From Halosimplex rubrum (lineage in GTDB: Archaea; Halobacteriota; Halobacteria; Halobacteriales; Haloarculaceae): a DNA stretch of 64,000 nucleotides. Both the position numbers and the translations under genes were made by a program. The stretch spans positions 1,054,001 to 1,118,000 of the forward strand of contig NZ_CP058910.1 of assembly GCF_013415885.1 (NCBI RefSeq), written 5' to 3'. The notes below the pieces were generated by a model that ran no database searches, had not been told where the DNA came from, and worked only from the letters and a program-made list of their open reading frames with translations. Positions 1 through 64,000 of this stretch are shown piece by piece (position 1 is the stretch's first letter; each line of letters opens with the position of its first letter).

Positions 1-212
1 GCCCCCGCGATGATGTCGGCCTCCCCCGTGTATCGCGGGACGAGCCAGTGGCCGCCGACCGCCATCTGCCGGGCGACGTCGAAGTAGATTCGCTCGTCGA
101 GCGTCGTCGCGAACGACCCCAGCCCGGGGAGATAGCCGACGGCGCCGACCACGAGGATCGCGAGCACCTCCCAGCACTCGTGGACCACCTCGGGCCGGCG
201 GAGGGACTTCAT
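1..212 (-). CDS. GT39/ArnT-type membrane glycosyltransferase, N-terminal part
   Basis: The first 70 codons are inside the window; the gene runs off its left edge. After a first hydrophobic segment comes DERIYFDVARQMAVGG followed by HWLVPRYTGEADI. This matches the signature of polyprenyl-phosphate-sugar-dependent glycosyltransferases (ArnT/PMT clan, GT39 and GT83), in which an acidic pair after the first membrane helix contributes to catalysis and the DWLVPR-like stretch follows. Such enzymes move a sugar from a lipid phosphate carrier to a protein or lipid on the outer face of the membrane. The ATG at 212 is the natural start. Family assignment is good; the substrate is unknown. Confidence 0.7.
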   Translation of the reverse strand, partial: MKSLRRPEVVHECWEVLAILVVGAVGYLPGLGSFATTLDERIYFDVARQMAVGGHWLVPRYTGEADIIAG

Positions 213-428
213 ACGGAAGCGCCGGCACGGCCCGTAGTAAAGCGTGCGGATCCGCACCGTTTCCGTCGCATCGTCGCCGCGCGGTCACCGGGTCACCGAC
301 GGATCGCCGGGCGCTGTCCCGGACGTTCGGGCGTCCCACCTCGGCGACCGGACCGATCTCGAACGAGACCGTCCGACCGTCCCGCGGAACGCAACCCATT
401 TGCCCCCGCGCCGACAGCCGGACACCTG

Positions 429-1526
429 ATGACCCGGCGCTCGGCGCTCCCGGCGGTCCGGCGGTCGCCCGCGGATCTGGTGGCCGTCGCCGCGCTGACG
501 CTGGCGACGGCCCTCGTCGCGCTGGTCCCGGGGTCGGACGGAACGCCGTTGCGGGTCCTCCTCGGCCTCCCGTTCGTCCTCCTGGCCCCCGGGTACGCGC
601 TCGTCGCGGCGGCGTTCCCCGCCGCTCGGCGCGAGCGGGCGACGACCGGCGGGCGGGACCGCCGCGGCCTCGACGGCCCGGAACGGCTCGCGCTCGCCGT
701 CGGCGCCAGCGTCGCCCTCGTTCCGCTGGTCGGACTCGCACTGAGCGTCGCCGCGGTCGGGATCAGCCCCGTCCCGGTCGTCCTCTCGCTGAGCGCGGTC
801 GCGCTCGGGGCGACCGCGGCGGGGGCGCGACGGCGCTCGGCGGTCCCGGTCGACGAGCGACCGGTCGGGTCGGTCGCCGACTGCGTCCGGGCGGCGCGGG
901 CTCGGCTCGCCGGTCGGAGCGGCCGGTCGGGCGGGGCGGGCGACTCCGACGACCGGTCCGACGGGCCGTCCGACTCGGGGAGGCGCCCGGTCGCGACGCT
1001 CGACGTGGCCCTCGTCGCGGTCCTCGCGCTGGCGGTGACGGGCGGGGGGTACGCGGTCCTCGGACCGACCGGAGGCGGCGACTACACCGAACTGTCCCTC
1101 CTGACCGAGACCGAGTCGGGCGAACTCGTCGCGGACGACTACCCGCGGAACGCCACCGTGGGCGACGCCGAGCGGTTGACGCTCGGGGTCGGGAACCGCG
1201 AGGGCGAGCCGGTCGACTACACGGTCGTCGTCGAACTGCAGCGCGTCGCGTCGGGGGCCGACGGCGGCGCCCGGACCGTCGCGAACGCCACGGCTACGCC
1301 GGGCGCGGCGGGCGGCCTGACGGTGCTGGAGGAGGCCGAGCTCCGGCGGTTCTCCCCGCGGGTCGAGGCGGGCGAGACGCGGCTGGAACCGCACGCCGTG
1401 ACGCCGACGCTGGCCGGCGAGCGCGTCCGGCTCGTCTACCTTCTGTACGTCGGCGAGGCGCCCGCCGACCCCTCGACGGCGAACGCCCACCGGGCCGTGT
1501 GGCTGTGGCTCTCCGTCTCGGAGTGA
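429..1526 (+). CDS. DUF1616 family membrane protein
   Basis: A 365-residue protein starting at ATG 429; the open frame continues upstream, but the residues before 429 are arginine- and proline-rich and look non-coding. The N-terminal half has four hydrophobic segments (roughly residues 12-30, 37-57, 80-115 and 190-210) separated by charged loops. The second contains an LPFVLLAPGYALVAAAFP stretch typical of DUF1616. The C-terminal half is an extracytoplasmic beta-rich domain with a TLGVGNREGEPVDYTVVVEL-type segment. DUF1616 proteins are common near haloarchaeal N-glycosylation and surface-glycan genes, which fits the glycosyltransferases on both sides. Molecular function is not established. 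Confidence 0.75.
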   Translation: MTRRSALPAVRRSPADLVAVAALTLATALVALVPGSDGTPLRVLLGLPFVLLAPGYALVAAAFPAARRERATTGGRDRRGLDGPERLALAVGASVALVPLVGLALSVAAVGISPVPVVLSLSAVALGATAAGARRRSAVPVDERPVGSVADCVRAARARLAGRSGRSGGAGDSDDRSDGPSDSGRRPVATLDVALVAVLALAVTGGGYAVLGPTGGGDYTELSLLTETESGELVADDYPRNATVGDAERLTLGVGNREGEPVDYTVVVELQRVASGADGGARTVANATATPGAAGGLTVLEEAELRRFSPRVEAGETRLEPHAVTPTLAGERVRLVYLLYVGEAPADPSTANAHRAVWLWLSVSE

Positions 1527-1580
1527 GCCGCCCGTTCGGCGCGGCGGGCGCGGGTCGCTCGCGGCGGCCCGTCCCGACGG

Positions 1581-2474
1581 TCAGCGCGGGTCCGGCTCCT
1601 CGCCCGACGCGGCCGCGTGCTCGCGCAGGTGACCGGCCGCCATCGACCACTTCTGAAGGCAGGCGATCAGGTACCAGCCGGCGGTCTCGGCGGGGTCGGC
1701 CGCGGCGTCGGCCAGCCGCGTCCGAAACGCGAGGGGGTTCACCGGGAGGAACTGCCGGAGCTCCAGCGGGTGGCGCACGTCGAAGCGGTCGCCGTGAGAC
1801 GCCCGGAGCTCGGCGCGACCGCGTCCGATACGCGCGCTCTGGGAGAGCACGTCGCCGAGCGTCGACCGGGCGGGGTGGTACACCGTCACGTCGGGCGCGT
1901 AGTCGAGGTCGAACCCCGCCGCGTCCACGCGGCGGCCGAACTCCAGGTCGCCGTTCGACCGGAGTCGACCGTCGAAGCGGCCGACGGCGTCGAACACTCG
2001 CCGGCGAGTCACGAGACAGCAGGTCGGTGCGAACCGCTTCTCGCGGACGTACGTCTCCACGTCGAAGCCCGTCGCGCGCCGGTAGCGGGCGACGGTGCCG
2101 TCGTCGGCGACGAGTTCGACGCGACAGCCCGCGTAGTCGCGGTCGCGCTCGGTCATCAGCCGGGTTATCGACTCGACGTAGTCCGGATCGACCCACATGT
2201 CGGCGTCGAGGAAGCCGACGATATCGCCGTCGGCGGCTTCGACGCCGGCGTTGCGCGCGGCGTAGGAACTCTGGACCTCGTCCTCGACGACGTGACGGAC
2301 CCGCTCGCGCTCGGCGAACCGCCGGGCGACCGCCGGCGTCCCGTCGGTCGACCCGTTGTCCGCGACGACGACCTCGTAGTCGGCGGCCGTCTGGTCGGTG
2401 AGCGACGCGAGCGTCTGCTCCAGCCCGCCGGGGTCGTTGTACACCGGCACGACGACGCTCGTCGCCGGGCTCAC
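1581..2474 (-). CDS. Family 2 glycosyltransferase
   Basis: About 297 residues of GT-A fold. SVVVPVYNDPGGLEQTL near the N-terminus is the beta1/nucleotide-binding start, VVVADNGSTDGT follows, and GFLDADMW is the DXD metal site. The ED-type acceptor region follows with LRSNGDLEFGRRV. I place the start at GTG 2474, five codons before the first beta strand; an upstream ATG at 2558 would add a low-complexity extension. There is no large hydrophobic C-terminus, so it probably acts at the cytoplasmic membrane face on a lipid-linked or nucleotide-activated sugar. Its 5' end faces the iron-box-containing region at 2475-2697, so iron control is possible but unproven. Confidence 0.85.
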   Translation of the reverse strand: MSPATSVVVPVYNDPGGLEQTLASLTDQTAADYEVVVADNGSTDGTPAVARRFAERERVRHVVEDEVQSSYAARNAGVEAADGDIVGFLDADMWVDPDYVESITRLMTERDRDYAGCRVELVADDGTVARYRRATGFDVETYVREKRFAPTCCLVTRRRVFDAVGRFDGRLRSNGDLEFGRRVDAAGFDLDYAPDVTVYHPARSTLGDVLSQSARIGRGRAELRASHGDRFDVRHPLELRQFLPVNPLAFRTRLADAAADPAETAGWYLIACLQKWSMAAGHLREHAAASGEEPDPR

Positions 2475-2581
2475 GCCCGGGTCACCGCCCTGCGAACGTG
2501 GTACGGCCGGGACCGAACCGCCTCCATGGTCCCGTCTTCGAGACCCGGGCGCTATCAACGCCCCGGTTCCGGCAGTTTTCC

Positions 2582-2596
2582 TTTGGCTGGCCTAAA
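2582..2596. promoter_or_regulatory. DtxR-like iron box 1
   Basis: TTTGGCTGGCCTAAA is a near-perfect palindrome of the same form as three other boxes in this locus (4583, 12679, 13990). It resembles the DtxR/IdeR operator core (TTAGGNNAGCCTAA). It lies between the divergent GT2 gene and the ABC exporter at 2698. Two TATA-like elements follow on the plus strand (CCTTATT near 2612 and ATTTATCC near 2643). It probably controls the exporter. No DtxR-family gene is present in the window, so the regulator is inferred. Confidence 0.6.
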
Positions 2597-2697
2597 CAAC
2601 GGCGTTCTGGCCCTTATTCGGCAGATGTGTGGAGATGAGTGGATTTATCCGCTCGAACGAGAACCGTCGTTGTACGAACGATCTCTCGGCACCCACA

Positions 2698-4500
2698 ATG
2701 ACAGATCCCGACACGCCGACCGCGTCCCGCGGCGAGAAGCTCGAGGCCCTGCGCAGCGTGCTCGACTACGACCCGCGGCTCACGGGACTGATCGTCGGCG
2801 TCGGCATGGTCGCGGCCGTGCTGGAGGGGGTCGGGCTGAGCTTCATCCTCCCGATCATCGAGCTGGTCCAGTCGGGCGGCGGGTCGCTCGAGGGCGACGG
2901 CGCCGCCGGGCTCTTCGCGACGGCCTACCGCGCGCTGAACGTGCCGCTGACGCTGGCGACGGCCGTCGTCGGCGTCGCGGTCGTGATGACCGTCCGCTTC
3001 GCGGCGAGTTTCCTCGTCGCGTGGCTCCGCGAGCGGCTCCGGATGGCCTACATCGAGCACCTCCAGACCGAGGCGTTCGCGAACGCCTTCCGCGCGGAGA
3101 TCTCCTATCTCGACGAGACGGGCTCGGACGACGTGCTCAACGCGATCATCACCCAGACCTACCACGCGGGCCAGGTGATCCGCCGGCTCGTCCTGTTCAT
3201 CGAGCAGACGTTCCTCGGCGCCGTCTACGGGCTCATCGCGCTGTTCATCTCGCCGCGACTCACGCTGCTGACCGCCGCGGTCCTCGGCGGCGTGACGCTG
3301 CTGTTGCGCGGATTCGTCGAGCCGGACGACGACCTCGGCGACCGCGTCGCCGACGCCAACGAGCGACGACAGGCCGCCGCCCAGGCCGGCACCCAGGGGA
3401 TGCGCGAGAGCCGGATCTTCGGGCTCACCGACGAGCTGTACGGCGACTTCGTCGACGCCGTCGAGCAGTACACGAGCGCCCGCGTCGAGCTCCGTCGCAA
3501 CCAGGCCGCGATCAACAACGCCTACCAGCTGACCGTGGCGGTGTCGGTGTTCGTGCTCGTCTACGTCTCGCTGACCTACGTCGAGCTGACGCTGAGCTCG
3601 CTGGGCCTGTTCCTGTTCGCCATGTTTCGGCTCGGGCCGAAGGCCAGCCGGGCCAACGAGCTGTACTACCGGATCGGCCAGGACCTGCCCCACCTGGTGC
3701 GGACCCGCAACTTCACGCGGGAGCTGGCCGACAACGCCGAGCCCGGGCGGGCCCGCCGCGAGGTCCCCGACCGGGTCGAGTCGGTCACCCTCGACGACGT
3801 GACCTTCTCCTACGACGGGGAGACGACCGTCCTCGACGGGATCGACCTCTCGGTCGAGCGCGGCGAGTTCGTGGCCTTCGTCGGCCAGTCGGGCGCCGGC
3901 AAGTCGACGGTGGTGTCGCTGCTCGCGCGCATGCACGAACCGACCGACGGCGAGATCCGCGCCGACGGCGTCCCCATCGGCGAGATGGACGTCGCCGGCT
4001 GGCGCGACCGCGTCGCGGTCGTCGGTCAGGACCCCTACGTCTTCGACGACACCCTCCGGTACAACCTCACGATCGCCGACCGGGAGGCCTCTCGCGAGGA
4101 ACTCGAGCGGGTCTGTGCGATCGCCCGCGTCGACGAGTTCCTCGACGACCTCCCGAACGGGCTGGACACCCGCGTCGGCGACGACGGCGTCCGGCTCTCG
4201 GGCGGACAGAAACAGCGCGTCGCCATCGCCCGCGCGCTGCTGGACGACGCCGACGTGCTGTGTCTCGACGAGGCGACGAGCGACCTGGACGCGAACCTCG
4301 AACGGGAGGTCCAGCGCGGCATCGAGGGGATGGACCGGGAGTACATCACCGTCACCGTCGCCCACCGGCTGTCGACCGTCGAGAACGCCGACCGCATCTA
4401 CACCCTGGACGAGGGCCGGATCTCCGAGGTCGGCGGCCACGACGAACTGCTGGAGCGCGACGGGGAGTACGCCGACCTCTACGCGATGCAGCGGCGGTGA
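2698..4500 (+). CDS. ABC exporter, fused permease and ATPase (siderophore-locus exporter)
   Basis: A 600-residue half-transporter: six membrane segments in residues 25-310, then a nucleotide-binding domain with Walker A GQSGAGKST (near 397-405), Q-loop, signature LSGGQKQR (about 500-507), Walker B VLCLDEATSDLD and switch His in VTVAHRLST. The membrane part is of the lipid/oligosaccharide-flippase or type IV exporter kind and is clearly paralogous to the transporter at 61700. Start ATG 2698 is preferred over in-frame starts 69 nt upstream because the extension is not conserved in the paralogue. An iron box lies 100 nt upstream and Fe(III) uptake genes follow directly, so export of the locus product, probably a siderophore, is the best guess. 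Confidence 0.75.
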   Translation: MTDPDTPTASRGEKLEALRSVLDYDPRLTGLIVGVGMVAAVLEGVGLSFILPIIELVQSGGGSLEGDGAAGLFATAYRALNVPLTLATAVVGVAVVMTVRFAASFLVAWLRERLRMAYIEHLQTEAFANAFRAEISYLDETGSDDVLNAIITQTYHAGQVIRRLVLFIEQTFLGAVYGLIALFISPRLTLLTAAVLGGVTLLLRGFVEPDDDLGDRVADANERRQAAAQAGTQGMRESRIFGLTDELYGDFVDAVEQYTSARVELRRNQAAINNAYQLTVAVSVFVLVYVSLTYVELTLSSLGLFLFAMFRLGPKASRANELYYRIGQDLPHLVRTRNFTRELADNAEPGRARREVPDRVESVTLDDVTFSYDGETTVLDGIDLSVERGEFVAFVGQSGAGKSTVVSLLARMHEPTDGEIRADGVPIGEMDVAGWRDRVAVVGQDPYVFDDTLRYNLTIADREASREELERVCAIARVDEFLDDLPNGLDTRVGDDGVRLSGGQKQRVAIARALLDDADVLCLDEATSDLDANLEREVQRGIEGMDREYITVTVAHRLSTVENADRIYTLDEGRISEVGGHDELLERDGEYADLYAMQRR

Positions 4501-4582
4501 CCGCGACCGGACCGGCCGAGACGGCGCGCCTGACCGTCGCCCCTCGTCGCCGTCCCCATTCCGTCACCGAACATAACAACAT

Positions 4583-4597
4583 TTTAGGTCGGCCAAA
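4583..4597. promoter_or_regulatory. DtxR-like iron box 2 overlapping the importer promoter
   Basis: TTTAGGTCGGCCAAA is palindromic and matches the box at 2582. It sits 15-29 nt before the ATG at 4612. The AT-rich left edge (CATTTTAGG, 4580-4588) is also where the TATA element of a leaderless transcript would be, so a bound repressor would block TBP. This is the expected layout for iron repression of the importer operon. Confidence 0.65.
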
Positions 4598-4611
4598 AAC
4601 CATCTCGATCC

Positions 4612-5895
4612 ATGCACGAGGACCGGAGCGGCGAGGGCGAGGGTGGCCACCGGAGACCGGCGAGCGGCCGCCGGACGACGCCGGGTCGACGGCGGTTCCT
4701 GAAAACGGTCGGTTCGACGGCGGGTCTGCTCGCGCTCGCGGGGTGCGGGAGCGACGGGAGCGGCGGTGGCGGGACCGCCACGCCCGCGCCGGGCTCGACC
4801 GACGACGGGACGGCCACGTCGGCCGGGACGGTCCCGGAGCCGCGGACCTACGCGGCCGACGAACTCTACAACATCGAGGAGTGGCGCGGGTCGGGCCCGC
4901 TGATCGAGAACCGGCCCGACGAGTACACGGGCATCTCGATGCTCGACCTGCCCGACCTGCGGGGCGAGCTGACGGTGTATCTCGGCGGCGGCGAGGGCGG
5001 CCTCTACGAGAACCTCATGTGGCGGATCCAGAACACCTACCGGGATTTCACCGTCACCCCCCGCAAGGCGTCCTCGTCGCAGCTCGCCAACACCATCATC
5101 GAGGAGGCGACCGCGGGGTCGAGCCCGGCGGACGTCTTCTGGGCCATCGACGCGGGGTCGATCGGCATCGTCGCGGAGAACGACGCGACCGTCGAGCTGC
5201 CCGAACGCGTCGTCCGGAGTATCCCGGACACGTTCCACCCCACCGACCAGTGGGTCGGGACCATGGGTCGCGCCCGCAGTGTCCCGTACAACACCGACGA
5301 GTTCTCGGCCGAGGACATCCCGAACGATATCTCGGCGTTCCCCGACGACGACCGCTTCGGGGACGCGATGGGGTGGGCGCCGACCTACGGCGCCTTCCAG
5401 TCGTTCGTCACCGCGATGCGGCTGCTCGAAGGCGAGGACGCGACGCGGCAGTGGCTCGAGGGGATGCAGGAACAGAACACCGGCACGTACGACAACGAGC
5501 TGGTGGTCGCCAACCAGGTCGCCAGCGGCGAGCTCGGCGCCGGCTTCGGGAACCACTACTACTCGCGGCTCGTCCGCGAGGAGCGGCCCGACGCCCCGCT
5601 GGAGCTGGCGTTCACGCAGGGCGACGCCGGCGCGCTCATCAACTGCTCGGGCACGGAGATCGTCAAGGGCACGGACAACGAGGAGCTGGCCGCCGACTTC
5701 ATCCACCACCTGCTCAGCATCGAGGCCCAGGAGTTCCTCGGGACGCGGGGCTACGAGTACCCGCTGTTGCCGAGCGTCCCGCCGGTCGGCGACCTGCCGC
5801 GCATCGACGAGCTGAACCCGCCGGACCTGAACCTGGCGAAGCTGTCGGACCTGGAACCGACGCTGCGACTGCTCCGCGAGACCGGCGTGCTGTAA
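4612..5895 (+). CDS. Iron(III) ABC transporter substrate-binding lipoprotein, FbpA type
   Basis: 427 residues. A twin-arginine signal (RRRFLK at 26-31) leads into a hydrophobic stretch and a lipobox ending LALAGC, so Cys45 is the predicted lipidated residue after Tat export. The mature part is a class II periplasmic-binding fold of the FbpA/thiamine/spermidine clan. A paired tyrosine in GNHYYSR (about residues 316-317) corresponds to the Fe(III)-liganding tyrosine pair of FbpA-type proteins. It is the first gene of a tight three-gene operon (1 nt to the permease) with an iron box on its promoter. It should capture ferric iron, free or chelated, outside the membrane. Confidence 0.85.
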   Translation: MHEDRSGEGEGGHRRPASGRRTTPGRRRFLKTVGSTAGLLALAGCGSDGSGGGGTATPAPGSTDDGTATSAGTVPEPRTYAADELYNIEEWRGSGPLIENRPDEYTGISMLDLPDLRGELTVYLGGGEGGLYENLMWRIQNTYRDFTVTPRKASSSQLANTIIEEATAGSSPADVFWAIDAGSIGIVAENDATVELPERVVRSIPDTFHPTDQWVGTMGRARSVPYNTDEFSAEDIPNDISAFPDDDRFGDAMGWAPTYGAFQSFVTAMRLLEGEDATRQWLEGMQEQNTGTYDNELVVANQVASGELGAGFGNHYYSRLVREERPDAPLELAFTQGDAGALINCSGTEIVKGTDNEELAADFIHHLLSIEAQEFLGTRGYEYPLLPSVPPVGDLPRIDELNPPDLNLAKLSDLEPTLRLLRETGVL

Positions 5896-5896
5896 G

Positions 5897-7555
5897 ATGT
5901 CCGTCGTCGACCGGCTCGTCGACCCGCTCGACCGCGAGGAGACCGACGGCCGCCCGGTCGGACTGGCGTTGCTCAGCGCCGCGATCGCCGCCGCGGTGCT
6001 CTCGCCGCTCGCGTGGATCGTCGTGCGCGTCCTCCAGGTCGACACCGACTACGCGCTGTCGATCCTCGCCCGGCCGGCGACCGTCGAGATCCTGCTGACC
6101 AGCCTCGGACTCGTCGCCGCCGTCACGGGCTTCTCGATACTCCTGGGCGTCCCGCTGGCCTTCCTGACCGTCCGGACCGACCTCCCGTTCCGCCGGTTCT
6201 GGACGGTCGCCGTGGCGCTGCCGCTGGTCGTCCCGAGCTACCTCGGCGCCTTCACGTTCATCATGGCGTTCGGCCCCAGCGGCGAACTCGCCGACGTGCT
6301 CGCGCCCCTCGGGATCGCGTCGATCCCCTCGATCTACGGGTTCCCCGGCACGGCGCTCGTGCTCACGCTGTACACCTACCCCTACGTCTTCATCACGACC
6401 CGCGCGTCGCTGCTGTCGTTCGACCAGCAGCTCGTCGAGGCCGCCCGCACGCTGGGGATCTCCCGCTGGGCGGCGTTCAAGCGGGTGACGCTTCCGCAGC
6501 TCCTCCCTGGGATCACCTCCGGCGCCCTGCTGGTCGCGCTGTACGCCCTTTCGGACTTCGGAACGCCGGCGCTGTTGCGGCTGGACGTGTTCACCCGGGT
6601 CATCATGGTCGAGTTCAACACGTTCGGCCGCGAGACCGCCGCCCTGCTGTCGCTGCAGCTGCTGGCGATCACGGCGGTCATCCTCGCCATCGAGTCGCGG
6701 GTCGGCGACTCGACGCAGGGCGCCTACGTCGGGGCGAGCCCGAACCAGGGGAGCGACACGACGGTCTCGCTCGGCGCCTGGAAGCTCCCGGCGCTTCTGT
6801 TCTGTGCCGTCGTCGTCGCCCTCTGTCTCGTCGTCCCGATCGGCGTCTTGGTGCTGTGGCTGGTCCGCAGCCCCGAGACGGCCGCGCGGATCGGCACCGA
6901 GTTCCAGTGGGGCTTCGCGCTCAACTCGACGAAGGTGTCGCTGGCGACGGCGCTGGTCTGTGCCGTCGCGGCGGTCCCGGTCGCCTACTTCGCGGCGCGT
7001 CACCGATCGCGGCTGGCCGAGCTGTTCGACCGGGCGACCTACGTCGGCTACGCGATGCCGGGGATCGTCCTCGGGCTGGCGCTCGTGTTCTTCGGCGTCT
7101 GGTACCAGTCGGCCGCCGGCGGGCTCTCGACGGACCTCTTCGGTGCGGACTACTCGCCCCAGCTCTACCAGGCGCTGCCGCTGTTGATATTCGCCTACGT
7201 CGTCCGCTTTCTCCCCCAGTCGGTCGGCGCGACCCGGTCGTCGGTGCGCCGCGTCGACCGGAGCCTCACCGAGGCCGCCCGCACCCTCGGCCGCACCCGC
7301 TCGGCCGCGTTCCGCCGGATCACGCTCCCGCTCATCGCGCCCGGCGTGATCGGCGGCGCCGCGCTCGTGTTCCTCACGACGATGAAGGAGCTGCCGGCGA
7401 CGCTGTTGCTCCACCCGACGGGCTTCGAGACACTCGTCACGTATATCTGGGGCCTCCGCGAAAGTGCCAACTACGGAGCGGTCGCCGTCCCCGCCCTCGC
7501 GCTGATCGTCGTCTCCGGCCTCTCGATGGTCGTCATCCTCTCACAGGAGGACTAA
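5897..7555 (+). CDS. Iron(III) ABC transporter permease, FbpB type
   Basis: 552 residues with about twelve membrane helices in two homologous halves, as in FbpB and ThiP. Each half carries the EAA coupling loop: EAARTLGISRWAAFKRVTLP in the first half and EAARTLGRTRSAAFRRITLP in the second. A short hydrophilic linker near residues 265-290 joins the halves. One fused protein therefore supplies both permease domains. It begins 1 nt after the binding-protein stop and is followed after 3 nt by the ATPase, so the three are surely co-transcribed and translationally coupled. Confidence 0.88.
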   Translation: MSVVDRLVDPLDREETDGRPVGLALLSAAIAAAVLSPLAWIVVRVLQVDTDYALSILARPATVEILLTSLGLVAAVTGFSILLGVPLAFLTVRTDLPFRRFWTVAVALPLVVPSYLGAFTFIMAFGPSGELADVLAPLGIASIPSIYGFPGTALVLTLYTYPYVFITTRASLLSFDQQLVEAARTLGISRWAAFKRVTLPQLLPGITSGALLVALYALSDFGTPALLRLDVFTRVIMVEFNTFGRETAALLSLQLLAITAVILAIESRVGDSTQGAYVGASPNQGSDTTVSLGAWKLPALLFCAVVVALCLVVPIGVLVLWLVRSPETAARIGTEFQWGFALNSTKVSLATALVCAVAAVPVAYFAARHRSRLAELFDRATYVGYAMPGIVLGLALVFFGVWYQSAAGGLSTDLFGADYSPQLYQALPLLIFAYVVRFLPQSVGATRSSVRRVDRSLTEAARTLGRTRSAAFRRITLPLIAPGVIGGAALVFLTTMKELPATLLLHPTGFETLVTYIWGLRESANYGAVAVPALALIVVSGLSMVVILSQED

Positions 7556-7558
7556 CGC

Positions 7559-8701
7559 ATGTCACGTGATATCCACCGGAACCCGGCCGCCACGCCCGCG
7601 ACGTCGACCGCCCCCGACGCGACCGACGGACCGGTCGGCGAGCCCGTGCTCGAACTCGACGGCGTCGTCCGGTCGTACGCCTCCGAGACCGCGGTCGAGG
7701 AGCTGTCGCTGACCGTCGGCGACGGCGAAGTGCTCACGCTGCTCGGCCCGTCGGGCTGTGGCAAGACGACGACGCTGCGGCTGGTCGGCGGCCTCGAACA
7801 CCCCGACGCCGGGTCCATCGAACTGCGCGAGACGCCGATCGCCGACGCCGACAACGGGACGGTCGTCCCGCCGGAGGAGCGCGGTATCGGGCTCGTCTTC
7901 CAGGACTTCGCGCTGTTCCCGCACATGACCGCCGCGGAGAACGTCGGCTTCGGCCTCGACGACTGGGACGAGGCCGACCGCCGCGAGCGCGTCGCCGACC
8001 TGCTCGAACTGGTCGACCTCGCCGACCACGGCGAGGACTACCCCGGCGAGCTCTCGGGCGGGCAGAAACAGCGCGTCGCGCTCGCCCGCTCGCTCGCGCC
8101 CGAACCGGACGTGTTGCTGCTGGACGAGCCGCTCAGCAACCTCGACGTGAGCCTCCGCGTCTCGATGCGCGAGGAGATCCGCCGGATCATCGACGAGACG
8201 GGCGTCACCGCCATCTGGGTCACCCACGACCAGGAGGAGGCGCTGTCGGTCGCCGACCGCGTCGGCATCATGAACGACGGCCGGCTCCGGCAGGTCGGCC
8301 GCCCGGAGCGGATCTTCGAGCGCCCCGCCTCGCGGTTCGTCGCCTCCTTCCTCGGCCGCACGGGCTTTCTCTCGGGTGAGCGCCAGGCGGACACGGTCGC
8401 GACCGACCTGGGTCGGATCGACGCCGACCGGATCGCCGACCTCGACGCCGTGCAGGGGGAGACGGTCGACGTCCTCGTCCGCCCGGACGACCTGCGGGCG
8501 ACGCCGACGACCGAGGGAGAGGCCCACGGCCGGATCACGAGCCGGCAGTACCAGGGCCCCTCGTTCGTCTACCGCGTCGAGACGGCCGGCGGCGACACGG
8601 TCCACTGCCTCCAGAACCACACCGAGGTGTTCGACGTGGGGCAGCCGGTCGCCGTCGACCTCGTCGCCGACCACCCGCTGCAGTGGTTCCCCCGGGACTG
8701 A
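7559..8701 (+). CDS. Iron(III) ABC transporter ATP-binding protein, FbpC type
   Basis: 380 residues. Walker A GPSGCGKTT (63-71), signature LSGGQKQR (165-172), Walker B VLLLDEPLSNLD and switch WVTHDQEEAL form a complete ATPase. The C-terminal 100 residues are a TOBE-like domain as in FbpC, PotA and MalK proteins. The first about 25 residues are a Thr/Ala/Pro-rich extension common in haloarchaeal proteins. It is the last gene of the iron-box-controlled importer operon and converges with the ligase gene after a 24-nt gap. It energises Fe(III) import through the permease at 5897. Confidence 0.88.
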   Translation: MSRDIHRNPAATPATSTAPDATDGPVGEPVLELDGVVRSYASETAVEELSLTVGDGEVLTLLGPSGCGKTTTLRLVGGLEHPDAGSIELRETPIADADNGTVVPPEERGIGLVFQDFALFPHMTAAENVGFGLDDWDEADRRERVADLLELVDLADHGEDYPGELSGGQKQRVALARSLAPEPDVLLLDEPLSNLDVSLRVSMREEIRRIIDETGVTAIWVTHDQEEALSVADRVGIMNDGRLRQVGRPERIFERPASRFVASFLGRTGFLSGERQADTVATDLGRIDADRIADLDAVQGETVDVLVRPDDLRATPTTEGEAHGRITSRQYQGPSFVYRVETAGGDTVHCLQNHTEVFDVGQPVAVDLVADHPLQWFPRD

Positions 8702-8725
8702 CGGGCCGCCACCGCGGCACGGCTC

Positions 8726-10588
8726 TCAGGCGCGAACCGTCTCTTCGTCTTCGACGGCCTCGCTATCGCCGTCGAGCACGCGCCGCGTGAGCGGCATCTC
8801 GAGGACGCTGACCAGCCGGTACAGCTCCTCGGCCGCGTTCGTCTCGCCCGCGCGATGGCGGCGGTACGTCTCGCGGGCGGCTGCGGCGTCGACCCCCGGG
8901 AGCCGGCGGAGCAGGGCGTCGTTGCGGTCGAGGGCGCGACCGACGAAGTCGTCGGTCCGGACGACCTCGTTCTTGTCCTGCCAGGGCCCGTCGGTCCGGT
9001 AGTCGGCCCCGCCGAGCTTGTCGAGCTGGTTCACCACGCGGTTGCCGACCGCGTGGGCCGCCTTCGGGTACGTCAGGGGCACTCGCGTCCCGGCGTGGGG
9101 GATCGCGGCCAGCGAACCGTCGAGCCGGTCGATCGCCCGGTGGAGCGGGTCCGCTCGCAGGCGGTACCGCAGCGGCATCGAGCAGTGTAACTCCACCAGC
9201 CGGCGGTCGAGGAACGGGTTGCGCGTCGGCGCGATCTGCACCGCGCTGTAGAGGTCGAACCCGATCCCGTTCGTGATGGGGTACAGCGTCGAACTGAGGC
9301 CGAGCTGTTCGACCGACTCGTACTCGACGCCGTGGTAGTCGACCCGGCCGTCCCGCGACGCGATGTTGTCGGCGAGGATCTCGCCCAGCGGCGTCGCGTC
9401 GAGGAAGGCCGGCCGGCGCGTCGGCCCCGCTGTCACCTGGCCGTCGACGAACGCGGCGGTCGTCGACGGCAGCCGCTCGACGGGGAGCCAGAACCGGACG
9501 CCCGCCGGGAGGTCGAGCGTGGCCTGGGGGACGCTCCAGGAGCCGAAGAGGTCGTCGCTGTACAGCCCCGTCAGCAGCGTGTCGGCTTCGCCGCGGATCT
9601 CGTCGGCGAACCCGAGCGCGTGGCCCGTGTGGAACGGGCCGACGAACTCCTGGATCGGGCCCGCCCGGTCGAGCAAGTCGGCGTGATACGCCGGCCCGCG
9701 GTCCAGCCGGTGAAAGTCCGCACCGGCGGCGTCGGCCGACCGCTCGGCGACTCGCGCCTCCCGGGTGTCGCCGTCGCTCAGGTGGAAGGCCGAGAGCGGC
9801 CCCTCGGCGGCGGCCAGCACCGCTCGGGAGTCGCTGCCGCCGCTCAGCAGGAGGCCGTGGTCGCGGTCGTCGCTCGTCCGGTCGGCGACCGCCCGCTCGA
9901 AGCGCTCGGCGAGTTCGTCCACGAAATACGACAGCGGCTCGTCGACCGGCCGGTGTCGCGGCTCCCAGTAGGTCCGCCGTTCCGTGTCGCCGGTGTCGAC
10001 GTCGTAGGTCAGCGTCGTCGCCGGCGGGAGCTGTCGGACCCCCTCGATGGGCGTCGTCGTGCCGAGCGTCCGCCGGCTGTAGACGTACTCGGCGAGCGCC
10101 CGCTCGTCGAACCGGGGCTCGAACCCGGGAACGACCGGGACCGTCTGGACGTTCGTCGAGACGGCGATACCGTCGCCGGCGACCGCGTAGTACAGCGGCC
10201 GCGCCCCGAGTCGGTCGAGGAAGAGCGTGACCGTCCCCGCGGCCGGCTCGTACACGAAGCCGGCGAACTCCCCGTCGAGCCGCTCGACGAACCTCAGCCC
10301 GCGTTTCGCGTACTCTCGCGCGCACGTGCGAGCGGACTCGTTCGGGTCGACGGTCGTCCGGTCGCCGTCGCCGTCGGTGACGCTGTACACCTCGCCCCAC
10401 AGCCACACGAGCGCGCCGTCGGCGGTCTCGGCCGGCTGGTCGGTCGCCGTCCCCGCGTGGAACGCCGACCGGACCCGAACGTCCCGGTCGCGGTAGCCGT
10501 CGGTGACCTCGTCGTCGACCGTCGGCGGCACCGTCGCCACCTCGCAGCTGCCGGCGCCCGCGCCGAACACTCCGGAGAGCCCGACCAT
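8726..10588 (-). CDS. Asparagine-synthetase-like ligase without Cys2 (putative siderophore amide ligase)
   Basis: 620 residues in the AsnB architecture. An N-terminal class II amidotransferase-like domain (1-205) begins MVGLSGVFG, where active AsnB has Met-Cys-Gly: the glutaminase nucleophile is Val, so glutamine cannot serve as nitrogen donor. The synthetase domain is intact: PP-loop SGGSDS at 249-254 and LTGLYSDDLFGSW near 339-351. The pattern resembles AsnB relatives that adenylate a carboxylate and join it to an amine, such as beta-lactam synthetase and lasso cyclase. It lies 1 nt after the N-hydroxylase stop in one operon with it and the acyltransferase, under iron boxes. I infer amide bond formation in siderophore assembly. 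Start ATG 10588 is clear because the upstream frame is low-complexity. Family certain, role inferred. Confidence 0.75.
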   Translation of the reverse strand: MVGLSGVFGAGAGSCEVATVPPTVDDEVTDGYRDRDVRVRSAFHAGTATDQPAETADGALVWLWGEVYSVTDGDGDRTTVDPNESARTCAREYAKRGLRFVERLDGEFAGFVYEPAAGTVTLFLDRLGARPLYYAVAGDGIAVSTNVQTVPVVPGFEPRFDERALAEYVYSRRTLGTTTPIEGVRQLPPATTLTYDVDTGDTERRTYWEPRHRPVDEPLSYFVDELAERFERAVADRTSDDRDHGLLLSGGSDSRAVLAAAEGPLSAFHLSDGDTREARVAERSADAAGADFHRLDRGPAYHADLLDRAGPIQEFVGPFHTGHALGFADEIRGEADTLLTGLYSDDLFGSWSVPQATLDLPAGVRFWLPVERLPSTTAAFVDGQVTAGPTRRPAFLDATPLGEILADNIASRDGRVDYHGVEYESVEQLGLSSTLYPITNGIGFDLYSAVQIAPTRNPFLDRRLVELHCSMPLRYRLRADPLHRAIDRLDGSLAAIPHAGTRVPLTYPKAAHAVGNRVVNQLDKLGGADYRTDGPWQDKNEVVRTDDFVGRALDRNDALLRRLPGVDAAAARETYRRHRAGETNAAEELYRLVSVLEMPLTRRVLDGDSEAVEDEETVRA

Positions 10589-10589
10589 C

Positions 10590-11969
10590 TCAGTCGTCGC
10601 CCCGGAGTCGCGGTCGCGACTCCGGGATACGGCGGGCCCCCCGCTCGGCGACGAACTCGTCGACGGCGAACTGCTGGAAGGTGTCGGCCCGCGAGGCGTC
10701 GTACACCTCCTCGCCGACGATCCCGTTGACGATCGTCGCGTTGCGGTACGGCCCGAGCCCGAGGTCGGGGGCGTTGATCCCGTGGGTGTGCAGCTCCGCG
10801 TTCTGGACGAAGATCTCGCCGGGCAGGTCCGTCTCCAGCCGGAAGTCCTTCGTGATCGCCAGGCGGCCCTGGCCGTCGCGGCGGATACGGTCCTCCAGCG
10901 GCGCGAGGAAGGGCGGCTCCGTCCGGGCGTAGCCCGTCGCGAGGACGACCACATCGCTCTCGTGGAGGAACCGCTCGTCCTCCTGCCAGTGGTGGCAGAT
11001 CAACTGGTAGCGGTCACTGACCGAGCGGTCGGGCCCGACGTCGACGGTGCCGATGTCCGCGACCTCGGTCGCGGCGAGCATGCCGACGTCCGGGTCGCCG
11101 TCGCCGACGGAGCGCCGATACAGCGCGTCGTAGATCCGCCCGCTCGTCCGCTCGTCGATCCCCTTGTACAGCAGGTCCTGCCCGTCGAGCAGCTCGTCTT
11201 TCGTCCCCTGGTCGAGGTCGTAGAAGTACTCCGTGTAGTCGGGCGTGTAGATCATGTGGCCGAGCTTGGCGTCGGCCATCTGGAAGAAGCCGCGCGAGCG
11301 GGTGATCCAGTCGAGGCCGAACTCGCGGTCGGCCTGTCGTTCGAGGAGGTCGCGGAACACCTCCGCGGCGCTCTGGCCGGAGCCGACGATCGTGACGGAG
11401 TCGGCGTCGAGACAGCGCTCGCGGTTGTGGAGGTACGACGCCGAGTGGAACACGTCGCCGCCGAGGCAGTCCTCGAACTGCTCGGGGACGTGTCGCTGGG
11501 TGCCGATCCCCATCACCACGTCCTCGGCGGCGTAGCGGTCGCGCTCGCCCGTCGTCGGGTCGACCGTCTCGACGACGAACAGGTCCCCGTCGACGCGCAC
11601 GTCGGTGACGCGGCTGTCGAATTCGAGCGACGGGAGCCGGTCGGCCACCCACCGGCAGTACTCGTTGTACTCGCGGCGCGGGATGAAAAACTCCTCGTAG
11701 AAGTAGAACTCGTAGAGCCGGTCCTCGGCCTGGAGGTAGTTGAGGTAGCTGTAGGGGTTCGACGGGTCCGCCATCGTGACCAGGTCGGCGAGGAACGGCA
11801 CCTCCATCGTGGTCTCCTCGACGAGCATCCCCTCGTGCCAGTCGAACGCCGGCTCCTGTTCGAGGAACCGGACGTCCAGGTCGGCGTCGGCGCCGTCGAG
11901 CAGCGCCGCCAGCCCGAGGTTGAACGGCCCGACGCCGATCCCGACGACGTCGTGGACGCGGTCGGTCAC
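10590..11969 (-). CDS. L-lysine/L-ornithine N-monooxygenase, IucD/SidA family
   Basis: 459 residues. The FAD-binding motif GIGVGPFNLGLA is at 10-21, the NADPH-binding motif GSGQSAAEV at 196-204, and an ATGY motif lies near residue 350, as in the flavin N-hydroxylases that make the hydroxylamine precursor of hydroxamate siderophores. Start is GTG 11969, which overlaps the acyltransferase stop as GTGA; the open frame upstream overlaps that gene and is not coding. It would N-hydroxylate a terminal amine of lysine, ornithine or a diamine, using NADPH and O2, before acylation by the neighbouring GNAT. The substrate cannot be told from sequence. No decarboxylase or diamine aminotransferase is nearby. 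Confidence 0.88.
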   Translation of the reverse strand: MTDRVHDVVGIGVGPFNLGLAALLDGADADLDVRFLEQEPAFDWHEGMLVEETTMEVPFLADLVTMADPSNPYSYLNYLQAEDRLYEFYFYEEFFIPRREYNEYCRWVADRLPSLEFDSRVTDVRVDGDLFVVETVDPTTGERDRYAAEDVVMGIGTQRHVPEQFEDCLGGDVFHSASYLHNRERCLDADSVTIVGSGQSAAEVFRDLLERQADREFGLDWITRSRGFFQMADAKLGHMIYTPDYTEYFYDLDQGTKDELLDGQDLLYKGIDERTSGRIYDALYRRSVGDGDPDVGMLAATEVADIGTVDVGPDRSVSDRYQLICHHWQEDERFLHESDVVVLATGYARTEPPFLAPLEDRIRRDGQGRLAITKDFRLETDLPGEIFVQNAELHTHGINAPDLGLGPYRNATIVNGIVGEEVYDASRADTFQQFAVDEFVAERGARRIPESRPRLRGDD

Positions 11970-12553
11970 GCGTACTCCTCCTCGAAGCGCTCGCGGTCGC
12001 AGACCATGAGCTGGCCCGTCTTGTCCGGCAGTTCGACCTCGCGGACGCGCTCGAAGCCGCTCTTCTCGAAGACGCGGATGGCTCGCTCGTTGCGGGCGTC
12101 CGGCTCGGTGACGATCCGGTCGGTCTCGGGGTGGCGGAACTGGAAGGCGACCATCGCCCGCACCAGCGGCGCCCCGTAGCCCTCGCCGAGGTACTCCTCC
12201 GGCCCGACGAGCAGGTGGATCCCCTGGTCGGCCGGGTCGGCGTCGTAGTAGCCGGCGATGCGGTCGTCGGCCGCCCAGTACGACTCCCAGTAGCTCATCG
12301 GCACGTGGTCGAGATAGCCGATGTACAGCGTCTGCCCGTTGTCGTTCGCCCGCCGTTCGATCGTCTCCCGGACCTCCGGCAGCGGGTCGTCCTGCGTCCA
12401 GTACGGCAGGACGTGCTCGCTGTTCAGCCAGGCGTGGAGCCGGCCGAGGTCGCGCTCGACGTCCACCTCGCGGAACCCGATCGTCTTCCCGACGGCCTCG
12501 TCGTTCGTGACGTAGCTGTAGCCCGAACCGACGACCTCTCGCGGCCCGGTCAT
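11966..12553 (-). CDS. Siderophore N-acyltransferase, IucB/AlcB/RhbD family GNAT
   Basis: 195 residues covering the whole Acetyltransf_8 domain. Diagnostic stretches are LGRLHAWLNSEHVLPYW, PMSYWESYW, GIHLLVGPEEYLGEGYG and EPDARNERAIRVFEKSGF. The GEGYGAPL segment is the acyl-CoA pyrophosphate loop and the ARNERA helix is typical of the family. These enzymes acylate N-hydroxylated amines to form the iron-chelating hydroxamate. It is the first gene of the minus-strand operon (acyltransferase, hydroxylase, ligase), with two iron boxes 100-140 nt upstream. Acyl donor not predictable. Confidence 0.88.
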   Translation of the reverse strand: MTGPREVVGSGYSYVTNDEAVGKTIGFREVDVERDLGRLHAWLNSEHVLPYWTQDDPLPEVRETIERRANDNGQTLYIGYLDHVPMSYWESYWAADDRIAGYYDADPADQGIHLLVGPEEYLGEGYGAPLVRAMVAFQFRHPETDRIVTEPDARNERAIRVFEKSGFERVREVELPDKTGQLMVCDRERFEEEYA

Positions 12554-12648
12554 GCCCGGACCAGCCCCGTCCCGGCGCTTCCCGGAGTCGCCGGATCCGC
12601 ACGTTCGATTGATTGCCTCATTCGCGTTGCCCTCGTTGGATGAAGTAA

Positions 12649-12693
12649 TTTTAGGCGACCCTCAAAACGATTCCGATTTTTAGGGTGGCCGAA
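12649..12693. promoter_or_regulatory. Tandem DtxR-like iron boxes before the siderophore operon
   Basis: Two boxes lie about 29 nt apart. The distal one, TTTAGGGTGGCCGAAA (12679-12694), is a good palindrome of the local consensus. The proximal one, TTTTAGGCGACCCTCAAAA (12649-12667), keeps the TTTAGG half and a weaker right half. On the minus strand the proximal box merges with a TATA-like CTAAAATTAC, about 95 nt before the acyltransferase ATG. Three helical turns of spacing suit cooperative binding of two dimers. Confidence 0.55.
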
Positions 12694-12786
12694 AGTAGGG
12701 TGACGAGTCGGACTCGTCGCGGAACCGACGCGACCCGGTCCTCGTACCGGTGCGTTCGCGGACCGGGCGAACGGCCGAGAGCCGTT

Positions 12787-13887
12787 TCAGGCGCCCACGT
12801 CGACCACGGTCCCGTCGACGGCGACGGTCCGGAAGTCCAGCAGCACGTTCGAGCCCTCCCGGACCGGTCGGGTGCGAAAGCGGAGGCCGTCGTCGGTGCG
12901 GCGCACGCGCAGGTCGACGGTGAGGTACACGTCCTCGTTCCGCGGGTGCTCGCGCTCGTAGATGTTGCCGTCCTCGCTGGTGAGGACGACCGACGCCGGT
13001 TCCGACCGCACGTCGGTGATCTCGGCGAGGGTCGTCCCGTCGCGCCGCTCGACCATCCCCGCTTCGAGGCCGTCGGCGATGTCCGGCTCGACGCCGTCCA
13101 GCCGGACGACCGCGGTCGCGCTCGCCGGTTCGCCCGGCAGCGAGGCGTTGCCCCACCGCGTCACCGACCCGGACAGCGCGTAGCGTTCGGTGCGGAACGG
13201 GACGGTCTGGCCCACGAGGACCCGCCTGTCGCCGAAGTAGGTGCCACCGCCGTAGCGGACCGTCCGCAGCGAGAGGCCGAGCATGGCGGTCCGGTTGCCG
13301 CCCCCGGCGGAGGCGACGGTGGTCTCGGTGACCGTCGCGACCGTCCGGTCGTCGAGCCGGTAGCCGTCGCCGCGGTCGACGAGCGCGGCCGTCGCCGGCG
13401 GCACGCTCGCCTCGACGAGGACCGGTAGCCGTCCCGTCTCCAGGGTCGTGTTCGCGGCCCCGAGCTCGACCACCTCGCCCTCGGCGTCGTAGGCGGCCGT
13501 CTCCAGCGTCAGGTTGTCGCCCCGGCGCAGGGTCTCGCCGCCGAACTCGAAGACGGAAGCGTCCGCCGCCGGGTCGTCGACGAGCGTCCCGTTGACCCGG
13601 ACGCGGACCACGACCGACGCCGTGTCGCCGTCGCCGGGGCCGACGTACGCGTCGGTGACGGCCAGCGCGCCGCCGGAGTCGTTGCCCTCGGCGATCCGTG
13701 CGGCCGTCGACAGCGGCTGCTGGCCCAGGTCGACCGTCGCGTAGCGCGCGGCCGGGTCGCCGCCCTCGGGGAACGGGTCGACGAACAGGACGCCGGCGCC
13801 GAGCGCGCCGACGAGGACGACCACCACGAGCGCGTCGTAGACGTTGACCCGTCCGAACAGGCGCCCGGACTCGTCGATGATCGTCAC
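12787..13887 (-). CDS. DUF4330 family membrane-anchored protein
   Basis: 366 residues from GTG 13887. The N-terminus VTIIDESGRLFGRVNVYDAL followed by a single hydrophobic helix (about 20-40) is the DUF4330 signature. The rest is a large extracytoplasmic region with repeated beta-strand patterns, Val- and Thr-rich. An ATG at 13983 would add 32 residues that look non-coding and would abut the iron box, so I prefer the GTG. An iron box directly upstream suggests iron-repressed expression together with the siderophore genes. The family has no established function; a surface or secretion-related role in iron acquisition is inference from regulation only. Confidence 0.75.
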   Translation of the reverse strand: MTIIDESGRLFGRVNVYDALVVVVLVGALGAGVLFVDPFPEGGDPAARYATVDLGQQPLSTAARIAEGNDSGGALAVTDAYVGPGDGDTASVVVRVRVNGTLVDDPAADASVFEFGGETLRRGDNLTLETAAYDAEGEVVELGAANTTLETGRLPVLVEASVPPATAALVDRGDGYRLDDRTVATVTETTVASAGGGNRTAMLGLSLRTVRYGGGTYFGDRRVLVGQTVPFRTERYALSGSVTRWGNASLPGEPASATAVVRLDGVEPDIADGLEAGMVERRDGTTLAEITDVRSEPASVVLTSEDGNIYEREHPRNEDVYLTVDLRVRRTDDGLRFRTRPVREGSNVLLDFRTVAVDGTVVDVGA

Positions 13888-13989
13888 TGGAGCGCGCCTC
13901 CCGGGGGCGACCTGTCTGGCGTCGTTCGCATCGTTCGATTCAGCGTGCCCGCACCTCGTCGGTCGACGGTAAAAGGCTTTCACATATTG

Positions 13990-14004
13990 TTTGGCCGGCC
14001 TAAA
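13990..14004. promoter_or_regulatory. DtxR-like iron box before the DUF4330 gene
   Basis: TTTGGCCGGCCTAAA is the most symmetrical of the boxes (one mismatch between half-sites). On the minus strand it is followed immediately by ACAATATG, a plausible TATA element (about 13981-13988), and then by about 95 nt to the GTG start at 13887. This is the position of a BRE-blocking operator. It lies 115 nt beyond the end of the GT4 gene and so does not control that gene. Confidence 0.6.
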
Positions 14005-14119
14005 GACGCGCGTTCGAGAGTCCTGCGTGCCGATCTGACGGGATGCACGCCGTCCCCGAACCGGCTCCGTCCCGAATCACGCCCGTCGCCGGACGTCGAC
14101 CGCCGGCCGAGCGGGGCCG

Positions 14120-15352
14120 CTACCGCTCGACGGCGTCCGACCGCTCGACGGCTCGCTCGTACAGCGCCTCGAACTGCGGGACGACGGCGTCGGCCCGGTA
14201 GCGTTCGACCGTCCGGTTGGCCGCCGCGGAGGTGGCCGCGGCGTCGCCGTCGAACAGCGTCCGGACCGCGTCGACGAACCCTTCGACGGAGCCGTCGGTG
14301 GTCACTCCGCCGTCGCCGACGATCGCGGCGACGCTGCCCACGTCGCTGGCGACGACGGGCGTCCCGGCCGCCAGCGCTTCGAGGAACACCCGGCCGAACG
14401 GCTCGTCCCACCGACCGGGGTAGAGGAAACAGTCGTGGGCGGCGTACAGCGCCGGGAGGTCGTCGTTGTCGAGCCAGCCGGTGAACGTGACCGACTCGCC
14501 GAGGCCCCGCTCGTCGGCCGCCGCCTCCAGGTCGGTCCGGAGCCCGCCGTCGCCGACGACGGTCAGCCGGTACCGTTCGCCCGACCCGTTCAGCCGGTCG
14601 AGGACCGGCACCAGGCGGTCGACGCCTTTGTGTTCGTCGAGCGACCCGACGTACAGCAACTCGTAGGGCTCCTCGAAGTCGCTCCCGTGCGCTCGGTCGA
14701 ACCGCTCGTCCAGGATGTTCGGGATCACCGTCAGCCGGTCGCGCGGGAACCCGAACTCGGCGTAGGTCTCGCGGATGTGCGGCGAGAGGGCGTGGTAGGC
14801 GTCGATCCGGTCGGCGACGCGCTCGCCCTCGCGGACCAGCTTCAGGTAGCCCAGCCGGCTGGCCGACCGATACAGGGGGCCGTCCTCGTCGTGGCCGCCG
14901 CTGGTCGCGACCGAACAGGCCGCGCACTTCGCGAGCCCGTTGCTGGTACAGGGCTCGCGGTCCATGTACCGGAGGTCGTTCTTCGGGCAGACCGCGCCGT
15001 AGGCGTTCAGCGTCAGCACCGTCGCCGCGCTCGTCTCGGCCGCGACCTCGCCCAGCGCCGGGAGGCTGTTCAGCACGTAGCTGTGGACGACGTCGAAGGC
15101 GTCGAACTCGGGGACGCGCTCGCGTAGCGCGGCGTCGAGTTGCAGCGCCGAGTGGTACGGGGAGCCGTCCGCGTCGAGCGAGCGCACCGAGATATCCCGC
15201 TCGAACGTCGCGTCGGCCGGCGGGTCCGCCCAGCAGTAGACCGTCACGTCGTGGCCGCGGTCGGCCAGCTCGAAGACGATCCGGGAGGCGCTGTGGGTCG
15301 CGCCCGTCCCCTCGCCCTGCGGATACGTCGGGTGGACGAAGCCGACCCGCAC
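14120..15352 (-). CDS. Family 4 glycosyltransferase (GT-B fold)
   Basis: 410 residues starting at GTG 15352, 2 nt after the preceding stop. It opens with VRVGFVHPTYPQGEGTGATH, the N-terminal Rossmann start with its glycine loop. The C-terminal domain has LLYVGSLDEHKGVDRL and GRVFLEALAAGTPVVASDVG, the donor-binding EX7E region of GT4 enzymes. A cysteine cluster in the middle (about 120-155: CPKNDLRYMDREPC, CAACS) is common in GT4 proteins that carry a metal-binding insert. It is probably co-transcribed with the sulfatase-like gene upstream and acts in surface-glycan synthesis. Acceptor unknown. Confidence 0.85.
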   Translation of the reverse strand: MRVGFVHPTYPQGEGTGATHSASRIVFELADRGHDVTVYCWADPPADATFERDISVRSLDADGSPYHSALQLDAALRERVPEFDAFDVVHSYVLNSLPALGEVAAETSAATVLTLNAYGAVCPKNDLRYMDREPCTSNGLAKCAACSVATSGGHDEDGPLYRSASRLGYLKLVREGERVADRIDAYHALSPHIRETYAEFGFPRDRLTVIPNILDERFDRAHGSDFEEPYELLYVGSLDEHKGVDRLVPVLDRLNGSGERYRLTVVGDGGLRTDLEAAADERGLGESVTFTGWLDNDDLPALYAAHDCFLYPGRWDEPFGRVFLEALAAGTPVVASDVGSVAAIVGDGGVTTDGSVEGFVDAVRTLFDGDAAATSAAANRTVERYRADAVVPQFEALYERAVERSDAVER

Positions 15353-15354
15353 GA

Positions 15355-16281
15355 TTACTCCGCGTACCCGAGGTCCCGCAGTCGGTCGGCGACCACGTCG
15401 TCGTCGAGCGATTCGCTCGCGGCGGCGGGCGCCGACGCGTCGACGGTCCGGCGCGGGCCGTCCTCGTGGACGAGCCACGGCACGTCGACGAGTTCGGGCG
15501 TGTAGACCCCACGCGGGTGACCCCACTCCCGGAACGGGATCGGGAACGCCCGCTCGCCGACCATGTTCCCGTGGTCGGCCGTGACGACCGTCTTCCCGTC
15601 GAACTCGCGCAGCAACCGCTCGACGTGGGGCAGCGCCCGGTCGAGGTTGGCGTCGTACAGCTCCCAGACCGCCTCGCGGTCGACGTCGAGCCGACCCTGC
15701 AGCAGCTGGACCCAGACGTTCTCCTCGGTGGCCTCGGGGTCGGTGAAATCGCCGCCGTCGAAGTCGGTCTCGCTGCCCACGAACGGGTAGTGCGGTTGCA
15801 TGTAGTGGACGACGAGCCGCTTGTTCGGGTACTCCTCGTTCGCTCGTAGCGCCGCCTCGGTCATCGTCTCGGGGAGGACCGTCCCGTGTTCCTCGCTCCA
15901 GCCCTCGCCCGACCAGATGTCGACGATGTCGGCGAACTCAGCCCGGATCGACTCGCGATGTTGGTGCAGCTGCGGGTTCGCGGTCACGTACACCGTGTCG
16001 CGCAGGTCGCGGCCGTCGACGTTCGCTCGCAGGAACTCCACGGTCGTCGAGGCCCGGGACCGCCGGCGTTCGAGGTCGCCCGGGAGCGTCGACCGCCGCT
16101 CGAACATGTCGTACCGACAGGCGTCGAGCACGACCAGCGTGTCCCAGTCGGCCTCGAACGGGTCCGTCCCCGCGTCGTTGCACTCCCGGAGCCCGAGCCG
16201 TCGGTGATACAGCCGGTTCGCCTGCCGGCAGAACAGCACGGGCGTGGCGAGCGCGCGGACCAGTCGCGACCGCGTGTCCAT
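15355..16281 (-). CDS. Sulfatase/alkaline-phosphatase superfamily protein
   Basis: 308 residues from ATG 16281. LVVLDACRYDMF supplies the N-terminal metal Asp of the alkaline phosphatase superfamily, and VVTADHGNMVGE supplies the second metal pair with the conserved DHG. No Cys/Ser-x-Pro-x-Arg formylglycine motif is visible, so it is unlikely to be a true sulfatase; a phospho- or phosphoglycerol-type transfer is possible. There is no obvious signal peptide. The product is followed after 2 nt by the GT4 gene, so both probably work on the same glycan. The family is frequent in haloarchaeal glycan loci. Confidence 0.7.
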   Translation of the reverse strand: MDTRSRLVRALATPVLFCRQANRLYHRRLGLRECNDAGTDPFEADWDTLVVLDACRYDMFERRSTLPGDLERRRSRASTTVEFLRANVDGRDLRDTVYVTANPQLHQHRESIRAEFADIVDIWSGEGWSEEHGTVLPETMTEAALRANEEYPNKRLVVHYMQPHYPFVGSETDFDGGDFTDPEATEENVWVQLLQGRLDVDREAVWELYDANLDRALPHVERLLREFDGKTVVTADHGNMVGERAFPIPFREWGHPRGVYTPELVDVPWLVHEDGPRRTVDASAPAAASESLDDDVVADRLRDLGYAE

Positions 16282-16362
16282 ACGCCCCCACTTCGCGCGA
16301 CCCACGACATATTTGTTCCGACCCGCGCCCCTCGAAGGGGTGTCGACGGGACCCTGGGGCGG

Positions 16363-17046
16363 TCACCGGAGCGCCGAGAGCACGAGCGCGACGCCGACGA
16401 GGAGGACGACGACGGCGACGCCGTCGGTGGTGGTGTCGACGACGAGGTAGGAGGCGGTTCCGAGCAGGGCCGCCGCGGTCCCGACCGCCGCGGTCGCCGC
16501 CACGTGAGCGAGTTCGAGGCGCGTGGTCGACGCCTCGCGGCCGAGCTGCTCGCCGACGGTGATCCCGTAGCGGCCGGTGTCCCACGCGAGGAGTGCGCAC
16601 AGCGTCGCGCCGACCAGCGCGAGCGGCGGCGCGCCGGCCAGCCCCGCCGACGCGACGCCGGCCACGAGCGCGACGGCGCCGGCGGTGACCCTCCTTCGAC
16701 GGCCCCGCAGGGCACCGACCGCGACGAGGGCCGTTCCGACGAGGCCGAACGCCCGTCCGCCGATCGTCGGGAGCCACAGCGTGGCGACCGCCGCCAGCGC
16801 GACCGCGAGCCGGGCGCTCGTCCGCGCGGGCGAGCGGTCGACCGATGCGGCCGTCGCGCGCGTTCCGGCCGCCGACCCGCCCGTGCGCCGCTCGCTCGCT
16901 CCCGCTGTGGGGTCGGACCCCGCGGTTCCGCGCCCCGCGAGCCCGCCGTCGTCCGATCCGACCGATTCCGGGTCCGTTCCCGACTCGTCTTCGGGGGCGG
17001 CGACGGGGCGGTCCGCGGCGGGCGCCCGGTCGGTCGCGTCGCTCAC
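16363..17046 (-). CDS. DUF7519-type haloarchaeal membrane protein
   Basis: 227 residues from GTG 17046, overlapping the DUF58 stop as GTGA. The first about 75 residues are Ala/Thr/Asp-rich and look disordered. They are followed by five or six hydrophobic segments (about 80-225), including WDTGRYGITVGEQLG in a loop. It is the third gene of a DUF4129-DUF58-DUF7519 operon, a combination seen in haloarchaea beside MoxR ATPases. The family name is from recollection of domain context. Function unknown; probably an accessory membrane subunit of the DUF58 system. Confidence 0.6.
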   Translation of the reverse strand: MSDATDRAPAADRPVAAPEDESGTDPESVGSDDGGLAGRGTAGSDPTAGASERRTGGSAAGTRATAASVDRSPARTSARLAVALAAVATLWLPTIGGRAFGLVGTALVAVGALRGRRRRVTAGAVALVAGVASAGLAGAPPLALVGATLCALLAWDTGRYGITVGEQLGREASTTRLELAHVAATAAVGTAAALLGTASYLVVDTTTDGVAVVVLLVGVALVLSALR

Positions 17047-18719
17047 GCCGACCACCGCCGTCGGGCCCGCGCCAGCGCGGCGTCGAACCGCTCGTCGTCC
17101 GTCCAGTCGACGACGCGGACGCCGGCCGACCGGAGCGCCGACAGCCGCTCGTCGCGCTCGTCGGCGGCGCGCTCGTGGGGGCCGGTGTCCCGGACGGTCG
17201 GGTCGGGGCTCACGACGGTCACGTCGCGGCCGTAGGCGGCGAGCCGGCGGGCGACCCGCCGCGGGTAGTCGTCGCAACAGGGCGAGACGAGCATGATCTG
17301 CGCGTCAGGGTCGAGCCGCCGGTGGATCCGGCGGATACGCCGCAGCCGGAGGGTCGTGCGCCGGTCGGGCGGGTAGCGCTCGTGGAGCTTCCGGGCGGGC
17401 GGGACCGGCGACAGCGCGGGGTGGACGTTCAGCAGCTCGCGGCCCAGAGCGCGGTGGTCGCCGCCGGCGCCGGGCGCGAGTCGACAGCCGTCGCGCTCGC
17501 GCCCGAACGTCTCGAAGCCGACGCGGTCGCCGGCGTCGAGGAGCGCGTCGAACACGCGGTGGGCGGCGTCGACGCCGCGCTCGACGGCGTGGTAGCCGTC
17601 GGGCGCCGACGCGCGGTAGGCGGCCCGCCGCGTGTCGACGACGAGCTGGACGACCGCCGACCGCTCCTCGCGGAACTCGACGGTCGCCAGCTCGCCCGTC
17701 TTGGCCAGCTGCCCCCAGTCGATCCGCGAGAGGGGGTCCGAGCGGCGGTACTCGCGGGTGGCGTGGAACTCGATGCCGGGGCCGCCCTCGTCGGTCTCGA
17801 CGCGGCCGGCGAAGCCGGCGGTCGTCCCGCCGACCGGCACCCGCTCGCCGTCCAGCACGGGAAGCGTACATCGAAGGGTCGTCGACGCCGCGACGGTCGT
17901 CTCGTACTCGACGGCGCCGCTGGGGTCCGCGACCGTCAGTTCGGCGCGCGTCCAGTCGTGTTCGCCCCGCGTCGCCCGGACGGTGTAGGTGAACGTCGTC
18001 CGGCCGCCGGGGGCCAGCGGCGCGCCGTGGCGGGCCGAGCCGTCGATAACGGCCACCTCGTCGGGGACGCCGTCGACGACGCGCACGTCCGTCAGGTACT
18101 CGTCGCTCTCGTTTCGCAGTTCGACGCCGACGGTCACCGAGTCGCCCGGTTCGGGCGACTCGTCGGCGAGCCGCCGGCGGACGCTCACCGCCGGCTCGCC
18201 CGTCTCGGCGTCCCGGAGCGGCGGTTCGACCGCGCCCGCGTACCCCGCGACGGCGGCGCCGACCACCCCCGAGAGCACCAGCCCCGGCGCCCGCGAGACG
18301 ACGCCGAGCCCGCCCAGCACGAGCGCGACCGCCACCGCGCCCGTCCAGTGCCCCGTCGCGTGAGCGAGGACCGCCGACCCCTCGCCCCCCTCACTGTCCT
18401 CGCCTTCTCCACCGTCTCCGTCGCGAGCGGCGGCCGCGTCGCCGCTCGGCCGGCTTCGGTCACGAGCCCCGGCGAACGCGGGGTCCTCGTCACCGGGGAC
18501 GGGGACCAGGAAGCCCCGTTCGGGGTCCCGCGGGCGCCAGCGGTCGGGGTCGACGAAGCGGCGGCCCGCCGCAGCGGCCAGTCCCGCGACGACCACCGCA
18601 CCGGCCCCGAGCGCCGCGAGCGCGGCCGCGACCCGGGACGTTCCGGGACCGCCGCCCCACGCGGCCAGCCCCAGGCCGACGACGACGGCGCCGACGCCGA
18701 CCCAGCCACGGCGCTTCAT
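17043..18719 (-). CDS. DUF58 domain protein (MoxR-associated, vWA-like)
   Basis: 558 residues. Two or three hydrophobic segments at 5-55 and 120-165 anchor it. A CARDB-like beta domain (about 190-290) follows, then the DUF58 core with GGPGIEFHATREYRRSDPL and SRIDWGQLAKTGELATVEF, and a vWA-like end (VVQLVVDTRRA, IMLVSPCCDD). DUF58 proteins work with MoxR-type AAA chaperones and DUF4129/transglutaminase partners, probably in assembly or quality control at the cell surface. Neither MoxR nor transglutaminase is in this operon. Start ATG 18719 overlaps the DUF4129 stop as ATGA. Confidence 0.85.
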   Translation of the reverse strand: MKRRGWVGVGAVVVGLGLAAWGGGPGTSRVAAALAALGAGAVVVAGLAAAAGRRFVDPDRWRPRDPERGFLVPVPGDEDPAFAGARDRSRPSGDAAAARDGDGGEGEDSEGGEGSAVLAHATGHWTGAVAVALVLGGLGVVSRAPGLVLSGVVGAAVAGYAGAVEPPLRDAETGEPAVSVRRRLADESPEPGDSVTVGVELRNESDEYLTDVRVVDGVPDEVAVIDGSARHGAPLAPGGRTTFTYTVRATRGEHDWTRAELTVADPSGAVEYETTVAASTTLRCTLPVLDGERVPVGGTTAGFAGRVETDEGGPGIEFHATREYRRSDPLSRIDWGQLAKTGELATVEFREERSAVVQLVVDTRRAAYRASAPDGYHAVERGVDAAHRVFDALLDAGDRVGFETFGRERDGCRLAPGAGGDHRALGRELLNVHPALSPVPPARKLHERYPPDRRTTLRLRRIRRIHRRLDPDAQIMLVSPCCDDYPRRVARRLAAYGRDVTVVSPDPTVRDTGPHERAADERDERLSALRSAGVRVVDWTDDERFDAALARARRRWSA

Positions 18720-19462
18720 CGGCGCCCCCCTGCGGCCCCGTCGCCGGCCGCTCCCGAGTCGTCGCTCTCGTCGCTCCCCACGCTCTCACCGCCAGCGCCG
18801 TCGCCGTCGTCGGCGTAGGCCGCCTCGATGCGGCGCATGGCGGCGACGGCGCGGTCGGCGCGGTCGGCGGGGTCGCGCCCGCCGTAGCGCACCTCCGCGA
18901 ACAGCTCGGTGAGCTCGGCCACGTCGTCGGGGTCCATGCCGGCGGCGACGGCGGCGTCGGCGAACTCCGCCGGCGCGGTGGTCTCGGGGTCGGGCGGGTC
19001 GACCAGGGCGCGCATCTCGTCCCAGGCGCGGTACACCTCGTTGTCCACGTCGGCGTCGGCGTCGATCCGGTCGGCGGCCGCGCCGGCCGCCCGTCCGACC
19101 GCCGAGAGATCCACGTCGCCGCCGCCGACGCCGGTCTCGTCGTCGTCGCCGAGCCCCGCCAGCGACACGCCCGTCTCCGACCGATACCAGAGTGCCGCCA
19201 GTCCGGCGGCGAGCGCGGTGAGTACCAGCGCGGGCCCGGGGATCGGGACCGAGCTACCGCCGGGAACCGAGAAGGGGAGGTCGATGTAGAATCCGCTCCC
19301 GCCGCCGCCGGGGCCGACCAGGGGTTGGCGCTCGACGAACGTCCCGTTTCTTTCCCGGTCGACGCCCTCGGCCGGATTTCCGGGGTCGACGGCCGCGACC
19401 GCACCCATGCCGACGACGGCTGCCGCGATCAGCAGCGCGGTCCCGAGCGCCCGGCCGCTCAT
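18716..19462 (-). CDS. DUF4129 domain protein
   Basis: 248 residues from ATG 19462. A signal-like hydrophobic N-terminus (6-27), a short outer loop rich in Gly, a second helix (about 64-84), then a cytoplasmic domain with VYRAWDEMRALVDPPDPETTAPAEF-type sequence (shortened here) and AVAAGMDPDDVAELTELF. This is the DUF4129 core, in which a conserved W/E-containing helix pair precedes a Thr-Pro-x-Glu segment. The C-terminus is Asp/Gly/Ser-rich. It is the first gene of the operon with DUF58 and DUF7519; upstream (about 19605-19620) is AT-rich with ACAATAT that can serve as promoter. Confidence 0.8.
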   Translation of the reverse strand: MSGRALGTALLIAAAVVGMGAVAAVDPGNPAEGVDRERNGTFVERQPLVGPGGGGSGFYIDLPFSVPGGSSVPIPGPALVLTALAAGLAALWYRSETGVSLAGLGDDDETGVGGGDVDLSAVGRAAGAAADRIDADADVDNEVYRAWDEMRALVDPPDPETTAPAEFADAAVAAGMDPDDVAELTELFAEVRYGGRDPADRADRAVAAMRRIEAAYADDGDGAGGESVGSDESDDSGAAGDGAAGGRR

Positions 19463-19733
19463 CGTCGCCTCGCCGCGGCCGAGTCCGCCTCGCTCGGCCG
19501 TGACCGCGCCGGAGTCGCGACGAAGCGTCCGCGGCCGGCCGACGTTCGGTCGCGTTCCGGTCCGGTTGTGTGTCCGATAGTCCGCATCTATCGACACGAA
19601 ACGTCTCGACAGATATTGTTCTTTGGGTGACAGAGTCGCGGATCGGGGGGATCCGGCGCCGCTCGCGTCGGCGGGGCCGACGATCGGCTCCGATACCTGA
19701 CAGACAATATAGTTATCTCGTCTACCAATAAGG

Positions 19734-19742
19734 TTTACATAA
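19734..19742 (+). promoter_or_regulatory. TATA element of the candidate ncRNA
   Basis: TTTACATAA lies in an AT-rich island (19700-19745) inside GC-rich surroundings. Its centre is about 25 nt before 19762, where a long stem-forming RNA begins. No open reading frame with sensible content starts at that distance. The stretch 19463-19733 before it holds the minus-strand promoter area of the DUF4129 operon and otherwise nothing I recognise. Confidence 0.5.
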
Positions 19743-19761
19743 CCCCGGTTCGATGTGGGAA

Positions 19762-20008
19762 GTGGAATGGCGTCAGGAGCGGTCACGGCCCCCGACACGG
19801 TCGCCGGGTAAGCAGCGGAACACGGAGCCGTCAGGCTCGCGAGCCCGCGGTCGACCGTGCCGGGGGAGTCCCGGCCGAGCGGTCGGGGCGCCCGCTCGGC
19901 ACACACCATTCCACCGCGGTCCGAACGCTCACCCGTTCGGACTCGCACCCGAACCACCCACACCCACCCACCCGAACCCACGCCGTCCGGACATCGCGTC
20001 CGGATTTT
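19762..20008 (+). ncRNA. Candidate structured non-coding RNA (about 245 nt)
   Basis: The sequence folds into a closed junction. P1 is GTGGAATGG (19762-19770) with CCATTCCAC (19906-19914), 9 bp. P2 is CCCCCG-A-CACGGTCG (19789-19803) with CGACCGTG-C-CGGGGG (19852-19866), 14 bp with one mismatch. It is capped by a GAGCC-GTCA-GGCTC hairpin (about 19825-19838). P4 is GCCGAGCGG (19874-19882) with CCGCTCGGC (19892-19900), 9 bp. A further perfect 9-bp hairpin is at 19919-19942, then a 40-nt C/A-rich single-stranded stretch, then a terminator-like hairpin. The 5' edge of P1 is where a TATA box at 19734 predicts the transcript start. It does not show RNase P, SRP, 5S or tRNA signatures. It could alternatively be part of a long leader of the DUF368 gene. 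Confidence 0.5.
19986..20008 (+). terminator. Terminator-like hairpin with T tract
   Basis: TCCGGA (19986-19991), loop CATCGCG, TCCGGA (19999-20004), followed by TTTT (20005-20008). It is the only GC hairpin followed by T residues in this gap and would end a transcript begun near 19762. T-rich ends are the usual archaeal termination signal; the hairpin is not strictly needed. Confidence 0.4.
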
Positions 20009-20017
20009 CACGCCCGT

Positions 20018-20044
20018 GATCGCGGCCGACGCTCGGCCGCGGTC
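20018..20044. repeat. Perfect long inverted repeat before the DUF368 gene
   Basis: CGCGGCCGA (20021-20029), loop CGC, TCGGCCGCG (20033-20041) form a 9-bp perfect stem, extendable to 12 bp with a G-T pair (20018-20044). It lies 48 nt before the ATG at 20092. It could be a second transcription end of the upstream RNA or a leader structure; there is no T tract. Confidence 0.4.
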
Positions 20045-20091
20045 GCCCGTTCCACAAGAGACTTCCCACCGATAGGCGAACGTGTAGCCGA

Positions 20092-21114
20092 ATGACGACA
20101 GCCCCGGACAGCGCCCGCGACGAGGTGACGCTCCGCGAGTCGGTCCCGCCGGTCCGCGAGTGGGCGAGAACGTTCGTCGTCGGTCTGTTCATGGGGACCG
20201 CCGACGGCGTCCCCGGCGTCTCCGGCGGCACCGTCGCGCTCATCGCCGGCATCTACGAGCGGCTCATCGCCGCGATCAACGCCGTCTCGCTCGGCCGCTT
20301 TCTCGACGGGCTCCGCGCGCTCACGCCCCTGGACGGCGGCGTCTCGCTCGACCGCGCCGCGGCCGTCCTCGAGGAGGTCGACGGGTGGTTCCTGCTCGCG
20401 CTACTCGGGGGCATCGGGACCGCCGTCGTCCTCGTGGGGCAGGCCGTCGAGTACGCCGACGAGCACGCGCCGGTCCTGATGTTCGGCTTCTTCTTCGGGC
20501 TGATCGGCGCCTCGGCGCTCGTGCTCCTGCGGGCGGTCGCTATCCGAACCCTCCCGGAGGCCGTCGCCGCCGTCGCCGGTGTGGTCGTCGCCTTCGTCGC
20601 CTCGGGCTACTCGGAGTCGCTGCTGGGCGGCGGCGGGCTCCCCGTCGTCTTCGTCGCCGGCGCGGTCGCCGTCAGCGCGATGATCCTCCCCGGCCTCTCG
20701 GGGTCGCTCTTGCTCGTGATCCTCGGGCAGTACACGTACATGTACGCACAGCTCGGGGACTTCCTGGACGGGATCGTGGCCGTCGCGACCCGGGGTGCGG
20801 TCGCCGAACTGACCGGTCCCGGCGTCGTCGTGACGGTGTTCATCTGCGGCGGCCTCGTCGGCCTGTTCACCATCGCTCGGGTCATCCACGCGGCGCTCGA
20901 CGCCAACCGCGAGGTGACCTACGCGTTCCTCGTCGCGCTCGTGCTCGGGGCGCTCCGGGCGCCGATCACGGCCCTGAACGACCCCGTCGAGTACCCGTCG
21001 GTCGTCTGGGACGCTCCCACGACCGAAGCGTTCGCCGCGCTGGCGGTCGTCGGCGCCGCCGTCGTCTTCGTCCTCGACTACTACGCCGTCGACATCGACC
21101 TCGACTCGGTCTGA
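20092..21114 (+). CDS. DUF368 family polyprenyl-phosphate transporter
   Basis: 340 residues, eight to ten membrane segments. GLFMGTADGVPGVSGGTVALIAGIYER (shortened: MGTADGVPGVSGGTVA) near residues 40-55 and MILPGLSGSLLLVILGQY near 200 are the two inverted signature motifs of DUF368. Bacterial members (PopT) were shown to recycle undecaprenyl phosphate across the membrane; a haloarchaeal member should move dolichyl phosphate back to the cytoplasmic face for N-glycan synthesis. A UppP-type phosphatase with a related job is at 50686. ATG 20092 is the start, with the structured region upstream. Confidence 0.82.
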   Translation: MTTAPDSARDEVTLRESVPPVREWARTFVVGLFMGTADGVPGVSGGTVALIAGIYERLIAAINAVSLGRFLDGLRALTPLDGGVSLDRAAAVLEEVDGWFLLALLGGIGTAVVLVGQAVEYADEHAPVLMFGFFFGLIGASALVLLRAVAIRTLPEAVAAVAGVVVAFVASGYSESLLGGGGLPVVFVAGAVAVSAMILPGLSGSLLLVILGQYTYMYAQLGDFLDGIVAVATRGAVAELTGPGVVVTVFICGGLVGLFTIARVIHAALDANREVTYAFLVALVLGALRAPITALNDPVEYPSVVWDAPTTEAFAALAVVGAAVVFVLDYYAVDIDLDSV

Positions 21115-21144
21115 GCCGCGCCGTCGGACCCCGAATTTCGCCGC

Positions 21145-21834
21145 TCAGCTCAGGAACAGCCGCCGCTGGGCCCGCTCGTGCTCCGCGGAGCGCACGTCGA
21201 CCAGCGGGGCGAACGGCGCCATGTCGTCGACGTCGCCCTCGGCGCTCGCCTCGACGGCGTCGACCATCGCCGGTCGCAACTCGTCGAGGACGCGTTGCAC
21301 CTCGGTCGAACCCAGGCGCACGAGTCGCTGGGCCGCGCCGAGTTGCGCGGTGGCGAACTCGTGACAGGCCAGCAGACACGCCTCGCGCTCGGGCACGTCC
21401 GCCAGCGCCGCGACCGTCCCGAGGACGACCGCGTAGTTACCGGGCGCCTCCTCGGCATCGACCGCCGCGCCGTAGGACGCCAGCAGGTCACCGTCACGCA
21501 GGTCCCGCTGGAGCGTCAGCAGTCGGTCGCCCGTCCGCTCGGAGCTCTCGCGGAACTCCGCGGGGAGCGTCGCCGCGGTGAGCCGCCGGTCCGCGCGCTC
21601 GATGCCCGACAGGTCGCCCTCGTCGGCCGCGGCGTAAGCGGCCCGCAGGGCCACCAGATCGGCGCGGCCGTGCTGGCGACGGAGGACCGTCCCGACCAGT
21701 TCTCGCAACTCGTCGGCGCCGGTCACGGCGTCGTCGGCGACGAACTGCTCCAGGGCGTAGGAGACGCTGTCGGTCCCCACCGGGAGGAACGAGTCCGCGA
21801 GCCGCAGCGACTCCAGCGTCGCCTCGTCGCTCAC
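21145..21834 (-). CDS. ureF: Urease accessory protein UreF
   Basis: 229 residues, all-helical. LESLRLADSFLPVGTDSVSYALEQF at the start corresponds to the UreF opening (L-x-DS-x-P-x-G-x-x-x-H/Y-S-x-x-LE), with SYALEQ in place of the more usual SHGLE. UreF binds UreD and UreG on apo-urease and gates GTP-dependent nickel delivery. It is the last gene of the urease operon; the start ATG 21834 overlaps the ureE stop as ATGA. Confidence 0.85.
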   Translation of the reverse strand: MSDEATLESLRLADSFLPVGTDSVSYALEQFVADDAVTGADELRELVGTVLRRQHGRADLVALRAAYAAADEGDLSGIERADRRLTAATLPAEFRESSERTGDRLLTLQRDLRDGDLLASYGAAVDAEEAPGNYAVVLGTVAALADVPEREACLLACHEFATAQLGAAQRLVRLGSTEVQRVLDELRPAMVDAVEASAEGDVDDMAPFAPLVDVRSAEHERAQRRLFLS

Positions 21835-22499
21835 GACTCCTCACCTCCGGCGTCGTCGCCCCCCGATTTCGGGTCGAGCGCGCGCACGCCGTGGTCGCCG
21901 TGGTCGTGGCCGTCCTCGCCGTGGTCGTGGCTGTGGTCGCCGTGGCCGTGGTCGTGGCCGCCGTCGCCGTGACCGTGGGAGTGGTCGCCGTCGCCCTGAC
22001 CGTGGGAGTGACCACCGTCGACGCCCCTCTCGTCGAACAGCGTCGGCGGGACTGCCTCGTAGCCCACCGTGGCGCCGTCGGGCAGGTGCGGGTCGACCGT
22101 GCTCTCCATCCGATCGCGGGTATCCGCCAGCGGGAGGTACGCCCGCTCACCTTCGACGGCCAGATCCCAGTGACGGTTGCCGACGGCGTGGCCGAGTTCG
22201 AGCGCGGCCGTTACCGCCGCTCGGTCCGGGTCGGCGACGCCGCCGAAGTCGAGCACCATCGCGTCGACCGCTTCGAGCGAGACGACGACGAGCCGGTCGC
22301 CCGTCGAGAGCACGTCGCCGTCGCGCAGTTCGCGGGCGACGACGACCCCGAGGTCGGTGCCGTCCTCGGCGGTCGTGCGGAACCGGGAGCGACGCCGTTC
22401 GGTCTCGTCGACTTCGATACGGAGCGGGTCGCCCCGTTCGACGCGCTCGGCGACGGACTCGTCGTCGAGCCGTCCGACGAACGTCTCGGCGACCAGCAT
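21831..22499 (-). CDS. ureE: Urease accessory nickel metallochaperone UreE
   Basis: 222 residues from ATG 22499. The N-terminal peptide-binding domain (about 1-75) and the metal-binding domain with ALELGHAVGNRHWDLAVEG (the GNxH nickel-site motif) are both present. The C-terminus (about residues 168-210) is a His/Asp/Gly run with 14 histidines, a nickel-storage tail also known from Klebsiella-type UreE. UreE hands Ni(II) to UreG. Tightly packed in the operon: it overlaps both ureD and ureF by 4 nt or less. Confidence 0.9.
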   Translation of the reverse strand: MLVAETFVGRLDDESVAERVERGDPLRIEVDETERRRSRFRTTAEDGTDLGVVVARELRDGDVLSTGDRLVVVSLEAVDAMVLDFGGVADPDRAAVTAALELGHAVGNRHWDLAVEGERAYLPLADTRDRMESTVDPHLPDGATVGYEAVPPTLFDERGVDGGHSHGQGDGDHSHGHGDGGHDHGHGDHSHDHGEDGHDHGDHGVRALDPKSGGDDAGGEES

Positions 22500-23533
22500 C
22501 AGGGCCTCCGCGAGTCGGGCGCGCCGGCGCCCAGCAGGTCGGTTCTCGCCTCGTCCCACGCCGCCCGGAGCGCCGCCGTCACGGTCTCCGCGCGGTGGCC
22601 CAGCGCCCGCACGACACAGCCCGCGTCGTTCGGGAGGCGCGTCGCGCCCGCGCGGACGGTGTCGTCGCGGCGGTCGTCGGCCGCGGAGGTACCGTCGGCC
22701 TCCGCGACACCCGTCGCGGCCGCGTGGAGCCGGTCGCTCAGGTCGTCGAGCGCGTCCGACTCCCCGACCGGAACGAGGACGTACAGCGTTCCCACGACCG
22801 CGAACTCCCCCATGACGCCAGCAGCGGAGGGGTCGGCGTCGGCCGGTCGCAGATGGGTCGCGTCGTCGACGAGCAGGGCGTCGTCGCGGCGGACGCGCAG
22901 CCGCGAGAGGTAGCGTTCGAAGTCGAAGCGTTCCCCGCGGGCCAGTCGGCCGGGCACGACCACGTCGCCGACGACGGCGCTCGCGTCGGCCGCGAGGTCG
23001 AGGTCGATCGCCTGGAAAAAGCGGGAGTCCTCGTGGAGGATCGCCGGCTCGGGCACGTAGTCGAGGTGGCCGCCCCGACCCACGGACAGCGACACGTCCG
23101 CGGCGGCGTAGTTGCGCTCCATCGAGAGCACCTTCTGGGAGCTCTGGGTGGAGACGTGCGCGACGGCGCCGGACCCGACCTCGACGTCGATCCGGTGGCG
23201 GTCGCCCTGGGCGACGCCGCCGGTCGGCGACTGGACGTAGACCGTCTCGGCCTCGGGGAGCGGGTCGTGGCCGAGCGTGCCGCTGACGTGGAAGGGCGCA
23301 CGGGCCAGATCCCGCACGAGGTTCGTCTCGCCGCCCTCGTCGGCGGCGAAGCGGAGTTCGAGCCGACCGTCCTTGCCGGGCGAGCCGACCGCCGCGGCCG
23401 GGAGCGATTCGGTCGCGTAGTCGGCGAAGGCGGGGTGGGGCGGCTCGTCGGCCGCGTCGCCGTCGCGCCGGCTCGGTGGAACGGGCGGACCGTCGGGTGG
23501 TCCCGCCGGTTCCTCGGGCGTGTCGGCGGCCAT
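22499..23533 (-). CDS. ureD: Urease accessory protein UreD/UreH
   Basis: 344 residues. The core carries LGHDPLPEAETVYVQSP, then GGVAQGDRHRIDVEVGSGA, then AHVSTQSSQKVLSM, the most conserved part of UreD, which includes the tunnel region through which nickel passes to urease. The first about 40 residues are a Pro/Asp-rich halophilic extension. ATG 23533 shares a base with the ureG stop (TAATG). UreD is the scaffold of the UreDFG complex on apo-urease. Confidence 0.88.
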   Translation of the reverse strand: MAADTPEEPAGPPDGPPVPPSRRDGDAADEPPHPAFADYATESLPAAAVGSPGKDGRLELRFAADEGGETNLVRDLARAPFHVSGTLGHDPLPEAETVYVQSPTGGVAQGDRHRIDVEVGSGAVAHVSTQSSQKVLSMERNYAAADVSLSVGRGGHLDYVPEPAILHEDSRFFQAIDLDLAADASAVVGDVVVPGRLARGERFDFERYLSRLRVRRDDALLVDDATHLRPADADPSAAGVMGEFAVVGTLYVLVPVGESDALDDLSDRLHAAATGVAEADGTSAADDRRDDTVRAGATRLPNDAGCVVRALGHRAETVTAALRAAWDEARTDLLGAGAPDSRRP

Positions 23534-24156
23534 TATGCGAACAGCACGCCCTCGCTGACGTACTCCTGTACCGCTTCGATCCCGTCGCCGGCCTTGCAGT
23601 TCGTGAAGACGAACGGACCGTCGCGCACGTCGTCGGCGTCGGCCTCCAACACGTCGAGATCCACGTCGACGTGAGGCGCCAGATCGGTCTTGTTGATCAC
23701 GAGCAGGTCGCAGTCGACGACGCCCGGGCCGCGCTTGCGCGGGATGTCCTCGCCCTCGGCCACCGAGATGACGTACAGCGAGTAGTCGGCGAGTTCCGGG
23801 TTGAAGGTCGCGGCGAGGTTGTCGCCGCCGCTCTCGACGATGACGAGGTCGAGGTCGGGGTAGTCGGCGAGGAACTCGTCGATCTGCGCGAGGTTCATCG
23901 AGGGGTCCTCGCGGATGCCGGTGTGGGGGCAGGCGCCGGTCTCGACGCCCGCGACCAAGTCCTCGGGGACGACGCCCGAGAATCGCTCCCGGAGGGCGTC
24001 GGCGTCCTCCTGCGTGAGCACGTCGTTGGCGATGACGCCCACGTCCAGGCCGGCGTCTCGAAGCCGGGGAACGAGTTCGGTCACGAGCGCGGTCTTGCCC
24101 GAGCCCACGGGACCGCCGATACCGACCGTCGCCACGTCGCGGTGGGTGAGGCTCAC
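23533..24156 (-). CDS. ureG: Urease accessory GTPase UreG
   Basis: 207 residues from GTG 24156, overlapping the ureA stop as GTGA. The P-loop [11 protein letters not shown] is at about 14-24. [15 protein letters not shown] (the CPH nickel-binding motif between the switch regions) and [21 protein letters not shown] follow, and [11 protein letters not shown] is the NKxD guanine-specificity motif. All nickel and GTP residues expected of UreG are seen. It couples GTP hydrolysis to nickel insertion into UreC. Confidence 0.95.
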
Positions 24157-24539
24157 GAGTCGGCCTCCGCCCCAGCGTCGCCGCCGTCCTCCGCGGTCCC
24201 GGTCCCGTCGTCGCTGCCGGGGTCCATCGCGCCCGAGGACCGGATCGGGTCGTGGACGGTGACGAGTTTCGTCCCGTCGGGGAAGACGGGCTCGACCTGG
24301 ATCATGTCGACCATCTCGGGGACGCCGGGCATCACGTCGTCGGGGTCGAGCAGCTGGGAGGCCTCGGCGCGGATCTCGGCCACGTCCCAGCCGTCGCGGG
24401 CGCGCTCGACGCACCAGTCGGAGATGAACGCGACCGCCTCGGGGTGGTTCAGCCGGACGCCGCGCTCCTTGCGGCGCCGGGCGAGCTCCGCGGCCATGAA
24501 GACCGTCAATCGCTCCTGCTCTTTGGGTGTTAGATTCAT
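24153..24539 (-). CDS. ureA: Urease gamma subunit
   Basis: 128 residues. [27 protein letters not shown], here shortened to its core [20 protein letters not shown], and [20 protein letters not shown] are the gamma-subunit hallmarks, followed by [22 protein letters not shown]. The usual gamma subunit is about 100 residues; the extra about 28 C-terminal residues are an acidic halophilic tail. It lies 10 nt after ureC and overlaps ureG. It forms the outer part of the urease trimer with UreB and UreC. Confidence 0.95.
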
Positions 24540-24549
24540 TCTGGGGCTC

Positions 24550-26268
24550 CTAGAGCATGTACCGCTGCGCCAGCGGCAGCTCCTCGCTCGGTTCCGCCGA
24601 GACGACCTCGCCGTCGACGTTCACCTCGAAGGTCTCGGGGTCGATCTCGACGTCGTCCGGGCAGTAGTCGTTGTAGTGCATGTCGCTCTTCCCGGGCGTG
24701 CGGGCGCCCGAGACGGGAACGACCGGCGCGTCGAGACCGTACTCCTCGCCGACGCCGGCCTCGGCCGCGGCGGGGCTGACGAACGACAGCGAGAGGCCGT
24801 GTTTGGCCTTGCCCATCGCGCCGGCGCGGGGCCGCTGCTTGATGGGCTCGCAGGTCATCAGCGAGCCGTTGGCCTCGCCCATCTCCGAGTAGACGGGGAA
24901 GCCGCCCTTGAACGTCATCGCGGGCTTGATCCCGAAGAAGGCCGGATCCCACAGCACTACGTCGGCGAGCTTGCCGGGTTCGAGCGTCCCGACGTAGTCG
25001 TCGATGCCCGCCGAGATGGCGGGGTTGATCGTGTACTTCGAGAGGTAGCGCTTGACCCGGAAGTTGTCGGCGTCGTCGTGGGTGTCGGCCGCCTCGTCCT
25101 CCGGGAGGGGGCCGCGCTGGGCCTTCATCTTCGAGGCGGTCTGCCAGGTGCGACAGATCACCTCTGCCATCCGCCCCATCGCCTGGGAGTCGGAGGTCAT
25201 CATCGAGATGGCGCCCTCGTCGTGGAGCACGTCCTCGGCGCCGATGGTCTCGGCGCGCACCCGCGACTCCGCGAAGGCCACGTCCTCCGGCACGTCGGGG
25301 TTGAGGTGGTGGCAGACCATCACCATGTCCAGGTGTTCGTCGAAGGTGTTGACCGTGTAGGGCATCGAGGGGTTCGTCGAGGAGGGGAGCATGTTGGGCT
25401 GGCCGACCATCTCCATGATGTCCGGGGCGTGGCCGCCGCCGGCGCCCTCGATGTGGAACAGGTGCATCGTCCGCCCGTCGACGGCGGCGAAGGTGTTCTC
25501 GACGAACCCGGCCTCGTTGAGCGTGTCCGTGTGCATGCACACCTGCACGTCCTCCTCCTCGGCCACGTCGAGGCAGGTGTCGATGGCCGCGGGCATCGAT
25601 CCCCAGTCCTCGTGGAGCTTCAGCCCGCAGGCGCCCGCTTCGACCTGCTCGCGGAGGGGACCGGGCTTGGAGGCGTTGCCCTTGCCGTAGAAGCCGACGT
25701 TGACGGGCCACTCCTCGGCGGCCTGCAGGAACCGTTTGATGTTCTCGGGGCCGGTCGTCGTCGTGGTCGCGCCGCCGCCGTAGCCGCCACCGAGCATCGT
25801 CGTGATGCCGGAGGCCAGGGCGTGCTCGTGCAACTGCGCGGAGTTGAAGTGGATGTGGATGTCCAGCCCCCCAGCGGTGGCGATCTTCCCCTCGGCGGGG
25901 TAGACGTCGGTCGAGGGGCCGACGACCATGTCGACCCCGTCCATCGTGTCGGGGTTGCCGGCCTTCCCGACGCCGGCGATCTCGCCGTCGCGGATGCCGA
26001 TGTCGGCGGCGACGATCCCGAGGATCGGGTCCATCACCAGGGCGTTCGTCAGCACCCAGTCGAGCGCGCCCTCGGCCTGGGTGGTGCCCGGCGACATCCC
26101 GAGGCCGTCGCGCAGCGTCTTCCCGCCGCCGAACACCGCCTCGTCGCCGGGCGTGCGGAGGTCTTCCTCGACTTCGACGAACAGTTCGGTGTCGCCCAGG
26201 CGCACGCGGTCGCCGGTGGTCGGGCCGTACAGTTCGGCGTAGGCCTCGCGGTCGACCTCGCGGGTCAC
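24550..26268 (-). CDS. ureC: Urease alpha (catalytic) subunit
   Basis: 572 residues, normal length. Nickel-site and catalytic motifs are all present: HIHF (two His ligands), GLKLHEDWG (the Lys to be carbamylated), [25 protein letters not shown], the mobile-flap VCHHLNPDV and TSDSQAMGR with the Asp ligand. It hydrolyses urea to ammonia and carbamate in the cytoplasm. The start is GTG 26268, overlapping the ureB stop as GTGA. The gene order B-C-A-G-D-E-F is the one familiar from Haloarcula-type haloarchaea. Confidence 0.97.
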
Positions 26269-26708
26269 GAGTCGCCCTCCGTCCCGTCGCCCGCCGCCGT
26301 TCCGTCCTCACTATCGAGCTTCCCGGCCTGGTCGGGGATGCCGCCGAAGCCCTGGCGCTCGGCCCGTTCGACGGCGGCCGCGGCGTCGCCGTCGACGCTG
26401 CCGTTCACGAGTCCGTTCATCCCGTGGGCGACGCGCTTGCCGCCGATGGCAACGAGTTCGACCGTCTGCTCGTCGCCGGGCTCGAACCGGACCGCGGTGC
26501 CCGCGGGGATGTTCAACCGCATCCCGAAGGCGGCCTCGCGGTCGAACGCCAGGGCGGCGTTGGCCTCGAAGAAGTGGAAATGGGACCCCACCTGCACCGG
26601 CCGGTCGCCCGCGTTGCCGACCGTCACCGCCGCCGTCTCGCGGCCCTCGTTGATGGTCACTGTCCCCTCCGCCGTCCGCACCTCGCCGGGGACGAGATCC
26701 TCGCTCAT
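26265..26708 (-). CDS. ureB: Urease beta subunit
   Basis: 147 residues from ATG 26708. [19 protein letters not shown] is the beta-subunit opening, then [18 protein letters not shown] and [19 protein letters not shown], ending [21 protein letters not shown]. About 30 acidic C-terminal residues extend the usual about 105-residue core. It is the first gene of the seven-gene urease operon. On the minus strand the promoter area has CCAAATAATC near 26753-26762, giving a short leader. No NikR-like repeat is seen here. Confidence 0.95.
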
Positions 26709-26865
26709 ACAACCACGTCCGTCGACAGGATCGGCCGATAGTCGATCATCTGCGCGATTATTTGGATAGCCGTCCCAAGGCGGTTCGCTTCGGCGCAAAT
26801 AGCACCGTCGGATCTCGAACTCTGCACGGAACGTTTCGTTTCGGTCGATTCTGCCGGACGATCGA

Positions 26866-27720
26866 TCAGATATCGTCGTCGAGTCGGTCGCGAGCCGCGT
26901 CGACGGTCAGCGGCGGGTCGTCGGCCAGCCTGTCGAACAGTCGGACGACCTGCGGGGGCCGCAGGTCGCAGTCGGTCAGCAGGGCCGTGTCGGTTAGAAT
27001 CTCTCGAGTCGAACCCCTCGCGACCACGCGGCCGTCCGCGTCGAGCAGGACCACGCGGTCGGCGACCCGGGGGACCAGCTCCGTGTCCGGCGTCGAGACG
27101 ACGAGCGTGACGCCGGCGGCGGCCAGCTCGTCGAGCAGGGCGAGGACCGTCTCGCGGTTGGCCGCGTCGATATCGCTCACGGGTTCGTCCAGCAGGAGCG
27201 CGTCGGGCTCGACGGTGAGCGCGCTCGCGAGCGCCGCCCGGCGCTGCTGGCCGCCGCTGAGTCTGAAGGGCGGTTTCGACAGCAGTTCCGTCAGGTCGAG
27301 CCGGTCGGCGACGCGCTCGACGCGGGCCTCGGCCTCGCCGTCGGCGAGACCCTGCTGGGCCGGACCGTAGGCCAGGTCCTCCCGAACTGTGGGGTTGAAC
27401 AGGTAGTCGGCGGGGTTCTGCGTGAGGACGCTCAGCCGGTCGCGGACGGCGTCGGCGTCGGTCGTCTCTCCGAAGTAGCGGACCCGCCCCTCGTCGGGGT
27501 CGATGAGGCCGCCGAGCAGCTGCAGGAGCGTCGACTTGCCGGCGCCGTTCGGACCGAGCAAGGCGACGCGTTCGCCCCGATCGACGGTCACGTCGACACC
27601 GTCGACCGCGGGCGTGCCGTCCGGGTAGGCGTAGCTGAGGCCGGTCGCCTCGATGGCCGGCGCGTCCGCCGCGTCGCTCGCTGGCGAGCCCGAGGGGTGT
27701 GCGGCGTCCTCGTCGCTCAC
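26866..27720 (-). CDS. nikO: Nickel/cobalt ECF-type transporter ATPase NikO/CbiO
   Basis: 284 residues from GTG 27720, overlapping the nikQ stop as GTGA. Walker [10 protein letters not shown] (56-64), Q-loop [11 protein letters not shown], signature LSGGQQRR (154-161) and Walker [13 protein letters not shown] are complete. The QNPxxxLF stretch is typical of ECF-transporter ATPases. The C-terminal about 60 residues ([20 protein letters not shown]) form the dimerisation helix of this family. It energises the NikMNQ complex. Nickel rather than cobalt is inferred from the neighbouring nikR and urease. Confidence 0.88.
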
Positions 27721-28514
27721 GCCAGTCCCACCCCGACGACGGCGGCGAGGACGACCAGCGCGAAGACGGCGTCGGCCCGGCCGAACGGCGTCCGGCCGGC
27801 GGTCGGCCGCGGGCCGCCACCGCCGCCGCGGGCGCGGGCGGCCCGTTCGACGCGCTCGCCCCGTTCGACGCTGCGCAGGAGGAAGGTCCCCAGGAAGTTC
27901 CCGGAGTCGCGCCACGTGCGCCGCAGGTCCGGTTCGGCCACCGTCCGGCTGCGCCGGGCACGGGCCATCCGTTCGAGTTCCGCGAAGAAGAGCAGGAGGT
28001 ACCGGTAGGTGATCGCCAGCAGCGAGACGGCGATGACCGGCGCGCGCAGGCGGGCGAGCCCGGCGAGCAGGTCCGAGAAGCGCGTCGTCAGCAACAGCAG
28101 CGAGAGGAAGGCGACGCAGACGCCGACGCGGGCGGAAAAGACCGCGACGTAGCCGACGCCCGCGGCGGAGAGGGGCGTCCCGGCGAGGGTGGGGCCGCCC
28201 ATCAGAAGCGTCTGGGGGGCGACGGCGACGAGCGCGAACGCCGGCGGGCCGGCAACGCGACCGAGGAACGTCCGCGCGGGGACGCGGGAGGCGACCGCGA
28301 GGCCGCCGGCCAGCGCCGCCAGCGCCGCCACGGTCGGCAGGTCCCGTCGCGTGACGGTCAGCGCGACGAGCGCGACCAGGCCGACGAGCTTGACGCTCGG
28401 CGCGACGGCCTGCAGGAACCCGGCGCGGGCGGGGGTGTCCTCGGCGAGGAGGAACCACCGGGCGCGCTCGGAGAGCCCGGCGAGCGTGCGGTCGAGCAGA
28501 TCGGTCCGACTCAT
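27717..28514 (-). CDS. nikQ: Nickel/cobalt ECF transporter transmembrane protein NikQ/CbiQ
   Basis: 265 residues with five or six membrane helices. The ARLRAPVIAVSLLAITYRYLLLFFAELERM region holds the coupling helices that contact the ATPase: here the first short motif ARLRAPVI and the second motif RRSRTVAEPDLRRTW (the Ala-Arg-Gly-type signature is degenerate as R-R-S-R). A C-terminal helix ends the protein. It links the substrate-binding NikM to NikO. It is flanked by nikN 13 nt upstream and nikO overlapping downstream. Confidence 0.85.
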   Translation of the reverse strand: MSRTDLLDRTLAGLSERARWFLLAEDTPARAGFLQAVAPSVKLVGLVALVALTVTRRDLPTVAALAALAGGLAVASRVPARTFLGRVAGPPAFALVAVAPQTLLMGGPTLAGTPLSAAGVGYVAVFSARVGVCVAFLSLLLLTTRFSDLLAGLARLRAPVIAVSLLAITYRYLLLFFAELERMARARRSRTVAEPDLRRTWRDSGNFLGTFLLRSVERGERVERAARARGGGGGPRPTAGRTPFGRADAVFALVVLAAVVGVGLA

Positions 28515-28527
28515 TCGCGGTCGTCGG

Positions 28528-28845
28528 TCACCGCACCGCGTCGGTGTCGGCGTCGCCGTCGTTCCCGAGGACGCGACCGATACCGAACGCGAGGAGGAGG
28601 GTCAGGCCGGTCCCGACGAGCGCCGAGACGAGCGTGCCGGGAGCGGACCCGAGCCCGGGGACGCCGTAGTCGGGGAACGGCGCCGAATCGACGGGTTCGG
28701 CGTCGTCGGTCGCGCCGGTCGCCTCGGCGGCGTTCTCCAGGGGCTCGGCGTAGCCGACCTGCCCGGCGGCCCACCCGAAGACGGGCGCCAGCAGGGCGAG
28801 CGCGACGAGGACCGCGACCGCCTTCGGGAGCCAGTCGGGGGCCAT
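28528..28845 (-). CDS. nikN: Nickel ECF transporter small component NikN (PDGLE type)
   Basis: 105 residues from ATG 28845. Two membrane helices (about 8-25 and 78-98) flank an acidic outer loop that contains PDYGVPGLGSAPGTLVSALVG, a form of the PDGLE domain that replaces CbiN in many nickel transporters (long stretch cut: PDYGVPGLG then TLVSALVG). It is needed with NikM for ion loading. The start overlaps the last base of the nikM stop. Presence of a PDGLE-type N component rather than CbiN favours nickel over cobalt. Confidence 0.8.
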   Translation of the reverse strand: MAPDWLPKAVAVLVALALLAPVFGWAAGQVGYAEPLENAAEATGATDDAEPVDSAPFPDYGVPGLGSAPGTLVSALVGTGLTLLLAFGIGRVLGNDGDADTDAVR

Positions 28846-29489
28846 CAGGCGCTCACCTCCGGTTCCGGCGCGGCGGCCGGCCGAAGGTCCGGCCGCGCCT
28901 GCGCGAGGTAGCGGTAGACGACGGCCGTGATGGCGCCCTCGACGAGCCCGAGGACGAGGTGGCCGACGCCCATGATCGCGAGCGTCGTCAGGAGCTCGTA
29001 CTGGAACGCCGAGGAGAGGCCGAGCTGGAGCCCGGCGGTGACGGCCCCGGCGGTGATGCCGAGCCAGCCGGCGGCGAAGGCCGCACGGAACTCGCCGTAG
29101 GGCGCGACCAGCCGGTAGACGGCGTAGCCGACGTACACCTCGACGACGGCCATGTTGAACACGTTCGCGCCCAGCACCACGAGCCCGCCGTCGCCGAACA
29201 CGAGCGCCTGGACCGCGACGACCGTCGCGACGGCGAGCGCGCCGAGGTGGGGACCGAGCAAGATCGCGGCGAAGGCGCCGCCGACGAAGTGGGCGCTCGT
29301 CCCGCCGGGGATCGGCCAGTTGAGCATCTGTGCGGCGAACACGCCCGCGGCGACGACGCCGAGCAGCGGCGCACGCGTGTCCGAGACCTCGCCGCCGACC
29401 CGCCGCGCGGCGTAACTCAGGACTGCCACCGACAGCGCGGCGAACAGCACGGCCAGCGGCAGGTCGACGTAGCCGTCCGGGATGTGCAT
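28845..29489 (-). CDS. nikM: Nickel ECF transporter substrate-binding membrane protein NikM/CbiM
   Basis: 214 residues from ATG 29489. The start MHIPDGYVD is decisive: in CbiM/NikM the amino group and His2 of the processed N-terminus coordinate the metal, so no upstream residues are allowed. NWPIPGGTSAHFVGGAFAA and GDGGLVVLGANVFNMAVV are the second and third metal-site segments (His in SAHF; N in GANVFNM). Seven membrane helices. First gene of nikMNQO; its TATA element overlaps an inverted repeat read as the NikR operator. Confidence 0.9.
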   Translation of the reverse strand: MHIPDGYVDLPLAVLFAALSVAVLSYAARRVGGEVSDTRAPLLGVVAAGVFAAQMLNWPIPGGTSAHFVGGAFAAILLGPHLGALAVATVVAVQALVFGDGGLVVLGANVFNMAVVEVYVGYAVYRLVAPYGEFRAAFAAGWLGITAGAVTAGLQLGLSSAFQYELLTTLAIMGVGHLVLGLVEGAITAVVYRYLAQARPDLRPAAAPEPEVSA

Positions 29490-29514
29490 ACTCGGCGGTC
29501 GCCGTCGCACCGGA

Positions 29515-29540
29515 TAATACTTTCTCATCGTGCAGTATTA
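29515..29540. promoter_or_regulatory. Candidate NikR operator between nikM and nikR
   Basis: TAATACT (29515-29521) and AGTATTA (29534-29540) form a perfect 7-bp inverted repeat with a 12-nt spacer. The left half covers the place of the nikM TATA element (about 27 nt from the ATG at 29489). NikR binds such widely spaced dyads as a tetramer. The nikR gene has its own TATA (CATATTAC, about 29578-29585) 27 nt before its ATG, well outside the repeat. Confidence 0.6.
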
Positions 29541-29607
29541 CTCGACCCCCGTCCGCGGTCGGCGACGGGTGACCAGTCATATTACGCCGAGCGTCGTAGG
29601 CGGGGGC

Positions 29608-30018
29608 ATGAGCGACGACATCGACCGCATCAGTCTGACGCTCCCGGCGTCGATGGTCGAGCGGCTGGACGGAATCGTCGACGACTGGGAGTACGACAGT
29701 CGGTCCGAGGCGGTCCGGGACTCGCTGCGCGACTTCTTCGCGGACTACGAGTGGGAGACCGGCGGCGAGGGCCACCACCACGGGACCGTCGTGATCGTCC
29801 ACGACCACCACGTCGACGGCATCGCCGACGACCTCCAGACGATCCAACACGAGATGGCCGAGGCGATCACCTCCGTCCAGCACATCCACCTCTCCCACGA
29901 CACCTGCATGGAAACCTTGGTCGTCGAGGGGTCGGCCGGCGACATCACCGAACTCGCCAACCGCCTGCGCGCGCTCGGCGGCGTCCAGCAGGTGAAAGTC
30001 GTCGTCGTCGACGAGTAG
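29608..30018 (+). CDS. nikR: Nickel-responsive regulator NikR
   Basis: 136 residues from ATG 29608. An N-terminal ribbon-helix-helix (RISLTLPASMVERLD, DSRSEAVRDSLRDFF) is followed by a C-terminal ACT-like metal domain. The high-affinity nickel site is complete: an upstream His in HHHGTVVIVHDHH and the VQHIHLSHDTCMETLVV segment with the H-x-H-x5-C spacing of E. coli NikR (His87, His89, Cys95). It should repress nikMNQO when nickel is sufficient. It is divergent from nikM. Earlier in-frame starts would add 26 residues not seen in the family and would run across the operator. Confidence 0.93.
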   Translation: MSDDIDRISLTLPASMVERLDGIVDDWEYDSRSEAVRDSLRDFFADYEWETGGEGHHHGTVVIVHDHHVDGIADDLQTIQHEMAEAITSVQHIHLSHDTCMETLVVEGSAGDITELANRLRALGGVQQVKVVVVDE

Positions 30019-30398
30019 GGCGCGCCGGCGTCTCACACTCACGTGGAAATCGGCCGTTCGTTCTGATCGTCCGGTCACTGTTCCGTTTCGACGGCGGGAC
30101 CCGGACTGACGCGGAGATCGCGCTCAGCTGGCACACTCGATATAACTGCGGAACTGTGGTTTTCTCGTTGCTATCGTTCGAATGTACACCATTTGCGTGC
30201 CGTCCTAACATACCCTAATATTCAAGCGAGGGGTATTGGACATCTATAATACGCGAGTGCAAACCCTTATTTGCCGTCTGCGAAATCGAAGGTACGTACG
30301 CATATGATGGACGTTCATGCGGTGTCGAACGGGTATTGTGGTGGAAACAACGAAGTTTCGGACAGATTTAGTGACATTTCTGTATCGGAGGTCGCGGC
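30019..30398. other. AT-rich intergenic promoter region before urtA
   Basis: 380 nt without a credible gene. From about 30130 on it is much more AT-rich than its surroundings and holds several TATA-like elements (CCTTATTTG near 30267, ATTTAGTGAC near 30365) and a GTATT-N10-AATAC dyad at 30233-30252. ATTTAGT near 30366 is at a suitable distance for a short-leader urtA transcript. No binding site for a nitrogen regulator can be named. Confidence 0.5.
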
Positions 30399-31739
30399 AT
30401 GAGCGACGACGGGATCAGCCGTCGTCAGTTCGTGACGGCGGGGGGTGCGGCGATGGTCGCCGGGCTCGCGGGGTGTTCGAGCACCGACGACGGCGGTGAC
30501 GGCGGTGACGGCGGTGGCGGCAACGGCGCGACGGACACCATGAGCAGCGCCGACACGGTGAAGATCGGTGTGCTGGAGGACCAGTCGGGCAACTTCGCGC
30601 TGAACGGCACGCCGAAGTACCGGGCGTCGATGCTCGCCATCGAGGAGATCAACAACGACGGCGGCATCGGCGGCCGCCAGATCGAGCCGGTCACGCGGGA
30701 CCCGCAGTCGGACAACCAGCGCTATCAGGAGCTGACGCGGGAGTTCATCAACGAGGAGGAGGTCGACGCCCTCTGGGCGGGCTACTCCTCGGCGACGCGG
30801 GAGGCCATCCGGCCGATCATCAACCGCAACGAGCAGCTGTACTTCTACACGACCCAGTACGAGGGCGGGGTCTGCGACGAGACGACCTTCGCGATGGGGC
30901 CGACCGCGCGACAGCAACTCGGCAGCGTCCTCCCGTACCTGCGCGAGGAGTTCGGGGAGGACATCTACATCATCGCGGCCGACTACAACTTCGGGCAGCT
31001 GTCGGCCGACTGGGTGCGCGTGCTGGCCGACGAGAACGACGCCAACATCGTCGGCGAGGAGTTCATCCCGCTTTCCGAGTCCAGTTTCGGCTCGGTCATC
31101 AACAACATCCAGGCGGCCGAGCCGGACTTCGTGATGTCGATGCTGGTCGGCGCCAACCACGCCTCCTTCTACGAGCAGAAGGCCTCGGCGGGGCTGGACG
31201 TGCCCATCGGTACGTCGACGGCGATGGCCCAGGGCTACGAACACAAGCGCCTGGACGCGCCGGCGCTGGCCAACGTCTACGCGGGCGTCAACTACATGGA
31301 AGAGGTCCCGACCGAGAGCAACGCCGGCGACGGCGGCCTCGTTGACCGCTACTACGAGAAGTACCCCGACGAGGGCGAGTACGTCAACGAGGAGGCCGAG
31401 ACGAACTACTTCTCGACGTACATGTACAAGGAGGCCGTCGAGCAGGCCGGCACGGTCGAACAGCCGGAGGTCATCGAGGCGCTCGAATCCGGCATCAGCC
31501 TCGGCACCGAGCGCGCCCCCGAGGCGCCGGAGGGCGAGACGATCGAACTCGACGGCGCGACCCACCACGTCGACCACCACATGTGGGTCATGCGCGCCGA
31601 CGAACAGCACAACCTCGAGGCGATCACCGACCGCAAGATCCCCGAGCAGTTCCTCTCGAACACGGTCGGCTGCGACCTGCGCGAGGAGTCCGAGCAGACC
31701 CAGTACACGCCGGTCGACTACTTCGAGGAGGCCCAGTAG
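30399..31739 (+). CDS. urtA: Urea ABC transporter substrate-binding lipoprotein UrtA
   Basis: 446 residues. Tat signal SRRQFVT (7-13) with lipobox GLAGC (Cys26), then a Gly/Asp linker. The mature domain starts VKIGVLEDQSGNFALNG and contains NNDGGIGGRQIEPV, ALWAGYSSATREAIRPI, QYEGGVCDETTFAMGPTARQQL and AADYNFGQLSADWVR. This is the branched-chain-amino-acid-type binding fold in its urea/amide subgroup (UrtA, AmiC, FmdD). The ends match UrtA closely. Together with the urease cluster upstream, urea is the likely ligand, with short-chain amides as the alternative. Confidence 0.85.
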   Translation: MSDDGISRRQFVTAGGAAMVAGLAGCSSTDDGGDGGDGGGGNGATDTMSSADTVKIGVLEDQSGNFALNGTPKYRASMLAIEEINNDGGIGGRQIEPVTRDPQSDNQRYQELTREFINEEEVDALWAGYSSATREAIRPIINRNEQLYFYTTQYEGGVCDETTFAMGPTARQQLGSVLPYLREEFGEDIYIIAADYNFGQLSADWVRVLADENDANIVGEEFIPLSESSFGSVINNIQAAEPDFVMSMLVGANHASFYEQKASAGLDVPIGTSTAMAQGYEHKRLDAPALANVYAGVNYMEEVPTESNAGDGGLVDRYYEKYPDEGEYVNEEAETNYFSTYMYKEAVEQAGTVEQPEVIEALESGISLGTERAPEAPEGETIELDGATHHVDHHMWVMRADEQHNLEAITDRKIPEQFLSNTVGCDLREESEQTQYTPVDYFEEAQ

Positions 31740-31741
31740 GG

Positions 31742-32692
31742 ATGGTCAACGGCCTGAACCTCGCGTTCCAGTTCCTCGATAGCTTCGCGTTCGTCGTGCT
31801 CGCGGCGGCGGGGTTGGCCGTCATCTTCGGGATCATGGGCGTCATCAACCTCGCGCACGGGGAGTTCATCCTCTTCGGCGCGTACGCGACGACCAAGTCG
31901 GTCACCGACCTGGGCCTGCCCCTGCCGGCCGCGATGGTCGTCGCGTCGCTGCTGACGGCCGGCTTCGGTGTCGTCGTCGAGCGGACGATCATCTCCGGGT
32001 TCGTCCCCAACTGGATCGGCCAGCGGACGGTCGGGCGGGACCTGATCGAACCGCTGTACGACCGGCTGGCCGACTCGATGGTCGCCACCTTCGGCCTGAG
32101 CCTCGTCATGGTCCAGAGCGCCCGGATCCTCTTCGGGAACTCCATCGACACGGTGGGGACGCCGTTCGGCAACGTCGCCTACGGCGCCTTCTCCTACTCG
32201 ACCTACCGGCTCGTGCTCGCGGGGATCAGCATCCTCGTCCTCGTCGCGGCCTACTACCTGTTCACGCGCACGACCTTCGGCACGCGCGTCCGGGCGACCA
32301 TGCAGGACGAACAGACGGCCAAAGCCCTGGGTATCGACACCGAGCGGACGTACATGCTCACCTTCGGAATCGGTTCGGGACTGGCCGGCCTGACGGGCGC
32401 GCTGTTCGCGCCGGTCCTGTCGATGCAGCCGACGCTGGGCGACCAGTTCCTCATCGAGGCGTTCGTCGCGGTCGTCGTCGGCGGCCCCAGCGTCGTCCTC
32501 GGGACGGCGCTGTCCGGCGGCGTCCTCGGCGCCGTCAGCGCGACCGTGACGAACCTCACCGACTCGACGACGTTCGGCCGGATCGCCCTGCTGGTCGCGG
32601 CGATACTGGCGCTTCGGTTCCTCCCCGGCGGGATCACCGGGCTCATCGAGCGGGTGCGCGCCCGCCGACAGGAGGCGACCGATGGCGACTGA
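31742..32692 (+). CDS. urtB: Urea ABC transporter permease UrtB
   Basis: 316 residues from ATG 31742, 2 nt after urtA. It is a LivH-type permease with about eight helices. GIMGVINLAHGEFILFGAY is the conserved first motif and TRTTFGTRVRATMQDEQTAKALGI (core RVRATMQDEQTAKALG) is the ATPase-coupling loop. Then TFGIGSGLAGLTGALFAP follows. It heterodimerises with UrtC. Its end overlaps urtC by 11 nt. Confidence 0.88.
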   Translation: MVNGLNLAFQFLDSFAFVVLAAAGLAVIFGIMGVINLAHGEFILFGAYATTKSVTDLGLPLPAAMVVASLLTAGFGVVVERTIISGFVPNWIGQRTVGRDLIEPLYDRLADSMVATFGLSLVMVQSARILFGNSIDTVGTPFGNVAYGAFSYSTYRLVLAGISILVLVAAYYLFTRTTFGTRVRATMQDEQTAKALGIDTERTYMLTFGIGSGLAGLTGALFAPVLSMQPTLGDQFLIEAFVAVVVGGPSVVLGTALSGGVLGAVSATVTNLTDSTTFGRIALLVAAILALRFLPGGITGLIERVRARRQEATDGD

Positions 32693-33824
32693 ACCGACCG
32701 GGTCCACCGGGACCGACGGCGGCGCAGTCGCGCGGATCCGCGGCCGACTGGAAGGTCCGAACACCGTCGGCAACTCGCGGGGCTTCTGGCTCGGCTTCGC
32801 CGTCGCCGTCCTCGCGCTGGCCGCGTTCCCGGTCGTCGGCAGCGGCGAGTCGTTCTCGCTGTTCCTCGTGCTCGCGCTGTTGGGCCTGTCGCTGTCGCTC
32901 GTCTGGGGCTACTCGGGCGTGCTCAGCTTCGGGCAGGTCGTCTTCTTCGGCGTCGGCGGCTACACCTTCGGCGTCGTCTCGATCAACTTCCCCGACGCGA
33001 CGGGGATCACCGCGGCCGCCCTCGCGGGCGTCGTCGTCGGCGGCGGCGCGGCCGCGCTGCTGGGCTACTTCATGTTCTACGGCGGCGTCAGGAACGTCTA
33101 CGTCACCATCATCACGCTCGTCACGACGATGGCGATGCACACGTTCATGGCCCAGACCGCCGGGTCGGAGTGGACCATCGGCGAGGCGCCGCTCGGCGGG
33201 TTCAACGGCATGCCCGGCATCCCGCTGCTCGAACTCGGTATCGAGGGCGTCGCCTCCTTCCAGTTCGTGTACAACGAGATGTCGTTGCTCGGGCTGTTCG
33301 CGTTCGACCCGTTCTACTACCTCGCGCTCGGACTGCTGTTAGTGACGTACCTCGGCCTGCGCGCGCTGGTCAACTCCGACTTCGGCCGCGTGATGGTCGC
33401 CGTCCGCGAGGACCAGGACCGCACCCGAATGTTCGGCTACGACGTCAAGCGGATCAAGCTGCTGACCTTCACCCTCGGCGGCGCGCTCGCGGCGCTGTCG
33501 GGCGTGCTCTACGCCGCGCGCAACGTCTACATCAGCCCGCCGGTGTTCGCGCTGTGGTTCGCGACGCTGCCCGTCATCTGGGTCAGCGTCGGCGGGCGCA
33601 AGAGCCTGCTCGGCGCCGTGATCGCCACGATCGCCATCGAGTACTTCCGCCTCTCGGTCGAGGGCGAGATGGCGCTGGTCGTCCTCGGCGCCATGCTGCT
33701 CGTCTTCATCCTCGCGCTGCCCGGCGGGATCGTCCCCTGGGTCGCCGGGAAGCTCTCGGGGAGCGCCGTCCCCGTCTCGGAGCTGGACGACGCCGACGCG
33801 CCCGCGGAGGTGAGCGAGTCGTGA
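32682..33824 (+). CDS. urtC: Urea ABC transporter permease UrtC
   Basis: 380 residues, LivM type, with about ten helices. LSLVWGYSGVLSFGQVVFFGVGGY is the conserved N-terminal motif (core WGYSGVLSFGQ), and VMVAVREDQDRTRMFGYDVKR is the coupling loop (VREDQDRTRMFGY). The Ser/Thr- and Gly-rich first 25 residues are a halophilic extension. Its stop overlaps the urtD start as GTGA, so translation is coupled. Confidence 0.88.
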   Translation: MATEPTGSTGTDGGAVARIRGRLEGPNTVGNSRGFWLGFAVAVLALAAFPVVGSGESFSLFLVLALLGLSLSLVWGYSGVLSFGQVVFFGVGGYTFGVVSINFPDATGITAAALAGVVVGGGAAALLGYFMFYGGVRNVYVTIITLVTTMAMHTFMAQTAGSEWTIGEAPLGGFNGMPGIPLLELGIEGVASFQFVYNEMSLLGLFAFDPFYYLALGLLLVTYLGLRALVNSDFGRVMVAVREDQDRTRMFGYDVKRIKLLTFTLGGALAALSGVLYAARNVYISPPVFALWFATLPVIWVSVGGRKSLLGAVIATIAIEYFRLSVEGEMALVVLGAMLLVFILALPGGIVPWVAGKLSGSAVPVSELDDADAPAEVSES

Positions 33825-34684
33825 GCAGCGAGACCGAACGAAGTGAGGTCTCGGGGAACGCGAGCGGGGAGGACCGACCCGCGAGCAGCGAGGCGCCGGT
33901 GAGCGACCCCGCTTCCGACCCCAACGTCCGCGAGACGCCCGCCGGCAAGGCCACGGGCGACCGCACGGACACCCTCCTCCAGACCGACGGCCTCGTCAAG
34001 CGCTTCGGCGGGTTCACCGCCACCGACTCCGTCGACTTCTCCGTCGACGAAGGGGAGCTGCGCTGTCTCATCGGCCCCAACGGCGCCGGCAAGTCCACGC
34101 TGCTGAAGCTGATCGTCGGGACGCTCGAACCCACCGCGGGACACGTCTACTACGACGGCCAGGAGATCACGGACATGGAGCCCAACGAACGGGTCCAAAG
34201 CGGGATCAGCATGAAGTTCCAGGTCCCGTCGGTGTACGGCGAGCTCTCGGTGCGCGAGAACGCGCGCCTGCCGGTCCAGCAGCTCGCCGACGGGGCCGAA
34301 CGCCGCCGCCGCGTCGACGAGGCCATCGAGAACGCCGGCCTCGCCGGCTACGAGGACGTACAGGCCAGCACGCTCTCCCACGGCCAGCAACAGCAACTGG
34401 AGATCGGCATGGCCGCCTCGCTCGACCCGGATCTGCTCCTGCTCGACGAGCCGGTCGCCGGCCTCTCGGTCGACGAGCGGACGGAGATCGCCGAGCGGAT
34501 CCGCCGACTCAACCGCGAGGAGGGCATCGCCTTCGTCGTCATCGAACACGACACCGACTTCGTCGGCGAGATCGCCGACTCGGTGACGGTGTTGCACCGC
34601 GGTGACGTGTTCCGCGAGGGCTCGATCGAGGAGATCGAGGACGACCCGGAGGTCCGCCGCATCTACCTGGGGGGCGAACAGTGA
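33821..34684 (+). CDS. urtD: Urea ABC transporter ATPase UrtD
   Basis: 287 residues from GTG 33821. The first about 50 residues are a hydrophilic Ser/Glu-rich extension before the ATPase core. Walker [10 protein letters not shown], the LivG-type loop ISMKFQVPSVYGELSVREN, signature LSHGQQQ and Walker B LLLLDEPVAGLS are present. LSHGQQQ in place of LSGGQ is usual in UrtD. It works as a heterodimer with UrtE. Confidence 0.88.
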   Translation: MSSETERSEVSGNASGEDRPASSEAPVSDPASDPNVRETPAGKATGDRTDTLLQTDGLVKRFGGFTATDSVDFSVDEGELRCLIGPNGAGKSTLLKLIVGTLEPTAGHVYYDGQEITDMEPNERVQSGISMKFQVPSVYGELSVRENARLPVQQLADGAERRRRVDEAIENAGLAGYEDVQASTLSHGQQQQLEIGMAASLDPDLLLLDEPVAGLSVDERTEIAERIRRLNREEGIAFVVIEHDTDFVGEIADSVTVLHRGDVFREGSIEEIEDDPEVRRIYLGGEQ

Positions 34685-35382
34685 CGCTCCTCGAACTTTC
34701 GGACGTGACGGTCGGCTACGACGCGCCGGTCCTCCGGGACGTGGACCTCTCCGTCGAGGAGGGCGAGATCGTCGGCGTCGTCGGCAAGAACGGCGTCGGC
34801 AAGACCACGCTCATGAAGACCGTCATCGGCCTCCTCGAACCCGATTCGGGGACCGTCGCCTACCGCGGGACCGACGTGACCGACCGGTCCGCCGACGAGC
34901 GCGCTCGCACCGGGATGGGGTACATCCCGCAGGGCCGGGACATCTTCCCCGGGCTGACCGTCGAGCAGAACCTCAAGATGGGCGAGCACGTCAACGCGGG
35001 CAGTTCGGAGACCCGGTACGAGGAGGTGTACGACCTGTTCCCCGTCCTCGAGGAGCGGGCCGACCAGGACGGCGAGACGCTCTCGGGCGGCCAGCAGCAG
35101 ATGCTCGCCATCGCGCGGGCGCTGGTCGCCGACCCCGACCTGCTCCTGCTCGACGAGCCCAGCGAGGGCGTCCAGCCCTCCATCGTCGACCAGATCAGCG
35201 AGGACATGCGCGCCATCAACGAGGAACTCGGCACGACCATCCTCTTCGTCGAACAGAACCTCGGCGTCATCCGCTCGATGGCCGACCGCTGTTACGCCAT
35301 GGAACGGGGCGAGATCGTCGACGAACTCGGCGAGTCCGCGCTCGAAGACGAGGACACCATCGCCGGCTACCTCGCTGTCTGA
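34681..35382 (+). CDS. urtE: Urea ABC transporter ATPase UrtE
   Basis: 233 residues from GTG 34681, overlapping urtD by 4 nt. Walker A GKNGVGKTT, MGYIPQGRDIFPGLTVEQN (the family's IPQGRxIFPxLTVxEN motif), signature LSGGQQQ and Walker B LLLLDEPSEGVQPSIV mark the LivF/UrtE group; EGVQPSI is typical of UrtE rather than LivF. It completes the urea importer. A strong hairpin follows the stop at 35434. Confidence 0.9.
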   Translation: MTLLELSDVTVGYDAPVLRDVDLSVEEGEIVGVVGKNGVGKTTLMKTVIGLLEPDSGTVAYRGTDVTDRSADERARTGMGYIPQGRDIFPGLTVEQNLKMGEHVNAGSSETRYEEVYDLFPVLEERADQDGETLSGGQQQMLAIARALVADPDLLLLDEPSEGVQPSIVDQISEDMRAINEELGTTILFVEQNLGVIRSMADRCYAMERGEIVDELGESALEDEDTIAGYLAV

Positions 35383-35433
35383 TCCCCGCTATCAATCGCT
35401 AGCTATCGTCGAATTTGAGAGCGTTTGCACGGT

Positions 35434-35457
35434 CGACCGCACGACTGCGTGCGGTCG
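35434..35457 (+). terminator. Hairpin after the urt operon
   Basis: CGACCGCACG (35434-35443), loop ACTG, CGTGCGGTCG (35448-35457): a perfect 10-bp stem 52 nt after the urtE stop. No T tract follows, so it may stabilise the mRNA end rather than terminate by itself. The rest of 35383-35630 holds only the promoter area of the next gene. Confidence 0.45.
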
Positions 35458-35630
35458 TCCGAGCGATGTCTTTCGAACGCTACGACACCTCGCAGTCCGC
35501 CCGCCGCCATCCCGTTCTCGGTACCGTTCGACCGTGTGTGTGTGCGAACCTATTTCACGGTTCTGGAGACGCTACCGATTGATAATGGGCAAAAGGGGTT
35601 TTCAGTATCGAGCGTCTATCCCCGGGTACG

Positions 35631-35855
35631 ATGAGCGTACGCGCGCCGTCCACTCCCGATCGAGACCCGCCTCCGAAAGCGACGCTGTTCTGTCCCGACT
35701 GCGGCCACGAGAGCCCGCCGACCGGCGACTGGGTCGTCCGCAGTGCCGGTCCGGGATCGGACCGGGCCAGCGACGGTGACGCGGTCGTCTCCTGTCCCGA
35801 CTGCGGGACGGAGATCGCGACCCGCGGCGGGTCCGAACTCCCGGCGTTCGCCTGA
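35631..35855 (+). CDS. Small zinc-ribbon protein
   Basis: 74 residues from ATG 35631. Two CPDCG knuckles (LFCPDCGHE near 21 and SCPDCGTE near 54) are 33 residues apart and would bind one zinc ion. The rest is Pro/Asp/Ser-rich. Single zinc-ribbon proteins of this size are abundant in haloarchaea (DUF8106-like), without known function. It is followed by the PINc ATPase gene after 81 nt, with its own TATA in between, so it is probably a separate transcript. Confidence 0.7.
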   Translation: MSVRAPSTPDRDPPPKATLFCPDCGHESPPTGDWVVRSAGPGSDRASDGDAVVSCPDCGTEIATRGGSELPAFA

Positions 35856-35936
35856 CCGACCGCGACAGTTCTCCCTCGGTTCGCCGACCTCCCCGGCATC
35901 ACGGCCCTTATCACGACGGGCGGCCGTAGCCACGGT

Positions 35937-37865
35937 ATGAACATCGTTCCGGACACGAGCGTGGTCATCGACGGCCGCGTGTCCGAGCAGATCGAGGCCG
36001 ACGCCGACCCCGACTCGGAAGCGGTCGGCGAGGGATTCGCCGGGGCGACCGTCTACGTCCCCGAGGCGGTCGTGGGCGAGCTCGAAGCCCAGGCCAACGA
36101 CGGCCGCGAGAGCGGCTGGGACGGGCTGGGTGAGCTCCAGCGGCTCGCCGAACTCCACGACGAGGGCACCGTCACCGTCGAGTACGTCGGCCGCCGGCCC
36201 GCCGAGGTCGAGCAGCGCGAGGCCGGCGAGGGGAAGATCGACGCGATCATCCGCGATCTGGCCGACGATAACGACGCCACCCTCGTCACCAGCGACGTGG
36301 TTCAGAGCGAGGTCGCGAAGGCCAAGGGCCTCGACGTGGTGTACCTCGAACCCGTCGGCCGCGACACGGAGTCGCTCGACATCGAACAGTTCTTCGACGA
36401 GACGACGATGAGTCTCCACCTCAAAGTGGGGGTCGCGCCGATGGCCAAGCGCGGCGAGATCGGCGACATGCACTACGAGACCATCAGCGAGGAGGTCTCG
36501 ACGGAGACCGACCTGAAGGAGTGGGCCCAGGACATCGAGAACTCCGCCCGCGCCAGCGCCGAGGGGTTCGTCGAACTCGACGAACCGGGCATGACTATCG
36601 TCCAGTTCGGCCAGTACCGCATCGCCATCGCGCGGCCGCCGTTCGCCGACAAACTGGAGATCACGGCGGTCCGCCCCATCGTCAAGACCGACCTCGACGA
36701 CTACGACCACGCCGACGAACTGCGCGAGCGCCTGCTCGAACACCAGCGCGGCGTCCTGATCTCGGGCGCCCCCGGTGCGGGGAAATCGACGTTCGCCCAG
36801 GCCGTCGCGGAGTTCCTCGCCGATTCGGACTTCGCGGTCAAGACCATGGAGAAACCGCGCGACCTCCAGGTCGGCGACAACATCACTCAGTACACGGAAC
36901 TGGGCGGGTCGATGGCCAAGACCGCCGACTCGCTGCTGATGGTCCGGCCGGACTACACCATCTACGACGAGGTCCGCAAGACCGACGACTTCGAGGTGTT
37001 CGCCGACATGCGCCTCGCGGGCGTCGGCATGGTCGGCGTCGTCCACGCGACGCGGGCCATCGACGCGCTCCAGCGCCTCGTCGGCCGCGTCGAACTCGGG
37101 ATGATCCCGCAGGTCGTCGACACCGTCGTCTACATCGACGCCGGCGAGGTCGACACCGTCTACGACGTGACGACCGAGGTCAAGGTCCCCGAGGGCCTGA
37201 TGGAGGAGGACCTGGCGCGGCCGGTCATCATGATCCGCGACTTCGAGACGGGCCAGCCCGCTTACGAGATCTACACGTTCAACCGCCAGGTCGTCACCGT
37301 GCCGCTGGGCGACAACGCCCAGAACGGCGGTGGCTCGGGCGCCGAGAGCGGCACCGAGCGCATCGCCAAGCAGGAGGTCGAACGGGAGATCCGGTCGATC
37401 GCCCACGGCCACGTCGAGGTGGAGATCAAGAACCCCAACACCGCCGTGGTGTACGTCGACGACGACGACATCTCCGCGGTCATCGGCAAGGGCGGCGGCC
37501 GCATCACCGACGTGGAGAACCGCCTGGGTATCGACATCGACGTGCGCACGTTCAGCGAGCGCCCCGAGGGCGCCGGCGGACCCGGTGGAAGCGGCGGCGG
37601 TGGCGGCGGTGGGTCGAGTGGTGCCGGCGGAGGCGGTTCGGGCGGCGGCGAGATCGTCACCCCCGAGATCACCTCGCGACACGTCCTCATCCCGATGGAC
37701 GGCTACGAGGGCGACACCGTCGAGGTGCAGGCCGACGGCGAGTACCTCTTCACGGCGACGGTCTCCCGAGGCGGCGAGGTGCAGGTCTCCCGCGGCTCGG
37801 CCATCGCCGAGGAACTCGAACGAGCGATCGACCGCGGGAAGACGGTCACCGTCAGCCCGTCATAG
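35937..37865 (+). CDS. PINc/VapC-type ATPase with KH domain
   Basis: 642 residues. Domains in order: PIN nuclease (1-130; VPDTSVVIDGR start, DAIIRDLA and VTSDVV acidic sites), a linker, a VirB11/PilT-like ATPase with Walker A GAPGAGKST (about 276-284) and IYDEVRKTDDF. Then comes a KH domain (about 500-540; VIGKGGGRI), a Gly/Ser-rich linker (about 546-570) and a C-terminal beta domain. This archaeal fusion is conserved and thought to act on RNA, but its substrate is unknown. CTTATC at 35907, about 27 nt before the ATG, indicates a leaderless mRNA. The T-rich stretch after 37900 could end it. Confidence 0.88.
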   Translation: MNIVPDTSVVIDGRVSEQIEADADPDSEAVGEGFAGATVYVPEAVVGELEAQANDGRESGWDGLGELQRLAELHDEGTVTVEYVGRRPAEVEQREAGEGKIDAIIRDLADDNDATLVTSDVVQSEVAKAKGLDVVYLEPVGRDTESLDIEQFFDETTMSLHLKVGVAPMAKRGEIGDMHYETISEEVSTETDLKEWAQDIENSARASAEGFVELDEPGMTIVQFGQYRIAIARPPFADKLEITAVRPIVKTDLDDYDHADELRERLLEHQRGVLISGAPGAGKSTFAQAVAEFLADSDFAVKTMEKPRDLQVGDNITQYTELGGSMAKTADSLLMVRPDYTIYDEVRKTDDFEVFADMRLAGVGMVGVVHATRAIDALQRLVGRVELGMIPQVVDTVVYIDAGEVDTVYDVTTEVKVPEGLMEEDLARPVIMIRDFETGQPAYEIYTFNRQVVTVPLGDNAQNGGGSGAESGTERIAKQEVEREIRSIAHGHVEVEIKNPNTAVVYVDDDDISAVIGKGGGRITDVENRLGIDIDVRTFSERPEGAGGPGGSGGGGGGGSSGAGGGGSGGGEIVTPEITSRHVLIPMDGYEGDTVEVQADGEYLFTATVSRGGEVQVSRGSAIAEELERAIDRGKTVTVSPS

Positions 37866-38135
37866 CGGGCCGTCGACGCGTTCACTATAGTTGCGAAACC
37901 ATCTTTTTCCGCCTCGGGTTTCCTCGCTCACTCCGTTCGCTGCGGGAACCACTCGGCGCAAAAACATGGGTGAAAAAGGCCGCCTCCGCCGTCTTCGACG
38001 GCTCCGGCGGTGAACCGCTCGCTTCGCTCGCGGACGATCGACTAGGGATCGACCACTAACTGCACCACCTGTACTGCGTATTTGAGCGGGGCCACCGGGC
38101 AAAAGACTTACCGGTCGTCTGGGTGACCGTTCGCT

Positions 38136-39446
38136 ATGTCACCCGCGGACCGCCAGGCGCGACTGCGAGCGCGCCTCGCCGCGGCCGTCCCCGGCCGGGA
38201 AGCCGTGGTGTTCGGGAGTCTCGCGGGGTTCTGCGCGTTCGTCGCCGGCTCCGCGGTGACGGTTCTCTCGGAGCGCCACTGGGTTCGCGACCCGACGAGG
38301 CCGGTCCTCTCGTATTTCAGCTACGGGATCGACGCGGGCCGAGAGGTGAACGTCGGTCCCGACGGCGCGCTCCCGAGCGCGTGGCAGTTCGCGGTCTGGC
38401 AGTATCATCGGCTCCACGGCGTCCGGCTCGACCCGTGGTTCGGGGTCGTGGGTAACGTCGCCCCGCCGCGCCGCCTCCTCGTGATCGCGGTGCCGCTGCT
38501 GCTGGTGGCGGCGGGGTTCCTGCTGGTCGCTCGAACCCGGGCCGGCGGCCCCTGGGCGGCTGCCGGCCGCGGTGGCCTCGTCGCGCTCGGGTACTTCCCG
38601 CTGGCGGTGCTTTCCGCTCGGCTGTCCGCGTGGACGGCGCCCGACAGCGTCCGGGTCGTCGTCTCGGGGGTCGGTGCGACGACCCATCCGCTCGGCACCG
38701 TCCGGCTTCCGCTGGAGCCGGCAATCGTCCTGACCGGCGTCGCCGTCCCGCTCGCGTTCGGCGCCCTGGGCGGCTATCTCGCCTTCGCCTGGCGAACAAG
38801 CGAGTGGCCCCGTTCGCTCCTCGCTCGCGGCGCCGTCGCCGGCGCGGCGGCGTTCGCGGTCGGGTGGGCGGCGGTCCGGCACCTGACCGAGCGCCACCTC
38901 GCGACCGAGCGTCACCCGGACCTCGAGGCCGGCGGATTCGCCCGCGGCGAGTACGGGGGGATCGCACCGGGGAGTATCGACCCGGGCCTGGACACGCTCG
39001 CGACCTGGCAGTACCACCGGCTCCACGGCGGGTCGATGGAGGTGCGGTACCTGCGGGCGGTCACCGACGGTGTCGATCGCATCGATATCTTCGAACTGGC
39101 GGGGGTCGCGCCGCTCGTCCCGAGCGTCGTCCTCCTGCTGGCCGGCGCGGCGCTGGTCGCCCTGGTCGGCGCGTCGGGTCCCGGATCTGCGGCGCTCCGC
39201 GGCGCCGCCGTCGCGGTCGGCTACCTCCCGGTCGCGGCGGCGACGGCGCTGCTGTCGGCGTGGACGCCGCCCGCCGCGCCGGACCTGGTGCTCGCGGTGT
39301 CGTTCCTCGACGCCGTCCAGCGGACGGGGCTGGTGTACCCCGTGTCCTGTGGCGCCGTCGGTGGGATCGGCGGGTTCGCAGTGAGGGTCGCGACCGACCA
39401 CGCCGGTCGTGCGCTATCGCGAATCGACCCGCGTGGAGCGTCATAG
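38136..39446 (+). CDS. Haloarchaeal polytopic membrane protein with internal duplication (DUF7978-like)
   Basis: 436 residues with about eight membrane helices in two similar halves. Each half has a short outer segment with WQYHRLHG (AVWQYHRLHGVRL near 90; ATWQYHRLHGGSM near 292). Each then has a helix pair with LGYFPLAVLSARLSAWTAP or VGYLPVAAATALLSAWTPP, and a closing Gly-rich helix (LAFGALGGYLAF or CGAVGGIGGFAV). The duplication is clear from sequence. I know no function for it. Both ends are well defined: ATG 38136 and TAG before the convergent regulator gene. Confidence 0.65.
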   Translation: MSPADRQARLRARLAAAVPGREAVVFGSLAGFCAFVAGSAVTVLSERHWVRDPTRPVLSYFSYGIDAGREVNVGPDGALPSAWQFAVWQYHRLHGVRLDPWFGVVGNVAPPRRLLVIAVPLLLVAAGFLLVARTRAGGPWAAAGRGGLVALGYFPLAVLSARLSAWTAPDSVRVVVSGVGATTHPLGTVRLPLEPAIVLTGVAVPLAFGALGGYLAFAWRTSEWPRSLLARGAVAGAAAFAVGWAAVRHLTERHLATERHPDLEAGGFARGEYGGIAPGSIDPGLDTLATWQYHRLHGGSMEVRYLRAVTDGVDRIDIFELAGVAPLVPSVVLLLAGAALVALVGASGPGSAALRGAAVAVGYLPVAAATALLSAWTPPAAPDLVLAVSFLDAVQRTGLVYPVSCGAVGGIGGFAVRVATDHAGRALSRIDPRGAS

Positions 39447-39478
39447 CGAGCGCGGCGTCGGTCGGCGGAGAAAGCGTA

Positions 39479-39751
39479 TCAGTCGGCGGAGGCGGCGGCC
39501 TCGCAGTCGCCGTCACAGTCGGGTTTGTCGATCTCGTAGAGGTTCTGACGAGCGTCGGCGAAGTAGACATCCTCCTCGACGACGCCGACCTCTTCGAGGC
39601 GTTCGAGGGCGTAGCGGACGGTCCGCGCCGAAAGCATCGACTCCTCGACGATCCCCTTCTGGGTGAGCGGACCGTCGTACTCCAGTACTTTGAAGACGAG
39701 TTTCGCGCTCGGCGGCAGGTCGCTGAGGTCGTCCCCGTCTGTCTCGGGCAT
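39479..39751 (-). CDS. Winged-helix transcriptional regulator
   Basis: 90 residues from ATG 39751. LPPSAKLVFKVLEYDGPLTQKGI and ARTVRYALERLEEVGVVEE form a typical winged helix-turn-helix (recognition helix LSARTVRYALERL). The tail has two cysteines and ends in DCDGDCEAAASAD. MarR/TrmB-like one-domain regulators of this kind are common in haloarchaea. The TATA element TTTATTGTA lies about 27 nt upstream (39774-39783), so the mRNA is leaderless. Targets unknown. Confidence 0.75.
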   Translation of the reverse strand: MPETDGDDLSDLPPSAKLVFKVLEYDGPLTQKGIVEESMLSARTVRYALERLEEVGVVEEDVYFADARQNLYEIDKPDCDGDCEAAASAD

Positions 39752-39955
39752 CGATAGATGGGTAGGGCGCGCGTACAATAAAGATTCACACTGGCGACGG
39801 CCGAGGCCCGGAGTATCGCCGGAACGCGAGCGAACGCGGTGGCTGGTCCGCCGCCCCGCGGGGCCGCGATCGGGAGCGGCAATCCCCCGCCCACCCCGGG
39901 CTCGCACGGGGGCAGGAACGAACGGCTTTTGGGGCCGCGCGGCCGAGACGAACGT

Positions 39956-40258
39956 ATGGCTACCGAAACCGCCGAGGGGTGGGACGACCACCTGCGGGGG
40001 CTGACGGTGACGACGTTCGCCTCCGTGCTGGGGATCGGCGCCGGCGTGGCCGCCCAGGCGCTGGCCGCCGGCCCGAACGACCGGCTGGGCCTGTACCTGC
40101 TCGGTGCGGCGGTGCTCGTCCAGCTGCCCGTCTACATGGCGATCGGCATCGACGTGGACGACTTCGGCGTGAAGGAGTACCTCTACATCGCCTTCATCAC
40201 CTTCTCGCTGTGGTTCGTCTCCTGGGGCATCCTCATGACTGCGGGGACCTCGCTGTAA
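39956..40258 (+). CDS. EMC6-like small membrane protein
   Basis: 100 residues, three hydrophobic helices (about 16-36, 44-62, 72-96). LTVTTFASVLGIGAGVAAQ and VKEYLYIAFITFSLWFVSWGIL (core KEYLYIAFITFSLWF) fit the EMC6-like family annotated in haloarchaea, a relative of the eukaryotic membrane protein complex subunit EMC6 that works in membrane insertion. It ends 2 nt before the ABCE1 start, so the two are co-expressed. CTTTTG near 39925 serves as TATA. The family name rests on recollection of the haloarchaeal annotation and on topology. Confidence 0.65.
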   Translation: MATETAEGWDDHLRGLTVTTFASVLGIGAGVAAQALAAGPNDRLGLYLLGAAVLVQLPVYMAIGIDVDDFGVKEYLYIAFITFSLWFVSWGILMTAGTSL

Positions 40259-40260
40259 CG

Positions 40261-42093
40261 ATGGCGGACGATTCGATCGCGGTCGTCGACCTCGACAGAT
40301 GCCAGCCCGACCGCTGTAACTACGAGTGTGCGAACTTCTGCCCGCCCAACCGCTCGGGCAAGGAGTGCATCGTCACCCGGGAGGAGCGCTTCGAGGAGGG
40401 CGAACCGTTCGAGGGCGGCCCCGACCAGATCCACATCTCCGAGGAGATCTGCCTCGGCGAGAGCTGCGGCATCTGCGTCAACAAGTGCCCCTTCGACGCC
40501 ATCGAGATCATCAACCTCCCCCAGGAACTCGACGACGAGCCCGTCCACCGCTACGGCGAGAACGCCTTCGCCCTCTACGGGTTGCCCGCCCCCCAGGAGG
40601 GGCAAGTGACGGGTATCCTCGGCCCGAACGGCATCGGGAAGACCACCGCCGTCCGCATCCTCGCCGACGAGATGTCGCCCAACCTCGGCCAGGTGTCGGG
40701 CGACCCGCCCGCCTGGGAGGCTATCATGGACGAGTACCGCGGGACGGAACTGCAGACCTACCTCGAAGCGCTCCGCCAGGGCGACGTGACCGTCGCGCGC
40801 AAACCGCAGTACGTCGACCAGATCCCCGACCAGTTCGACGGCACCACCCGCCAGCTGCTGGAGCGGACCGACGAACGCGGCGCGCTCGACGAGCTGATCG
40901 ACCGGGTCGGCATCCGCCCGGTCGTCGACCAGGACATCGACACGCTCTCGGGCGGGGAACTCCAGCGGGTCGCGCTCGTCGCGTGTCTCGCCCGCGACGC
41001 CGACTTCTACTTCCTCGACGAACTCACCCCGTACCTCGACATCGGCCAGCGGATGACCGCCGCGCGACTGGTGCGGGAACTCGCCGACGAGGGCGGCCGC
41101 TCGATGCTCGTCGTCGAACACGACCTCGCGATTCTGGACCTGCTCGCCGACACCATCCACGTCGCCTACGGGACCTCTGGCGCGTTCGGCGTCATCACGA
41201 GCCCGAAATCCACGAAGAACGGTATCAACGAGTACCTCGGCGGCTATCTAGAGAACGAGAACATGCGGGTCCGCCAGGAGTCGATCACCTTCGAGGAACA
41301 CGCCCCCCGCACGACCGCCGAGGGCGAGGTCGTCGTCGAGTACCCCGACCTCACGAAGTCCTACGGCGACGGGGAGTTCTCCCTCGAAGTGGAGGGCGGC
41401 GAGATCCAGGAGAACGAAGTCCTTGGCGTCGTCGGCCCGAACGGCATCGGGAAGTCGACGTTCGCCCAGATGCTCGCCGGCCGCCTCGAACCCGACGAGG
41501 GCGAGGTCGACGCGCGCCTCGACATCGCCTACAAGCCCCAGTACGTCGAGATCGACCAGCCGATGCGCGTCGATGCGTTCCTCTCCTCTATCACCGACGA
41601 TTTCGGCACCTCCTACTGGAACACGGAGATCGCCGACCCCCTGCAACTGGACCGCATCATGGAGCAGAACCTCACCGATCTCTCCGGCGGGGAGCGCCAG
41701 CGCGTCGCCATCGCGGCCTGCCTCTCCGAGGACGCCGACCTGTACCTGCTCGACGAGCCGTCGGCCCACCTCGACGTGGAACAGCGGGTCCGGGCCACCT
41801 CGGCCATCCGTCGCTACGCCGAGAACCACGACGCGACCGCGCTCGTCATCGACCACGACATCTACATGATCGACCTGCTGGCCGACCGCCTGCTGGTCTT
41901 CGACGGCGAACCGGCCGCACACGGCCACGCCTCGCCGCCCGTGGGCATGCGCGACGGCATGAACGAGTTCCTCGCCAACCTCGACATCACCTTCCGCCGC
42001 GACGAGCGCACCGGCCGCCCGCGCATCAACAAGCCCGGCTCGCAACTGGACCGGGAGCAGAAGTCGGCCGGCGAGTACTACTACAGCGACTGA
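40261..42093 (+). CDS. Ribosome recycling ATPase ABCE1 (RNase L inhibitor homologue)
   Basis: 610 residues. An N-terminal FeS domain has two cysteine sets (DRCQPDRCNYECANFCPP and CLGESCGICVNKCPFDAI) for two [4Fe-4S] clusters. Two ATPase domains follow: Walker A GPNGIGKTT with signature LSGGELQR, and Walker A GPNGIGKST with LSGGERQR, separated by the hinge. Both sites keep catalytic Glu (FYFLDELTPYLD, LYLLDEPSAHLD). It splits post-termination ribosomes with aRF1 and aPelota. It is the only ABC protein in the window with FeS clusters. Confidence 0.97.
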   Translation: MADDSIAVVDLDRCQPDRCNYECANFCPPNRSGKECIVTREERFEEGEPFEGGPDQIHISEEICLGESCGICVNKCPFDAIEIINLPQELDDEPVHRYGENAFALYGLPAPQEGQVTGILGPNGIGKTTAVRILADEMSPNLGQVSGDPPAWEAIMDEYRGTELQTYLEALRQGDVTVARKPQYVDQIPDQFDGTTRQLLERTDERGALDELIDRVGIRPVVDQDIDTLSGGELQRVALVACLARDADFYFLDELTPYLDIGQRMTAARLVRELADEGGRSMLVVEHDLAILDLLADTIHVAYGTSGAFGVITSPKSTKNGINEYLGGYLENENMRVRQESITFEEHAPRTTAEGEVVVEYPDLTKSYGDGEFSLEVEGGEIQENEVLGVVGPNGIGKSTFAQMLAGRLEPDEGEVDARLDIAYKPQYVEIDQPMRVDAFLSSITDDFGTSYWNTEIADPLQLDRIMEQNLTDLSGGERQRVAIAACLSEDADLYLLDEPSAHLDVEQRVRATSAIRRYAENHDATALVIDHDIYMIDLLADRLLVFDGEPAAHGHASPPVGMRDGMNEFLANLDITFRRDERTGRPRINKPGSQLDREQKSAGEYYYSD

Positions 42094-42112
42094 CCCGAGT
42101 CACAGTCGCCGA

Positions 42113-42742
42113 CTACCCGCTTCCCTCTGACGCCAGCACACGCGCGACGTAGCTCCCTCGCCAGACAAGCCACGCGCCGAACGACACCGAGAGCAGTCCG
42201 AGGGCGGTGATGGCGACCGCGTCCCAGTGAGTCACCGCGAGCGCGCAGGACAGCGTCTCCCGCGCACACGCCCCGAACAGCGGCCGTGCGACCGCCCCCA
42301 GATTGACCAGCCAACCCCCGACCGCCACGGCGGTGACGCCAGCGAGACTCTTTAGCGCCAGCACCCGCGCGCTCGGCGGATCGGCGACGATCGCCTCTCG
42401 AACGCCCTCGCGCGGACCCGAAACGTGCGAGAACCCCGCCGTCAGGACCAGCAGGAGCGCGACAGGGGCGACGAGGAGTCCGATCGACATCATCCCCACG
42501 ACCGCCAGGCCCGTCGTCAGGAGAGCCGCCACCCAGACGAGCGGCGGCCGGTTCGTCCACGCGCCGACCGCGCCGGCGACGGCGAGGCCGACGAGCAGCA
42601 GCACCCACCCGGCGAAGAAGGCGTCGGCGAACGGGTCCGGGACGAGCAGGGCGACGGCGGCCGCGCTCGCGACGACGACGGCGAGCGCGCTCGTCAGGCG
42701 AGCCGCCCGCTCGGGCGACGGGACGCCGATCGCGGGGGTCAC
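42113..42742 (-). CDS. Hypothetical polytopic membrane protein
   Basis: 209 residues from GTG 42742. About six hydrophobic segments, Ala/Val/Leu-rich, with short charged loops; a conserved-looking loop reads FSHVSGPREGVREAIVADPPSARVLALKS (part: SGPREGVREAIVADPPSA). No signal peptide or domain recognised. It converges with ABCE1 (20-nt gap) and is preceded by about 230 nt shared with the divergent beta-propeller gene. Codon usage is like its neighbours. Function unknown. Confidence 0.6.
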   Translation of the reverse strand: MTPAIGVPSPERAARLTSALAVVVASAAAVALLVPDPFADAFFAGWVLLLVGLAVAGAVGAWTNRPPLVWVAALLTTGLAVVGMMSIGLLVAPVALLLVLTAGFSHVSGPREGVREAIVADPPSARVLALKSLAGVTAVAVGGWLVNLGAVARPLFGACARETLSCALAVTHWDAVAITALGLLSVSFGAWLVWRGSYVARVLASEGSG

Positions 42743-42972
42743 GGGCGCGGAACACCCCAGTACTCGCCGGTCGGTTCGAGGGCCCCCCTCGCGTTCGATG
42801 GGAGGGTCACGTCCGATCGTTGGCCGAGCGGGACCGTTACGTCACCGCCGGTCGCCGGCGACGACCCCTGTCGCGTCGCCGCCCCTGTCGGTCCCGGTCG
42901 CAGAGGTGTCGAACTCGATACAAAAACGGCGTTCAGCGATCGCTTTAGTGCTGTCCCGGCGTTCGATCGACC

Positions 42973-44019
42973 ATGCTCCTCGCCGGCAGCGACGACGGCG
43001 TGTACCGGCTCCCCGATCTGGACGGCCCGGCCGACCGGACGGCCGAGCAGATCCTCGACAGCGGCCGCGTGATGCGACTGCGAACGTTCGACGCCGTCGA
43101 CGGCGGTTCCGCGAGCGAGCGGAGCGAACCCTCGTCGGACTCGCCCGACGGCGCGTTCGCGGCGACGACGACCGGCCTCTTCCACTCGCCGGACGGCGAG
43201 ACGTGGGTGGATCTGGGCGTCCCGACCGAAGCGGTCTACAGCGTCGGCGCGCTCCCGGACGGCCGCCTCTACGCCGGCACTCGCCCGGCTCGCGTCTACG
43301 TCGGCGAGTTCGAGTACGGGACCGACGCGGGCGAAACGGACGACATCGGCCCGGCCGTCGAGTGGCGCGAGTGCGAGGGGTTCCAGGCCCTCCCCTCGCG
43401 TGAGGAGTGGCGGCTCCCCCGCCACGACGACCTCGCGCAGGTCAAGGACCTCCACCGCGACCCCGCTGACCCCGACCGGCTCGTCGCCGGCGTCGAGGTC
43501 GGCGGCGTCCACGGCAGCGACGACGGGGGCGAGACGTGGGTCGAGCGGCGAGGAGACGACTCCGACGGCGAGGGCGTGGACGACGACATCCACGAGTTGC
43601 ACGTCGTGGGACCCGGCGAGTACGTCGCCGCGACGGGCTTCGGCCTGTTTCGGACGACGGACGCGGGCGAGTCGTGGACCCGGCTGGACGAGGGGGTCGA
43701 CCAGCGGTACTTCCGGACGGCGTTCTCGCTGGACGGCGTCGTCTACGCCGGCGGCGCGCTCGCGAACTCCTCGACCTGGGACGACCCCGACGCCGACCCG
43801 GTCCTGTTGGCCGTCCGCGACGGGTCGGTCGAACGAGTCGAGTTCCCGGCCGCCGACGAGACGGTCACCGGGATGACGGCGGTCGGCGGTGACCCGGTCG
43901 TCGCGACCCACCGCGGGTCCGTCCTCGTCCGCCGCGGCGGCGAGTGGGCGTCGGTCGGCGACCTGCCGGTGCCAGGGGAGCCGACGGGTCGGTACACGCC
44001 GCTGACTCGGCTGGCCTGA
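42973..44019 (+). CDS. Beta-propeller (BNR/WD40-like) protein
   Basis: 348 residues made of repeats of about 45-50 residues with blade motifs: MLLAGSDDGVYRLPDL, FAATTTGLFHSPDGETW, RLYAGTRPARVYVGEF, HGSDDGGETWVER, ATGFGLFRTTDAGESWTRLD. The Asp-box (S/T-x-D-G/A-G-x-S/T-W) recurs at least three times. This matches the haloarchaeal HVO_0234-type propeller family; no enzymatic residues are evident and no signal peptide is present, so it is likely cytoplasmic. CTTTAGT at 42942 is 27 nt upstream, giving a leaderless mRNA. Confidence 0.75.
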   Translation: MLLAGSDDGVYRLPDLDGPADRTAEQILDSGRVMRLRTFDAVDGGSASERSEPSSDSPDGAFAATTTGLFHSPDGETWVDLGVPTEAVYSVGALPDGRLYAGTRPARVYVGEFEYGTDAGETDDIGPAVEWRECEGFQALPSREEWRLPRHDDLAQVKDLHRDPADPDRLVAGVEVGGVHGSDDGGETWVERRGDDSDGEGVDDDIHELHVVGPGEYVAATGFGLFRTTDAGESWTRLDEGVDQRYFRTAFSLDGVVYAGGALANSSTWDDPDADPVLLAVRDGSVERVEFPAADETVTGMTAVGGDPVVATHRGSVLVRRGGEWASVGDLPVPGEPTGRYTPLTRLA

Positions 44020-44022
44020 CCG

Positions 44023-45159
44023 TCAGCCACCGATGGCCCGCCGGTCGGTCCGGCGCGAGACGCCGGCGGCACCGTCGTCGGCCCGCGGTAGCTCGACGAC
44101 GACGGTCGTGCCGTCGCCCGCCCCGACGCCGCCGTCGTCGTCGATCCGGAGGTCGCCGCCGTAGCGCTCGACGAGCGTGGCGGCGATGCGGAGCCCGCCG
44201 CCGTCCGTCCCGTCGCCGTGGCGATAGGCGGCGGGGCGTTCCTCGGGCGGGATCCCGGGGCCGTCGTCGCTGACGGTCAGGCGGACCGTCTCCTCGCGGC
44301 GCTCGACGGTCAGCGCGACGCGGGGGTCGTCGCCCTCGTCGTGTTCGACGGCGTTCTCGACGAGGTTGTCGACGACCGACCGGAGGCCGGCGTTGGCGAC
44401 GACCGGCGCCCGCTCGGGGAGGTCGGTCGTGACGGTCGCGGCCGTGGCCGACTCGACGCTCGCGGCCGCGTCGTCGGCGATCGCGACCAGATCGACGGGC
44501 TCGTAGTCGGCCTCGCCGGCGACGGTCTTGGCCAGCGAGCCCGCGGTGTCGATGCGCTCGAAGGCCTCGTCGGTCTTCTCCCGGACGACCGTCGCGTGGT
44601 CGGTCACCGCGGCGTCGGTCGGCGCGTCGGCGTCCTCGATCTCCTCCGCGTAGGCGCGGATCACCTGCATGTCGTTGCGAAGGTCGTGTCTGATGAGGCC
44701 GTTGACGAACGCCAGCGCGTCGCTCGCCCGCTCGGCCCGGGTGGCGTCGGCGACCGCCCGCGCCCGGTAGTAGCCCGCGAGCGCGCCCGCCAGCCCGCCG
44801 AACGACGCGGCGACCAGCAGCGTGAACGCCGGCTCCGTGACCACCCTGTCCTCCAGGAGTCGCACGGCGACGGTCAGCCCGACCGCGCTCGTGAAGACCG
44901 CGACGCCGCCGAGCGACCAGACGGCGACCACCCACCGGTACTCGGCGCCGAGGTCGGCGTTCCACAGCCGGTAGCCCGCGTAGGCCAGCACGACCGCCGG
45001 GACCCCGTCGATCAGCAGCGCGAGAAGCGGGCCTCCGAACGAGCCCAGCGCCGCCGCTTCCGCCCCGTGATAGACAAGCGCCGTCGCCGCGAGTACGAAC
45101 CCCACGGCCCCGATCGCCAGCGGGCCCACCCCCCACCGGCGGTCCGTGTCCATGTCCAT
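44023..45159 (-). CDS. Membrane sensor histidine kinase
   Basis: 378 residues. Five or six membrane helices (about 12-130) form a sensor without a large outer domain. Then comes the dimerisation helix with H-box LIRHDLRNDMQVI (His158 as phospho-acceptor). A HATPase domain follows with N-box VDNLVENAVEHDEG, G1 box DDGPGIPPEE and G2 GTDGGGLRIAATLVERYGG (core GGGLRIAA). The HDLRN form of the H-box is the usual haloarchaeal type. No response regulator lies beside it. Signal unknown. Confidence 0.88.
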   Translation of the reverse strand: MDMDTDRRWGVGPLAIGAVGFVLAATALVYHGAEAAALGSFGGPLLALLIDGVPAVVLAYAGYRLWNADLGAEYRWVVAVWSLGGVAVFTSAVGLTVAVRLLEDRVVTEPAFTLLVAASFGGLAGALAGYYRARAVADATRAERASDALAFVNGLIRHDLRNDMQVIRAYAEEIEDADAPTDAAVTDHATVVREKTDEAFERIDTAGSLAKTVAGEADYEPVDLVAIADDAAASVESATAATVTTDLPERAPVVANAGLRSVVDNLVENAVEHDEGDDPRVALTVERREETVRLTVSDDGPGIPPEERPAAYRHGDGTDGGGLRIAATLVERYGGDLRIDDDGGVGAGDGTTVVVELPRADDGAAGVSRRTDRRAIGG

Positions 45160-45329
45160 TGATTACGTCTACTCCTTTTTCAATCAGGTGCCTTACAGAC
45201 CGAGAGCCGCGCCGCTACGGGCCCGTCCGTCCGCTCCGAAACTCCCGTCTCTCCGGTGTCGCGGCGACGGACCGCGCCGTCCCGAGAAGAGGTGACCGTC
45301 GGGCGTCGATGCGACTGCGCTCTCACCGG

Positions 45330-45527
45330 TCAGTTCGACGCGCCGTCCAGATCCGCGTCGATGGCGCCGTCGAGGCCGTCGTCGCCCATCGCGTACTCGT
45401 CGTCCTCCGAGTCCGAGACCTTCTCGCCGTCTTCCTCCTGGGACTCCGTCACGGTGTCGTCGCCCGTGACCGAGACGAACAGTTCGCCGAGCTCACGCGT
45501 ACGCTCGCGGTTCTGGGATTCGCTCAT
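45330..45527 (-). CDS. Small acidic hypothetical protein
   Basis: 65 residues from ATG 45527. SQNRERTRELGELFVSVTGDD is followed by a Glu/Asp/Ser-rich tail (TESQEEDGEKVSDSEDDEY) and ends DGAIDADLDGASN. About a third of the residues are acidic. The short helical N-terminus and acidic tail are found in many small haloarchaeal proteins of unknown role. An earlier in-frame start would add 29 unconvincing residues. No paralogue or partner seen. Confidence 0.55.
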   Translation of the reverse strand: MSESQNRERTRELGELFVSVTGDDTVTESQEEDGEKVSDSEDDEYAMGDDGLDGAIDADLDGASN

Positions 45528-45643
45528 CACCGTTGCTTCGCGGGGATTGGAAATAGCGCTGGTGCCTAACCACGTTGGTACGTCGCCGAGCGGGCGAAGA
45601 ACGGACGGTAGCACCCGTCACGGACGGACACGGCGCGTCGCGG

Positions 45644-46165
45644 TCACATAACCTGGCGCTGACAGGTGCCACAGAGCGCCTCGTCTTTGATGTCGACCTC
45701 GCGGACGGTGGGCGAGAAGCTCATGACGCAGCGTTTGTTGTCGCAGTGTTCCAGGCCCATGGTGTGGCCGATCTCGTGGATGACCTCCTTGCGGACGCGG
45801 TCGGAGAACACGTCCTCGTCGGAGCGCCGCGAGATGCCGCCGTCGGAGGAGGTGTTCAGGCGATAGGTGGAGATGACCGACCCCTTGCCGTCGAGGTAGG
45901 CGAGCCCGAAGACGTAGTTGCGCCGGTGGTAGAACAGGTCCTTGGGGGTGATGGCGATGTTCTTGTCGCCGTCGCCCACGCGGGTGGCGAGTTTGATGAA
46001 CGATTCCGCGCTGTACTGGTCGCGACTGCGGTCGTACGCGCCGGAGGGGATCGACTGCGTGTCGTGCATCGTCACGTCGCTCTCGTAGACGGCCCGGAGG
46101 CTCGCCGAGGATTCGCGTTTCACCTCGGCGCGGACGTCGCCCACCGGCACGATGTCGACGTGCAT
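45644..46165 (-). CDS. amzA: Archaemetzincin zinc metalloprotease
   Basis: 173 residues, typical length. The family motif HExxHxxGxxHCxxxxCxM is complete: H130-E131-I-G-H134 ... H140-C141 ... C146-V-M, followed by C165-x2-C168. The three His bind the catalytic zinc, Glu131 is the base, and the four Cys bind a structural zinc. MHVDIVPVGDV is the normal start. It is a soluble cytoplasmic protease of unknown substrate, conserved in archaea. It is divergent from the UPF0146 gene with overlapping promoters. Confidence 0.93.
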   Translation of the reverse strand: MHVDIVPVGDVRAEVKRESSASLRAVYESDVTMHDTQSIPSGAYDRSRDQYSAESFIKLATRVGDGDKNIAITPKDLFYHRRNYVFGLAYLDGKGSVISTYRLNTSSDGGISRRSDEDVFSDRVRKEVIHEIGHTMGLEHCDNKRCVMSFSPTVREVDIKDEALCGTCQRQVM

Positions 46166-46172
46166 ACGGGGT

Positions 46173-46196
46173 GTTTATGCGGGCGGGCATGATAAA
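46173..46196. promoter_or_regulatory. Overlapping divergent leaderless promoters (amzA and UPF0146 gene)
   Basis: Only 40 nt separate the two divergent starts (46165 minus, 46206 plus). GTTTATG (46173-46179) lies 27 nt before the plus-strand GTG, and on the minus strand AGTTTATC (46190-46197) lies 27 nt before amzA. The two promoters therefore face across the same 24 bp, and transcription complexes on them should exclude each other. Confidence 0.5.
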
Positions 46197-46205
46197 CTCC
46201 CCGAC

Positions 46206-46595
46206 GTGATCCCCGAGACGCTGGACGCACTCGTCGCCCGCTTCGCCGAGTTCGACGCCGCCGTCGAGGTCGGGATCGGCCGCCGGCCCGTCGTCGCCGA
46301 CGCGCTCGCCGAGACCGGTACCGACGTGGTCGCCACCGACCGCCGAGTCCGGACGGTCCCCGACTCCGTCCGGTTCGTCGTCGACGACGTGACCGACCCC
46401 GACCCGTCGGTGTACGCCGGCGCCGACCTGGTCTACGCGCTGAACCTCCCGCCGGAGCTCCACCGGCCGGCGCTGGCCGCCGCCCGCGAGGCCGACGCCG
46501 CGTTCATGTTCACGACCCTCGGCACCGACCAGCCGCTCGTCGCGACCGAACGCGAGACGCTGCCCGCCGAGACGCTGTTCGTCGCACGCGGCTGA
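46206..46595 (+). CDS. UPF0146 family protein
   Basis: 129 residues from GTG 46206. A short Rossmann-like fold: EVGIGRRPVVADALAETGTDVVATD, then VRFVVDDVTDPDPSVYAGADLVYALNLPPEL (core DVTDPDPSVY and YALNLPPEL). This resembles a degenerate methyltransferase-like domain; UPF0146 proteins are archaeal and uncharacterised. An in-frame start 54 nt upstream would run over the amzA promoter and is unlikely; the TATA position supports the GTG. Confidence 0.8.
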   Translation: MIPETLDALVARFAEFDAAVEVGIGRRPVVADALAETGTDVVATDRRVRTVPDSVRFVVDDVTDPDPSVYAGADLVYALNLPPELHRPALAAAREADAAFMFTTLGTDQPLVATERETLPAETLFVARG

Positions 46596-46728
46596 CCGCG
46601 GATCGACCGCTCGGGCTTCCGCGTCGCGCCACCCGCCGGGAACGGGCTACTCCGCTCGACCCGCCAGGAGCCGGCGCCTCTCCGCGACGCCGTTCGGTTC
46701 CCGTTTCGAACCCGGGCGGGAGACCGGT

Positions 46729-47487
46729 CTAGAAGTCGTCGAGCGTCGTCCGTCGGAGGCCGCTGCCGTCGGATCGGACCGTCGTCTCCTCCGCCGGCTC
46801 CGCCACGGCGCGGCCGCCGTCGGGCTCGAACTCGCCGAGCGAAGACTGCGAGACGGCGGCGAGGGCGTCCTTGCTGGTCTGCCAGGACGCGCGGGCGCAA
46901 CCGGGCAGTTCCTCGTGGTCGGCGACGTAGGCTTCGAGGAACTCCCTCGTGGTCTCGTCGCCGGGGTAGCCGCTGCCCACGTCGCCGTACTCCTCGGCGA
47001 GCGCCTCGACGTGGGCGTCGCGGGCCACCTTCGCGACGATGCTGGCGGCGCCGACCACCGCGTAGGTCTCGTCGGCGCCGTGCTCGGCGCGGGCGTCGAT
47101 CGCGGCCTCGGCGGCGTCCTCTACGCGGCGCTCGAAGCGGACGGCGTTGGTGTCGCCGGCGTCGACGTAGCCGTCGAGGGGGTCCTCGTCGGTCGGTGTC
47201 GCCCCGGCGGCGTCGGCCAGCGCGTCGACGGCCTCGGCGTGGGCGGCGACGGTCAGCGAGTTCATGTCCGTCTCCTCGTCGTCGATGCGCTCGACGGTGA
47301 CCTCGGCGACGCCGACCGCCCCGACCTCGCGGATCGCCGCGTCGAGTTCGCGACGGCGCTCGGGGGCGATCCCCTTCGAGTCGCCGACGTCGTCGGGCAG
47401 ATCGGCGGGGTCCACGGCGACCGCCGCCGCGAACATCGAGCCCAACACCGGCCCCTTGCCGGCCTCGTCGACGCCGAACTCGTGCAT
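46729..47487 (-). CDS. rnhB: Ribonuclease HII
   Basis: 252 residues. GVDEAGKGPVLGSM is the DEAGRG-type motif with the first two acidic active-site residues. GYVDAGDTN and ADETYAVVGAASIVAKVARDAHV (core ASIVAKVARD) carry the rest; GSGYPGDETTREFL is the conserved C-terminal motif. It removes RNA from RNA-DNA hybrids. A tail after residue 215 ends in RRTTLDDF, which resembles a PCNA-interaction peptide. GTTTAAAT (about 47512-47519) is 27 nt upstream, so the mRNA is leaderless. Confidence 0.93.
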   Translation of the reverse strand: MHEFGVDEAGKGPVLGSMFAAAVAVDPADLPDDVGDSKGIAPERRRELDAAIREVGAVGVAEVTVERIDDEETDMNSLTVAAHAEAVDALADAAGATPTDEDPLDGYVDAGDTNAVRFERRVEDAAEAAIDARAEHGADETYAVVGAASIVAKVARDAHVEALAEEYGDVGSGYPGDETTREFLEAYVADHEELPGCARASWQTSKDALAAVSQSSLGEFEPDGGRAVAEPAEETTVRSDGSGLRRTTLDDF

Positions 47488-47676
47488 GGCGACGGCTTGT
47501 CTCTTCTCGTATTTAAACTGTCGCGGTCGAGACGCCGACCGTCTGACGCGCGTCTGCCGTCTCGGGGTCGCTCGGGGGCGTTCTGGGGGTTCGAGCCCCG
47601 AGACTGGTGGGTTCGGACGCGGTCGATAGGCTCAAAAAGCGGAGCGGACGCGTTCGCGCGCGGTCGCTGGGCGCCG

Positions 47677-48693
47677 TTAGGCGATCCGCTCGTCGAGTTC
47701 GCGGGCCAGATTTCGCCCGATCTCCTCCATGCCGGCGTCGCCGGGGTGGAGGATGTCCGCGGAGTAGCCGGACACGTCGGTCAGGTCCGTGCCCTCGACG
47801 ACGGAGATGTCGGGGTGGTCGGTGTCGGCGACGATCTCCCGGAGCGTCGCGCGGTAGGCTTCGGCGCGCTCGCGGTCGCCGTCCTCGATCACGTCGGGGT
47901 AGTACGGGAACAGGGTGATACAGACGATCGGTTCGTCGGGGTGGGCTTCGGCGACGGTCTCGACGAACGCCCGGGCGCTCTCCTCGAACTCCTCGACGGG
48001 GAACTCCTGGTTGGCCATGTTGATCGACAGCGCGAGCGTGGCCACGTCCCAGTCGTCGCGCTCGGCGATGTACTCGCCCATCGGGGCGTCGGCGTAGGCC
48101 GACCCCGAGCAGCCGAAGTTCAGCACGTCCCACTCTAGGGCGCGAGCGACCCGCGAGACGTAGTTCAGGTGAGTCGCCGAGGAGGCGGCGCCCTCCGTGA
48201 TCGAGGTGCCGTAGGCGAGATAGCGCGTGTCCGGCAGCTCGCCGGGTTCGGGCGGCCGGCAGTCGCCGGTCACGTCGTGGACGGCGACCGCCGGAGTGCG
48301 CTCGAACAGGATCCGACAGACGCGCGGGTCGAACCGGCCGTCGACCTCGGTGTCGAGTTTCCGCACTCGCTCGGGAACCGCGAGCGTGTGCGTCTCGGGC
48401 TCGGGGCCGATGTCGGTCGGTTTCCAGGGCTGGAACGGCCCCCAGAACACGCGGAACTGCCCCGATTCCTCGGCGGAGAGCGTGACCTCGATCTCCGCGT
48501 CGTCGGTCTCGGGCACGAAGCGGAGCTCGCTCCCGGACGGTTCGCGGACGCGGCCGTCGGCCATCTCGTTCAGTCGCGAGGCCACGTCGGCCGGGAGTCG
48601 GTGCAGACGGTCGCCGTCGTCCGCCCAGTCGGCGGGCACGAGCTCCGAGACGTTGTGCAGCGACACCGAGGGGTACTCGTCGATCGTCGGCAT
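47677..48693 (-). CDS. SGNH/GDSL-type hydrolase
   Basis: 338 residues from ATG 48693. The N-terminal about 150 residues are a jelly-roll-like region. The SGNH domain then begins RYLAYGTSITEGAASS (block I, catalytic Ser in GTSIT). It continues with FGCSGSAYADAPMGEY (block II Gly), ALSINMANQEF (block III Asn) and ILHPGDAGMEEIG (block V, catalytic Asp-x-x-His as D-ILH). The order fits carbohydrate-esterase 2/3-like hydrolases with an N-terminal sugar-binding region. No signal peptide is visible, so it is probably intracellular. Substrate unknown. Confidence 0.82.
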   Translation of the reverse strand: MPTIDEYPSVSLHNVSELVPADWADDGDRLHRLPADVASRLNEMADGRVREPSGSELRFVPETDDAEIEVTLSAEESGQFRVFWGPFQPWKPTDIGPEPETHTLAVPERVRKLDTEVDGRFDPRVCRILFERTPAVAVHDVTGDCRPPEPGELPDTRYLAYGTSITEGAASSATHLNYVSRVARALEWDVLNFGCSGSAYADAPMGEYIAERDDWDVATLALSINMANQEFPVEEFEESARAFVETVAEAHPDEPIVCITLFPYYPDVIEDGDRERAEAYRATLREIVADTDHPDISVVEGTDLTDVSGYSADILHPGDAGMEEIGRNLARELDERIA

Positions 48694-48760
48694 TCGCTCA
48701 GATCTCTCGAACCGTCCCCCTTGGCTTCGTCGGTGTCGGCGGCGTCCGCCGCCTGTTCGG

Positions 48761-50149
48761 TCAGTCGCCGTCCGCGCTCGCCGACTCCGCGTCCGAGTCG
48801 TCGCCACCGTCGCCGTCGCCGCCCTCCTCGCTGTCGGCCGCATCCGCCGGTTCGTCGCGGAAGAACGCCTCGTCGGCGAACGGCTCGCCCTCGCCCTCGA
48901 CGTTCAGCACGTCCAGCGCGGTCACCACGCTCTCGACGCCCAGCAGGCCCGCGAGACTCGGTTCGGTGCGCCCCTCGTCGCTGGAGACGAGTTCCTTGAC
49001 GTAGAGGCCGCCCTCGCCGTGGAGTTCGACGGTCGCCGTTCGCTCGCCGTCGAGTTCGCCCTCGATGTCGTACACCTCCCGGGTCCGCTCGATGTCCGCG
49101 CGTCGGTGGTCGACCCGCTGGGGCGTGCGCTGTTCGATCGTCGCACCCGCCAGTTCGTCGAGCGCCGCCTCGAAGTCGGCGGTCTCGACCGCTTCCGCGA
49201 ACTCGATCTCCATCCGGTAGGTCTTGCTGGCCGCTAGTTCCTTGACGCGCTCGACCATCTCGTAGGTGGCCTGGCGCAGATCGAGCACCTCGACTTTCCC
49301 GTCGGCGAACTCGTTGATCGCCGGTTCGAGCGCCGCGGCGTCGACCGTCCGCTCGCGGGGCTCGTCGATCTCGATGACGAACGGCCGTCCCCCCTCCAGC
49401 ATGAGCGCGTCCACGTCCTCGCGGCCGGCGCCGTGGAAGGTGGCCGACTCGCCGTCCATCGCCTCCTCCACGACGGGGGCGGTGAGCTGCTCGACGCTCT
49501 CGTCGTAGCGATACCCCGAGCCGTCGCAGCCCTCGCAGATCTCCCCGCGGTTCAGGCCGGTGCCGTTGCAGTCGCTGCAGGGCCACTTCGTCTGGGGGAT
49601 GTCCCGTTCGAGCTTGCGGTAGCGGCCGTAGACGAACGCGGAGTTGACCCCCGCGTCGACGGTGTCGTCGCCGAGGTTGAGGGTGATCTGCACGTCCGGG
49701 CGCTGGAACTCCACCTCGCTGTCGGTCTCGCGGCCGAAGCGCTTGCCGACTTCGCGGTTGAGTTCGGACTTGAGCGCCTCGCCGGCGTCGTCGTCGAGGC
49801 CCAGGTCCGCCCGGAGCAGGGCGTCGTTCTCCTCGAACAGCGGCGGGACGCGCGTCCCGACCTGGAAGGTCTCGAAGTCGTAGTCGGAGACGGCGTAGGC
49901 GGCCCGTTCGGCCCACTCCTGGGCGCGCTCCTCGGTGGATTCGCCCTCGCAGACCCAGCAGGGCTCGTCCGGTTCGAGGTCGGCGACGGGGCGGTCGTCG
50001 GCGAGCGCGACGGCGACGCGGAGGCTCCGGCCCCGTTCGCGGTTGGTGAGGCCGAAGCTCCGCTCGGCGACGAGCCGGCCGAGACAGGGGTCACAGAGCG
50101 GCCCCGTCTCGACGGCCCGCCGGGCCAGATCGAGGACGTCGTTGGTCAT
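48761..50149 (-). CDS. pus10: tRNA pseudouridine(54/55) synthase Pus10
   Basis: 462 residues. An N-terminal THUMP-containing domain has CXXC pairs (LCDPCLGRL, PCWVCEGES) for zinc. After it comes VDAGVNSAFVYGRYRKLERDIPQTKWPC (core YGRYRKLERDIPQTKW) and a second cysteine set (CSDCNGTG, CEGCDGSG). The catalytic pseudouridylase core has GAGREDVDALMLEGGRPF with the catalytic Asp in GREDVDA, and the RTPQRVDHRRADIERTREV segment follows. It makes pseudouridine at positions 54 and 55 of archaeal tRNAs. The acidic C-tail (about 30 residues) is halophilic. Confidence 0.93.
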   Translation of the reverse strand: MTNDVLDLARRAVETGPLCDPCLGRLVAERSFGLTNRERGRSLRVAVALADDRPVADLEPDEPCWVCEGESTEERAQEWAERAAYAVSDYDFETFQVGTRVPPLFEENDALLRADLGLDDDAGEALKSELNREVGKRFGRETDSEVEFQRPDVQITLNLGDDTVDAGVNSAFVYGRYRKLERDIPQTKWPCSDCNGTGLNRGEICEGCDGSGYRYDESVEQLTAPVVEEAMDGESATFHGAGREDVDALMLEGGRPFVIEIDEPRERTVDAAALEPAINEFADGKVEVLDLRQATYEMVERVKELAASKTYRMEIEFAEAVETADFEAALDELAGATIEQRTPQRVDHRRADIERTREVYDIEGELDGERTATVELHGEGGLYVKELVSSDEGRTEPSLAGLLGVESVVTALDVLNVEGEGEPFADEAFFRDEPADAADSEEGGDGDGGDDSDAESASADGD

Positions 50150-50286
50150 GGCAGTGAGTGGGCGACGGGCGCGTAATTCCCTTTCGACACGGGGCCAGCG
50201 GCGGTGTCGTCAGATCTCTCGGAGCCCGAGGCTGTACTCCAGGGCGCGATCGACCGTGTCTGCGCCGTCGCGGTCGCGGGGTCGAT

Positions 50287-50545
50287 CCAGCCGGGGTCGG
50301 TCGTCAGCAGTCTCGTCCCGAGATAGCCGCCGGCGGCCAGGACGGTCGCGTACAGCGCCGGGTGGACGCTCCGGAGGACGACCCGGTCCACGTCGCCCGG
50401 GATCGTCCGCGTGAGCCGGCGGATGGCCGCGTCGCCGCCGACCTGTATCAGCCGCGCGGCCAGCAGCGAGGCGCCGACCACGAGGCAGACGCTCCACCAG
50501 CGCGGCAGCGCCTGCGGGTCCGCCCACAGATCGGTCGCCAGTTGC
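50287..50545 (-). pseudogene. Remnant of a MscS-like channel N-terminus
   Basis: One minus-strand frame reads DLWADPQALPRWWSV, a hydrophobic helix, then RLTRTIPGDVDRVVLRSVHPALY and a second helix (TVLAAGGYLGTRLL). This resembles the first two helices of haloarchaeal mechanosensitive-channel (MscS) proteins, where an R-TxPGEVD-like loop joins them. After about residue 85 the frame turns into unrelated sequence and stops; the pore and beta domains are missing, and no good start precedes it. I read it as a truncated gene. Family assignment is tentative. Confidence 0.4.
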
Positions 50546-50685
50546 GTTTGCGTGTGGCTCCTACGTCGGCAGTATTCATAACTATGCTGTCACCATCCGT
50601 GACACGGGCACACAGCGGGCACCGTCCGACGGAGTCGCTCTCGGAAACCCGAACGCCTTTGCCCGCGAAGCACGCCCCTGCCGCC

Positions 50686-51534
50686 ATGGATCCGCGGGCG
50701 ACGCTGCTGGCGCTGCTGGTCGGGCTCGTCCAGGGCGTCCTGGAGTGGCTCCCCGTCTCCAGCGAGGGCGGCGTCGCGCTCGTCGTCGCGCTATCGACCG
50801 GCGAGTCGGCGTTCGACGCGACGCAGTTCGCCCTCTTTCTCCACGCGGGGACGGCCGTCGCCGCGCTCGCGTTCTACCGCGAGGAGGCCGTCGGGCTCCT
50901 CGGGTCGGCCCCCGAGTGGCGCCCCCGCGACGCCTTCGGCGCCGACCGCGCCGACCTGACCTTCTACGGGGTCGCGTCGCTCGTCTCCGGCGTCGTCGGC
51001 CTCTCTATCTACGCCGCGCTCTCGGAGGCCGCCACGGAGCTGGCGGGGGGCGCGTTCGTCGCCGCCGTCGGCGTCCTGCTCGTGGCCACAGGGGTAGTCC
51101 AGCGGGCCGCCGACCGCTGGGGGCTTGGCGAGCGCGCGACGCCCGACGCCGTCGACGCCGTCGTCGTGGGAATCTGCCAGGGCCTGGCCCTCCTCCCGGG
51201 GGTCTCGCGGTCGGGCACGACCGTGAGCGCGCTGCTGTTGCGCGGCCACGAGGGCGAGCGCGCGCTGCAACTGTCGTTCCTGCTGTCGATCCCGGCCTCG
51301 CTCGGCGCGGGCCTGCTGGTCGCCCTCGACGAGGGCGTGCCGACCATTCCGGTCCCCCAGGCCGTGCTGGCGCTGGGCGTGAGCGCGGTCGTCGGCTATT
51401 TCACCGTCGGCGCGCTGGTGGCGCTGGTCCGCCGCGTCGCCTTCTGGGGCGTCTGCGTCGGCTTCGGCGCGCTGGCGGTCCTCGGCGGCGGGTTGCTCGT
51501 GGCCGCGGAGAACGGGTGGCTCGCGGTGGTATAA
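50686..51534 (+). CDS. uppP: Undecaprenyl-diphosphatase family protein UppP/BacA
   Basis: 282 residues from ATG 50686, about eight helices. GLVQGVLEWLPVSSEGGVAL is the first signature (E/Q-rich WLPVSSEGH region, here SEGG) and GLALLPGVSRSGTTVSALL the second (PGxSRSG). It dephosphorylates polyprenyl diphosphate to the monophosphate carrier; in archaea the substrate should be dolichyl diphosphate released by glycan transfer. It complements the DUF368 carrier-phosphate transporter at 20092. The SEGG variant (usual His to Gly) is seen in archaeal members. Confidence 0.85.
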   Translation: MDPRATLLALLVGLVQGVLEWLPVSSEGGVALVVALSTGESAFDATQFALFLHAGTAVAALAFYREEAVGLLGSAPEWRPRDAFGADRADLTFYGVASLVSGVVGLSIYAALSEAATELAGGAFVAAVGVLLVATGVVQRAADRWGLGERATPDAVDAVVVGICQGLALLPGVSRSGTTVSALLLRGHEGERALQLSFLLSIPASLGAGLLVALDEGVPTIPVPQAVLALGVSAVVGYFTVGALVALVRRVAFWGVCVGFGALAVLGGGLLVAAENGWLAVV

Positions 51535-51630
51535 CGAGGTTCGATGTTCGCGAGTTCGTGACCGACGCGAGTCACGAACGCGAGGGAGGGTGAAGCGCTT
51601 GCTCAGCGGGACCGCAGTCGTTCGCTCGCG

Positions 51631-51882
51631 TCAGTTCGCCGCGGGTCGCTCGGCGGTCAGCCGCTCGTGGGCGCGCCGCGCCACCGGAACGGTGACCACG
51701 CGCCGGTAGCGGACGACCGCCGCCGCGACCGCGACGCCGACGGCGACGGCGGGCTGAGCGACGACCGCGACCATCGCGACCGCAACCGCCACCGCGACCG
51801 CGCTGACCGCGGCGACCCGGGCGACGGAGTGGGACGCTACGGAAGCCGATACCGGGGCCGAACCGTGGATGGGTTGGCTCAT
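51631..51882 (-). CDS. Small hypothetical membrane protein
   Basis: 83 residues from ATG 51882. A polar N-terminus (MSQPIHGSAPVSASVASHSV) leads into one long hydrophobic Ala/Val stretch (about 22-58), long enough for two short helices. A basic C-terminus follows (RYRRVVTVPVARRAHERL). Many residues are Val/Ala repeats encoded by GCG/GTC-rich DNA, so a chance frame cannot be fully excluded. An AT-rich promoter-like stretch (about 51905-51930) lies upstream. Function unknown. Confidence 0.45.
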   Translation of the reverse strand: MSQPIHGSAPVSASVASHSVARVAAVSAVAVAVAVAMVAVVAQPAVAVGVAVAAAVVRYRRVVTVPVARRAHERLTAERPAAN

Positions 51883-52060
51883 ACTCGATCGAAGGGCCGG
51901 GCCCACCATAAGCATAATCTGAAATACATTTCTGTAAGCCGGGATACCGAAACGCAGTCCAGTACGATGACTGTCACGATGCCGTCGCAGCGGGCTGGGC
52001 TTGTGGGCCCACCCAGACGAATTTATATGCGTCGCGCCGTCATCTGTCGATAGCTGCGTC

Positions 52061-52930
52061 ATGAGCGGGGACGAAGCCAAACTCGTGGACACCTCGGGCG
52101 ACTACGCGTTCGTCGTCAGGGACGGCGAGCCGGTCGCGGAGCCGCGCTGGCGCTCCTCGCGGGTCGTCCTCACTAGCGAGCGACTGGTGTTCGCCGACGC
52201 CGACGGCAACCAGTCGTTCCCCCACGGCGCCGTCGAACTCGTCGACGACCCCGAGAGCGTGGTCCCCGAGGGGTTCCCCGCCGACGGCGCGACCGCGCTC
52301 CGCGCGGGCGACCACGCGCTCCTCGTCGACGCGCCCGACATCGAGGCCTTCGACCGGGAGTACTGCCGCGCGGCGCTGGACACCGAGGTCATCCTCGTCA
52401 AACACCCCGCGGTTGTCGGCGGCGTCGTCCAGGACACCGAGTGGTCGAAGGCCCGCTTTCGCTTCGCCGACGACACCGTCAAGCTCGCGCTGCCGGGCGG
52501 CCGGAGCACCGCCTTCCCCGTCTCGGACGTGGGCACCGTCGAGACGACCAGCCAGGGCGTCATGGGCACCCGGCGCCAGGTCGTCCAGCTCGAACACACC
52601 GACGAGGAGGGTCGCAGCGTCGAGACGCACTTCTCGGGCACCGAGGCCCACTGCCACGCGCTCGCCCATCTGTTCGAGGCCGTCGTCTCCGACCGCGGGA
52701 GCGAAGAGCACGAACTCACCGAGACGGAGAATCAGGTGTTGATGGCGCTCTATTCGGGCGTCTCGCCGTTCGAGATGAGCGACTTCGTCGGCATCAGCGT
52801 CGAGGAGGTCGAAGAGATCTATCAGAAGCTGCTGGAGATGGACGCCGTCGACGAGGTGCGCGTCCGAACGGAGGTGTCGCTCAACGCCCACGGCCGGAAC
52901 CTGGCGAGCGAAGCGATGAGCGAGCAGTAA
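52061..52930 (+). CDS. cheF: Taxis adaptor protein CheF (copy 1)
   Basis: 289 residues from ATG 52061. Two DUF439-type domains are visible: an N-terminal pair of PH-like halves (RSSRVVLTSERLVFAD; EVILVKHPAVVGGVVQDTEW) and a C-terminal helical part with ENQVLMALYSGVSPFEMSDFVG. The ending NAHGRNLASEAMSEQ is the segment copied at 53678. CheF binds CheY, CheD and CheC2 and links chemotaxis to the archaellum motor. The TATA element TTTATAT at 52022 is 33 nt before the ATG, so the leader is short. No other che or arl genes are in the window. Confidence 0.85.
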   Translation: MSGDEAKLVDTSGDYAFVVRDGEPVAEPRWRSSRVVLTSERLVFADADGNQSFPHGAVELVDDPESVVPEGFPADGATALRAGDHALLVDAPDIEAFDREYCRAALDTEVILVKHPAVVGGVVQDTEWSKARFRFADDTVKLALPGGRSTAFPVSDVGTVETTSQGVMGTRRQVVQLEHTDEEGRSVETHFSGTEAHCHALAHLFEAVVSDRGSEEHELTETENQVLMALYSGVSPFEMSDFVGISVEEVEEIYQKLLEMDAVDEVRVRTEVSLNAHGRNLASEAMSEQ

Positions 52931-52933
52931 CTG

Positions 52934-53135
52934 CTATACTTCCGAGAGATAGTCGTCGACGACTTCGACGAACTCGACGTATCGTTCGAGACTGTTCTGG
53001 AGCGCGTCGAACACGATGTCGTCGTTGACGATCGGGCCGTACGTGTGCGAGAGTTACGTCTCGGAACTCGATATCCTCGACGGCGTCGGCGATCCGGGTC
53101 GCGCGCTCGGCCGGCATCTCGTCGGTATCGTCCAT
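52934..53135 (-). pseudogene. Broken HepT toxin gene (frameshifted, N-terminally truncated)
   Basis: Frame 1 from ATG 53135 reads TDEMPAERATRIADAVEDIEFRDVTLAH. Frame 2 then reads YGPIVNDDIVFDALQNSLER and YVEFVEVVDDYLSEV to the TAG at 52934. The total of 202 nt is not a multiple of three, and the break lies inside the RX4HXY RNase-site region. The usual HepT is about 110-145 residues; here the N-terminal half is also missing. It directly follows an intact mntA antitoxin gene (5-nt gap), so it is a disarmed type VII cassette. Confidence 0.7.
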
Positions 53136-53140
53136 GCTGT

Positions 53141-53596
53141 TCAGACGGTCCTCGAATCCGCCCCGGCGTCGCGGCGGAGTCGCTCGACGGCCGCGGTCAC
53201 GCGGTCTTTCGCCGCTTCCGTCGAAAGGGACCCCTCAGTGAGTTCCGACTCCAGCTCGGCCCGCTCGGCTTCCGACCCGAGGACCGTCACACCGTGGTCG
53301 AAGGCGCTCTCTGCGAAGGTTTCCGGCATCGTCCGGACATCGACGATGTCGACGTCGAACGGGACTGCATCGGCGATCGCCGAGCGGAGGCGGAGGTATG
53401 CGTCGCTGTATCCCTCGTCTTCGGGATCGAGGTCCTCGAACGAGACCGCGAGGTCGAGATCGCTGTTCGGGCGTGTCCCGCCGCGTGCGACAGACCCGAA
53501 GACCATCGCGAACGAGACGCGGTTTCGCGAGAACTCCTCCCGGATCCGGGATAGCTCCGCCTCGTCGAGCGCGAGATCGGTTTCGGCACCGTCCAT
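53141..53596 (-). CDS. MntA-like antitoxin nucleotidyltransferase (partner broken)
   Basis: 151 residues from ATG 53596. GSVARGGTRPNSDLDLAV (34-51) is the minimal nucleotidyltransferase motif GSxARG...SDxDL, with catalytic Asp46 and Asp48, and VDIVDVRTMPE carries the third acidic residue. MntA antitoxins add AMP units to a Tyr of HepT. Its toxin partner just downstream is a pseudogene. CTAATAC about 27 nt upstream gives a leaderless promoter. It is a little longer than usual (extra C-terminal helix to residue 151). Confidence 0.82.
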   Translation of the reverse strand: MDGAETDLALDEAELSRIREEFSRNRVSFAMVFGSVARGGTRPNSDLDLAVSFEDLDPEDEGYSDAYLRLRSAIADAVPFDVDIVDVRTMPETFAESAFDHGVTVLGSEAERAELESELTEGSLSTEAAKDRVTAAVERLRRDAGADSRTV

Positions 53597-53677
53597 CGTC
53601 CTTAGTTCGTTCCTGTCGGTGTATTAGTGTTGGGTGCAGCAGTCGGACGGATTCGTCCGAGTTCCGTCCCAGCTATC

Positions 53678-53761
53678 GTCGACGGGGTCCGCGCCCGCAC
53701 CGAGGTGTCGCTCGACGCCCACGGGCGGAATCTGGCGAGCGAAGCGATGAGCGAGCAGTGA
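53678..53761 (+). repeat. Extra copy of the cheF1 3' end
   Basis: 84 nt aligned without gaps to the last 84 nt of cheF1 (52847-52930): 75 of 84 identical by my count. The copy keeps frame and ends in TGA where cheF1 has TAA; it encodes VDGVRARTEVSLDAHGRNLA then SEAMSEQ. Five of the nine differences are silent third-position changes and one is in the stop codon, so it comes from another functional cheF allele rather than from decay of a local copy. It lies between two MntA/HepT cassettes. Confidence 0.85.
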
Positions 53762-53823
53762 CGGTTCGTCGCGAAATTAAACTGGGCAGTACAATTATTT
53801 ACCGCGTGGCCGGATGATCGACT

Positions 53824-54258
53824 ATGGCGAAGTCGGGTAATCCGGAACTGCCGGGTGTCGACCTTGACGGGATGCGCGAGTACCTCGCGCAGACGGACGT
53901 GATATTTGCCGTCCTGTTCGGTTCTCACGCGCGTGGCACGCCGACCGACTCCTCGGATATCGACATCGCACTCCGCTTCCCCGACGACATGGACGACTAC
54001 GAACGATTCAAACGACGAAACCGGATCGATGCCACGCTTCAGCAGTACGCTTCGGGGTTCGTCGATGTGAGTAATATCGATGATCTGCCGAACCACGTGG
54101 CACACGCCGCGCTGCGCGACGGAATACCCATCGTCGGTGACGAACAGGCGATAGAGAACTACGAGGAACGAATCGCAGCCGAATACGAACGCGATCGGTC
54201 GGAGCGAGAACAGGAACGACGGGCATTCATCGACCGATTAGCACGAGGCGATGTCTGA
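53824..54258 (+). CDS. MntA antitoxin nucleotidyltransferase
   Basis: 144 residues. GSHARGTPTDSSDIDIAL (33-50) is the nucleotidyltransferase motif, with Asp45 and Asp47 as metal ligands, followed by VDVSNIDDLP. The tail is charged and helical. TATTTACC about 27 nt before the ATG gives a leaderless promoter. It directly abuts hepT (the stop is followed at once by ATG). Type VII antitoxins inactivate HepT by AMPylation. GC content is below that of the flanking core genes, consistent with recent acquisition. Confidence 0.85.
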   Translation: MAKSGNPELPGVDLDGMREYLAQTDVIFAVLFGSHARGTPTDSSDIDIALRFPDDMDDYERFKRRNRIDATLQQYASGFVDVSNIDDLPNHVAHAALRDGIPIVGDEQAIENYEERIAAEYERDRSEREQERRAFIDRLARGDV

Positions 54259-54687
54259 ATGGCCGACGAATCAGTCGTCACCGACAAACTCCAGCACGTC
54301 AACGAGTACACGTCTGATCTGAAGGAAATGCGGGGGATGTCGAAAGACGAGTACATGTCCGATGTTGTCGTTCAACGCGCTGTCGAGCGAACTTTCATGA
54401 ACTTGATCCAGTCCTGCATCGATCTCGCACAACACATCCGGGCATCGGAGAACCTCGAACCGAGCGGGACGGCCAAACAGGAGATCGAGGCGCTCGGGAA
54501 CGGCGATATCATATCACGCGGGACGCAAGAAAAGGTGGAAGAAGCTGTCGGGTTCCGGAACGTCCTTGCTCACCGCTATGGAGACGTTGACCACGATGTC
54601 GTCTACCGAACGCTCCACGACGATCTGCTGTGGTTCGAACGGTTCCAGCAGGAGGTCGCGCAGTGGTTCCAACAGTATCACAACTAA
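54259..54687 (+). CDS. HepT toxin ribonuclease (HEPN)
   Basis: 142 residues. The HEPN RNase motif RX4-6HXY is intact as R100-N-V-L-A-H105-R-Y107. The preceding helices (VVQRAVERTFMNLIQSCIDLAQHI, here quoted as RAVERTFMNLIQSC) are the usual HEPN bundle. It is immediately downstream of mntA, forming a complete type VII pair. It would cleave mRNA or tRNA when not AMPylated. Compare the broken HepT at 52934: this copy is fully open. Confidence 0.88.
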   Translation: MADESVVTDKLQHVNEYTSDLKEMRGMSKDEYMSDVVVQRAVERTFMNLIQSCIDLAQHIRASENLEPSGTAKQEIEALGNGDIISRGTQEKVEEAVGFRNVLAHRYGDVDHDVVYRTLHDDLLWFERFQQEVAQWFQQYHN

Positions 54688-54937
54688 CTCTCCCGTCGTC
54701 TATTTGGACGGTTCCAAAGCCGACACACTTCCGTGAACGTCCGCGGTCGCAGGTTCGTCAGTCCGCCCCGGCTGCCGGTTCCGACTGAGAGTGGCTCTGC
54801 TTTCACTCCGCGGCGTCGGAAGTCGCTGGCGGGTTCGAACGCTTTGCGCGACGACCGATTTCGCGAGGCGATAATCGGCCCGCAATGCCTATTGTCGACG
54901 GCCGAAAAGCCCCGACAATCGCGGTCGATCTCTCAGC

Positions 54938-55798
54938 ATGAGTAACTCGGAGAAGAAGGTGACGGACATGCAGGGGCGGTACATGCAGGCCGTCGCCGAC
55001 GGGCGCCAGCGCGACGACGCCGGCTGGCAGTCCTGTCGGATCGTCCTGACCACCGAGCGGCTGGTACTCGTCGCCGAGGAGAAGCTGACCGTCCCGCTCG
55101 CCGACATCGACGAGATCGGCGAGCGCTACGACGTGAACCAGCGCGCCGCCGGCGTGGCGAGCTACCTCGGCCTCCACGTCGGCGACGACGTGGTCCTCGT
55201 CTCCGGCGCCGACCACGACGAGTTCGAGACCGACTTCTACCACGCCTGTCTCAACGGGGAGGTACTGTTCGTCGACCACCCGGCCGTCGAGGGCGGCGTC
55301 GTCCAGGGCACCGACTGGACGAAGGCCCGTATCCGCATCACCGACGACGACATCCGACTGGCGCTGGCCGACGGCGAGCGCGTCGTCATCGAGCGCGACG
55401 ACATCGGCGAGGTCGAGGAGGACGAACGCCAGGCCGCCGGCGAACGGCGCCGCGTCATCGAGGTCGAACACAGCCAGGACGAGATCAGCGTCGAGACCCA
55501 CGTCACCGGCGGCGAGTACGATCTATCCGTCCTCTGGCAGGTGCTCGAAGAGGGCGTCGAGCGCAACCGCGCCGACCTGGATCTGGGCCCCGTCGAGGAG
55601 CAGGTCGTCATGGCCTTACACTCGGGCGTCTCCCCGTTCGAGATCCCCGAGTTCGTCGACAGCGAGGTCGAGGACATCGAGGCGATCTACGACCGGCTCA
55701 TCGACCTCGACGTGATCGAGGTGGTCCGCGAGCGCACCGAAGTGGAGATGACCGCTCGCGGGCGCTCGGTGGCCGGCGACACGATGGGCGAAAACTGA
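54938..55798 (+). CDS. cheF: Taxis adaptor protein CheF (copy 2)
   Basis: 286 residues, paralogous to the protein at 52061 along its whole length: CRIVLTTERLVLVAEEKL, EVLFVDHPAVEGGVVQGTDW, EEQVVMALHSGVSPFEIPEFV. The ending RTEVEMTARGRSVAGDTMGEN is copied at 56986 and 57767 (in part). Haloarchaea such as Halobacterium have two CheF proteins of which one is essential for taxis, so both may be functional. Start ATG 54938 follows about 250 nt without other features. Confidence 0.85.
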   Translation: MSNSEKKVTDMQGRYMQAVADGRQRDDAGWQSCRIVLTTERLVLVAEEKLTVPLADIDEIGERYDVNQRAAGVASYLGLHVGDDVVLVSGADHDEFETDFYHACLNGEVLFVDHPAVEGGVVQGTDWTKARIRITDDDIRLALADGERVVIERDDIGEVEEDERQAAGERRRVIEVEHSQDEISVETHVTGGEYDLSVLWQVLEEGVERNRADLDLGPVEEQVVMALHSGVSPFEIPEFVDSEVEDIEAIYDRLIDLDVIEVVRERTEVEMTARGRSVAGDTMGEN

Positions 55799-55804
55799 CG
55801 GCAC

Positions 55805-56281
55805 TCAGGGCGGATTCTCGGCGTCGTTGACTCCCTCCAGACTCTCGCATTCGTACGCGTTTCGCCACAGTTGAACGACTGCACGAGTGACCAGCGACAG
55901 TTCGGAGACGCCGATACACGAGGGTTCGACCGGTCGACTCGCGGCGTCCGGGGGCGGATGGAAGTGCCGTGTCGGCGCGTCGGGTTTGGGGTGGCAGTCG
56001 AAGCGGAAATTCCGATCGAGAGCGTCCGTGTAGTGGAACGCGTAGTTGCTTGACTGGCTCCAGCGCACGTCGAACCTAGCAGTCGACGCCTCCCCGATGC
56101 CGTCGGCGAGCTCGATCGAGAGTGTCCGCGGATTGAGCGGGTCGTCCAGCGACGCGGTCTCGGCCAGCGGTTCACGATCGACGAACAGACCGCGGATCTC
56201 GCGCAGCGCACTGGCGTCGATCGGTCCGAATGCTTCGGAGCGGTCATCGGTATCGTCCCTCGTCGAACCGTCGTCAGTCAT
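55805..56281 (-). CDS. TumE-like toxin (DUF6516)
   Basis: 158 residues from ATG 56281, which overlaps the upstream gene's stop. The middle reads YAFHYTDALDRNFRFDCHPKPDAPTRHFHPP, cut here to YAFHYTDAL and FRFDCHPKPDAPTRHFH. This is the Y-x-Y-H-Y ... FR-x-D-x-x-P-H-H ... H pattern of the TumE family. The N-terminus is acidic and disordered. TumE toxins pair with a winged-helix antitoxin, here the gene at 56278. Assignment is by motif resemblance. Confidence 0.62.
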   Translation of the reverse strand: MTDDGSTRDDTDDRSEAFGPIDASALREIRGLFVDREPLAETASLDDPLNPRTLSIELADGIGEASTARFDVRWSQSSNYAFHYTDALDRNFRFDCHPKPDAPTRHFHPPPDAASRPVEPSCIGVSELSLVTRAVVQLWRNAYECESLEGVNDAENPP

Positions 56282-56886
56282 ACGGGTAGCGACGAATCAC
56301 GCTGGCCGCCGTCCTCGTCGTCCCTCCCCGTGAGGTGGCCGTCGCGTCGCGCATCGGCGATCGCGAGCGCCGCCTGTGCGAGCGCGAGGTTGCGACGGGT
56401 CGTCTGCCACTCGGTGAGTACGGAGCCGCGTTCGCTGTCGGCGTCGGCCACGGCGAGTTCGCGGGCGAACTCCTCGGGCGAGTCGACGCCGTACGCCTCG
56501 CGCCACTCCCGGATCGTCGCCTTCATGTCGGCGATCCCGGCGCTGATCTCCTCCGTCGAACGGTCCTCCAGGAGTGACTGGGCGTGTTCCGTCACGATGG
56601 CCGTCTCCGACCGCCGATACAGCGTCGTCCCCCCGTCTTCGGTCGTCGCGACCTCGCCGGCGTCGGCGAGCGTTCGCAAGTGCTTGCGTGCGGTCGTCGG
56701 CGACGTGCGAGCACGCTCGGCGATTTCGTCCGCGGATTCGTCGTCGTATGTCCGTCGAACGACCCCGTAGACCCGTTCGAACGGCGTCGTCTCGTCGACC
56801 CACTCTTCCTCGACGGCCTCGTTCACGTCCCGGAAGTCGCTGGCTCCGTCTCCCCGCGGTCGATCCAGTGGGTCGTCTTCGGTCAT
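56278..56886 (-). CDS. Winged-helix antitoxin-like protein (DUF7342-like)
   Basis: 202 residues from ATG 56886. An N-terminal segment EEEWVDETTPFERVYGVVRRTY is followed by an HTH (SADEIAERARTSPTTARKHLRTLADAGEV; recognition part SPTTARKHLRTL) and a helical region (REWREAYGVDSPEEFARELA). In haloarchaea this family sits beside TumE-like genes. CTTATATTT (about 56909-56917) is 27 nt upstream, so the promoter is leaderless. The protein probably binds its own promoter as an antitoxin/repressor. Confidence 0.65.
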   Translation of the reverse strand: MTEDDPLDRPRGDGASDFRDVNEAVEEEWVDETTPFERVYGVVRRTYDDESADEIAERARTSPTTARKHLRTLADAGEVATTEDGGTTLYRRSETAIVTEHAQSLLEDRSTEEISAGIADMKATIREWREAYGVDSPEEFARELAVADADSERGSVLTEWQTTRRNLALAQAALAIADARRDGHLTGRDDEDGGQRDSSLPV

Positions 56887-56985
56887 CTACCGTCCCGTTG
56901 TTCGCACAAATATAAGAATGCACGGACCAGTATACTGATCCCGATCGCGCCTTCGCCGGCAGACCCGTACCATAGGGTCGGTTTC

Positions 56986-57075
56986 GACGTGACCGAAATG
57001 GTCCGCGAGCGCACCGAGATGGAGATGACCGCCCGCGGGCGCTCGGTAACCGGCGAGACGATCGGCGAGCAGTAG
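56986..57075 (+). repeat. Extra copy of the cheF2 3' end (first)
   Basis: 90 nt aligned without gaps to 55709-55798: 75 of 90 identical by my count. It encodes DVTEMVRERTEMEMTARGRS then VTGETIGEQ and keeps an in-frame stop (TAG). Substitutions are spread mostly over third positions and the last codons. It comes after the TumE-like cassette and before the RelE/RHH cassette. There is no start codon or upstream cheF sequence attached. Confidence 0.85.
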
Positions 57076-57116
57076 AAGATAGCAACAGCGTACGCGGTAT
57101 TGGATTCTGAACCGCT

Positions 57117-57404
57117 TCAATCATCGTCGGCAGTGTATGCACCGCTCCGATGTTCGATCCGGTGTACTTCCAGTATCTCCCCATCGCGATCGAGAACACA
57201 ACCCAGCCGATACTGGCCGATTCGCAGTTTCGAAAAGGGACCACCGGTCAGTGGTTCCAGATGGTCGGCGGGACTTCGCCATTTCGATTCCACGATTTCG
57301 TCCAGTTTCGAGGAGATCCGATCCTGCGCGTGAGTATCGAGTTGCTGGAACTGGTCCGCGGCCGCTGCTGTGAACTTCCACGTCTAGTCGTCTTCAGTCG
57401 CCAT
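57117..57404 (-). pseudogene. RelE/ParE-type toxin gene with amber codon 7
   Basis: From ATG 57404, which overlaps the end of the RHH antitoxin gene by 11 nt, codon 7 is TAG (57384-57386). Beyond it the same frame is open to TGA at 57117-57119 and reads WKFTAAAADQFQQLDTHAQD, RISSKLDEIVESKWRSPADH, LEPLTGGPFSKLRIGQYRLG, and ends RSGAYTADDD. This aligns with the intact RelE at 58126 from start to end. No usable start follows the amber until deep in the domain. So the toxin is disarmed by one base change, with its antitoxin intact. Confidence 0.8.
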
Positions 57405-57681
57405 CTTCGTCCATCATTGCGAGGACTTCCTCGCGGGAGACGAATTCGGTATCGTTCCGAAGTTCGTGTTCGCCCGCCGCGATCTGTTTCCAGCTCTCCC
57501 GCGTGAAGTCCGGGTGCTTCACGGCGTCGCGAGCGGCGTGTCTGAGGAACTCGCTACGGGAGTTGAACCCCTGTTCTTTCCACGTCGCGTCGATGTCCTC
57601 GAGGAACGTCTCGCTCAATCGGAGATTGACCTGCACCATCTCCGGGTCACTGGCCCCGTCGTTCGTGTCTGCGTCAGACAT
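57394..57681 (-). CDS. RHH (CopG-like) antitoxin of the amber RelE cassette
   Basis: 95 residues from ATG 57681. MVQVNLRLSETFLEDID and KEQGFNSRSEFLRHAARDAV form a ribbon-helix-helix DNA-binding domain. The C-terminal 30 residues (WKQIAAGEHELRNDTEFVSREEV, part: HELRNDTEFVSREEV) are the toxin-binding tail. It is homologous to the antitoxin at 57870. CATATAC about 27 nt upstream serves as the TATA element. It probably represses its own promoter. Confidence 0.82.
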   Translation of the reverse strand: MSDADTNDGASDPEMVQVNLRLSETFLEDIDATWKEQGFNSRSEFLRHAARDAVKHPDFTRESWKQIAAGEHELRNDTEFVSREEVLAMMDEDGD

Positions 57682-57766
57682 GCTATACAGATGCTTTACT
57701 CTCGTATATGCCTAAGGCTTTCCCCGACGGTAGTTCGTCGCTGCCAGCAGGGATTGGGCGCTCGAA

Positions 57767-57814
57767 ACCGCCCGCGGGCGCTCTGTCGCCGGCGACACGA
57801 TGGGAGAGCGGTAG
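57767..57814 (+). repeat. Extra copy of the cheF2 3' end (second, short)
   Basis: 48 nt aligned without gaps to 55751-55798: 38 of 48 identical by my count. It encodes TARGRSVAGDTMGER with an in-frame TAG. Except for the last sense codon and the stop, all differences are silent. It separates the two oppositely oriented RHH/RelE cassettes. Homology further upstream is not evident. Confidence 0.75.
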
Positions 57815-57869
57815 AGGGCTACGAGGTCGACAGTAGTGTTTTGTGTGTGCGTGACCGACGTACGTGCGT

Positions 57870-58142
57870 ATGTCAAAAGCCGATTCGGACGAGAACGATC
57901 CCGAGATCGACCGGATCAATCTCCGGATCTCCCGGTCGTTTCTCGACGTGGTCGACGAGACGTGGCGCGAGCGCGGGTTCAACAGCCGGAGCGAGTTCAT
58001 CCGATACGCACTACGCGATTCGGTGAACCATCTCGAGGGCGCGGGCGTCTGGAAAGACTTGGCGATTAGCGAAGCGCAATTTGACGAGGGGGAGGGAATT
58101 TCGAGCGACGAGATGCGGGAGAAGTATGGGACAGACGAGTGA
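57870..58142 (+). CDS. RHH (CopG-like) antitoxin
   Basis: 90 residues from ATG 57870 (a GTG two codons earlier is possible). RINLRISRSFLDVVD and RERGFNSRSEFIRYALRDSV are the ribbon-helix-helix; the tail EAQFDEGEGISSDEMREKYG should bind the toxin. A short dyad TACG-TG-CGTA overlaps the start region and may be part of the operator. It overlaps relE by 17 nt. It is homologous to the antitoxin at 57394 but in the opposite orientation. Confidence 0.85.
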   Translation: MSKADSDENDPEIDRINLRISRSFLDVVDETWRERGFNSRSEFIRYALRDSVNHLEGAGVWKDLAISEAQFDEGEGISSDEMREKYGTDE

Positions 58143-58419
58143 CGACGAGTGGGACTGGACGTTCTCTCCACGGGGAGAATCTCAGTTCGCACAGATAGAT
58201 CCGTCCACCCAAGAGCGGATAATGGACAAGCTCGACGAGGTTGTCTCGTCGGAGTGGCGAGAGCCAGAGGATTTTCTCGAACCGCTGACGGGTTCGCCCT
58301 ACCGGAAACTTCGGGTTGGCGGATATCGAGTGGGCTGTCGCCTGCTTCACGAGACGAAGACGCTCCGCGTCGAGAGCGTCCGGAAACGCGAGGGCGCGTA
58401 CAAAGGCGATGACGACTGA
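58126..58419 (+). CDS. RelE/ParE-type toxin
   Basis: 97 residues from ATG 58126. WTFSPRGESQFAQIDPSTQE, RIMDKLDEVVSSEWREPEDF, LEPLTGSPYRKLRVGGYRVG and ESVRKREGAYKGDDD show the compact RelE fold, with the basic Lys/Arg residues (K-L-R, Y-R, R-K-R) needed for ribosome-dependent mRNA cleavage or gyrase inhibition. It overlaps the antitoxin gene, as is common. Unlike the copy at 57117 it is fully open. Which target it has cannot be told. Confidence 0.83.
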   Translation: MGQTSDDEWDWTFSPRGESQFAQIDPSTQERIMDKLDEVVSSEWREPEDFLEPLTGSPYRKLRVGGYRVGCRLLHETKTLRVESVRKREGAYKGDDD

Positions 58420-58541
58420 ACATCGGTCACGGGAATCCGGACGTAGCAACCGGTCGATTCTGAACGAAACGGCCGAACGGGACCACGCGCGTCAGATCCG
58501 CCGCCCAGAAAGTTGAAAGTGGGCGACCACGACGATTACGT

Positions 58542-59747
58542 ATGAGCATCGATACGGCGGTGGTCCTCGCGGCGGGTGAGGGGACGCGGCTGCGGCCGCT
58601 GACGCGCAACCGGCCCAAGCCGATGTTGCCGGCGGCCAACCGGCCGATCCTGGAGTACGTCTTCGACGCGCTGGTCGCGGCGGACGTACGGCGGATCGTG
58701 GTCGTGGTGGGGTACAAACGCGGGCGAGTGCAGGACCACTTCGGGCCGACCTACGAGGGGGTCGACGTGGAGTACGTCACCCAGCACAAGCAACTCGGCA
58801 GCGGGCACGCCCTCCTGCAGGCCCGCGGGGCCGTCGACGGGCCGGCGCTGGTCGTCAACGGCGACCGCGTCATCGACGACAACATCGTCCGCGACGTGGT
58901 CCGGGAGTTCGAGGCCAGCGGCGAGCCCTCGATGGCCGTCCTCGAACGGCCCGAGACCAGCCAGTACGGCGCGGTCGTCCTCCACGAGGGCGACGTGTCC
59001 GAACTCGTCGAGAAGCCCGAGACCGACGAGTACCGACTGATCAACGCCGGCGTCTACGCCTTCGAGTCGTCGGTGTTCGACGCCATCGACGCGACCGACC
59101 GCTCGGACGGCGAACTCGCGCTGACCGACACGATCGGCCGGCTCATGGACGACGGCCGGGTTCGCGGGGTCAGGACCGAGGGGATGTGGGTCGACGCGAC
59201 CTACCCCTGGGACCTGCTGACCGTCGCCGACGAGGTGCTCGCACGCGGGCACGTCGACGAGCCCGCTCGCGCCAGCGGCGGCAACGACGCCGACGTGTGG
59301 GTCGACCCGGCCGCGAACGTCCACGACGCCGCCGTTCTGCAGGGCCCGACCGTGGTCGGTCCGGACTGTGAGGTCGGTCCCGGCTCCGTCGTCGGCCCCA
59401 ACGCGGCCCTGGGCCAGAACGTCACGGTCGGTGCGAACGCGACGGTCAGGAACTCCGTGCTCGACACCGACACCCGGGTCGAGTCGGGGTCGACGCTCAT
59501 CGACGCGGTGACCGGCGAAGACGTGACCCTCGGCGCCGGGACGGTCGTGCCGGGCGGGCCCGCCGACGTGCGCGTCGGCCGGGAGGTATTCCGGGACCAG
59601 CGCCTCGGCGCCGTCGTCGCCGACCGCGTGACCGCCGAGGGCGACGCGAGTTTCTCACCGGGGACGCTCGTCGGCCCCGGCGCCCACATCGGGACCAGCG
59701 TCCGCGCGAGCGGACGCATCGCCGGCGGCGCGGAGGTGGTTCGCTAA
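58542..59747 (+). CDS. glmU: Bifunctional sugar-1-phosphate nucleotidylyltransferase/acetyltransferase (GlmU-like)
   Basis: 401 residues. The nucleotidyltransferase domain starts VVLAAGEGTRLRPLTRNRPK, continues with GHALLQARG and NGDRVIDDNIV, and has LVEKPETDEYRLINAGVYAF. The C-terminal half is a left-handed beta-helix of hexapeptide repeats (VWVDPAANVHDAAVL, VGPDCEVGPGSVVGPNAALG). It should make UDP-GlcNAc from GlcN-1-P, or a related nucleotide sugar. It is followed by glmS with overlapping stop/start (TAATG), which supports the UDP-GlcNAc pathway. Confidence 0.88.
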   Translation: MSIDTAVVLAAGEGTRLRPLTRNRPKPMLPAANRPILEYVFDALVAADVRRIVVVVGYKRGRVQDHFGPTYEGVDVEYVTQHKQLGSGHALLQARGAVDGPALVVNGDRVIDDNIVRDVVREFEASGEPSMAVLERPETSQYGAVVLHEGDVSELVEKPETDEYRLINAGVYAFESSVFDAIDATDRSDGELALTDTIGRLMDDGRVRGVRTEGMWVDATYPWDLLTVADEVLARGHVDEPARASGGNDADVWVDPAANVHDAAVLQGPTVVGPDCEVGPGSVVGPNAALGQNVTVGANATVRNSVLDTDTRVESGSTLIDAVTGEDVTLGAGTVVPGGPADVRVGREVFRDQRLGAVVADRVTAEGDASFSPGTLVGPGAHIGTSVRASGRIAGGAEVVR

Positions 59748-61606
59748 TGTGTGGCATCATCGGCTGTGTGGGTCGCGAGGACGAGACGCTCGACGTGCTC
59801 GTCCACGGCCTCTCGAAACTGGAGTACCGTGGCTACGACTCGGCGGGCGTCGCCCTCTCGGGCGACCGCGTCGACGTCTGCAAGAAATCCGGGAAGATCG
59901 AGGACCTCAAAGGCGCGCTCGAACCGCGCTCGATCGGCGGCGCGGCCGGCATCGGCCACACTCGGTGGTCGACTCACGGCCCGCCGACCGACGCCAACGC
60001 ACACCCCCACCTCGACTGTTCCGGCGACGTGGCCGTCGTCCACAACGGCATCATCGAGAACTACCAGTCGCTCCGGGACGAACTCGTCTCCGCCGGTCAC
60101 ACCTTCAAGAGCGACACCGATACCGAAGTCGTCCCCCACCTCGTCGAGGACGCGCTGGTCGACGGGGCTGACAACGAGGCCGCCGTTCGCGAGGCGATCT
60201 CGCGGCTTGAGGGAAGCTACGCCGTCGCCGTCGTCGTCTCGGGCGACGACACCATCTACGCCGCGCGCAACGACTCGCCGCTCGTGCTCGGGATCGACGA
60301 GAGCGAGGCGCGCAGCCCCTCGGAAGACTCGAGCGGACGGAGTCCGCGAGAGAGCAACGACGAGCGTGGCCCCGCCTACTACCTCGCCAGCGACGTGCCC
60401 GCCTTCCGTGATTTCACCGACCGGGTGGTCTACCTCGCAGACGGCGAGTTCGCGACCCTCTCGGCCGATGGCTGGCGGGTATCGGACGTCGACGGGAACA
60501 CGGTCGACAAGGACGTCGATACCGTCGACTGGGACCCCGAGGAGACCGGCAAGAGCGGCTACGACCACTTCATGCTCAAGGAGATCAACGAGCAACCGCG
60601 GGCCATCCGCCAGTGTTTGCGGGGGCGCGTCGACGAGATGGCCGCCCAGGTCGACATCGGCGATCTCGGGGACCTGGCGCCCACGGGCGTCCAGTTCGTC
60701 GCCTGCGGGACCTCCTACCACGCCGCGCTCTACGGCGCGCAGTTGCTGCGCAGCGCCGGGATTCCGGCCCAGGCGTTCCTCGCCAGCGAGTACGCCACCT
60801 CGCCGCCGCCGATCGGTGATGCGTTAGTGGTCGGTGTGACCCAGAGCGGCGAGACCGCCGACACGCTGTCGGCGCTCCGGGAGGCGCGCAAGCGCGGCGC
60901 GCGGACGCTGGCCGTGACGAACACGGTTGGATCGACCGCGGCGCGGGAGTGCGACCACGCGCTGTATATCAGAGCCGGCCCCGAGATCGGCGTGGCCGCG
61001 TCGAAGACCTTCGCGTCGCAACTGGCCGCGCTGAATCTCTTTACCCTGGGGACGACGCGCGTCGACGGGAAGCGCGACATCATCGGCGCGCTGCGTGACC
61101 TGCCCAGCAACATCCAGGCGATCCTCGACGAGTCGCGAGCCGAAGCCGTGGCGGAGACCTACGTCGACAGCGGCGCCTACTTCTTCATCGGCCGCGGCCT
61201 GCAGTACCCGGTCGCGCTGGAGGGGGCGCTGAAGATGAAGGAGATCACCTACAAGCACGCCGAAGGCTTCGCTGCGGGTGAGTTGAAACACGGGCCGCTG
61301 GCGCTGGTGACCGAGGACACGCCCGTGTTCGCCGTCGTTACGGGTGACGGCGAGATGGCGCGCAAGACCATCGGGAACGTGAAGGAGGTTGAGGCTCGTG
61401 ACGCGCCCGTGGTTGCGGTTACTGATGGGCAGTCCGACGTGGAACGGTATGCGGATCACGTGTTGGAGGTGCCCGAGACCCGCCCGCAGGCCGCTGCGGT
61501 GTTAGCGAACGTGCAGTTGCAACTGGTGTCGTACTATGTGGCCGACGAGCTGGGGCGATCGATCGACAAGCCGCGGAATCTGGCGAAGAGCGTGACGGTG
61601 GAGTAA
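59747..61606 (+). CDS. glmS: Glutamine-fructose-6-phosphate aminotransferase GlmS
   Basis: 619 residues. MCGIIGCVG provides the Cys1 nucleophile; YRGYDSAGVAL and the VDIGDLG linker follow. The two SIS domains have CGTSYHAALYGAQLL, VTQSGETADT and KTFASQ, and it ends in the conserved LAKSVTVE. A hydrophilic insertion of about 25 residues (near 183-207, EARSPSEDSSGRSPRESND) lies in the glutaminase domain, as in several haloarchaea. It makes glucosamine-6-P from fructose-6-P and glutamine. Contrast with the AsnB-like protein at 8726, which lacks the Cys. Confidence 0.95.
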   Translation: MCGIIGCVGREDETLDVLVHGLSKLEYRGYDSAGVALSGDRVDVCKKSGKIEDLKGALEPRSIGGAAGIGHTRWSTHGPPTDANAHPHLDCSGDVAVVHNGIIENYQSLRDELVSAGHTFKSDTDTEVVPHLVEDALVDGADNEAAVREAISRLEGSYAVAVVVSGDDTIYAARNDSPLVLGIDESEARSPSEDSSGRSPRESNDERGPAYYLASDVPAFRDFTDRVVYLADGEFATLSADGWRVSDVDGNTVDKDVDTVDWDPEETGKSGYDHFMLKEINEQPRAIRQCLRGRVDEMAAQVDIGDLGDLAPTGVQFVACGTSYHAALYGAQLLRSAGIPAQAFLASEYATSPPPIGDALVVGVTQSGETADTLSALREARKRGARTLAVTNTVGSTAARECDHALYIRAGPEIGVAASKTFASQLAALNLFTLGTTRVDGKRDIIGALRDLPSNIQAILDESRAEAVAETYVDSGAYFFIGRGLQYPVALEGALKMKEITYKHAEGFAAGELKHGPLALVTEDTPVFAVVTGDGEMARKTIGNVKEVEARDAPVVAVTDGQSDVERYADHVLEVPETRPQAAAVLANVQLQLVSYYVADELGRSIDKPRNLAKSVTVE

Positions 61607-61699
61607 CCGTCAACTCTCGGCAGCGATAATTCGACCGCGTTTGTTTTATATCGTCGTTCGCGACTACAGATCAGCACCCGTGCGCAGGTCGATCCAGCG

Positions 61700-63493
61700 A
61701 TGAGCGACGAGATATCCCTCGACGAAAAAATCCGGGCGCTTGTCCAGGTTGCACGGTTCCGGCCGCTGTTCACCACCGGGATCATCGGGCTGAGCGTATT
61801 CGCTGCGTTGTTGGAGGGGATCGGACTGAGTTTCCTCTATCCGATCATTCAGCTGGCTCGTGGCGGGGCCGGTGAGGCGGACGGCCAGTATCTGGAACTG
61901 TTCGTCACCGTCTACGAGGCGACAGGCGTCCCGTTCACGCTGGAGTCTGTGGTCGTCGGCGTCGCGGTCGTGATGACAGTACGGTACACGTCGAGCTTCC
62001 TCGTCGACTGGCTCAAGGCCGCGTTGCGGACGAACTACGTTCGACACCTACAGGTCGAGTCGTTTGACCATGCGTTGGACGCTGAAGTAGCGTACTTTGA
62101 CGAAGAGGGGTCAGACGATATCTTGAACGCGATCGTGACGCAGGCAAGCTATGCAGGCCGGACGATCGATCGCGTGGTCAAGCTCGTTGAGCAGGGGTTC
62201 CTGACGGTGATGTATGGCCTTGTTGCGCTGGTAATGGCGCCGGGCTTGACTGTCGCATCGGTCGCCATCCTCGGTGCATTCGTTTTCGTCTCGCGAACGG
62301 TTCTTGAGTCCGGATACTCGGTCGGTGACCGCGTTGCGGAAGCCAACGAGACCGTTCAGATGGCTGCCCAGGCTGGCACGCAGGGGATCCGGGATGTCAA
62401 GCTGTTCGGCCTGAAGACCGAGTTGTTCGACCAGTTCCAGGACGCGACGGGTCAGCGCGTGACCGCCAAAGTGAAACTCCGACGAAACGAGGCGATACTC
62501 GACAACTTCTATCAGCTCGCGACGGCGATCGTCGTCTTCCTCCTGATCTACGTCGCGCTCCGGATATCGAACCTCTCGCTGGCGAGCCTCAGTGTATTCT
62601 TGTTCGCGATGTTTCGGCTCGCGCCGCGTGCGAGCACGCTCAACAACTATTTGTACCAACTCGAAAGCGATCTCCCACATCTCGTCCGAACACAAGAGTT
62701 CATCGACGAACTCGCAACCCGTGCCGAACCGTCGACGGGAGTCGAAGCGGTTCCCGACCGGATCGACCGAGTTGCCTTCGAGGATGTCTCGTTCAGTTAC
62801 GACGGTGACGAACTGACGGTTCGGGACTTATCATTCGCGGTGGACCGCGACGAGTTCGTCGCCTTTGTGGGACCCTCTGGTGCCGGGAAGTCGACGATCG
62901 TCTCGCTGTTGGCGCGACTGTACGAACCTGACGAGGGGGCGATCACCGCTGACGGAATCCCAATAGACTCGTTCGACCTCAGAGAGTGGCGTGAGAACGT
63001 CGCCGTGGTCCGGCAGCAGCCGTTCGTCTTCAACGATACGCTCCGATACAACGTGACTCTCGGCAATAGAGACGCATCCCGGACGGAGGTCGAACGAGCT
63101 TGCGAGATTGCGCAGGTAACCGAGTTTCTCGAGGAGTTGCCGAACGGATACGATACTGTCCTCGGTGACGACGGCGTTCGGCTGTCGGGTGGCCAGCGCC
63201 AGCGGATCGCCATCGCTCGCGCACTGCTGAAAGACGCGGACCTGCTCGTGTTGGACGAGGCGACGAGCGACCTCGATACCGCACTGGAGGAGCGTGTCCA
63301 CGACGGTATCGAGTCGATGGATCGGGACTGCCTGATGTTCGTCGTCGCGCATCGGCTCTCGACAGTTCGGGATGCAGACCGAATCTACGCGATGGATGAC
63401 AGCGAGATCGTTGAAACCGGTTCCCACGCAGAACTGATCGAGGAGGATGGGACGTACGCCGATCTCTATCAGCGGCAACTCCAACAGCACTAA
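61700..63493 (+). CDS. ABC exporter, fused permease and ATPase (glycan-type, paralogue of 2698)
   Basis: 597 residues. Six membrane helices occupy residues 20-315. The ATPase has Walker A GPSGAGKST (about 391-399), signature LSGGQRQR (about 495-502), Walker B LLVLDEATSDLD and switch VVAHRLST. It aligns end to end with the exporter at 2698 (LEGIGLSFLYPIIQL versus LEGVGLSFILPIIEL; SLASLSVFLFAMFRL versus ELTLSSLGLFLFAMFRL). Codon use is clearly less GC-biased than glmS before it, suggesting that the locus from here on was acquired or evolves differently. The next gene makes a sugar precursor, so a lipid-linked glycan is the likely cargo. Confidence 0.85.
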   Translation: MSDEISLDEKIRALVQVARFRPLFTTGIIGLSVFAALLEGIGLSFLYPIIQLARGGAGEADGQYLELFVTVYEATGVPFTLESVVVGVAVVMTVRYTSSFLVDWLKAALRTNYVRHLQVESFDHALDAEVAYFDEEGSDDILNAIVTQASYAGRTIDRVVKLVEQGFLTVMYGLVALVMAPGLTVASVAILGAFVFVSRTVLESGYSVGDRVAEANETVQMAAQAGTQGIRDVKLFGLKTELFDQFQDATGQRVTAKVKLRRNEAILDNFYQLATAIVVFLLIYVALRISNLSLASLSVFLFAMFRLAPRASTLNNYLYQLESDLPHLVRTQEFIDELATRAEPSTGVEAVPDRIDRVAFEDVSFSYDGDELTVRDLSFAVDRDEFVAFVGPSGAGKSTIVSLLARLYEPDEGAITADGIPIDSFDLREWRENVAVVRQQPFVFNDTLRYNVTLGNRDASRTEVERACEIAQVTEFLEELPNGYDTVLGDDGVRLSGGQRQRIAIARALLKDADLLVLDEATSDLDTALEERVHDGIESMDRDCLMFVVAHRLSTVRDADRIYAMDDSEIVETGSHAELIEEDGTYADLYQRQLQQH

Positions 63494-63539
63494 CCACCAC
63501 TCCGACAGATTGATACCATAGATGGGACACGCCAGGACA

Positions 63540-64000
63540 ATGATCGACGGTAGAAACGTGCTACTCACGGGCGGCGCCGGTTCCGTGGGGCGGATACTGA
63601 TCCCTCGATTGCTCGACCAAGGCCCGGAGGTATTGAGAATCTTCGATAACAATGAACCGGGACTTGCGTCACTCAAGGCCGAGTTCGGTGACGACCGGAG
63701 ATGCCGGTTCCTCTCGGGCGATGTCCGGGAGAAAGATCGTCTGGAACGGGCGATGGAAGGCATTGATGTCGTCATCCACACGGCGGCGATGAAACACGTC
63801 GATGTCTGTGAGTACAACCCCTTTGAGGCGGTCAAGACGAATACCCTGGGATTGCAGAACGTCGTTGACACCGCAATCGATGCGACTGTTCAGCGTGTTG
63901 TCTTCACTAGCAGCGACAAGGCGGTCAACCCTGCGAACACGATGGGGACGACGAAACTGCTCGGCGAGCGGTTGATCACGGCCGGGAACAAACACCGCGG
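63540..64000 (+). CDS. CapD/FlaA1-type nucleotide-sugar 4,6-dehydratase, N-terminal part
   Basis: The first 153 residues are in the window. VLLTGGAGSVGRILIPRLL is the NAD(P)-binding Rossmann start. HTAAMKHVDVCEYNPFEAVKTNTLG (part: AAMKHVDVCEYNPFEA) is the typical insertion of the FlaA1/CapD group. FTSSDKAVNPANTMGTTKLLGER, quoted as SSDKAVNPANTMG, has the S-D-K active site. These enzymes convert UDP-GlcNAc into a 4-keto-6-deoxy sugar, by inversion of C5 in FlaA1. An in-frame ATG at 63522 would add six residues. It is supplied by glmU/glmS just upstream. Confidence 0.85.
   Translation, partial: MIDGRNVLLTGGAGSVGRILIPRLLDQGPEVLRIFDNNEPGLASLKAEFGDDRRCRFLSGDVREKDRLERAMEGIDVVIHTAAMKHVDVCEYNPFEAVKTNTLGLQNVVDTAIDATVQRVVFTSSDKAVNPANTMGTTKLLGERLITAGNKHR

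Follow-up and report, generated by a model that had tools for sequence, protein, structure and literature searches.

Organization of the locus

The window, by which we mean the whole 64-kb stretch of DNA analysed, comes from a haloarchaeal chromosome of 4.48 Mb, and the closest named relative that we found is Halosimplex pelagicum, with a protein identity of 92%. The gene on which we focus (8726–10588, minus strand) codes for a 620-amino-acid AsnB-fold protein (P0001), a putative ligase lacking the N-terminal Cys, and is the terminal gene of a hydroxamate operon in the order acyltransferase, N-hydroxylase, AsnB. Both enzymes that mark a hydroxamate pathway are present, i.e. a GNAT N-acyltransferase of the IucB/RhbD type (11966–12553, minus strand; PF13523, 3e-52) and an FAD N-hydroxylase (10590–11969, minus strand; PF13434, 4.5e-109), the latter being the sole gene of its kind in the genome and overlapping the acyltransferase stop codon by 4 nt with its start. 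Beyond the acyltransferase, also on the minus strand, lie genes for a DUF4330 protein (12787–13887, with a start that may instead be at 13983), a GT4 glycosyltransferase (14120–15352) and a sulfatase/alkaline-phosphatase-like protein with a weak Pfam match below the cut-off (15355–16281).

On the other side of the operon, profile matches and conservation of the cluster identify three plus-strand genes of a ferric-iron ABC importer, namely an FbpA-type ferric-iron-binding protein (4612–5895; PDB 7w3w, E 5.8e-49), a fused permease (5897–7555) and an ATPase (7559–8701), together with an ABC exporter/flippase of the HepA/MsbA/PglK type (2698–4500, plus strand); neighbourhood comparison adds a GT2 glycosyltransferase (1581–2444, minus strand). 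By their NCBIfam names, the ABC subunits would form a phosphonate importer, an assignment that we rejected because the scores are below the cut-offs and the matches of the binding protein are to proteins that bind ferric iron.

Nine genomes from six families have the acyltransferase, hydroxylase and AsnB genes side by side (G000, G091, G093, G278, G151, G184, G330, G261 and G295), G330 being Halorubrum saccharovorum, and G091 and G093 the two closest to the genome studied here. The operon context from which the original prediction argued is real, tightly packed and kept in all nine. The conserved set also includes the GT2, GT4, sulfatase-like, DUF4330 and ABC exporter genes, although some genomes miss some of these members; in H. 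saccharovorum the start of GT2 and the stop of AsnB share 4 nt. Among 52 genomes of the genus to which G330 belongs, the hydroxylase or the AsnB was found in G330 only, which has both, and this distribution points to lateral transfer of the two as a unit. Three of the nine genomes carry a second AsnB copy; these copies stand alone and form their own subclade (L123, 5140–6963; L052, 14137–15957; L122, 8602–10428).

We regard the start of the AsnB-fold gene as secure because its ATG lies one base past the hydroxylase stop (TGA-G-ATG) and because all of the other cluster AsnBs (11/11) share the M1-V2-G3 alignment. An alternative upstream start giving a Met-Cys N-terminus, which had been named as a finding that would count against the prediction, was rejected: a search of the relatives gave no upstream Met-Cys-Gly start that would fit in any of them, and an in-frame ATG at 10954, within the hydroxylase gene, does not produce a Cys start. 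Both N-termini that had been compared, MVGLSGVFG of this protein and MCGIIG of the GlmS encoded in the same window (59747–61606, plus strand), can be read directly from the translations.

An AsnB fold with a degenerate glutaminase site

In Pfam searches the protein showed an Asn_synthase domain (1.1e-15) and a weak GATase_7 domain only, with no PF04183, the IucA/IucC domain of NIS synthetases. Its score against the NCBIfam AsnB equivalog TIGR01536, 101.5 bits, is far below the cut-off of 267.1. An AlphaFold model based on 39 sequences (pLDDT 92.1, pTM 0.92) is AsnB-like over its full length, as predicted for this Val2 protein, with full-length structural matches to the TsnB9 hydroxyamidotransferase (7ylz; Z 27.1), beta-lactam synthetase (1jgt/1m1z; Z 25.8), E. 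coli AsnB (Z 24.9) and carbapenam synthetase, CarA (1q15/1q19; Z 21.6). The structural alignment to AsnB begins at residue 2 of the model and, in the AsnB chain, at residue 1, which is the mature Cys.

Taking E. coli AsnB (sequence from MG1655) as the reference, we found that the position of the nucleophile Cys is V2, which is invariant in the clade of AsnBs from the cluster, that the position of N75 is an invariant Trp (W64), and that the positions of R50 and D99 are not conserved. The N-terminal Cys, the glutamine-pocket residues and the score of a glutamine-dependent AsnB are thus all lacking, and with these changes a glutaminase reaction appears very unlikely. As the glutaminase site is lost, an amine other than glutamine-derived ammonia would be the natural nucleophile, and the suggestion that Cys2 loss goes with the use of an amine gains backing from the loss of the N75, R50 and D99 equivalents as well.

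The features of an AsnB-fold ATP-pyrophosphatase ligase, i.e. the SGGxDS PP-loop, the SD motif and the two-domain fold, are all found. The SGGSDS and YSDD motifs were correctly read, in LLSGGSDSR (residues 247–255) and GLYSDDLFGS (residues 341–350), and the PP-loop is conserved across the 39 sequences. The description of the ATP site as intact holds for the PP-loop, SGG(S)DSR, and D345. The position that is Glu in AsnB and Tyr in beta-lactam synthetase (GEGSD/GYGSD) is Leu342 here, within GLYSD, and no Lys is seen by sequence at the expected RxK place, where the C-terminal alignment is weak. Because the known catalytic Glu/Tyr and Lys positions are not recognizable in the sequence, the chemistry may differ from that of AsnB and beta-lactam synthetase.

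Beta-lactam and carbapenam synthetases share with the present protein an AsnB fold without a working glutaminase and, if our prediction for it is right, the ATP-dependent joining of a substrate amine into an amide. However, the amine on which they act is internal to a small substrate, they belong to another pathway, regulation and group of organisms, and their catalytic Tyr/Glu-Lys set is the one not recognizable here. Transfer from glutamyl hydroxamate requires the N-terminal Cys of the glutaminase fold. The TsnB9 type is the best match by both fold and profile and likewise works in hydroxamate biosynthesis. The TsnB-like homologue SaHAT moves the hydroxamate nitrogen from glutamyl hydroxamate (PMC13418202) in a reaction of the glutaminase type, whereas the present protein has no Cys at position 2 and the hydroxamate of its operon is predicted to come from the hydroxylase and the GNAT.

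Absence of Cys2 in a haloarchaeal family

In 39 aligned haloarchaeal sequences, position 2 is Val in 32, Ala in three, Ser in two, Pro in one and Thr in one, and Cys in none. By this comparison, the absence of Cys2 is a trait of the haloarchaeal family and not peculiar to the protein under study; the idea that Val2 makes it special was rejected, all aligned relatives being without Cys2, and the reading of Cys2 loss by itself as the mark of a hydroxamate enzyme finds no support. The relatives, which share the SGG-DSR core and are 28–43% identical, occupy 39 loci. Unlike the iron cluster, none of these loci has the GNAT–hydroxylase pair, and no perfect iron box (see below) was found in the 739 kb around them. 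Their nameable neighbours include a phosphodiesterase, FemAB-like and ATP-grasp sugar-transfer proteins, a Wzx flippase and a DegT aminotransferase, and many of these Cys-less relatives lie in surface-glycan loci.

In the phylogenetic tree the 12 iron-cluster AsnBs form a single clade (SH-aLRT 100) nested within the haloarchaeal family, and this clade has 38 specific invariant positions, including Glu314 and Asp445, at which it differs consistently from the relatives; these suggest an altered substrate. A placement among cell-surface polysaccharide AsnB proteins with no tie to iron had been set down as grounds for dropping the prediction. The first half of that outcome was borne out by the nesting and the second was not, the tie of the iron-cluster AsnB to iron being strongly supported by the boxes described below. 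One related AsnB locus without iron genes (L043) has relatives of the flippase and of the DUF4330 protein, the latter being conserved also in some non-iron glycan/AsnB loci, and L043 suggests that the hydroxamate pair was added to an older glycan module.

Given the genes that adjoin the relatives, the AsnB-like protein might put some other amine on the glycan, as the relatives may do, and have no part in hydroxamate chemistry, the GNAT–hydroxylase pair serving another pathway. The stand-alone second AsnB copies are in keeping with this, as is genome G262, which has the GNAT–hydroxylase pair without this AsnB. We nevertheless consider it improbable, since the gene is spaced by a single base from the hydroxylase, the two are linked in nine genomes, seven of these have no NIS synthetase that could use the hydroxamate, and the clade-specific positions suggest a changed substrate. 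The G262 pair (L128, 8513–10452) belongs to the same clade, is basal in the hydroxylase tree and has no iron box upstream, and the genome also carries a canonical iuc operon.

The AsnB gene in the position of an NIS synthetase

The best PDB matches of the cluster hydroxylase are a DesB-like enzyme (6xbb, 7e-103), DfoA (5o8p) and a putrescine N-hydroxylase (7us3), with lysine and ornithine hydroxylases well behind these diamine enzymes, and DfoC is among the structure-database matches of the GNAT. The proximity to diamine hydroxylases suggests that the substrate is a diamine whose acylated product retains a free amine. No linked diamine-making gene was found at the cluster. Synthesis of 1,3-diaminopropane via the DAT gene was rejected as the universal source of the amine, as DAT is below the cut-off in six of the nine cluster genomes.

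The canonical haloarchaeal hydroxylases are 56–61% identical to the cluster hydroxylase and fall in a separate clade of the hydroxylase tree. In 11 of 13 genomes with a canonical hydroxylase, IucA/IucC-family genes lie on both sides of the GNAT–hydroxylase pair, one of them directly after the hydroxylase. As this is the place taken by the AsnB gene in our operon, AsnB occupies the slot of the NIS synthetase (IucA/IucC). The iuc (schizokinen) operon of Haloferax volcanii (PMC7407949) likewise has overlapping GNAT and hydroxylase genes and iron regulation, which here is predicted from boxes, whereas the AsnB operon lacks IucA, IucC and the diaminobutyrate genes and has an AsnB-like gene in the synthetase position after the hydroxylase.

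PF04183 was found in all 13 of the canonical-hydroxylase genomes tested and, when searched for in the nine cluster genomes, was absent from seven, including G091 and G093. In the genome studied here and in G278, IucA/IucC genes are present elsewhere, unlinked to the three-gene operon. It could be argued that the hydroxylase and GNAT feed the unlinked IucA/IucC pair of the present genome and that AsnB is incidental, as that pair is iron-boxed and has no hydroxylase beside it. With no IucA/IucC in seven of the nine genomes, an unlinked pair was rejected as a general partner, and we hold this explanation to be very improbable, although an additional use of the hydroxamates by the pair could occur in the present genome. 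The locus of the orphan pair (L051, 1.884–1.902 Mb) also encodes an MFS exporter and an FhuD-like binding protein and has three iron boxes, with neither hydroxylase nor acyltransferase beside the pair; its product may be a carboxylate siderophore, or it may draw on hydroxamates from the window operon.

Iron boxes

The 14-bp DtxR/IdeR consensus is TTAGGNNNNCCTAA (PMC8464063), and the upstream sequences carry TTTTAGGTCGGCCAAAA-type palindromes that match it. Allowing at most one mismatch, the 64-kb window contains five sites, all in the cluster, against 0.02 expected; the standards of comparison were the bacterial IdeR consensus and the iron genes of the same genome. Two sites with one mismatch each (12651–12664 and 12680–12693) lie upstream of the GNAT–hydroxylase–AsnB operon, and the others are upstream of DUF4330 (13990–14003), upstream of the iron importer (4584–4597; an exact fit to TTAGGNNNNCCWAA) and between GT2 and the ABC exporter (2582–2595). 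The whole genome has about 22 perfect boxes and a reversed control gave none; several of the genomic boxes precede genes for iron-siderophore-binding proteins (FecB), FecCD-type permeases and an IucA gene.

In the other cluster loci, the GNAT operon and the importer are preceded by boxes, as is the exporter in most of these loci, and each of the three second AsnB copies, including one in G278 that lies about 40 kb away, has its own box 101–118 bp upstream. By this measure the predicted sites of the AsnB cluster are iron boxes of the DtxR/IdeR type, and we infer control by a DtxR-family repressor. A gene for a 476-amino-acid protein with a Tat-like N-terminus and no Pfam match (L126, 17870–19300, with a counterpart in L127) adjoins the cluster in G261 and G295, and its called start is preceded at 7 bp by a perfect iron box.

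Glycan genes and proposed function

An initiating sugar-phosphate transferase gene (PF02397) that is iron-boxed lies in or near the cluster in G330, G184, G151, G278, G261 and G295, together with further glycosyltransferases and, in G278, a Wzy_C ligase as well. In the genome studied here, a second locus at 1.331–1.338 Mb encodes a PF02397 transferase, a PMT_2-type membrane enzyme and two GT4s, with three iron boxes; this unlinked glycan locus (L191, 1330.7–1338.4 kb) has gene types that are cluster-linked in other genomes.

On balance, we think it probable from sequence and context that the AsnB-fold enzyme is an ATP-dependent amide ligase of a hydroxamate pathway within an iron-starvation gene set. 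An aliphatic diamine would be N-hydroxylated at one of its amines by the hydroxylase, and the GNAT would then acylate the N-hydroxylated amine, with an acetyl or succinyl group, to give the hydroxamate. The PP-loop synthetase domain of the AsnB-fold enzyme would adenylate a carboxylate, which the hydroxamate block, through its free amine and in place of ammonia, would attack to form an amide. The ligase would thereby replace the NIS synthetase, of the IucA/IucC type, that ordinary haloarchaeal siderophore operons use. As to the acceptor, the gene neighbourhood and shared iron boxes lead us to propose, tentatively, the glycan served by the iron-boxed glycosyltransferases, sugar-phosphate transferase and ABC flippase, with a uronic acid in it as the preferred candidate. 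The resulting glycan or glycolipid would bind iron and feed the FbpA-type Fe3+ importer encoded alongside. If hydroxamates were covalently attached to such a surface glycan or glycolipid, and it were made only under iron starvation, it would amount to a cell-anchored siderophore, an idea that we hold to be possible but short of probable. With similar reserve, its chelators might be amide-linked by a Cys-less AsnB and deliver Fe3+ to the FbpA-type importer with no NRPS or NIS synthetase.

The ligase could instead join hydroxamate blocks to citrate or another small carboxylate, or head-to-tail in a DesD-like manner if the GNAT uses succinyl-CoA, to give a soluble siderophore, the glycan genes being merely co-regulated neighbours. 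Desferrioxamine enzymes among the nearest hydroxylases, the DfoC match of the GNAT, the NIS synthetase slot and the iron boxes would all fit this. Yet neither an MFS siderophore exporter nor an FhuD-type receptor was found in the conserved cluster, the importer is of the free-Fe3+ (FbpA) type, the genes for the glycosyltransferases, flippase and sugar-phosphate transferase are both kept in the cluster set and preceded by iron boxes, and the AsnB family is otherwise often glycan-associated, so that we judge a soluble product unlikely.

The known routes of hydroxamate siderophore assembly use either NRPSs or synthetases of the IucA/IucC type. If confirmed, an AsnB-fold ligase in the place of the NIS enzyme would be a third logic of siderophore assembly, and one in archaea; neither an AsnB-type siderophore ligase nor a glycan-bound hydroxamate was found in the open-access papers searched. 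If hydroxamates are carried on the surface glycan, the iron trap would stay with the cell and not be shared, which bears on siderophore cheating in communities. The large, nameless haloarchaeal family of Cys-less AsnB proteins also gains a branch linked to a function, whose further members can be traced by the iron-box signature.

Elsewhere in the window, ARAGORN called a tRNA-Glu(ctc) (17753–17842, plus strand) inside a minus-strand gene for a DUF58 protein, probably a false positive. Urease genes, of which UreC was confirmed with Pfam, lie in the region 21145–35382, along with a metal-uptake transporter of the CbiM type and an ABC transporter that, with its Peripla_BP_5/6 binding protein, looks like one for urea. 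In addition, a second ABC exporter (61700–63493), 56% identical to the cluster exporter, lies beside GlmU-like and GlmS genes and is likely to be another glycan export unit.

Follow-up and report, generated by a model that had tools for sequence, protein, structure and literature searches.

In the 64,000-nucleotide stretch of Halosimplex rubrum DNA analyzed here (the window), an intergenic region had been preliminarily described as a candidate haloarchaeal structured RNA with its own promoter and a terminator-like end. We asked whether this locus is an RNA gene and, if so, of what kind. In the complete Halosimplex genome (G000), the element lies between a minus-strand DUF4129 gene on one side and a plus-strand DUF368 gene on the other. 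In seven genomes, DNA and protein searches identified an orthologous site that precedes DUF368. Sequence comparison and fold prediction indicate that the element is very probably a real, selected, structured RNA gene. Its features are summarized in Table 1.

Table 1 Features of the predicted RNA element and its flanking region (window coordinates).
Feature	Position	Strand	Evidence or occurrence
Putative dedicated promoter motif AAGRTTTACATWAC, with TATA-like box from 19734	19730–19743	+	Single occurrence per genome, fixed spacing
Closed structured domain, P1 = GUGGAAUGG/CCAUUCCAC	19762–19914	+	Predicted fold, z, pair probabilities, covariance model
P2, GAGCGG (19777–19782) with CCGCUC (19892–19897)	19777–19897	+	Kept in all
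P3 long arm, 19789–19803 with 19852–19866	19789–19866	+	14 bp, one mismatch
P4 hairpin, 9 bp, 19868–19876 with 19881–19889	19868–19889	+	Fold and alignment
9-bp hairpin following P1	19919–19942	+	Five close species only; not in H. aquaticum or H. salinum
Proposed interaction region, a C/A-rich linker bearing CCGAACC(C)ACRCC-type repeats	19947–19985	+	Motif in 7/7
3' hairpin UCCGGAC/GUCCGGA then TTTT, possible 3' end	19986–20008	+	Hairpin 7/7, T-run 5/7
Second conserved GC hairpin	20018–20044	+	Paired in nearly all orthologues
Separate putative DUF368 promoter region TTCCACAAGAGACTT	20050–20064	+	Recognisable also in element-less relatives L032, L034, L037, and L038
DUF368, polyprenyl-phosphate translocase-like, downstream of the element	20092–21114	+	PF04018, Pfam E = 1e-56

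The preliminary description had proposed a 153-nt region closed by a 9-bp stem. The pairing of GTGGAATGG (19762–19770) with CCATTCCAC (19906–19914) encloses exactly 153 nt, and the inner 14-bp stem with one mismatch and the 9-bp stem were both located within it. The further 9-bp hairpin, the C/A-rich linker, and the GC hairpin (19986–20004) followed by TTTT (20005–20008) were each present downstream of the domain in the window. The conserved hairpin at 20018–20044 lies past the end (20008) of the originally described region, and may be part of the RNA or a fallback terminator. The pairing of GGRATGG with CYATTCC was found in all seven species, in which G-U replacements preserve it. In the window it is formed by GGAATGG and CCATTCC (to 19912), enclosing 150 nt. 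P2 retained its position in H. aquaticum with the sequence GAGUCC/GGGCUC. In long-transcript ensembles, the pair probability of P1 was 0.68–1.0 in six of the seven species and 0.14 in H. pelagicum, where the long transcript has another fold in competition with P1. The linker was mostly unpaired in the ensemble (0.5–0.99 in most blocks). Its CCGAACCCACRCC-type motif is present in every species, and the number of repeats differs between species, reaching approximately five tandem copies in H. aquaticum.

Folding stability was compared with that of shuffled sequences and of the surrounding DNA. The z-score of the 275-nt region was −5.4, and none of 200 shuffles folded equally well. For the closed domain, z was −4.9 in the window and −3.2 to −5.4 across the seven species, including two strongly diverged ones. 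The background of 400 windows from the same 64 kb had a mean z of −0.37 (sd 1.14, minimum −4.22). The domain of this genome is thus below all 400 local windows, in agreement with the earlier proposal that its nested pairs go beyond chance GC hairpins. The antisense strand folded about equally well in several species; therefore, thermodynamics alone gives no direction. The direction of the putative RNA follows from the T-run and from the promoter-like motif with its spacing.

A TATA element had been placed 25–28 nt ahead of the domain, and TTTACATAA was indeed found at 19734, 28 nt before GTGGAATGG. The motif AAGRTTTACATWAC occurred once per genome (at most one mismatch) in all seven near-complete Halosimplex genomes, and the spacing from TTTACAT to GGRATGG was exactly 30 nt in each of them. 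The conserved motif and fixed spacing suggest, indirectly, a promoter belonging to the element, although the box is only TATA-like and differs from the consensus TTWT. The proposed terminator-like end held in part: the 3' hairpin is present in all seven species, but the TTTT is missing in H. salinum and H. aquaticum. In Haloferax, 3' ends are marked by T stretches and some hairpins (PMC7237163), and 20008 is therefore a plausible but insecure 3' end. The promoter motif is preceded in the window by an AT-rich stretch (19660–19733; TATAGTTATCTCGTCTACCAATAAGG) that is alike in the orthologous upstream regions of the close species and might contain regulator sites.

The element was found only in Halosimplex. 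A promoter-plus-stem pattern and a covariance model (R1) each gave exactly one match per near-complete Halosimplex genome (7/7), in the same position ahead of DUF368, and zero matches in the other 139 genomes of the family, including one incomplete congener. The element is thus conserved outside the species, but it is restricted to the genus and is not general to haloarchaea as first described. In an order-level sample of 392 genomes, no credible match was obtained; two weak covariance-model matches in another family (E ~0.04 per genome) had no correctly placed promoter of this type and were regarded as chance. The promoter-plus-stem pattern also had eight AT-rich matches in viral contigs, likewise taken as chance, and no plasmid homologues were found. 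Short BLAST matches to the GC-rich hairpin or the linker in other genera were not taken as homologues; at one such locus that was inspected (L007), no similarity extended beyond the short match. In four metagenome relatives of the DUF368 gene that are more distant, the promoter region of the gene is kept and the element is absent. The metagenome-assembled relative L034, which is without the RNA element, carries a MITE-like inverted repeat (TAGTAGAATTTGAAAG...CTTTCAAATTCTACTA, L034:1940–2024) upstream of DUF368.

The sequence of the element is under purifying selection. Its identity among the five close species was 91%, compared with 71% at the fourfold sites of DUF368 and 75% in the 200 nt upstream. 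Identity decreased to 65% with H. salinum and 53% with H. aquaticum; these two species still keep the box, the 30-nt spacing, the closing stem, the linker motif CCGAACCCACRCC, and the 3' hairpins. Compensatory base changes were present in the core, where 12 of the 48 pairs in the seven-sequence alignment showed double changes. This number was not reached in any of 500 partner shuffles, and slid structures gave at most four. In P3 of H. carlsbadense and G002, a C-G pair is replaced by U-A, a double change; in the 3' hairpin, U-A changed to G-C and to C-G; and the hairpin at 20018–20044 showed one double and several single compensating changes. Under the strictest null, in which the structure was re-predicted on column-shuffled alignments, the pair count was reached by 12 of 200 alignments (empirical p ~0.05) and the structure conservation index by 8 of 200. 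This index was 0.53 in the core versus 0.22–0.40 in coding windows of similar identity. Among the five close species alone, covariation was hardly above chance, and because the two distant species are aligned with uncertainty in the inner part, covariation may be hidden or mimicked. The compensatory changes anticipated by the preliminary description thus exist, and they are moderate support for a structured RNA. Identity, z, and this moderate covariation together show selection on both sequence and secondary structure, as in haloarchaeal intergenic sRNAs.

Up to E = 5, no Rfam 15 covariance model matched the element in the window, and two diverged orthologues had only chance-level matches. RNase P RNA (RF00373) and SRP RNA (RF01857) were both located at other loci in each Halosimplex genome, which excludes a missing copy of either RNA here and agrees with the earlier statement that the element fits neither. 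These archaeal RNAs resemble the element in being large, compact, and promoter-driven, the Halosimplex case being a predicted one. Elsewhere in the window, positions 25834–25976 (+), near urease-accessory-like genes, gave a marginal Rfam match to 5_ureB_sRNA (40.6 bits against a cut-off of 40); this is probably urease coding sequence resembling the Helicobacter antisense RNA model and not an sRNA.

We considered whether the locus is an RNA gene at all. Hairpins arise by chance in GC-rich DNA, and the stable antisense fold would suit such an origin or a DNA-level element. Both are very unlikely given the strong constraint relative to neutral sites, the extreme z in seven species, the fixed promoter spacing, and the compensatory changes. 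The locus might instead encode a small protein, with a leaderless mRNA that begins at GTG 19762 or ATG 19767. As in leaderless small-protein mRNAs of haloarchaea, a TATA-like box lies ~28–33 nt ahead of a possible start codon; a start-like codon occupies the expected start in most species, and long frames are open. However, the reading frame of the element is unconserved and broken by approximately five frame-changing indels (1, 2, 4, and 5 nt) among the five close species, and the peptide is disfavoured because of them. The starts also vary between species, with ACG at the start position of the long frame in H. salinum. The ATG frame has 14, 44, or 74 residues depending on the species, the product sequences differ, and the long product has no Pfam match and is rich in Arg, in contrast to the acidic proteins of haloarchaea. 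The small-protein explanation is largely refuted, and we regard it as highly improbable. Like haloarchaeal intergenic sRNAs, the element is intergenic and lacks a conserved reading frame. In G002 (locus L004, upstream of DUF368), the long frame crosses the element and continues without interruption, in register, into DUF368, and annotation by ORF length would give DUF368 a spurious N-terminal extension there.

If the element is an RNA, it could be a structured 5' leader of DUF368, with transcription from 19762 running into the gene and the structure sensing a signal such as a lipid carrier or salt. In the seven species the element invariably precedes DUF368 immediately and in the same orientation, while the gene on the opposite side varies, and the open frame of G002 would also fit a leader. 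Constant synteny is equally expected from simple descent, however, and the T-run hairpin and the second hairpin stand between the domain and the gene. A conserved CCACAAGAGACTT-type region with putative promoter activity also lies between the element and DUF368 and is present where the element is absent, which would speak against a leader. Moreover, haloarchaeal mRNAs mostly lack leaders, and structured ones are atypical (PMC4983044). We consider a leader unlikely; because the synteny is constant, a role in cis on DUF368 is conceivable. Somewhat less doubtful is a housekeeping or scaffold RNA whose 5' domain would be bound by a protein, with the repeats serving as a protein or RNA sponge instead of pairing with mRNA. 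The domain is bigger and more compact than in typical sRNAs, the linker motif is in tandem, with the five or so copies of H. aquaticum, and pattern searches with the linker gave no obvious target set, but genus restriction and rapid core divergence are ill-suited to a core housekeeping RNA. A new RNA class, whose compact 5' domain would display CCGAACCCACRCC repeats in an expandable array, serving as a sponge for G/U-rich RNAs or a protein, is a still more speculative idea to which we give little probability; we know of no description of such an expandable repeat-sponge design in archaea.

The predicted RNA is probably regulatory, and regulation in trans is its leading putative function. We moderately favor a non-coding RNA gene of ~245–285 nt with its own promoter, acting as a trans-acting regulatory sRNA through the exposed linker. 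Transcription would start within a few nucleotides of 19762 and end near 20008 or 20045. The rigid 5' domain, closed by the first nucleotides of the RNA, would protect it and may bind a protein. Between this domain and the 3' hairpin or hairpins, the C/A-rich linker, with its CCGAACCCACRCC-type repeats, would lie single-stranded, and it would most likely pair with G/U-rich segments of mRNAs. When the linker and its complement were used in pattern searches, linker-complement sites showed no strand bias and no clear target set emerged; the excess over the backward control means little, since the dinucleotide make-up of that control differs.

The best reading of these results is a new genus-restricted family of intergenic sRNAs, akin in kind to sRNA132 of Haloferax volcanii (PMC6560208). 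The resemblance is one of plan and is not taken as homology. sRNA132 is 138 nt long with a linker of 13 nt, whereas ~245–285 nt are predicted for the Halosimplex RNA, with a repeat-containing linker of ~40 nt. sRNA132 is also experimentally verified, with a phosphate-transport target, whereas the Halosimplex RNA is predicted. Our literature search found no paper on an sRNA of Halosimplex.

To our knowledge, comparative structures are available for few archaeal sRNAs. For the present element, sequences from seven species are aligned, the 5' end is predicted, the single-stranded region is defined, and a covariance model has been built; transcript mapping and deletion in culturable Halosimplex can therefore be planned directly. 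It adds an example of a strongly selected RNA gene that is seemingly confined to one genus and whose core changes fast.

Follow-up and report, generated by a model that had tools for sequence, protein, structure and literature searches.

It is still unsettled how chromosomal toxin-antitoxin (TA) modules outside transposons, phages and plasmids pass from one genome to another. One of the closest described systems is that of restriction-modification (RM) units, whose insertion duplicates a long stretch of the target (Nobusato et al. 2000, as cited in PMC1643837, PMC3874152 and PMC3031569). In these sources, an addictive unit off any known mobile element is bounded by variable direct repeats of ~100 bp and insert-free relatives exist. 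The loci described here look alike: the repeats are long and variable (45-162 nt at the gene cheF, 36-199 nt at 26/104 TA loci), and an empty site with a single copy is found in G103. They are unlike RM insertions in that haloarchaeal TA modules form the units, that what is duplicated at cheF is a gene end closing at the stop codon, and that the two copies are not both native; donor-like tails and displaced native tails speak instead for recombination within a tail that both partners share.

T6SS immunity-gene arrays in Vibrio cholerae arise by sequential displacement (PMC5361080). According to that paper, a new module behind a conserved upstream part shifts older ones downstream, without integrase evidence, and an effector 3' end was once shifted downstream too. 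The cheF locus has the same order, with older modules downstream of a conserved anchor and near-constant spacing behind the tails. In V. cholerae the effector itself is cut and replaced, whereas cheF has no relation to its cargo and remains intact. Rhs/CDI arrays of orphan 3' ends and immunity genes are mentioned in the same text (PMC5361080), and they too are rows of displaced 3' regions behind a single gene. The cheF tails differ from these regions in having no known function of their own. In Rhs/CDI systems it is the variable part of the toxin that the displaced 3' ends encode. Tyrosine recombinases integrate at gene 3' ends, and Tn7 inserts behind glmS. Entry at cheF is likewise past the stop and leaves the gene undamaged, and glmS is a host gene here as well; unlike in those systems, the tails are long, a fixed core is absent and no recombinase was found in the genes scanned.

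The cheF locus of Halosimplex rubrum

The window is a 64,000-nt stretch of the H. rubrum genome, and the locus occupies positions 52061-58419 and the right flank. The sequence-only reading had described two cheF genes and three orphan cheF 3' ends (T1, T2 and T3) interleaved with TA modules, and this arrangement was confirmed by Pfam CheF-arch matches and gapless tail alignments. The features are:

52061-52930, plus strand: cheF1, the first host gene (Pfam CheF-arch, 3.4e-51)
about 52931-53140, minus strand: presumed hepT partner of the minus-strand mntA, not intact and unrecognised (the one HepT match genome-wide lies elsewhere)
53141-53596, minus strand: mntA-type antitoxin of the cassette immediately 3' of cheF1 (NCBIfam MntA_antitoxin, 3.3e-20)
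53678-53761, plus strand: T1, orphan cheF1 3' end of 84 nt upstream of the intact mntA/hepT (gapless alignment to a cheF end)
53824-54258, plus strand: mntA antitoxin (NCBIfam MntA_antitoxin, 2e-22)
54259-54687, plus strand: hepT toxin, type VII TA (NCBIfam HepT_toxin, 8.7e-35)
54938-55798, plus strand: cheF2, the second host gene (Pfam CheF-arch, 2e-60)
55805-56281, minus strand: TumE-like toxin candidate, 6 nt past the cheF2 stop (Pfam TumE, E=0.013, under the cut-off)
56278-56886, minus strand: DUF7342 HTH protein, presumed antitoxin (Pfam DUF7342, 6.3e-33)
56986-57075, plus strand: T2, orphan cheF2 3' end of 90 nt (gapless alignment to a cheF end)
57120-57401, minus strand: relE-type toxin with a single internal TAG (48% identity to the intact relE)
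57394-57681, minus strand: RHH antitoxin (Pfam RHH_1, 1.3e-4)
57770-57814, plus strand: T3, orphan cheF2 3' end of 45 nt, preceding RHH/relE (gapless alignment to a cheF end)
57864-58142, plus strand: RHH antitoxin (Pfam RHH_1, 2e-5; homologues immediately 3' of cheF2 in G091, G094 and G089)
58126-58419, plus strand: relE/parE-type toxin (Pfam ParE_toxin, 5.3e-4, 21 bits, slightly below the cut-off of 23)
58542-59747, plus strand: right flank of the hotspot, a gene which we take to be glmU-like (cheF2-glmU order in 9/13 outgroup stretches)

The pair at 53824-54687 scores 79.1 and 119.2 bits against an NCBIfam cut-off of 60 (MntA_antitoxin and HepT_toxin), and by these family profiles it is a predicted type VII TA module (MntA/HepT). 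The sequence-only reading had also placed a broken hepT at about 52931-53140, which found no backing, as a HepT search of the genome matched the intact copy only. Its amber-interrupted relE is indeed there as the minus-strand copy with one internal TAG. As for its TumE/DUF7342-like pair, the DUF7342 half stands and the TumE half misses the family threshold (15.9 bits, Pfam TumE cut-off 23.4). A homologue 72% identical to the TumE-like candidate occurs in H. salinum, there 6 nt past a tail.

Each of the three tails ends in a stop codon and aligns gap-free to a cheF end; their left limits were chosen by the author within a few nt. The differences between the tails and their own cheF had been read as mainly silent, which is only partly so: third codon positions account for 5/8 (T1), 8/13 (T2) and 6/8 (T3) of them, and T2 has several amino-acid changes. 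Across all cheF tails, lengths run from 45 to 162 nt, with starts from about -45 to -162 and no common core. At the other side, the two copies cease to be identical at the stop codon or at most 3 nt from it, both in G106 and in the six cheF tails of Halosimplex.

Orphan gene ends were searched for with 413 ORF-called genes (at least 120 aa) in eight long stretches, from seven Halosimplex genomes and G136. The C-terminal copies standing alone were six tails in three genomes, derived from cheF1 or cheF2. There were exceptions: G089 has a transposase-like fragment, a small number of weak matches (E 1e-5 to 0.01) had low identity or lay inside another gene, and one H. rubrum gene end is part of a long, decayed tandem duplication located some 30-40 kb past cheF2. 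Since orphan ends come almost exclusively from cheF among 413 genes, the cheF tails are not chance. Apart from two matches of low significance (E 0.003 and 0.006), no orphan cheF head or middle came up in these stretches.

Cargo, spacing and swapped gene ends in relatives

The cheF1-cheF2 distance is within about 0.4 kb in 12/13 outgroup stretches. The sequence-only reading had proposed comparing cargo and looking for empty sites among relatives. The TA cargo behind the cheF stops varies among Halosimplex species, and the outgroups have the cheF site without cargo. Together with the exchanged gene ends described below, this bears out its idea of a repeat-insertion or tail-swapping hotspot at cheF 3' ends. 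Spacing is also kept: the gap from T1 to mntA is 62 nt, and in G091 mntA lies 63 nt past the cheF1 stop; the gap from T3 to RHH is 49 nt, compared with 47-50 nt from the cheF2 stop to RHH in three relatives. Because the tail-to-cassette spacing matches the spacing from cheF stop to cassette in relatives, the tails are displaced native gene ends.

Further cheF tails were found in H. pelagicum (two, one of them at the edge of a 24.8-kb surface-polysaccharide island), in H. salinum (one) and in another genus, G003 (one). Tail affinities were judged by match counts, as 45-90 nt hold too little signal for a tree; by this measure both orphan tails of H. pelagicum match its own cheF2 best, so they may stem from local duplication. 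In H. salinum the cheF2 tail is preceded by about 75 nt, situated past relE, that align with H. aquaticum. The cheF insertions in G091 and G089 have no detectable tail. The scan took in 115 additional cheF genes, with G068 cheF1 counted twice and with some stretches of 5-8 kb, from which remote tails may escape.

A swapped tail is seen in Halorhabdus. Between G072 and G074 the final 51 nt of the host gene are identical (51/51) and the 1-kb cassette is nearly so (984/996, 98.8%), compared with 821/945 (87%) for the remainder of the gene and 362/400 for the native downstream DNA. Both switch points fall within one 6-nt interval. The near-identical end and cassette against an 87% gene body, with coincident switch points, indicate tail swapping. 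Support for a donor-like start of the right tail in G074 consists of one diagnostic site and the shared junction, and the first five differences past the switch interval are all at third codon positions. The DNA upstream of the gene is 93.7% identical, above the gene itself, so divergence there is uneven.

The end of cheF2 in H. rubrum makes a weaker case than Halorhabdus. Compared with H. pelagicum, the last 43 nt (55756-55798) have 10/43 mismatches, as against 4/140 and 26/678 upstream (30/818 together; Fisher test, p printed as 0.0000). Pairs without H. rubrum have 3-7 differences in these 43 nt, and in two of them the end is also somewhat raised (p 0.046 and 0.029). On these counts the last ~43 nt of H. 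rubrum cheF2 look imported.

The same structure occurs behind other genes. At one of them an empty site in G103 can be compared with an occupied one in G106, where MntA/HepT starts at the stop, a tail of 96-99 nt is doubled, and the native downstream sequence resumes after the duplicated tail. Tails of glmS accompany a Fic gene in G003 and an 80-aa ORF with a repeat-like insert in G023, and further tails lie behind genes resembling an amidohydrolase (L211) and a chorismate mutase (L209), among others. These names, like that of glmU, are presumed ones. Non-TA cargo, too, occurs behind gene tails. The claim that cheF is a special anchor thus did not survive, and a cheF-only hotspot was dropped; cheF is one frequent address among several. 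That the pattern recurs behind unrelated genes suggests that TA modules can spread through shared gene ends.

Direct repeats of 36-199 nt flank 26/104 TA loci, a count that excludes loci under 3,150 nt (6/51 hepT, 1/30 TumE), and 9/889 control windows. The 26 loci collapse to about 22 distinct repeats. Usp loci, also used as a control, gave 0/29. Forty further hepT-relative loci, each 4.8 kb long, were kept apart from the 104 and served for a local control: repeats flanked the toxin in 8/40 and an off-centre window in 9/80, so TA neighbourhoods are repeat-rich in themselves, which weakens the claim of generality; curated gene tails gave 1/40 and 1/80. A strict gene-end scan found 9/91 TA loci and 2/889 controls, both control matches being glmS tails; it replaced a looser scan (19/91 and 9/889) that let in spurious ORFs. 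In the earliest flanking scans, repeats had been seen at seven hepT loci whose flanks were complete, compared with 0/44 cheF loci, and the earliest window control had given 21/1312 when Halosimplex stretches were counted in. Several flanking repeats fall outside recognisable gene ends. The one at L297 sits at a gene start, and those at L305 and L249 extend 45-46 nt beyond the ORF stop.

How the cassettes may have arrived

The comparison shows insertion recurring at the same stops, tails displaced at near-constant spacing, an empty site, and a swapped tail in Halorhabdus and, less strongly, in H. rubrum cheF2. Judging from the sequences, TA modules probably arrive at cheF1 and cheF2 as units of a gene 3' tail plus a TA module, by integrase-free host recombination in the shared tail. 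The donors would be relatives already carrying TA modules behind the same gene. Homologous recombination inside the shared coding tail would insert the unit; the host gene would stay whole, with the donor's tail as its new end and the TA module next to it, and the resident's own tail would be pushed downstream together with all that follows. Repeated rounds would build a stack of cassettes. Because both Halorhabdus switch points coincide, we infer that the commonest form is one crossover with a circular molecule of tail and TA module, and the agent would be the host recombination machinery. The initial joining of a TA module to a gene tail would necessarily have been illegitimate, and the survivors would be shaped by selection for a whole host gene and a retained TA module.

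Linear DNA could also have entered by homology-facilitated illegitimate recombination, anchored by homology in the body of cheF, its other end being joined to the recipient's gene end across scant homology or none, as proposed for the T6SS arrays. The stacking logic is that of Vibrio (PMC5361080), tail starts vary, and the 75 nt shared with H. aquaticum between relE and the cheF2 tail of H. salinum would fit. Yet the cheF2 switch lies near -43 whereas T2 starts near -90, and one-pass replacement requires the join to be downstream of the anchor; both Halorhabdus switches, moreover, are at one place, which speaks for homologous exchange. We consider this route unlikely. Less probable again is a long target duplication, in which staggered or replicative entry of a TA module doubles 40-160 nt, as proposed for RM units; the duplicated stretch would take in the gene end because other insertions would not spare the gene. 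Long and variable duplications of ~100 bp are on record for RM units (PMC3874152), G103/G106 is consistent with one of 96-99 nt, and the L297 repeat lies across a gene start, as a random target would permit. A random target leaves unexplained, however, why identity stops so close to the stop codon in the six cheF tails and G106, and if both copies are native, one would not expect a gene end that looks donor-derived together with a displaced native one (G074 and H. rubrum cheF2).

That cheF ends are att sites of integrase-type elements decayed to their TA genes is very improbable. Insertion at the stop, the intact host gene and the tail-bounded island in H. pelagicum are what such elements would leave, but the tails have no fixed length or core, several unrelated genes are targets, and Pfam detected no integrase in the cassette genes or in 15/18 called ORFs of the island (a 505-aa and two small ORFs lay outside the scan). 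This model was rejected on the absent integrase and the variable tail length; of the sequence-only reading's comparison with att duplication, the lack of an integrase held within that scope and the att likeness did not. Least probable of all is that cheF-TA segments were duplicated in tandem and the gene bodies later deleted. The H. pelagicum tails do resemble its own cheF2, and the long decayed duplication elsewhere in H. rubrum did leave an orphan gene end. That duplication, however, keeps long collinear blocks, whereas the cheF stack has no clear body or head remnant and mixes different TA families, and G103/G106 is a clean empty and occupied pair elsewhere. Decayed full-length paralogues, the scenario that the sequence-only reading had set against its own, were rejected for want of such remnants; short tails at near-constant spacing were seen instead.

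Gene ends as possible landing sites

These loci suggest that the last 45-160 nt of a gene can act as both address and landing site, and that TA pairs can spread via recombination in shared gene ends without an enzyme of their own. The tails are a readable record, which gives the order of insertion and can indicate the donor lineage. Short orphan gene ends next to TA modules can be insertion footprints rather than pseudogenes, and 3' ends of core genes can come in with cargo. The model predicts junction circles and a transfer frequency governed by tail identity. In haloarchaea, and perhaps in other prokaryotes, there may be, as a tentative proposal, a recombinase-free form of mobility: an addictive cassette of two genes would move together with the final few tens of nucleotides of its host gene, probably as a circle, enter the corresponding gene in a different species by one crossover, replace the end of that gene and stack on earlier cassettes. 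If true, gene ends would be the seat of a homing-like system driven solely by host recombination and addiction.

Layout of the cheF locus and origin of the tails

The window covers bases 1,054,001-1,118,000 of a contig of 4.48 Mb. The nearest named relatives of the window genome belong to Halosimplex. In the window, cheF1 is followed by this gene:

Window 53141-53596, minus strand: mntA-type gene adjoining cheF1, without a recognisable hepT partner

After it come T1, an orphan cheF 3' end ("tail") of 84 nt, and an intact mntA/hepT pair. The sequence-only reading had placed a cassette of mntA and a broken hepT beside cheF1; its mntA half stands and its hepT half was not confirmed, and the gene is possibly a decaying cassette. 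Behind cheF2 the order is a TumE-like/DUF7342 pair, tail T2 (90 nt), a relE/RHH pair whose relE contains one TAG, tail T3 (45 nt), an RHH/relE pair and a glmU-like gene.

The tails are displaced ends of cheF genes. The distance from a cassette to the preceding stop is nearly the same behind a tail as behind a complete cheF (62 versus 63 nt for mntA, 49 versus 47-50 nt for RHH, 6 versus 6 nt for TumE-like), and the spacers align. T2 and T3 resemble other Halosimplex species more than they resemble the cheF2 now in front of them, and both tails of H. pelagicum are nearest to its own cheF2. The last 43 nt of the window cheF2 differ from those of H. pelagicum at 10 sites, as against 30 of 818 upstream, and pairs without the window genome differ at 3-7 of the same 43. 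The cheF2 end of the window genome is the odd one out among those compared.

Variable cargo in relatives

cheF1 and cheF2 are separated by no more than about 0.4 kb in 12 of 13 outgroup stretches; the exception, from genome G065, has a toxin-antitoxin (TA)-like pair, HTH-nucleotidyltransferase/HEPN, between them. In 9 of the 13 uppP lies in front of cheF1, in 9 a homologue of glmU comes after cheF2, and six show the full order uppP-cheF1-cheF2-glmU-glmS. The two cheF genes are separated by about 4-15 kb in many genomes of another genus of the family (g3).

The suggestion that cargo at cheF ends varies among relatives was borne out. Among Halosimplex genomes, the cheF1 gap holds mntA/hepT in genome G091, a RelE-like ORF with no Pfam match in H. 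salinum, a PIN toxin and its presumed antitoxin in H. aquaticum, and a YdjM gene in H. pelagicum, with a similar ORF in H. carlsbadense and genome G092. Directly behind cheF2 stand RHH/relE in H. salinum and H. aquaticum and RHH in G091. H. salinum continues with a tail, TumE-like/DUF7342 and glmU, so that the two cassettes it has in common with the window genome are in reverse order. In H. pelagicum, cheF2 is followed by an island:

H. pelagicum R2 (G093), contig C1, about 1,119,100-1,143,800 (L126/L127): 24.8-kb surface-polysaccharide island behind cheF2, right bound a 162-nt cheF2 tail

The island encodes glycosyltransferases, an epimerase, sulfatases and ATP-grasp proteins, and its tail is followed by a TumE/HVO_A0114-HTH pair (TumE match 1.7e-13), an 81-nt tail, RHH/relE and glmU. 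By eye, the left end of the island recurs in H. carlsbadense and G092, where the wider context differs; no match to uppP or glmU was found in 60-80 kb of these two genomes.

Frequency of orphan gene ends and flanking repeats

Orphan C-terminal copies were sought for 413 genes in eight long stretches, from seven Halosimplex genomes and genome G136. Besides a transposase-like fragment in H. aquaticum and weak matches, isolated copies derive from cheF only: T1-T3, one in H. salinum and two in H. pelagicum. One more orphan end in the window genome, a 65% identical copy from a 391-aa gene, is part of a decayed tandem duplication, which differs in look from the isolated cheF tails:

Window genome (G000), contig C1, about 1,140,578-1,147,926, outside the window (L135/L136): long decayed tandem duplication, blocks of 72-76% DNA identity, internal deletions, leaving an orphan gene end

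A second scan, which covered 794 genes at 60 other loci of the family, returned a cheF1 tail in genome G003, a glmS tail in genome G023, copies of 11 residues in stretches L170 and L187, and weaker matches. Among 115 further cheF genes, one had a strong tail (G003 cheF1, 26 residues, 92%), and G005 gave a single weak match (41%). Between cheF1 and its orphan tail in G003 (L176:1459-1740) lies an intergenic insert of ~190 bp with hairpin-like stretches; a few other loci match parts of this insert.

Direct repeats of at least 36 nt and at least 80% identity flank the toxin at 12 of 45 hepT, 7 of 30 relE and 7 of 29 TumE loci. Among the controls, such repeats occur in 9 of 889 windows taken from cheF-derived loci and at 0 of 29 Usp loci. 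The copies are 0.72-1.20 kb apart, about one two-gene unit, in 18 of the 26 repeat-bearing loci. At 40 other loci of hepT relatives, repeats occur on the toxin in 8/40 and beside it in 9/80, so part of the excess at TA loci reflects repeat-rich neighbourhoods. Some flanking repeats are not gene ends.

Other genes and a possible mechanism

Elsewhere in the family, copies of adjacent gene ends flank several MntA/HepT loci. Genomes G106 and G107 have MntA/HepT behind a gene encoding about 327 aa, and the site is empty in G103 (protein 97% identical). In G106 the cassette starts at the stop of this gene; from 3 nt past the hepT stop the end of the gene is repeated over 96 nt, followed by the downstream DNA known from G103. 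A glmS tail bounds a Fic-domain gene in G003 (L177:2816-6014), and in G023 a repeat-like insert and an 80-aa ORF lie with an orphan glmS 3' end behind glmS (L146:12100-13045). In genome G062 (L297:1110-1918), copies of a gene start (86 nt, 93%) lie on both sides of RHH/relE and form a 5'-end equivalent of the cheF tails.

In Halorhabdus, the cassette is present in G072 and G074, and the site in G073 is empty. The final 51 nt of the gene are identical in G072 and G074 (51/51), and their cassettes match at 984/996 positions; the figures are 821/945 for the remainder of the gene, 362/400 for native downstream DNA and 1361/1452 for the DNA upstream of the gene. The G074 gene switches to the G072 type between positions -51 and -46, and its displaced tail changes from G072-like to its own type within the same interval; the G072-like start of that tail rests on one diagnostic site and the shared junction, and the next five differences after the switch all fall on third codon positions. 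A single crossover with a circle made of tail and cassette would give exactly this pattern.

Insertion of restriction-modification units is reported to leave long target duplications, which vary in length and are on the order of 100 bp (PMC3874152, PMC3031569, PMC1643837). PMC5361080 describes T6SS immunity arrays that grow by displacement, with homology-facilitated illegitimate recombination as a tentative explanation. The pattern was not found described in literature on target duplication, TA mobility including integrase-independent movement, haloarchaeal TA, HepT/MntA, partial duplication and cheF/Halosimplex, judged mostly by listed entries, or in passages of PMC2654758 and PMC4615327.

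Altogether, the sequence comparisons show insertions that recur at the stop, displaced tails, one pair of an empty and an occupied site, and two tail swaps, of which one is clear and the other weaker. They fit, with reasonable probability, units of gene tail and TA that enter the corresponding gene in another species by recombination and push the resident's tail out of place. The recombinase would belong to the host, the unit would be in circular form, the first union of TA with gene tail would be illegitimate, and the TA would be retained through addiction. Recombination between longer repeats would remove the cargo again, which may be why the tails are short. The single diagnostic site, the uneven Halorhabdus divergence and tandem duplication slightly lower our confidence both in this reading and in the broader one, held more tentatively, of a recombinase-free mobility: a TA cassette could travel with a host-gene tail, probably as a circle, and enter the same gene of another species by one crossover.
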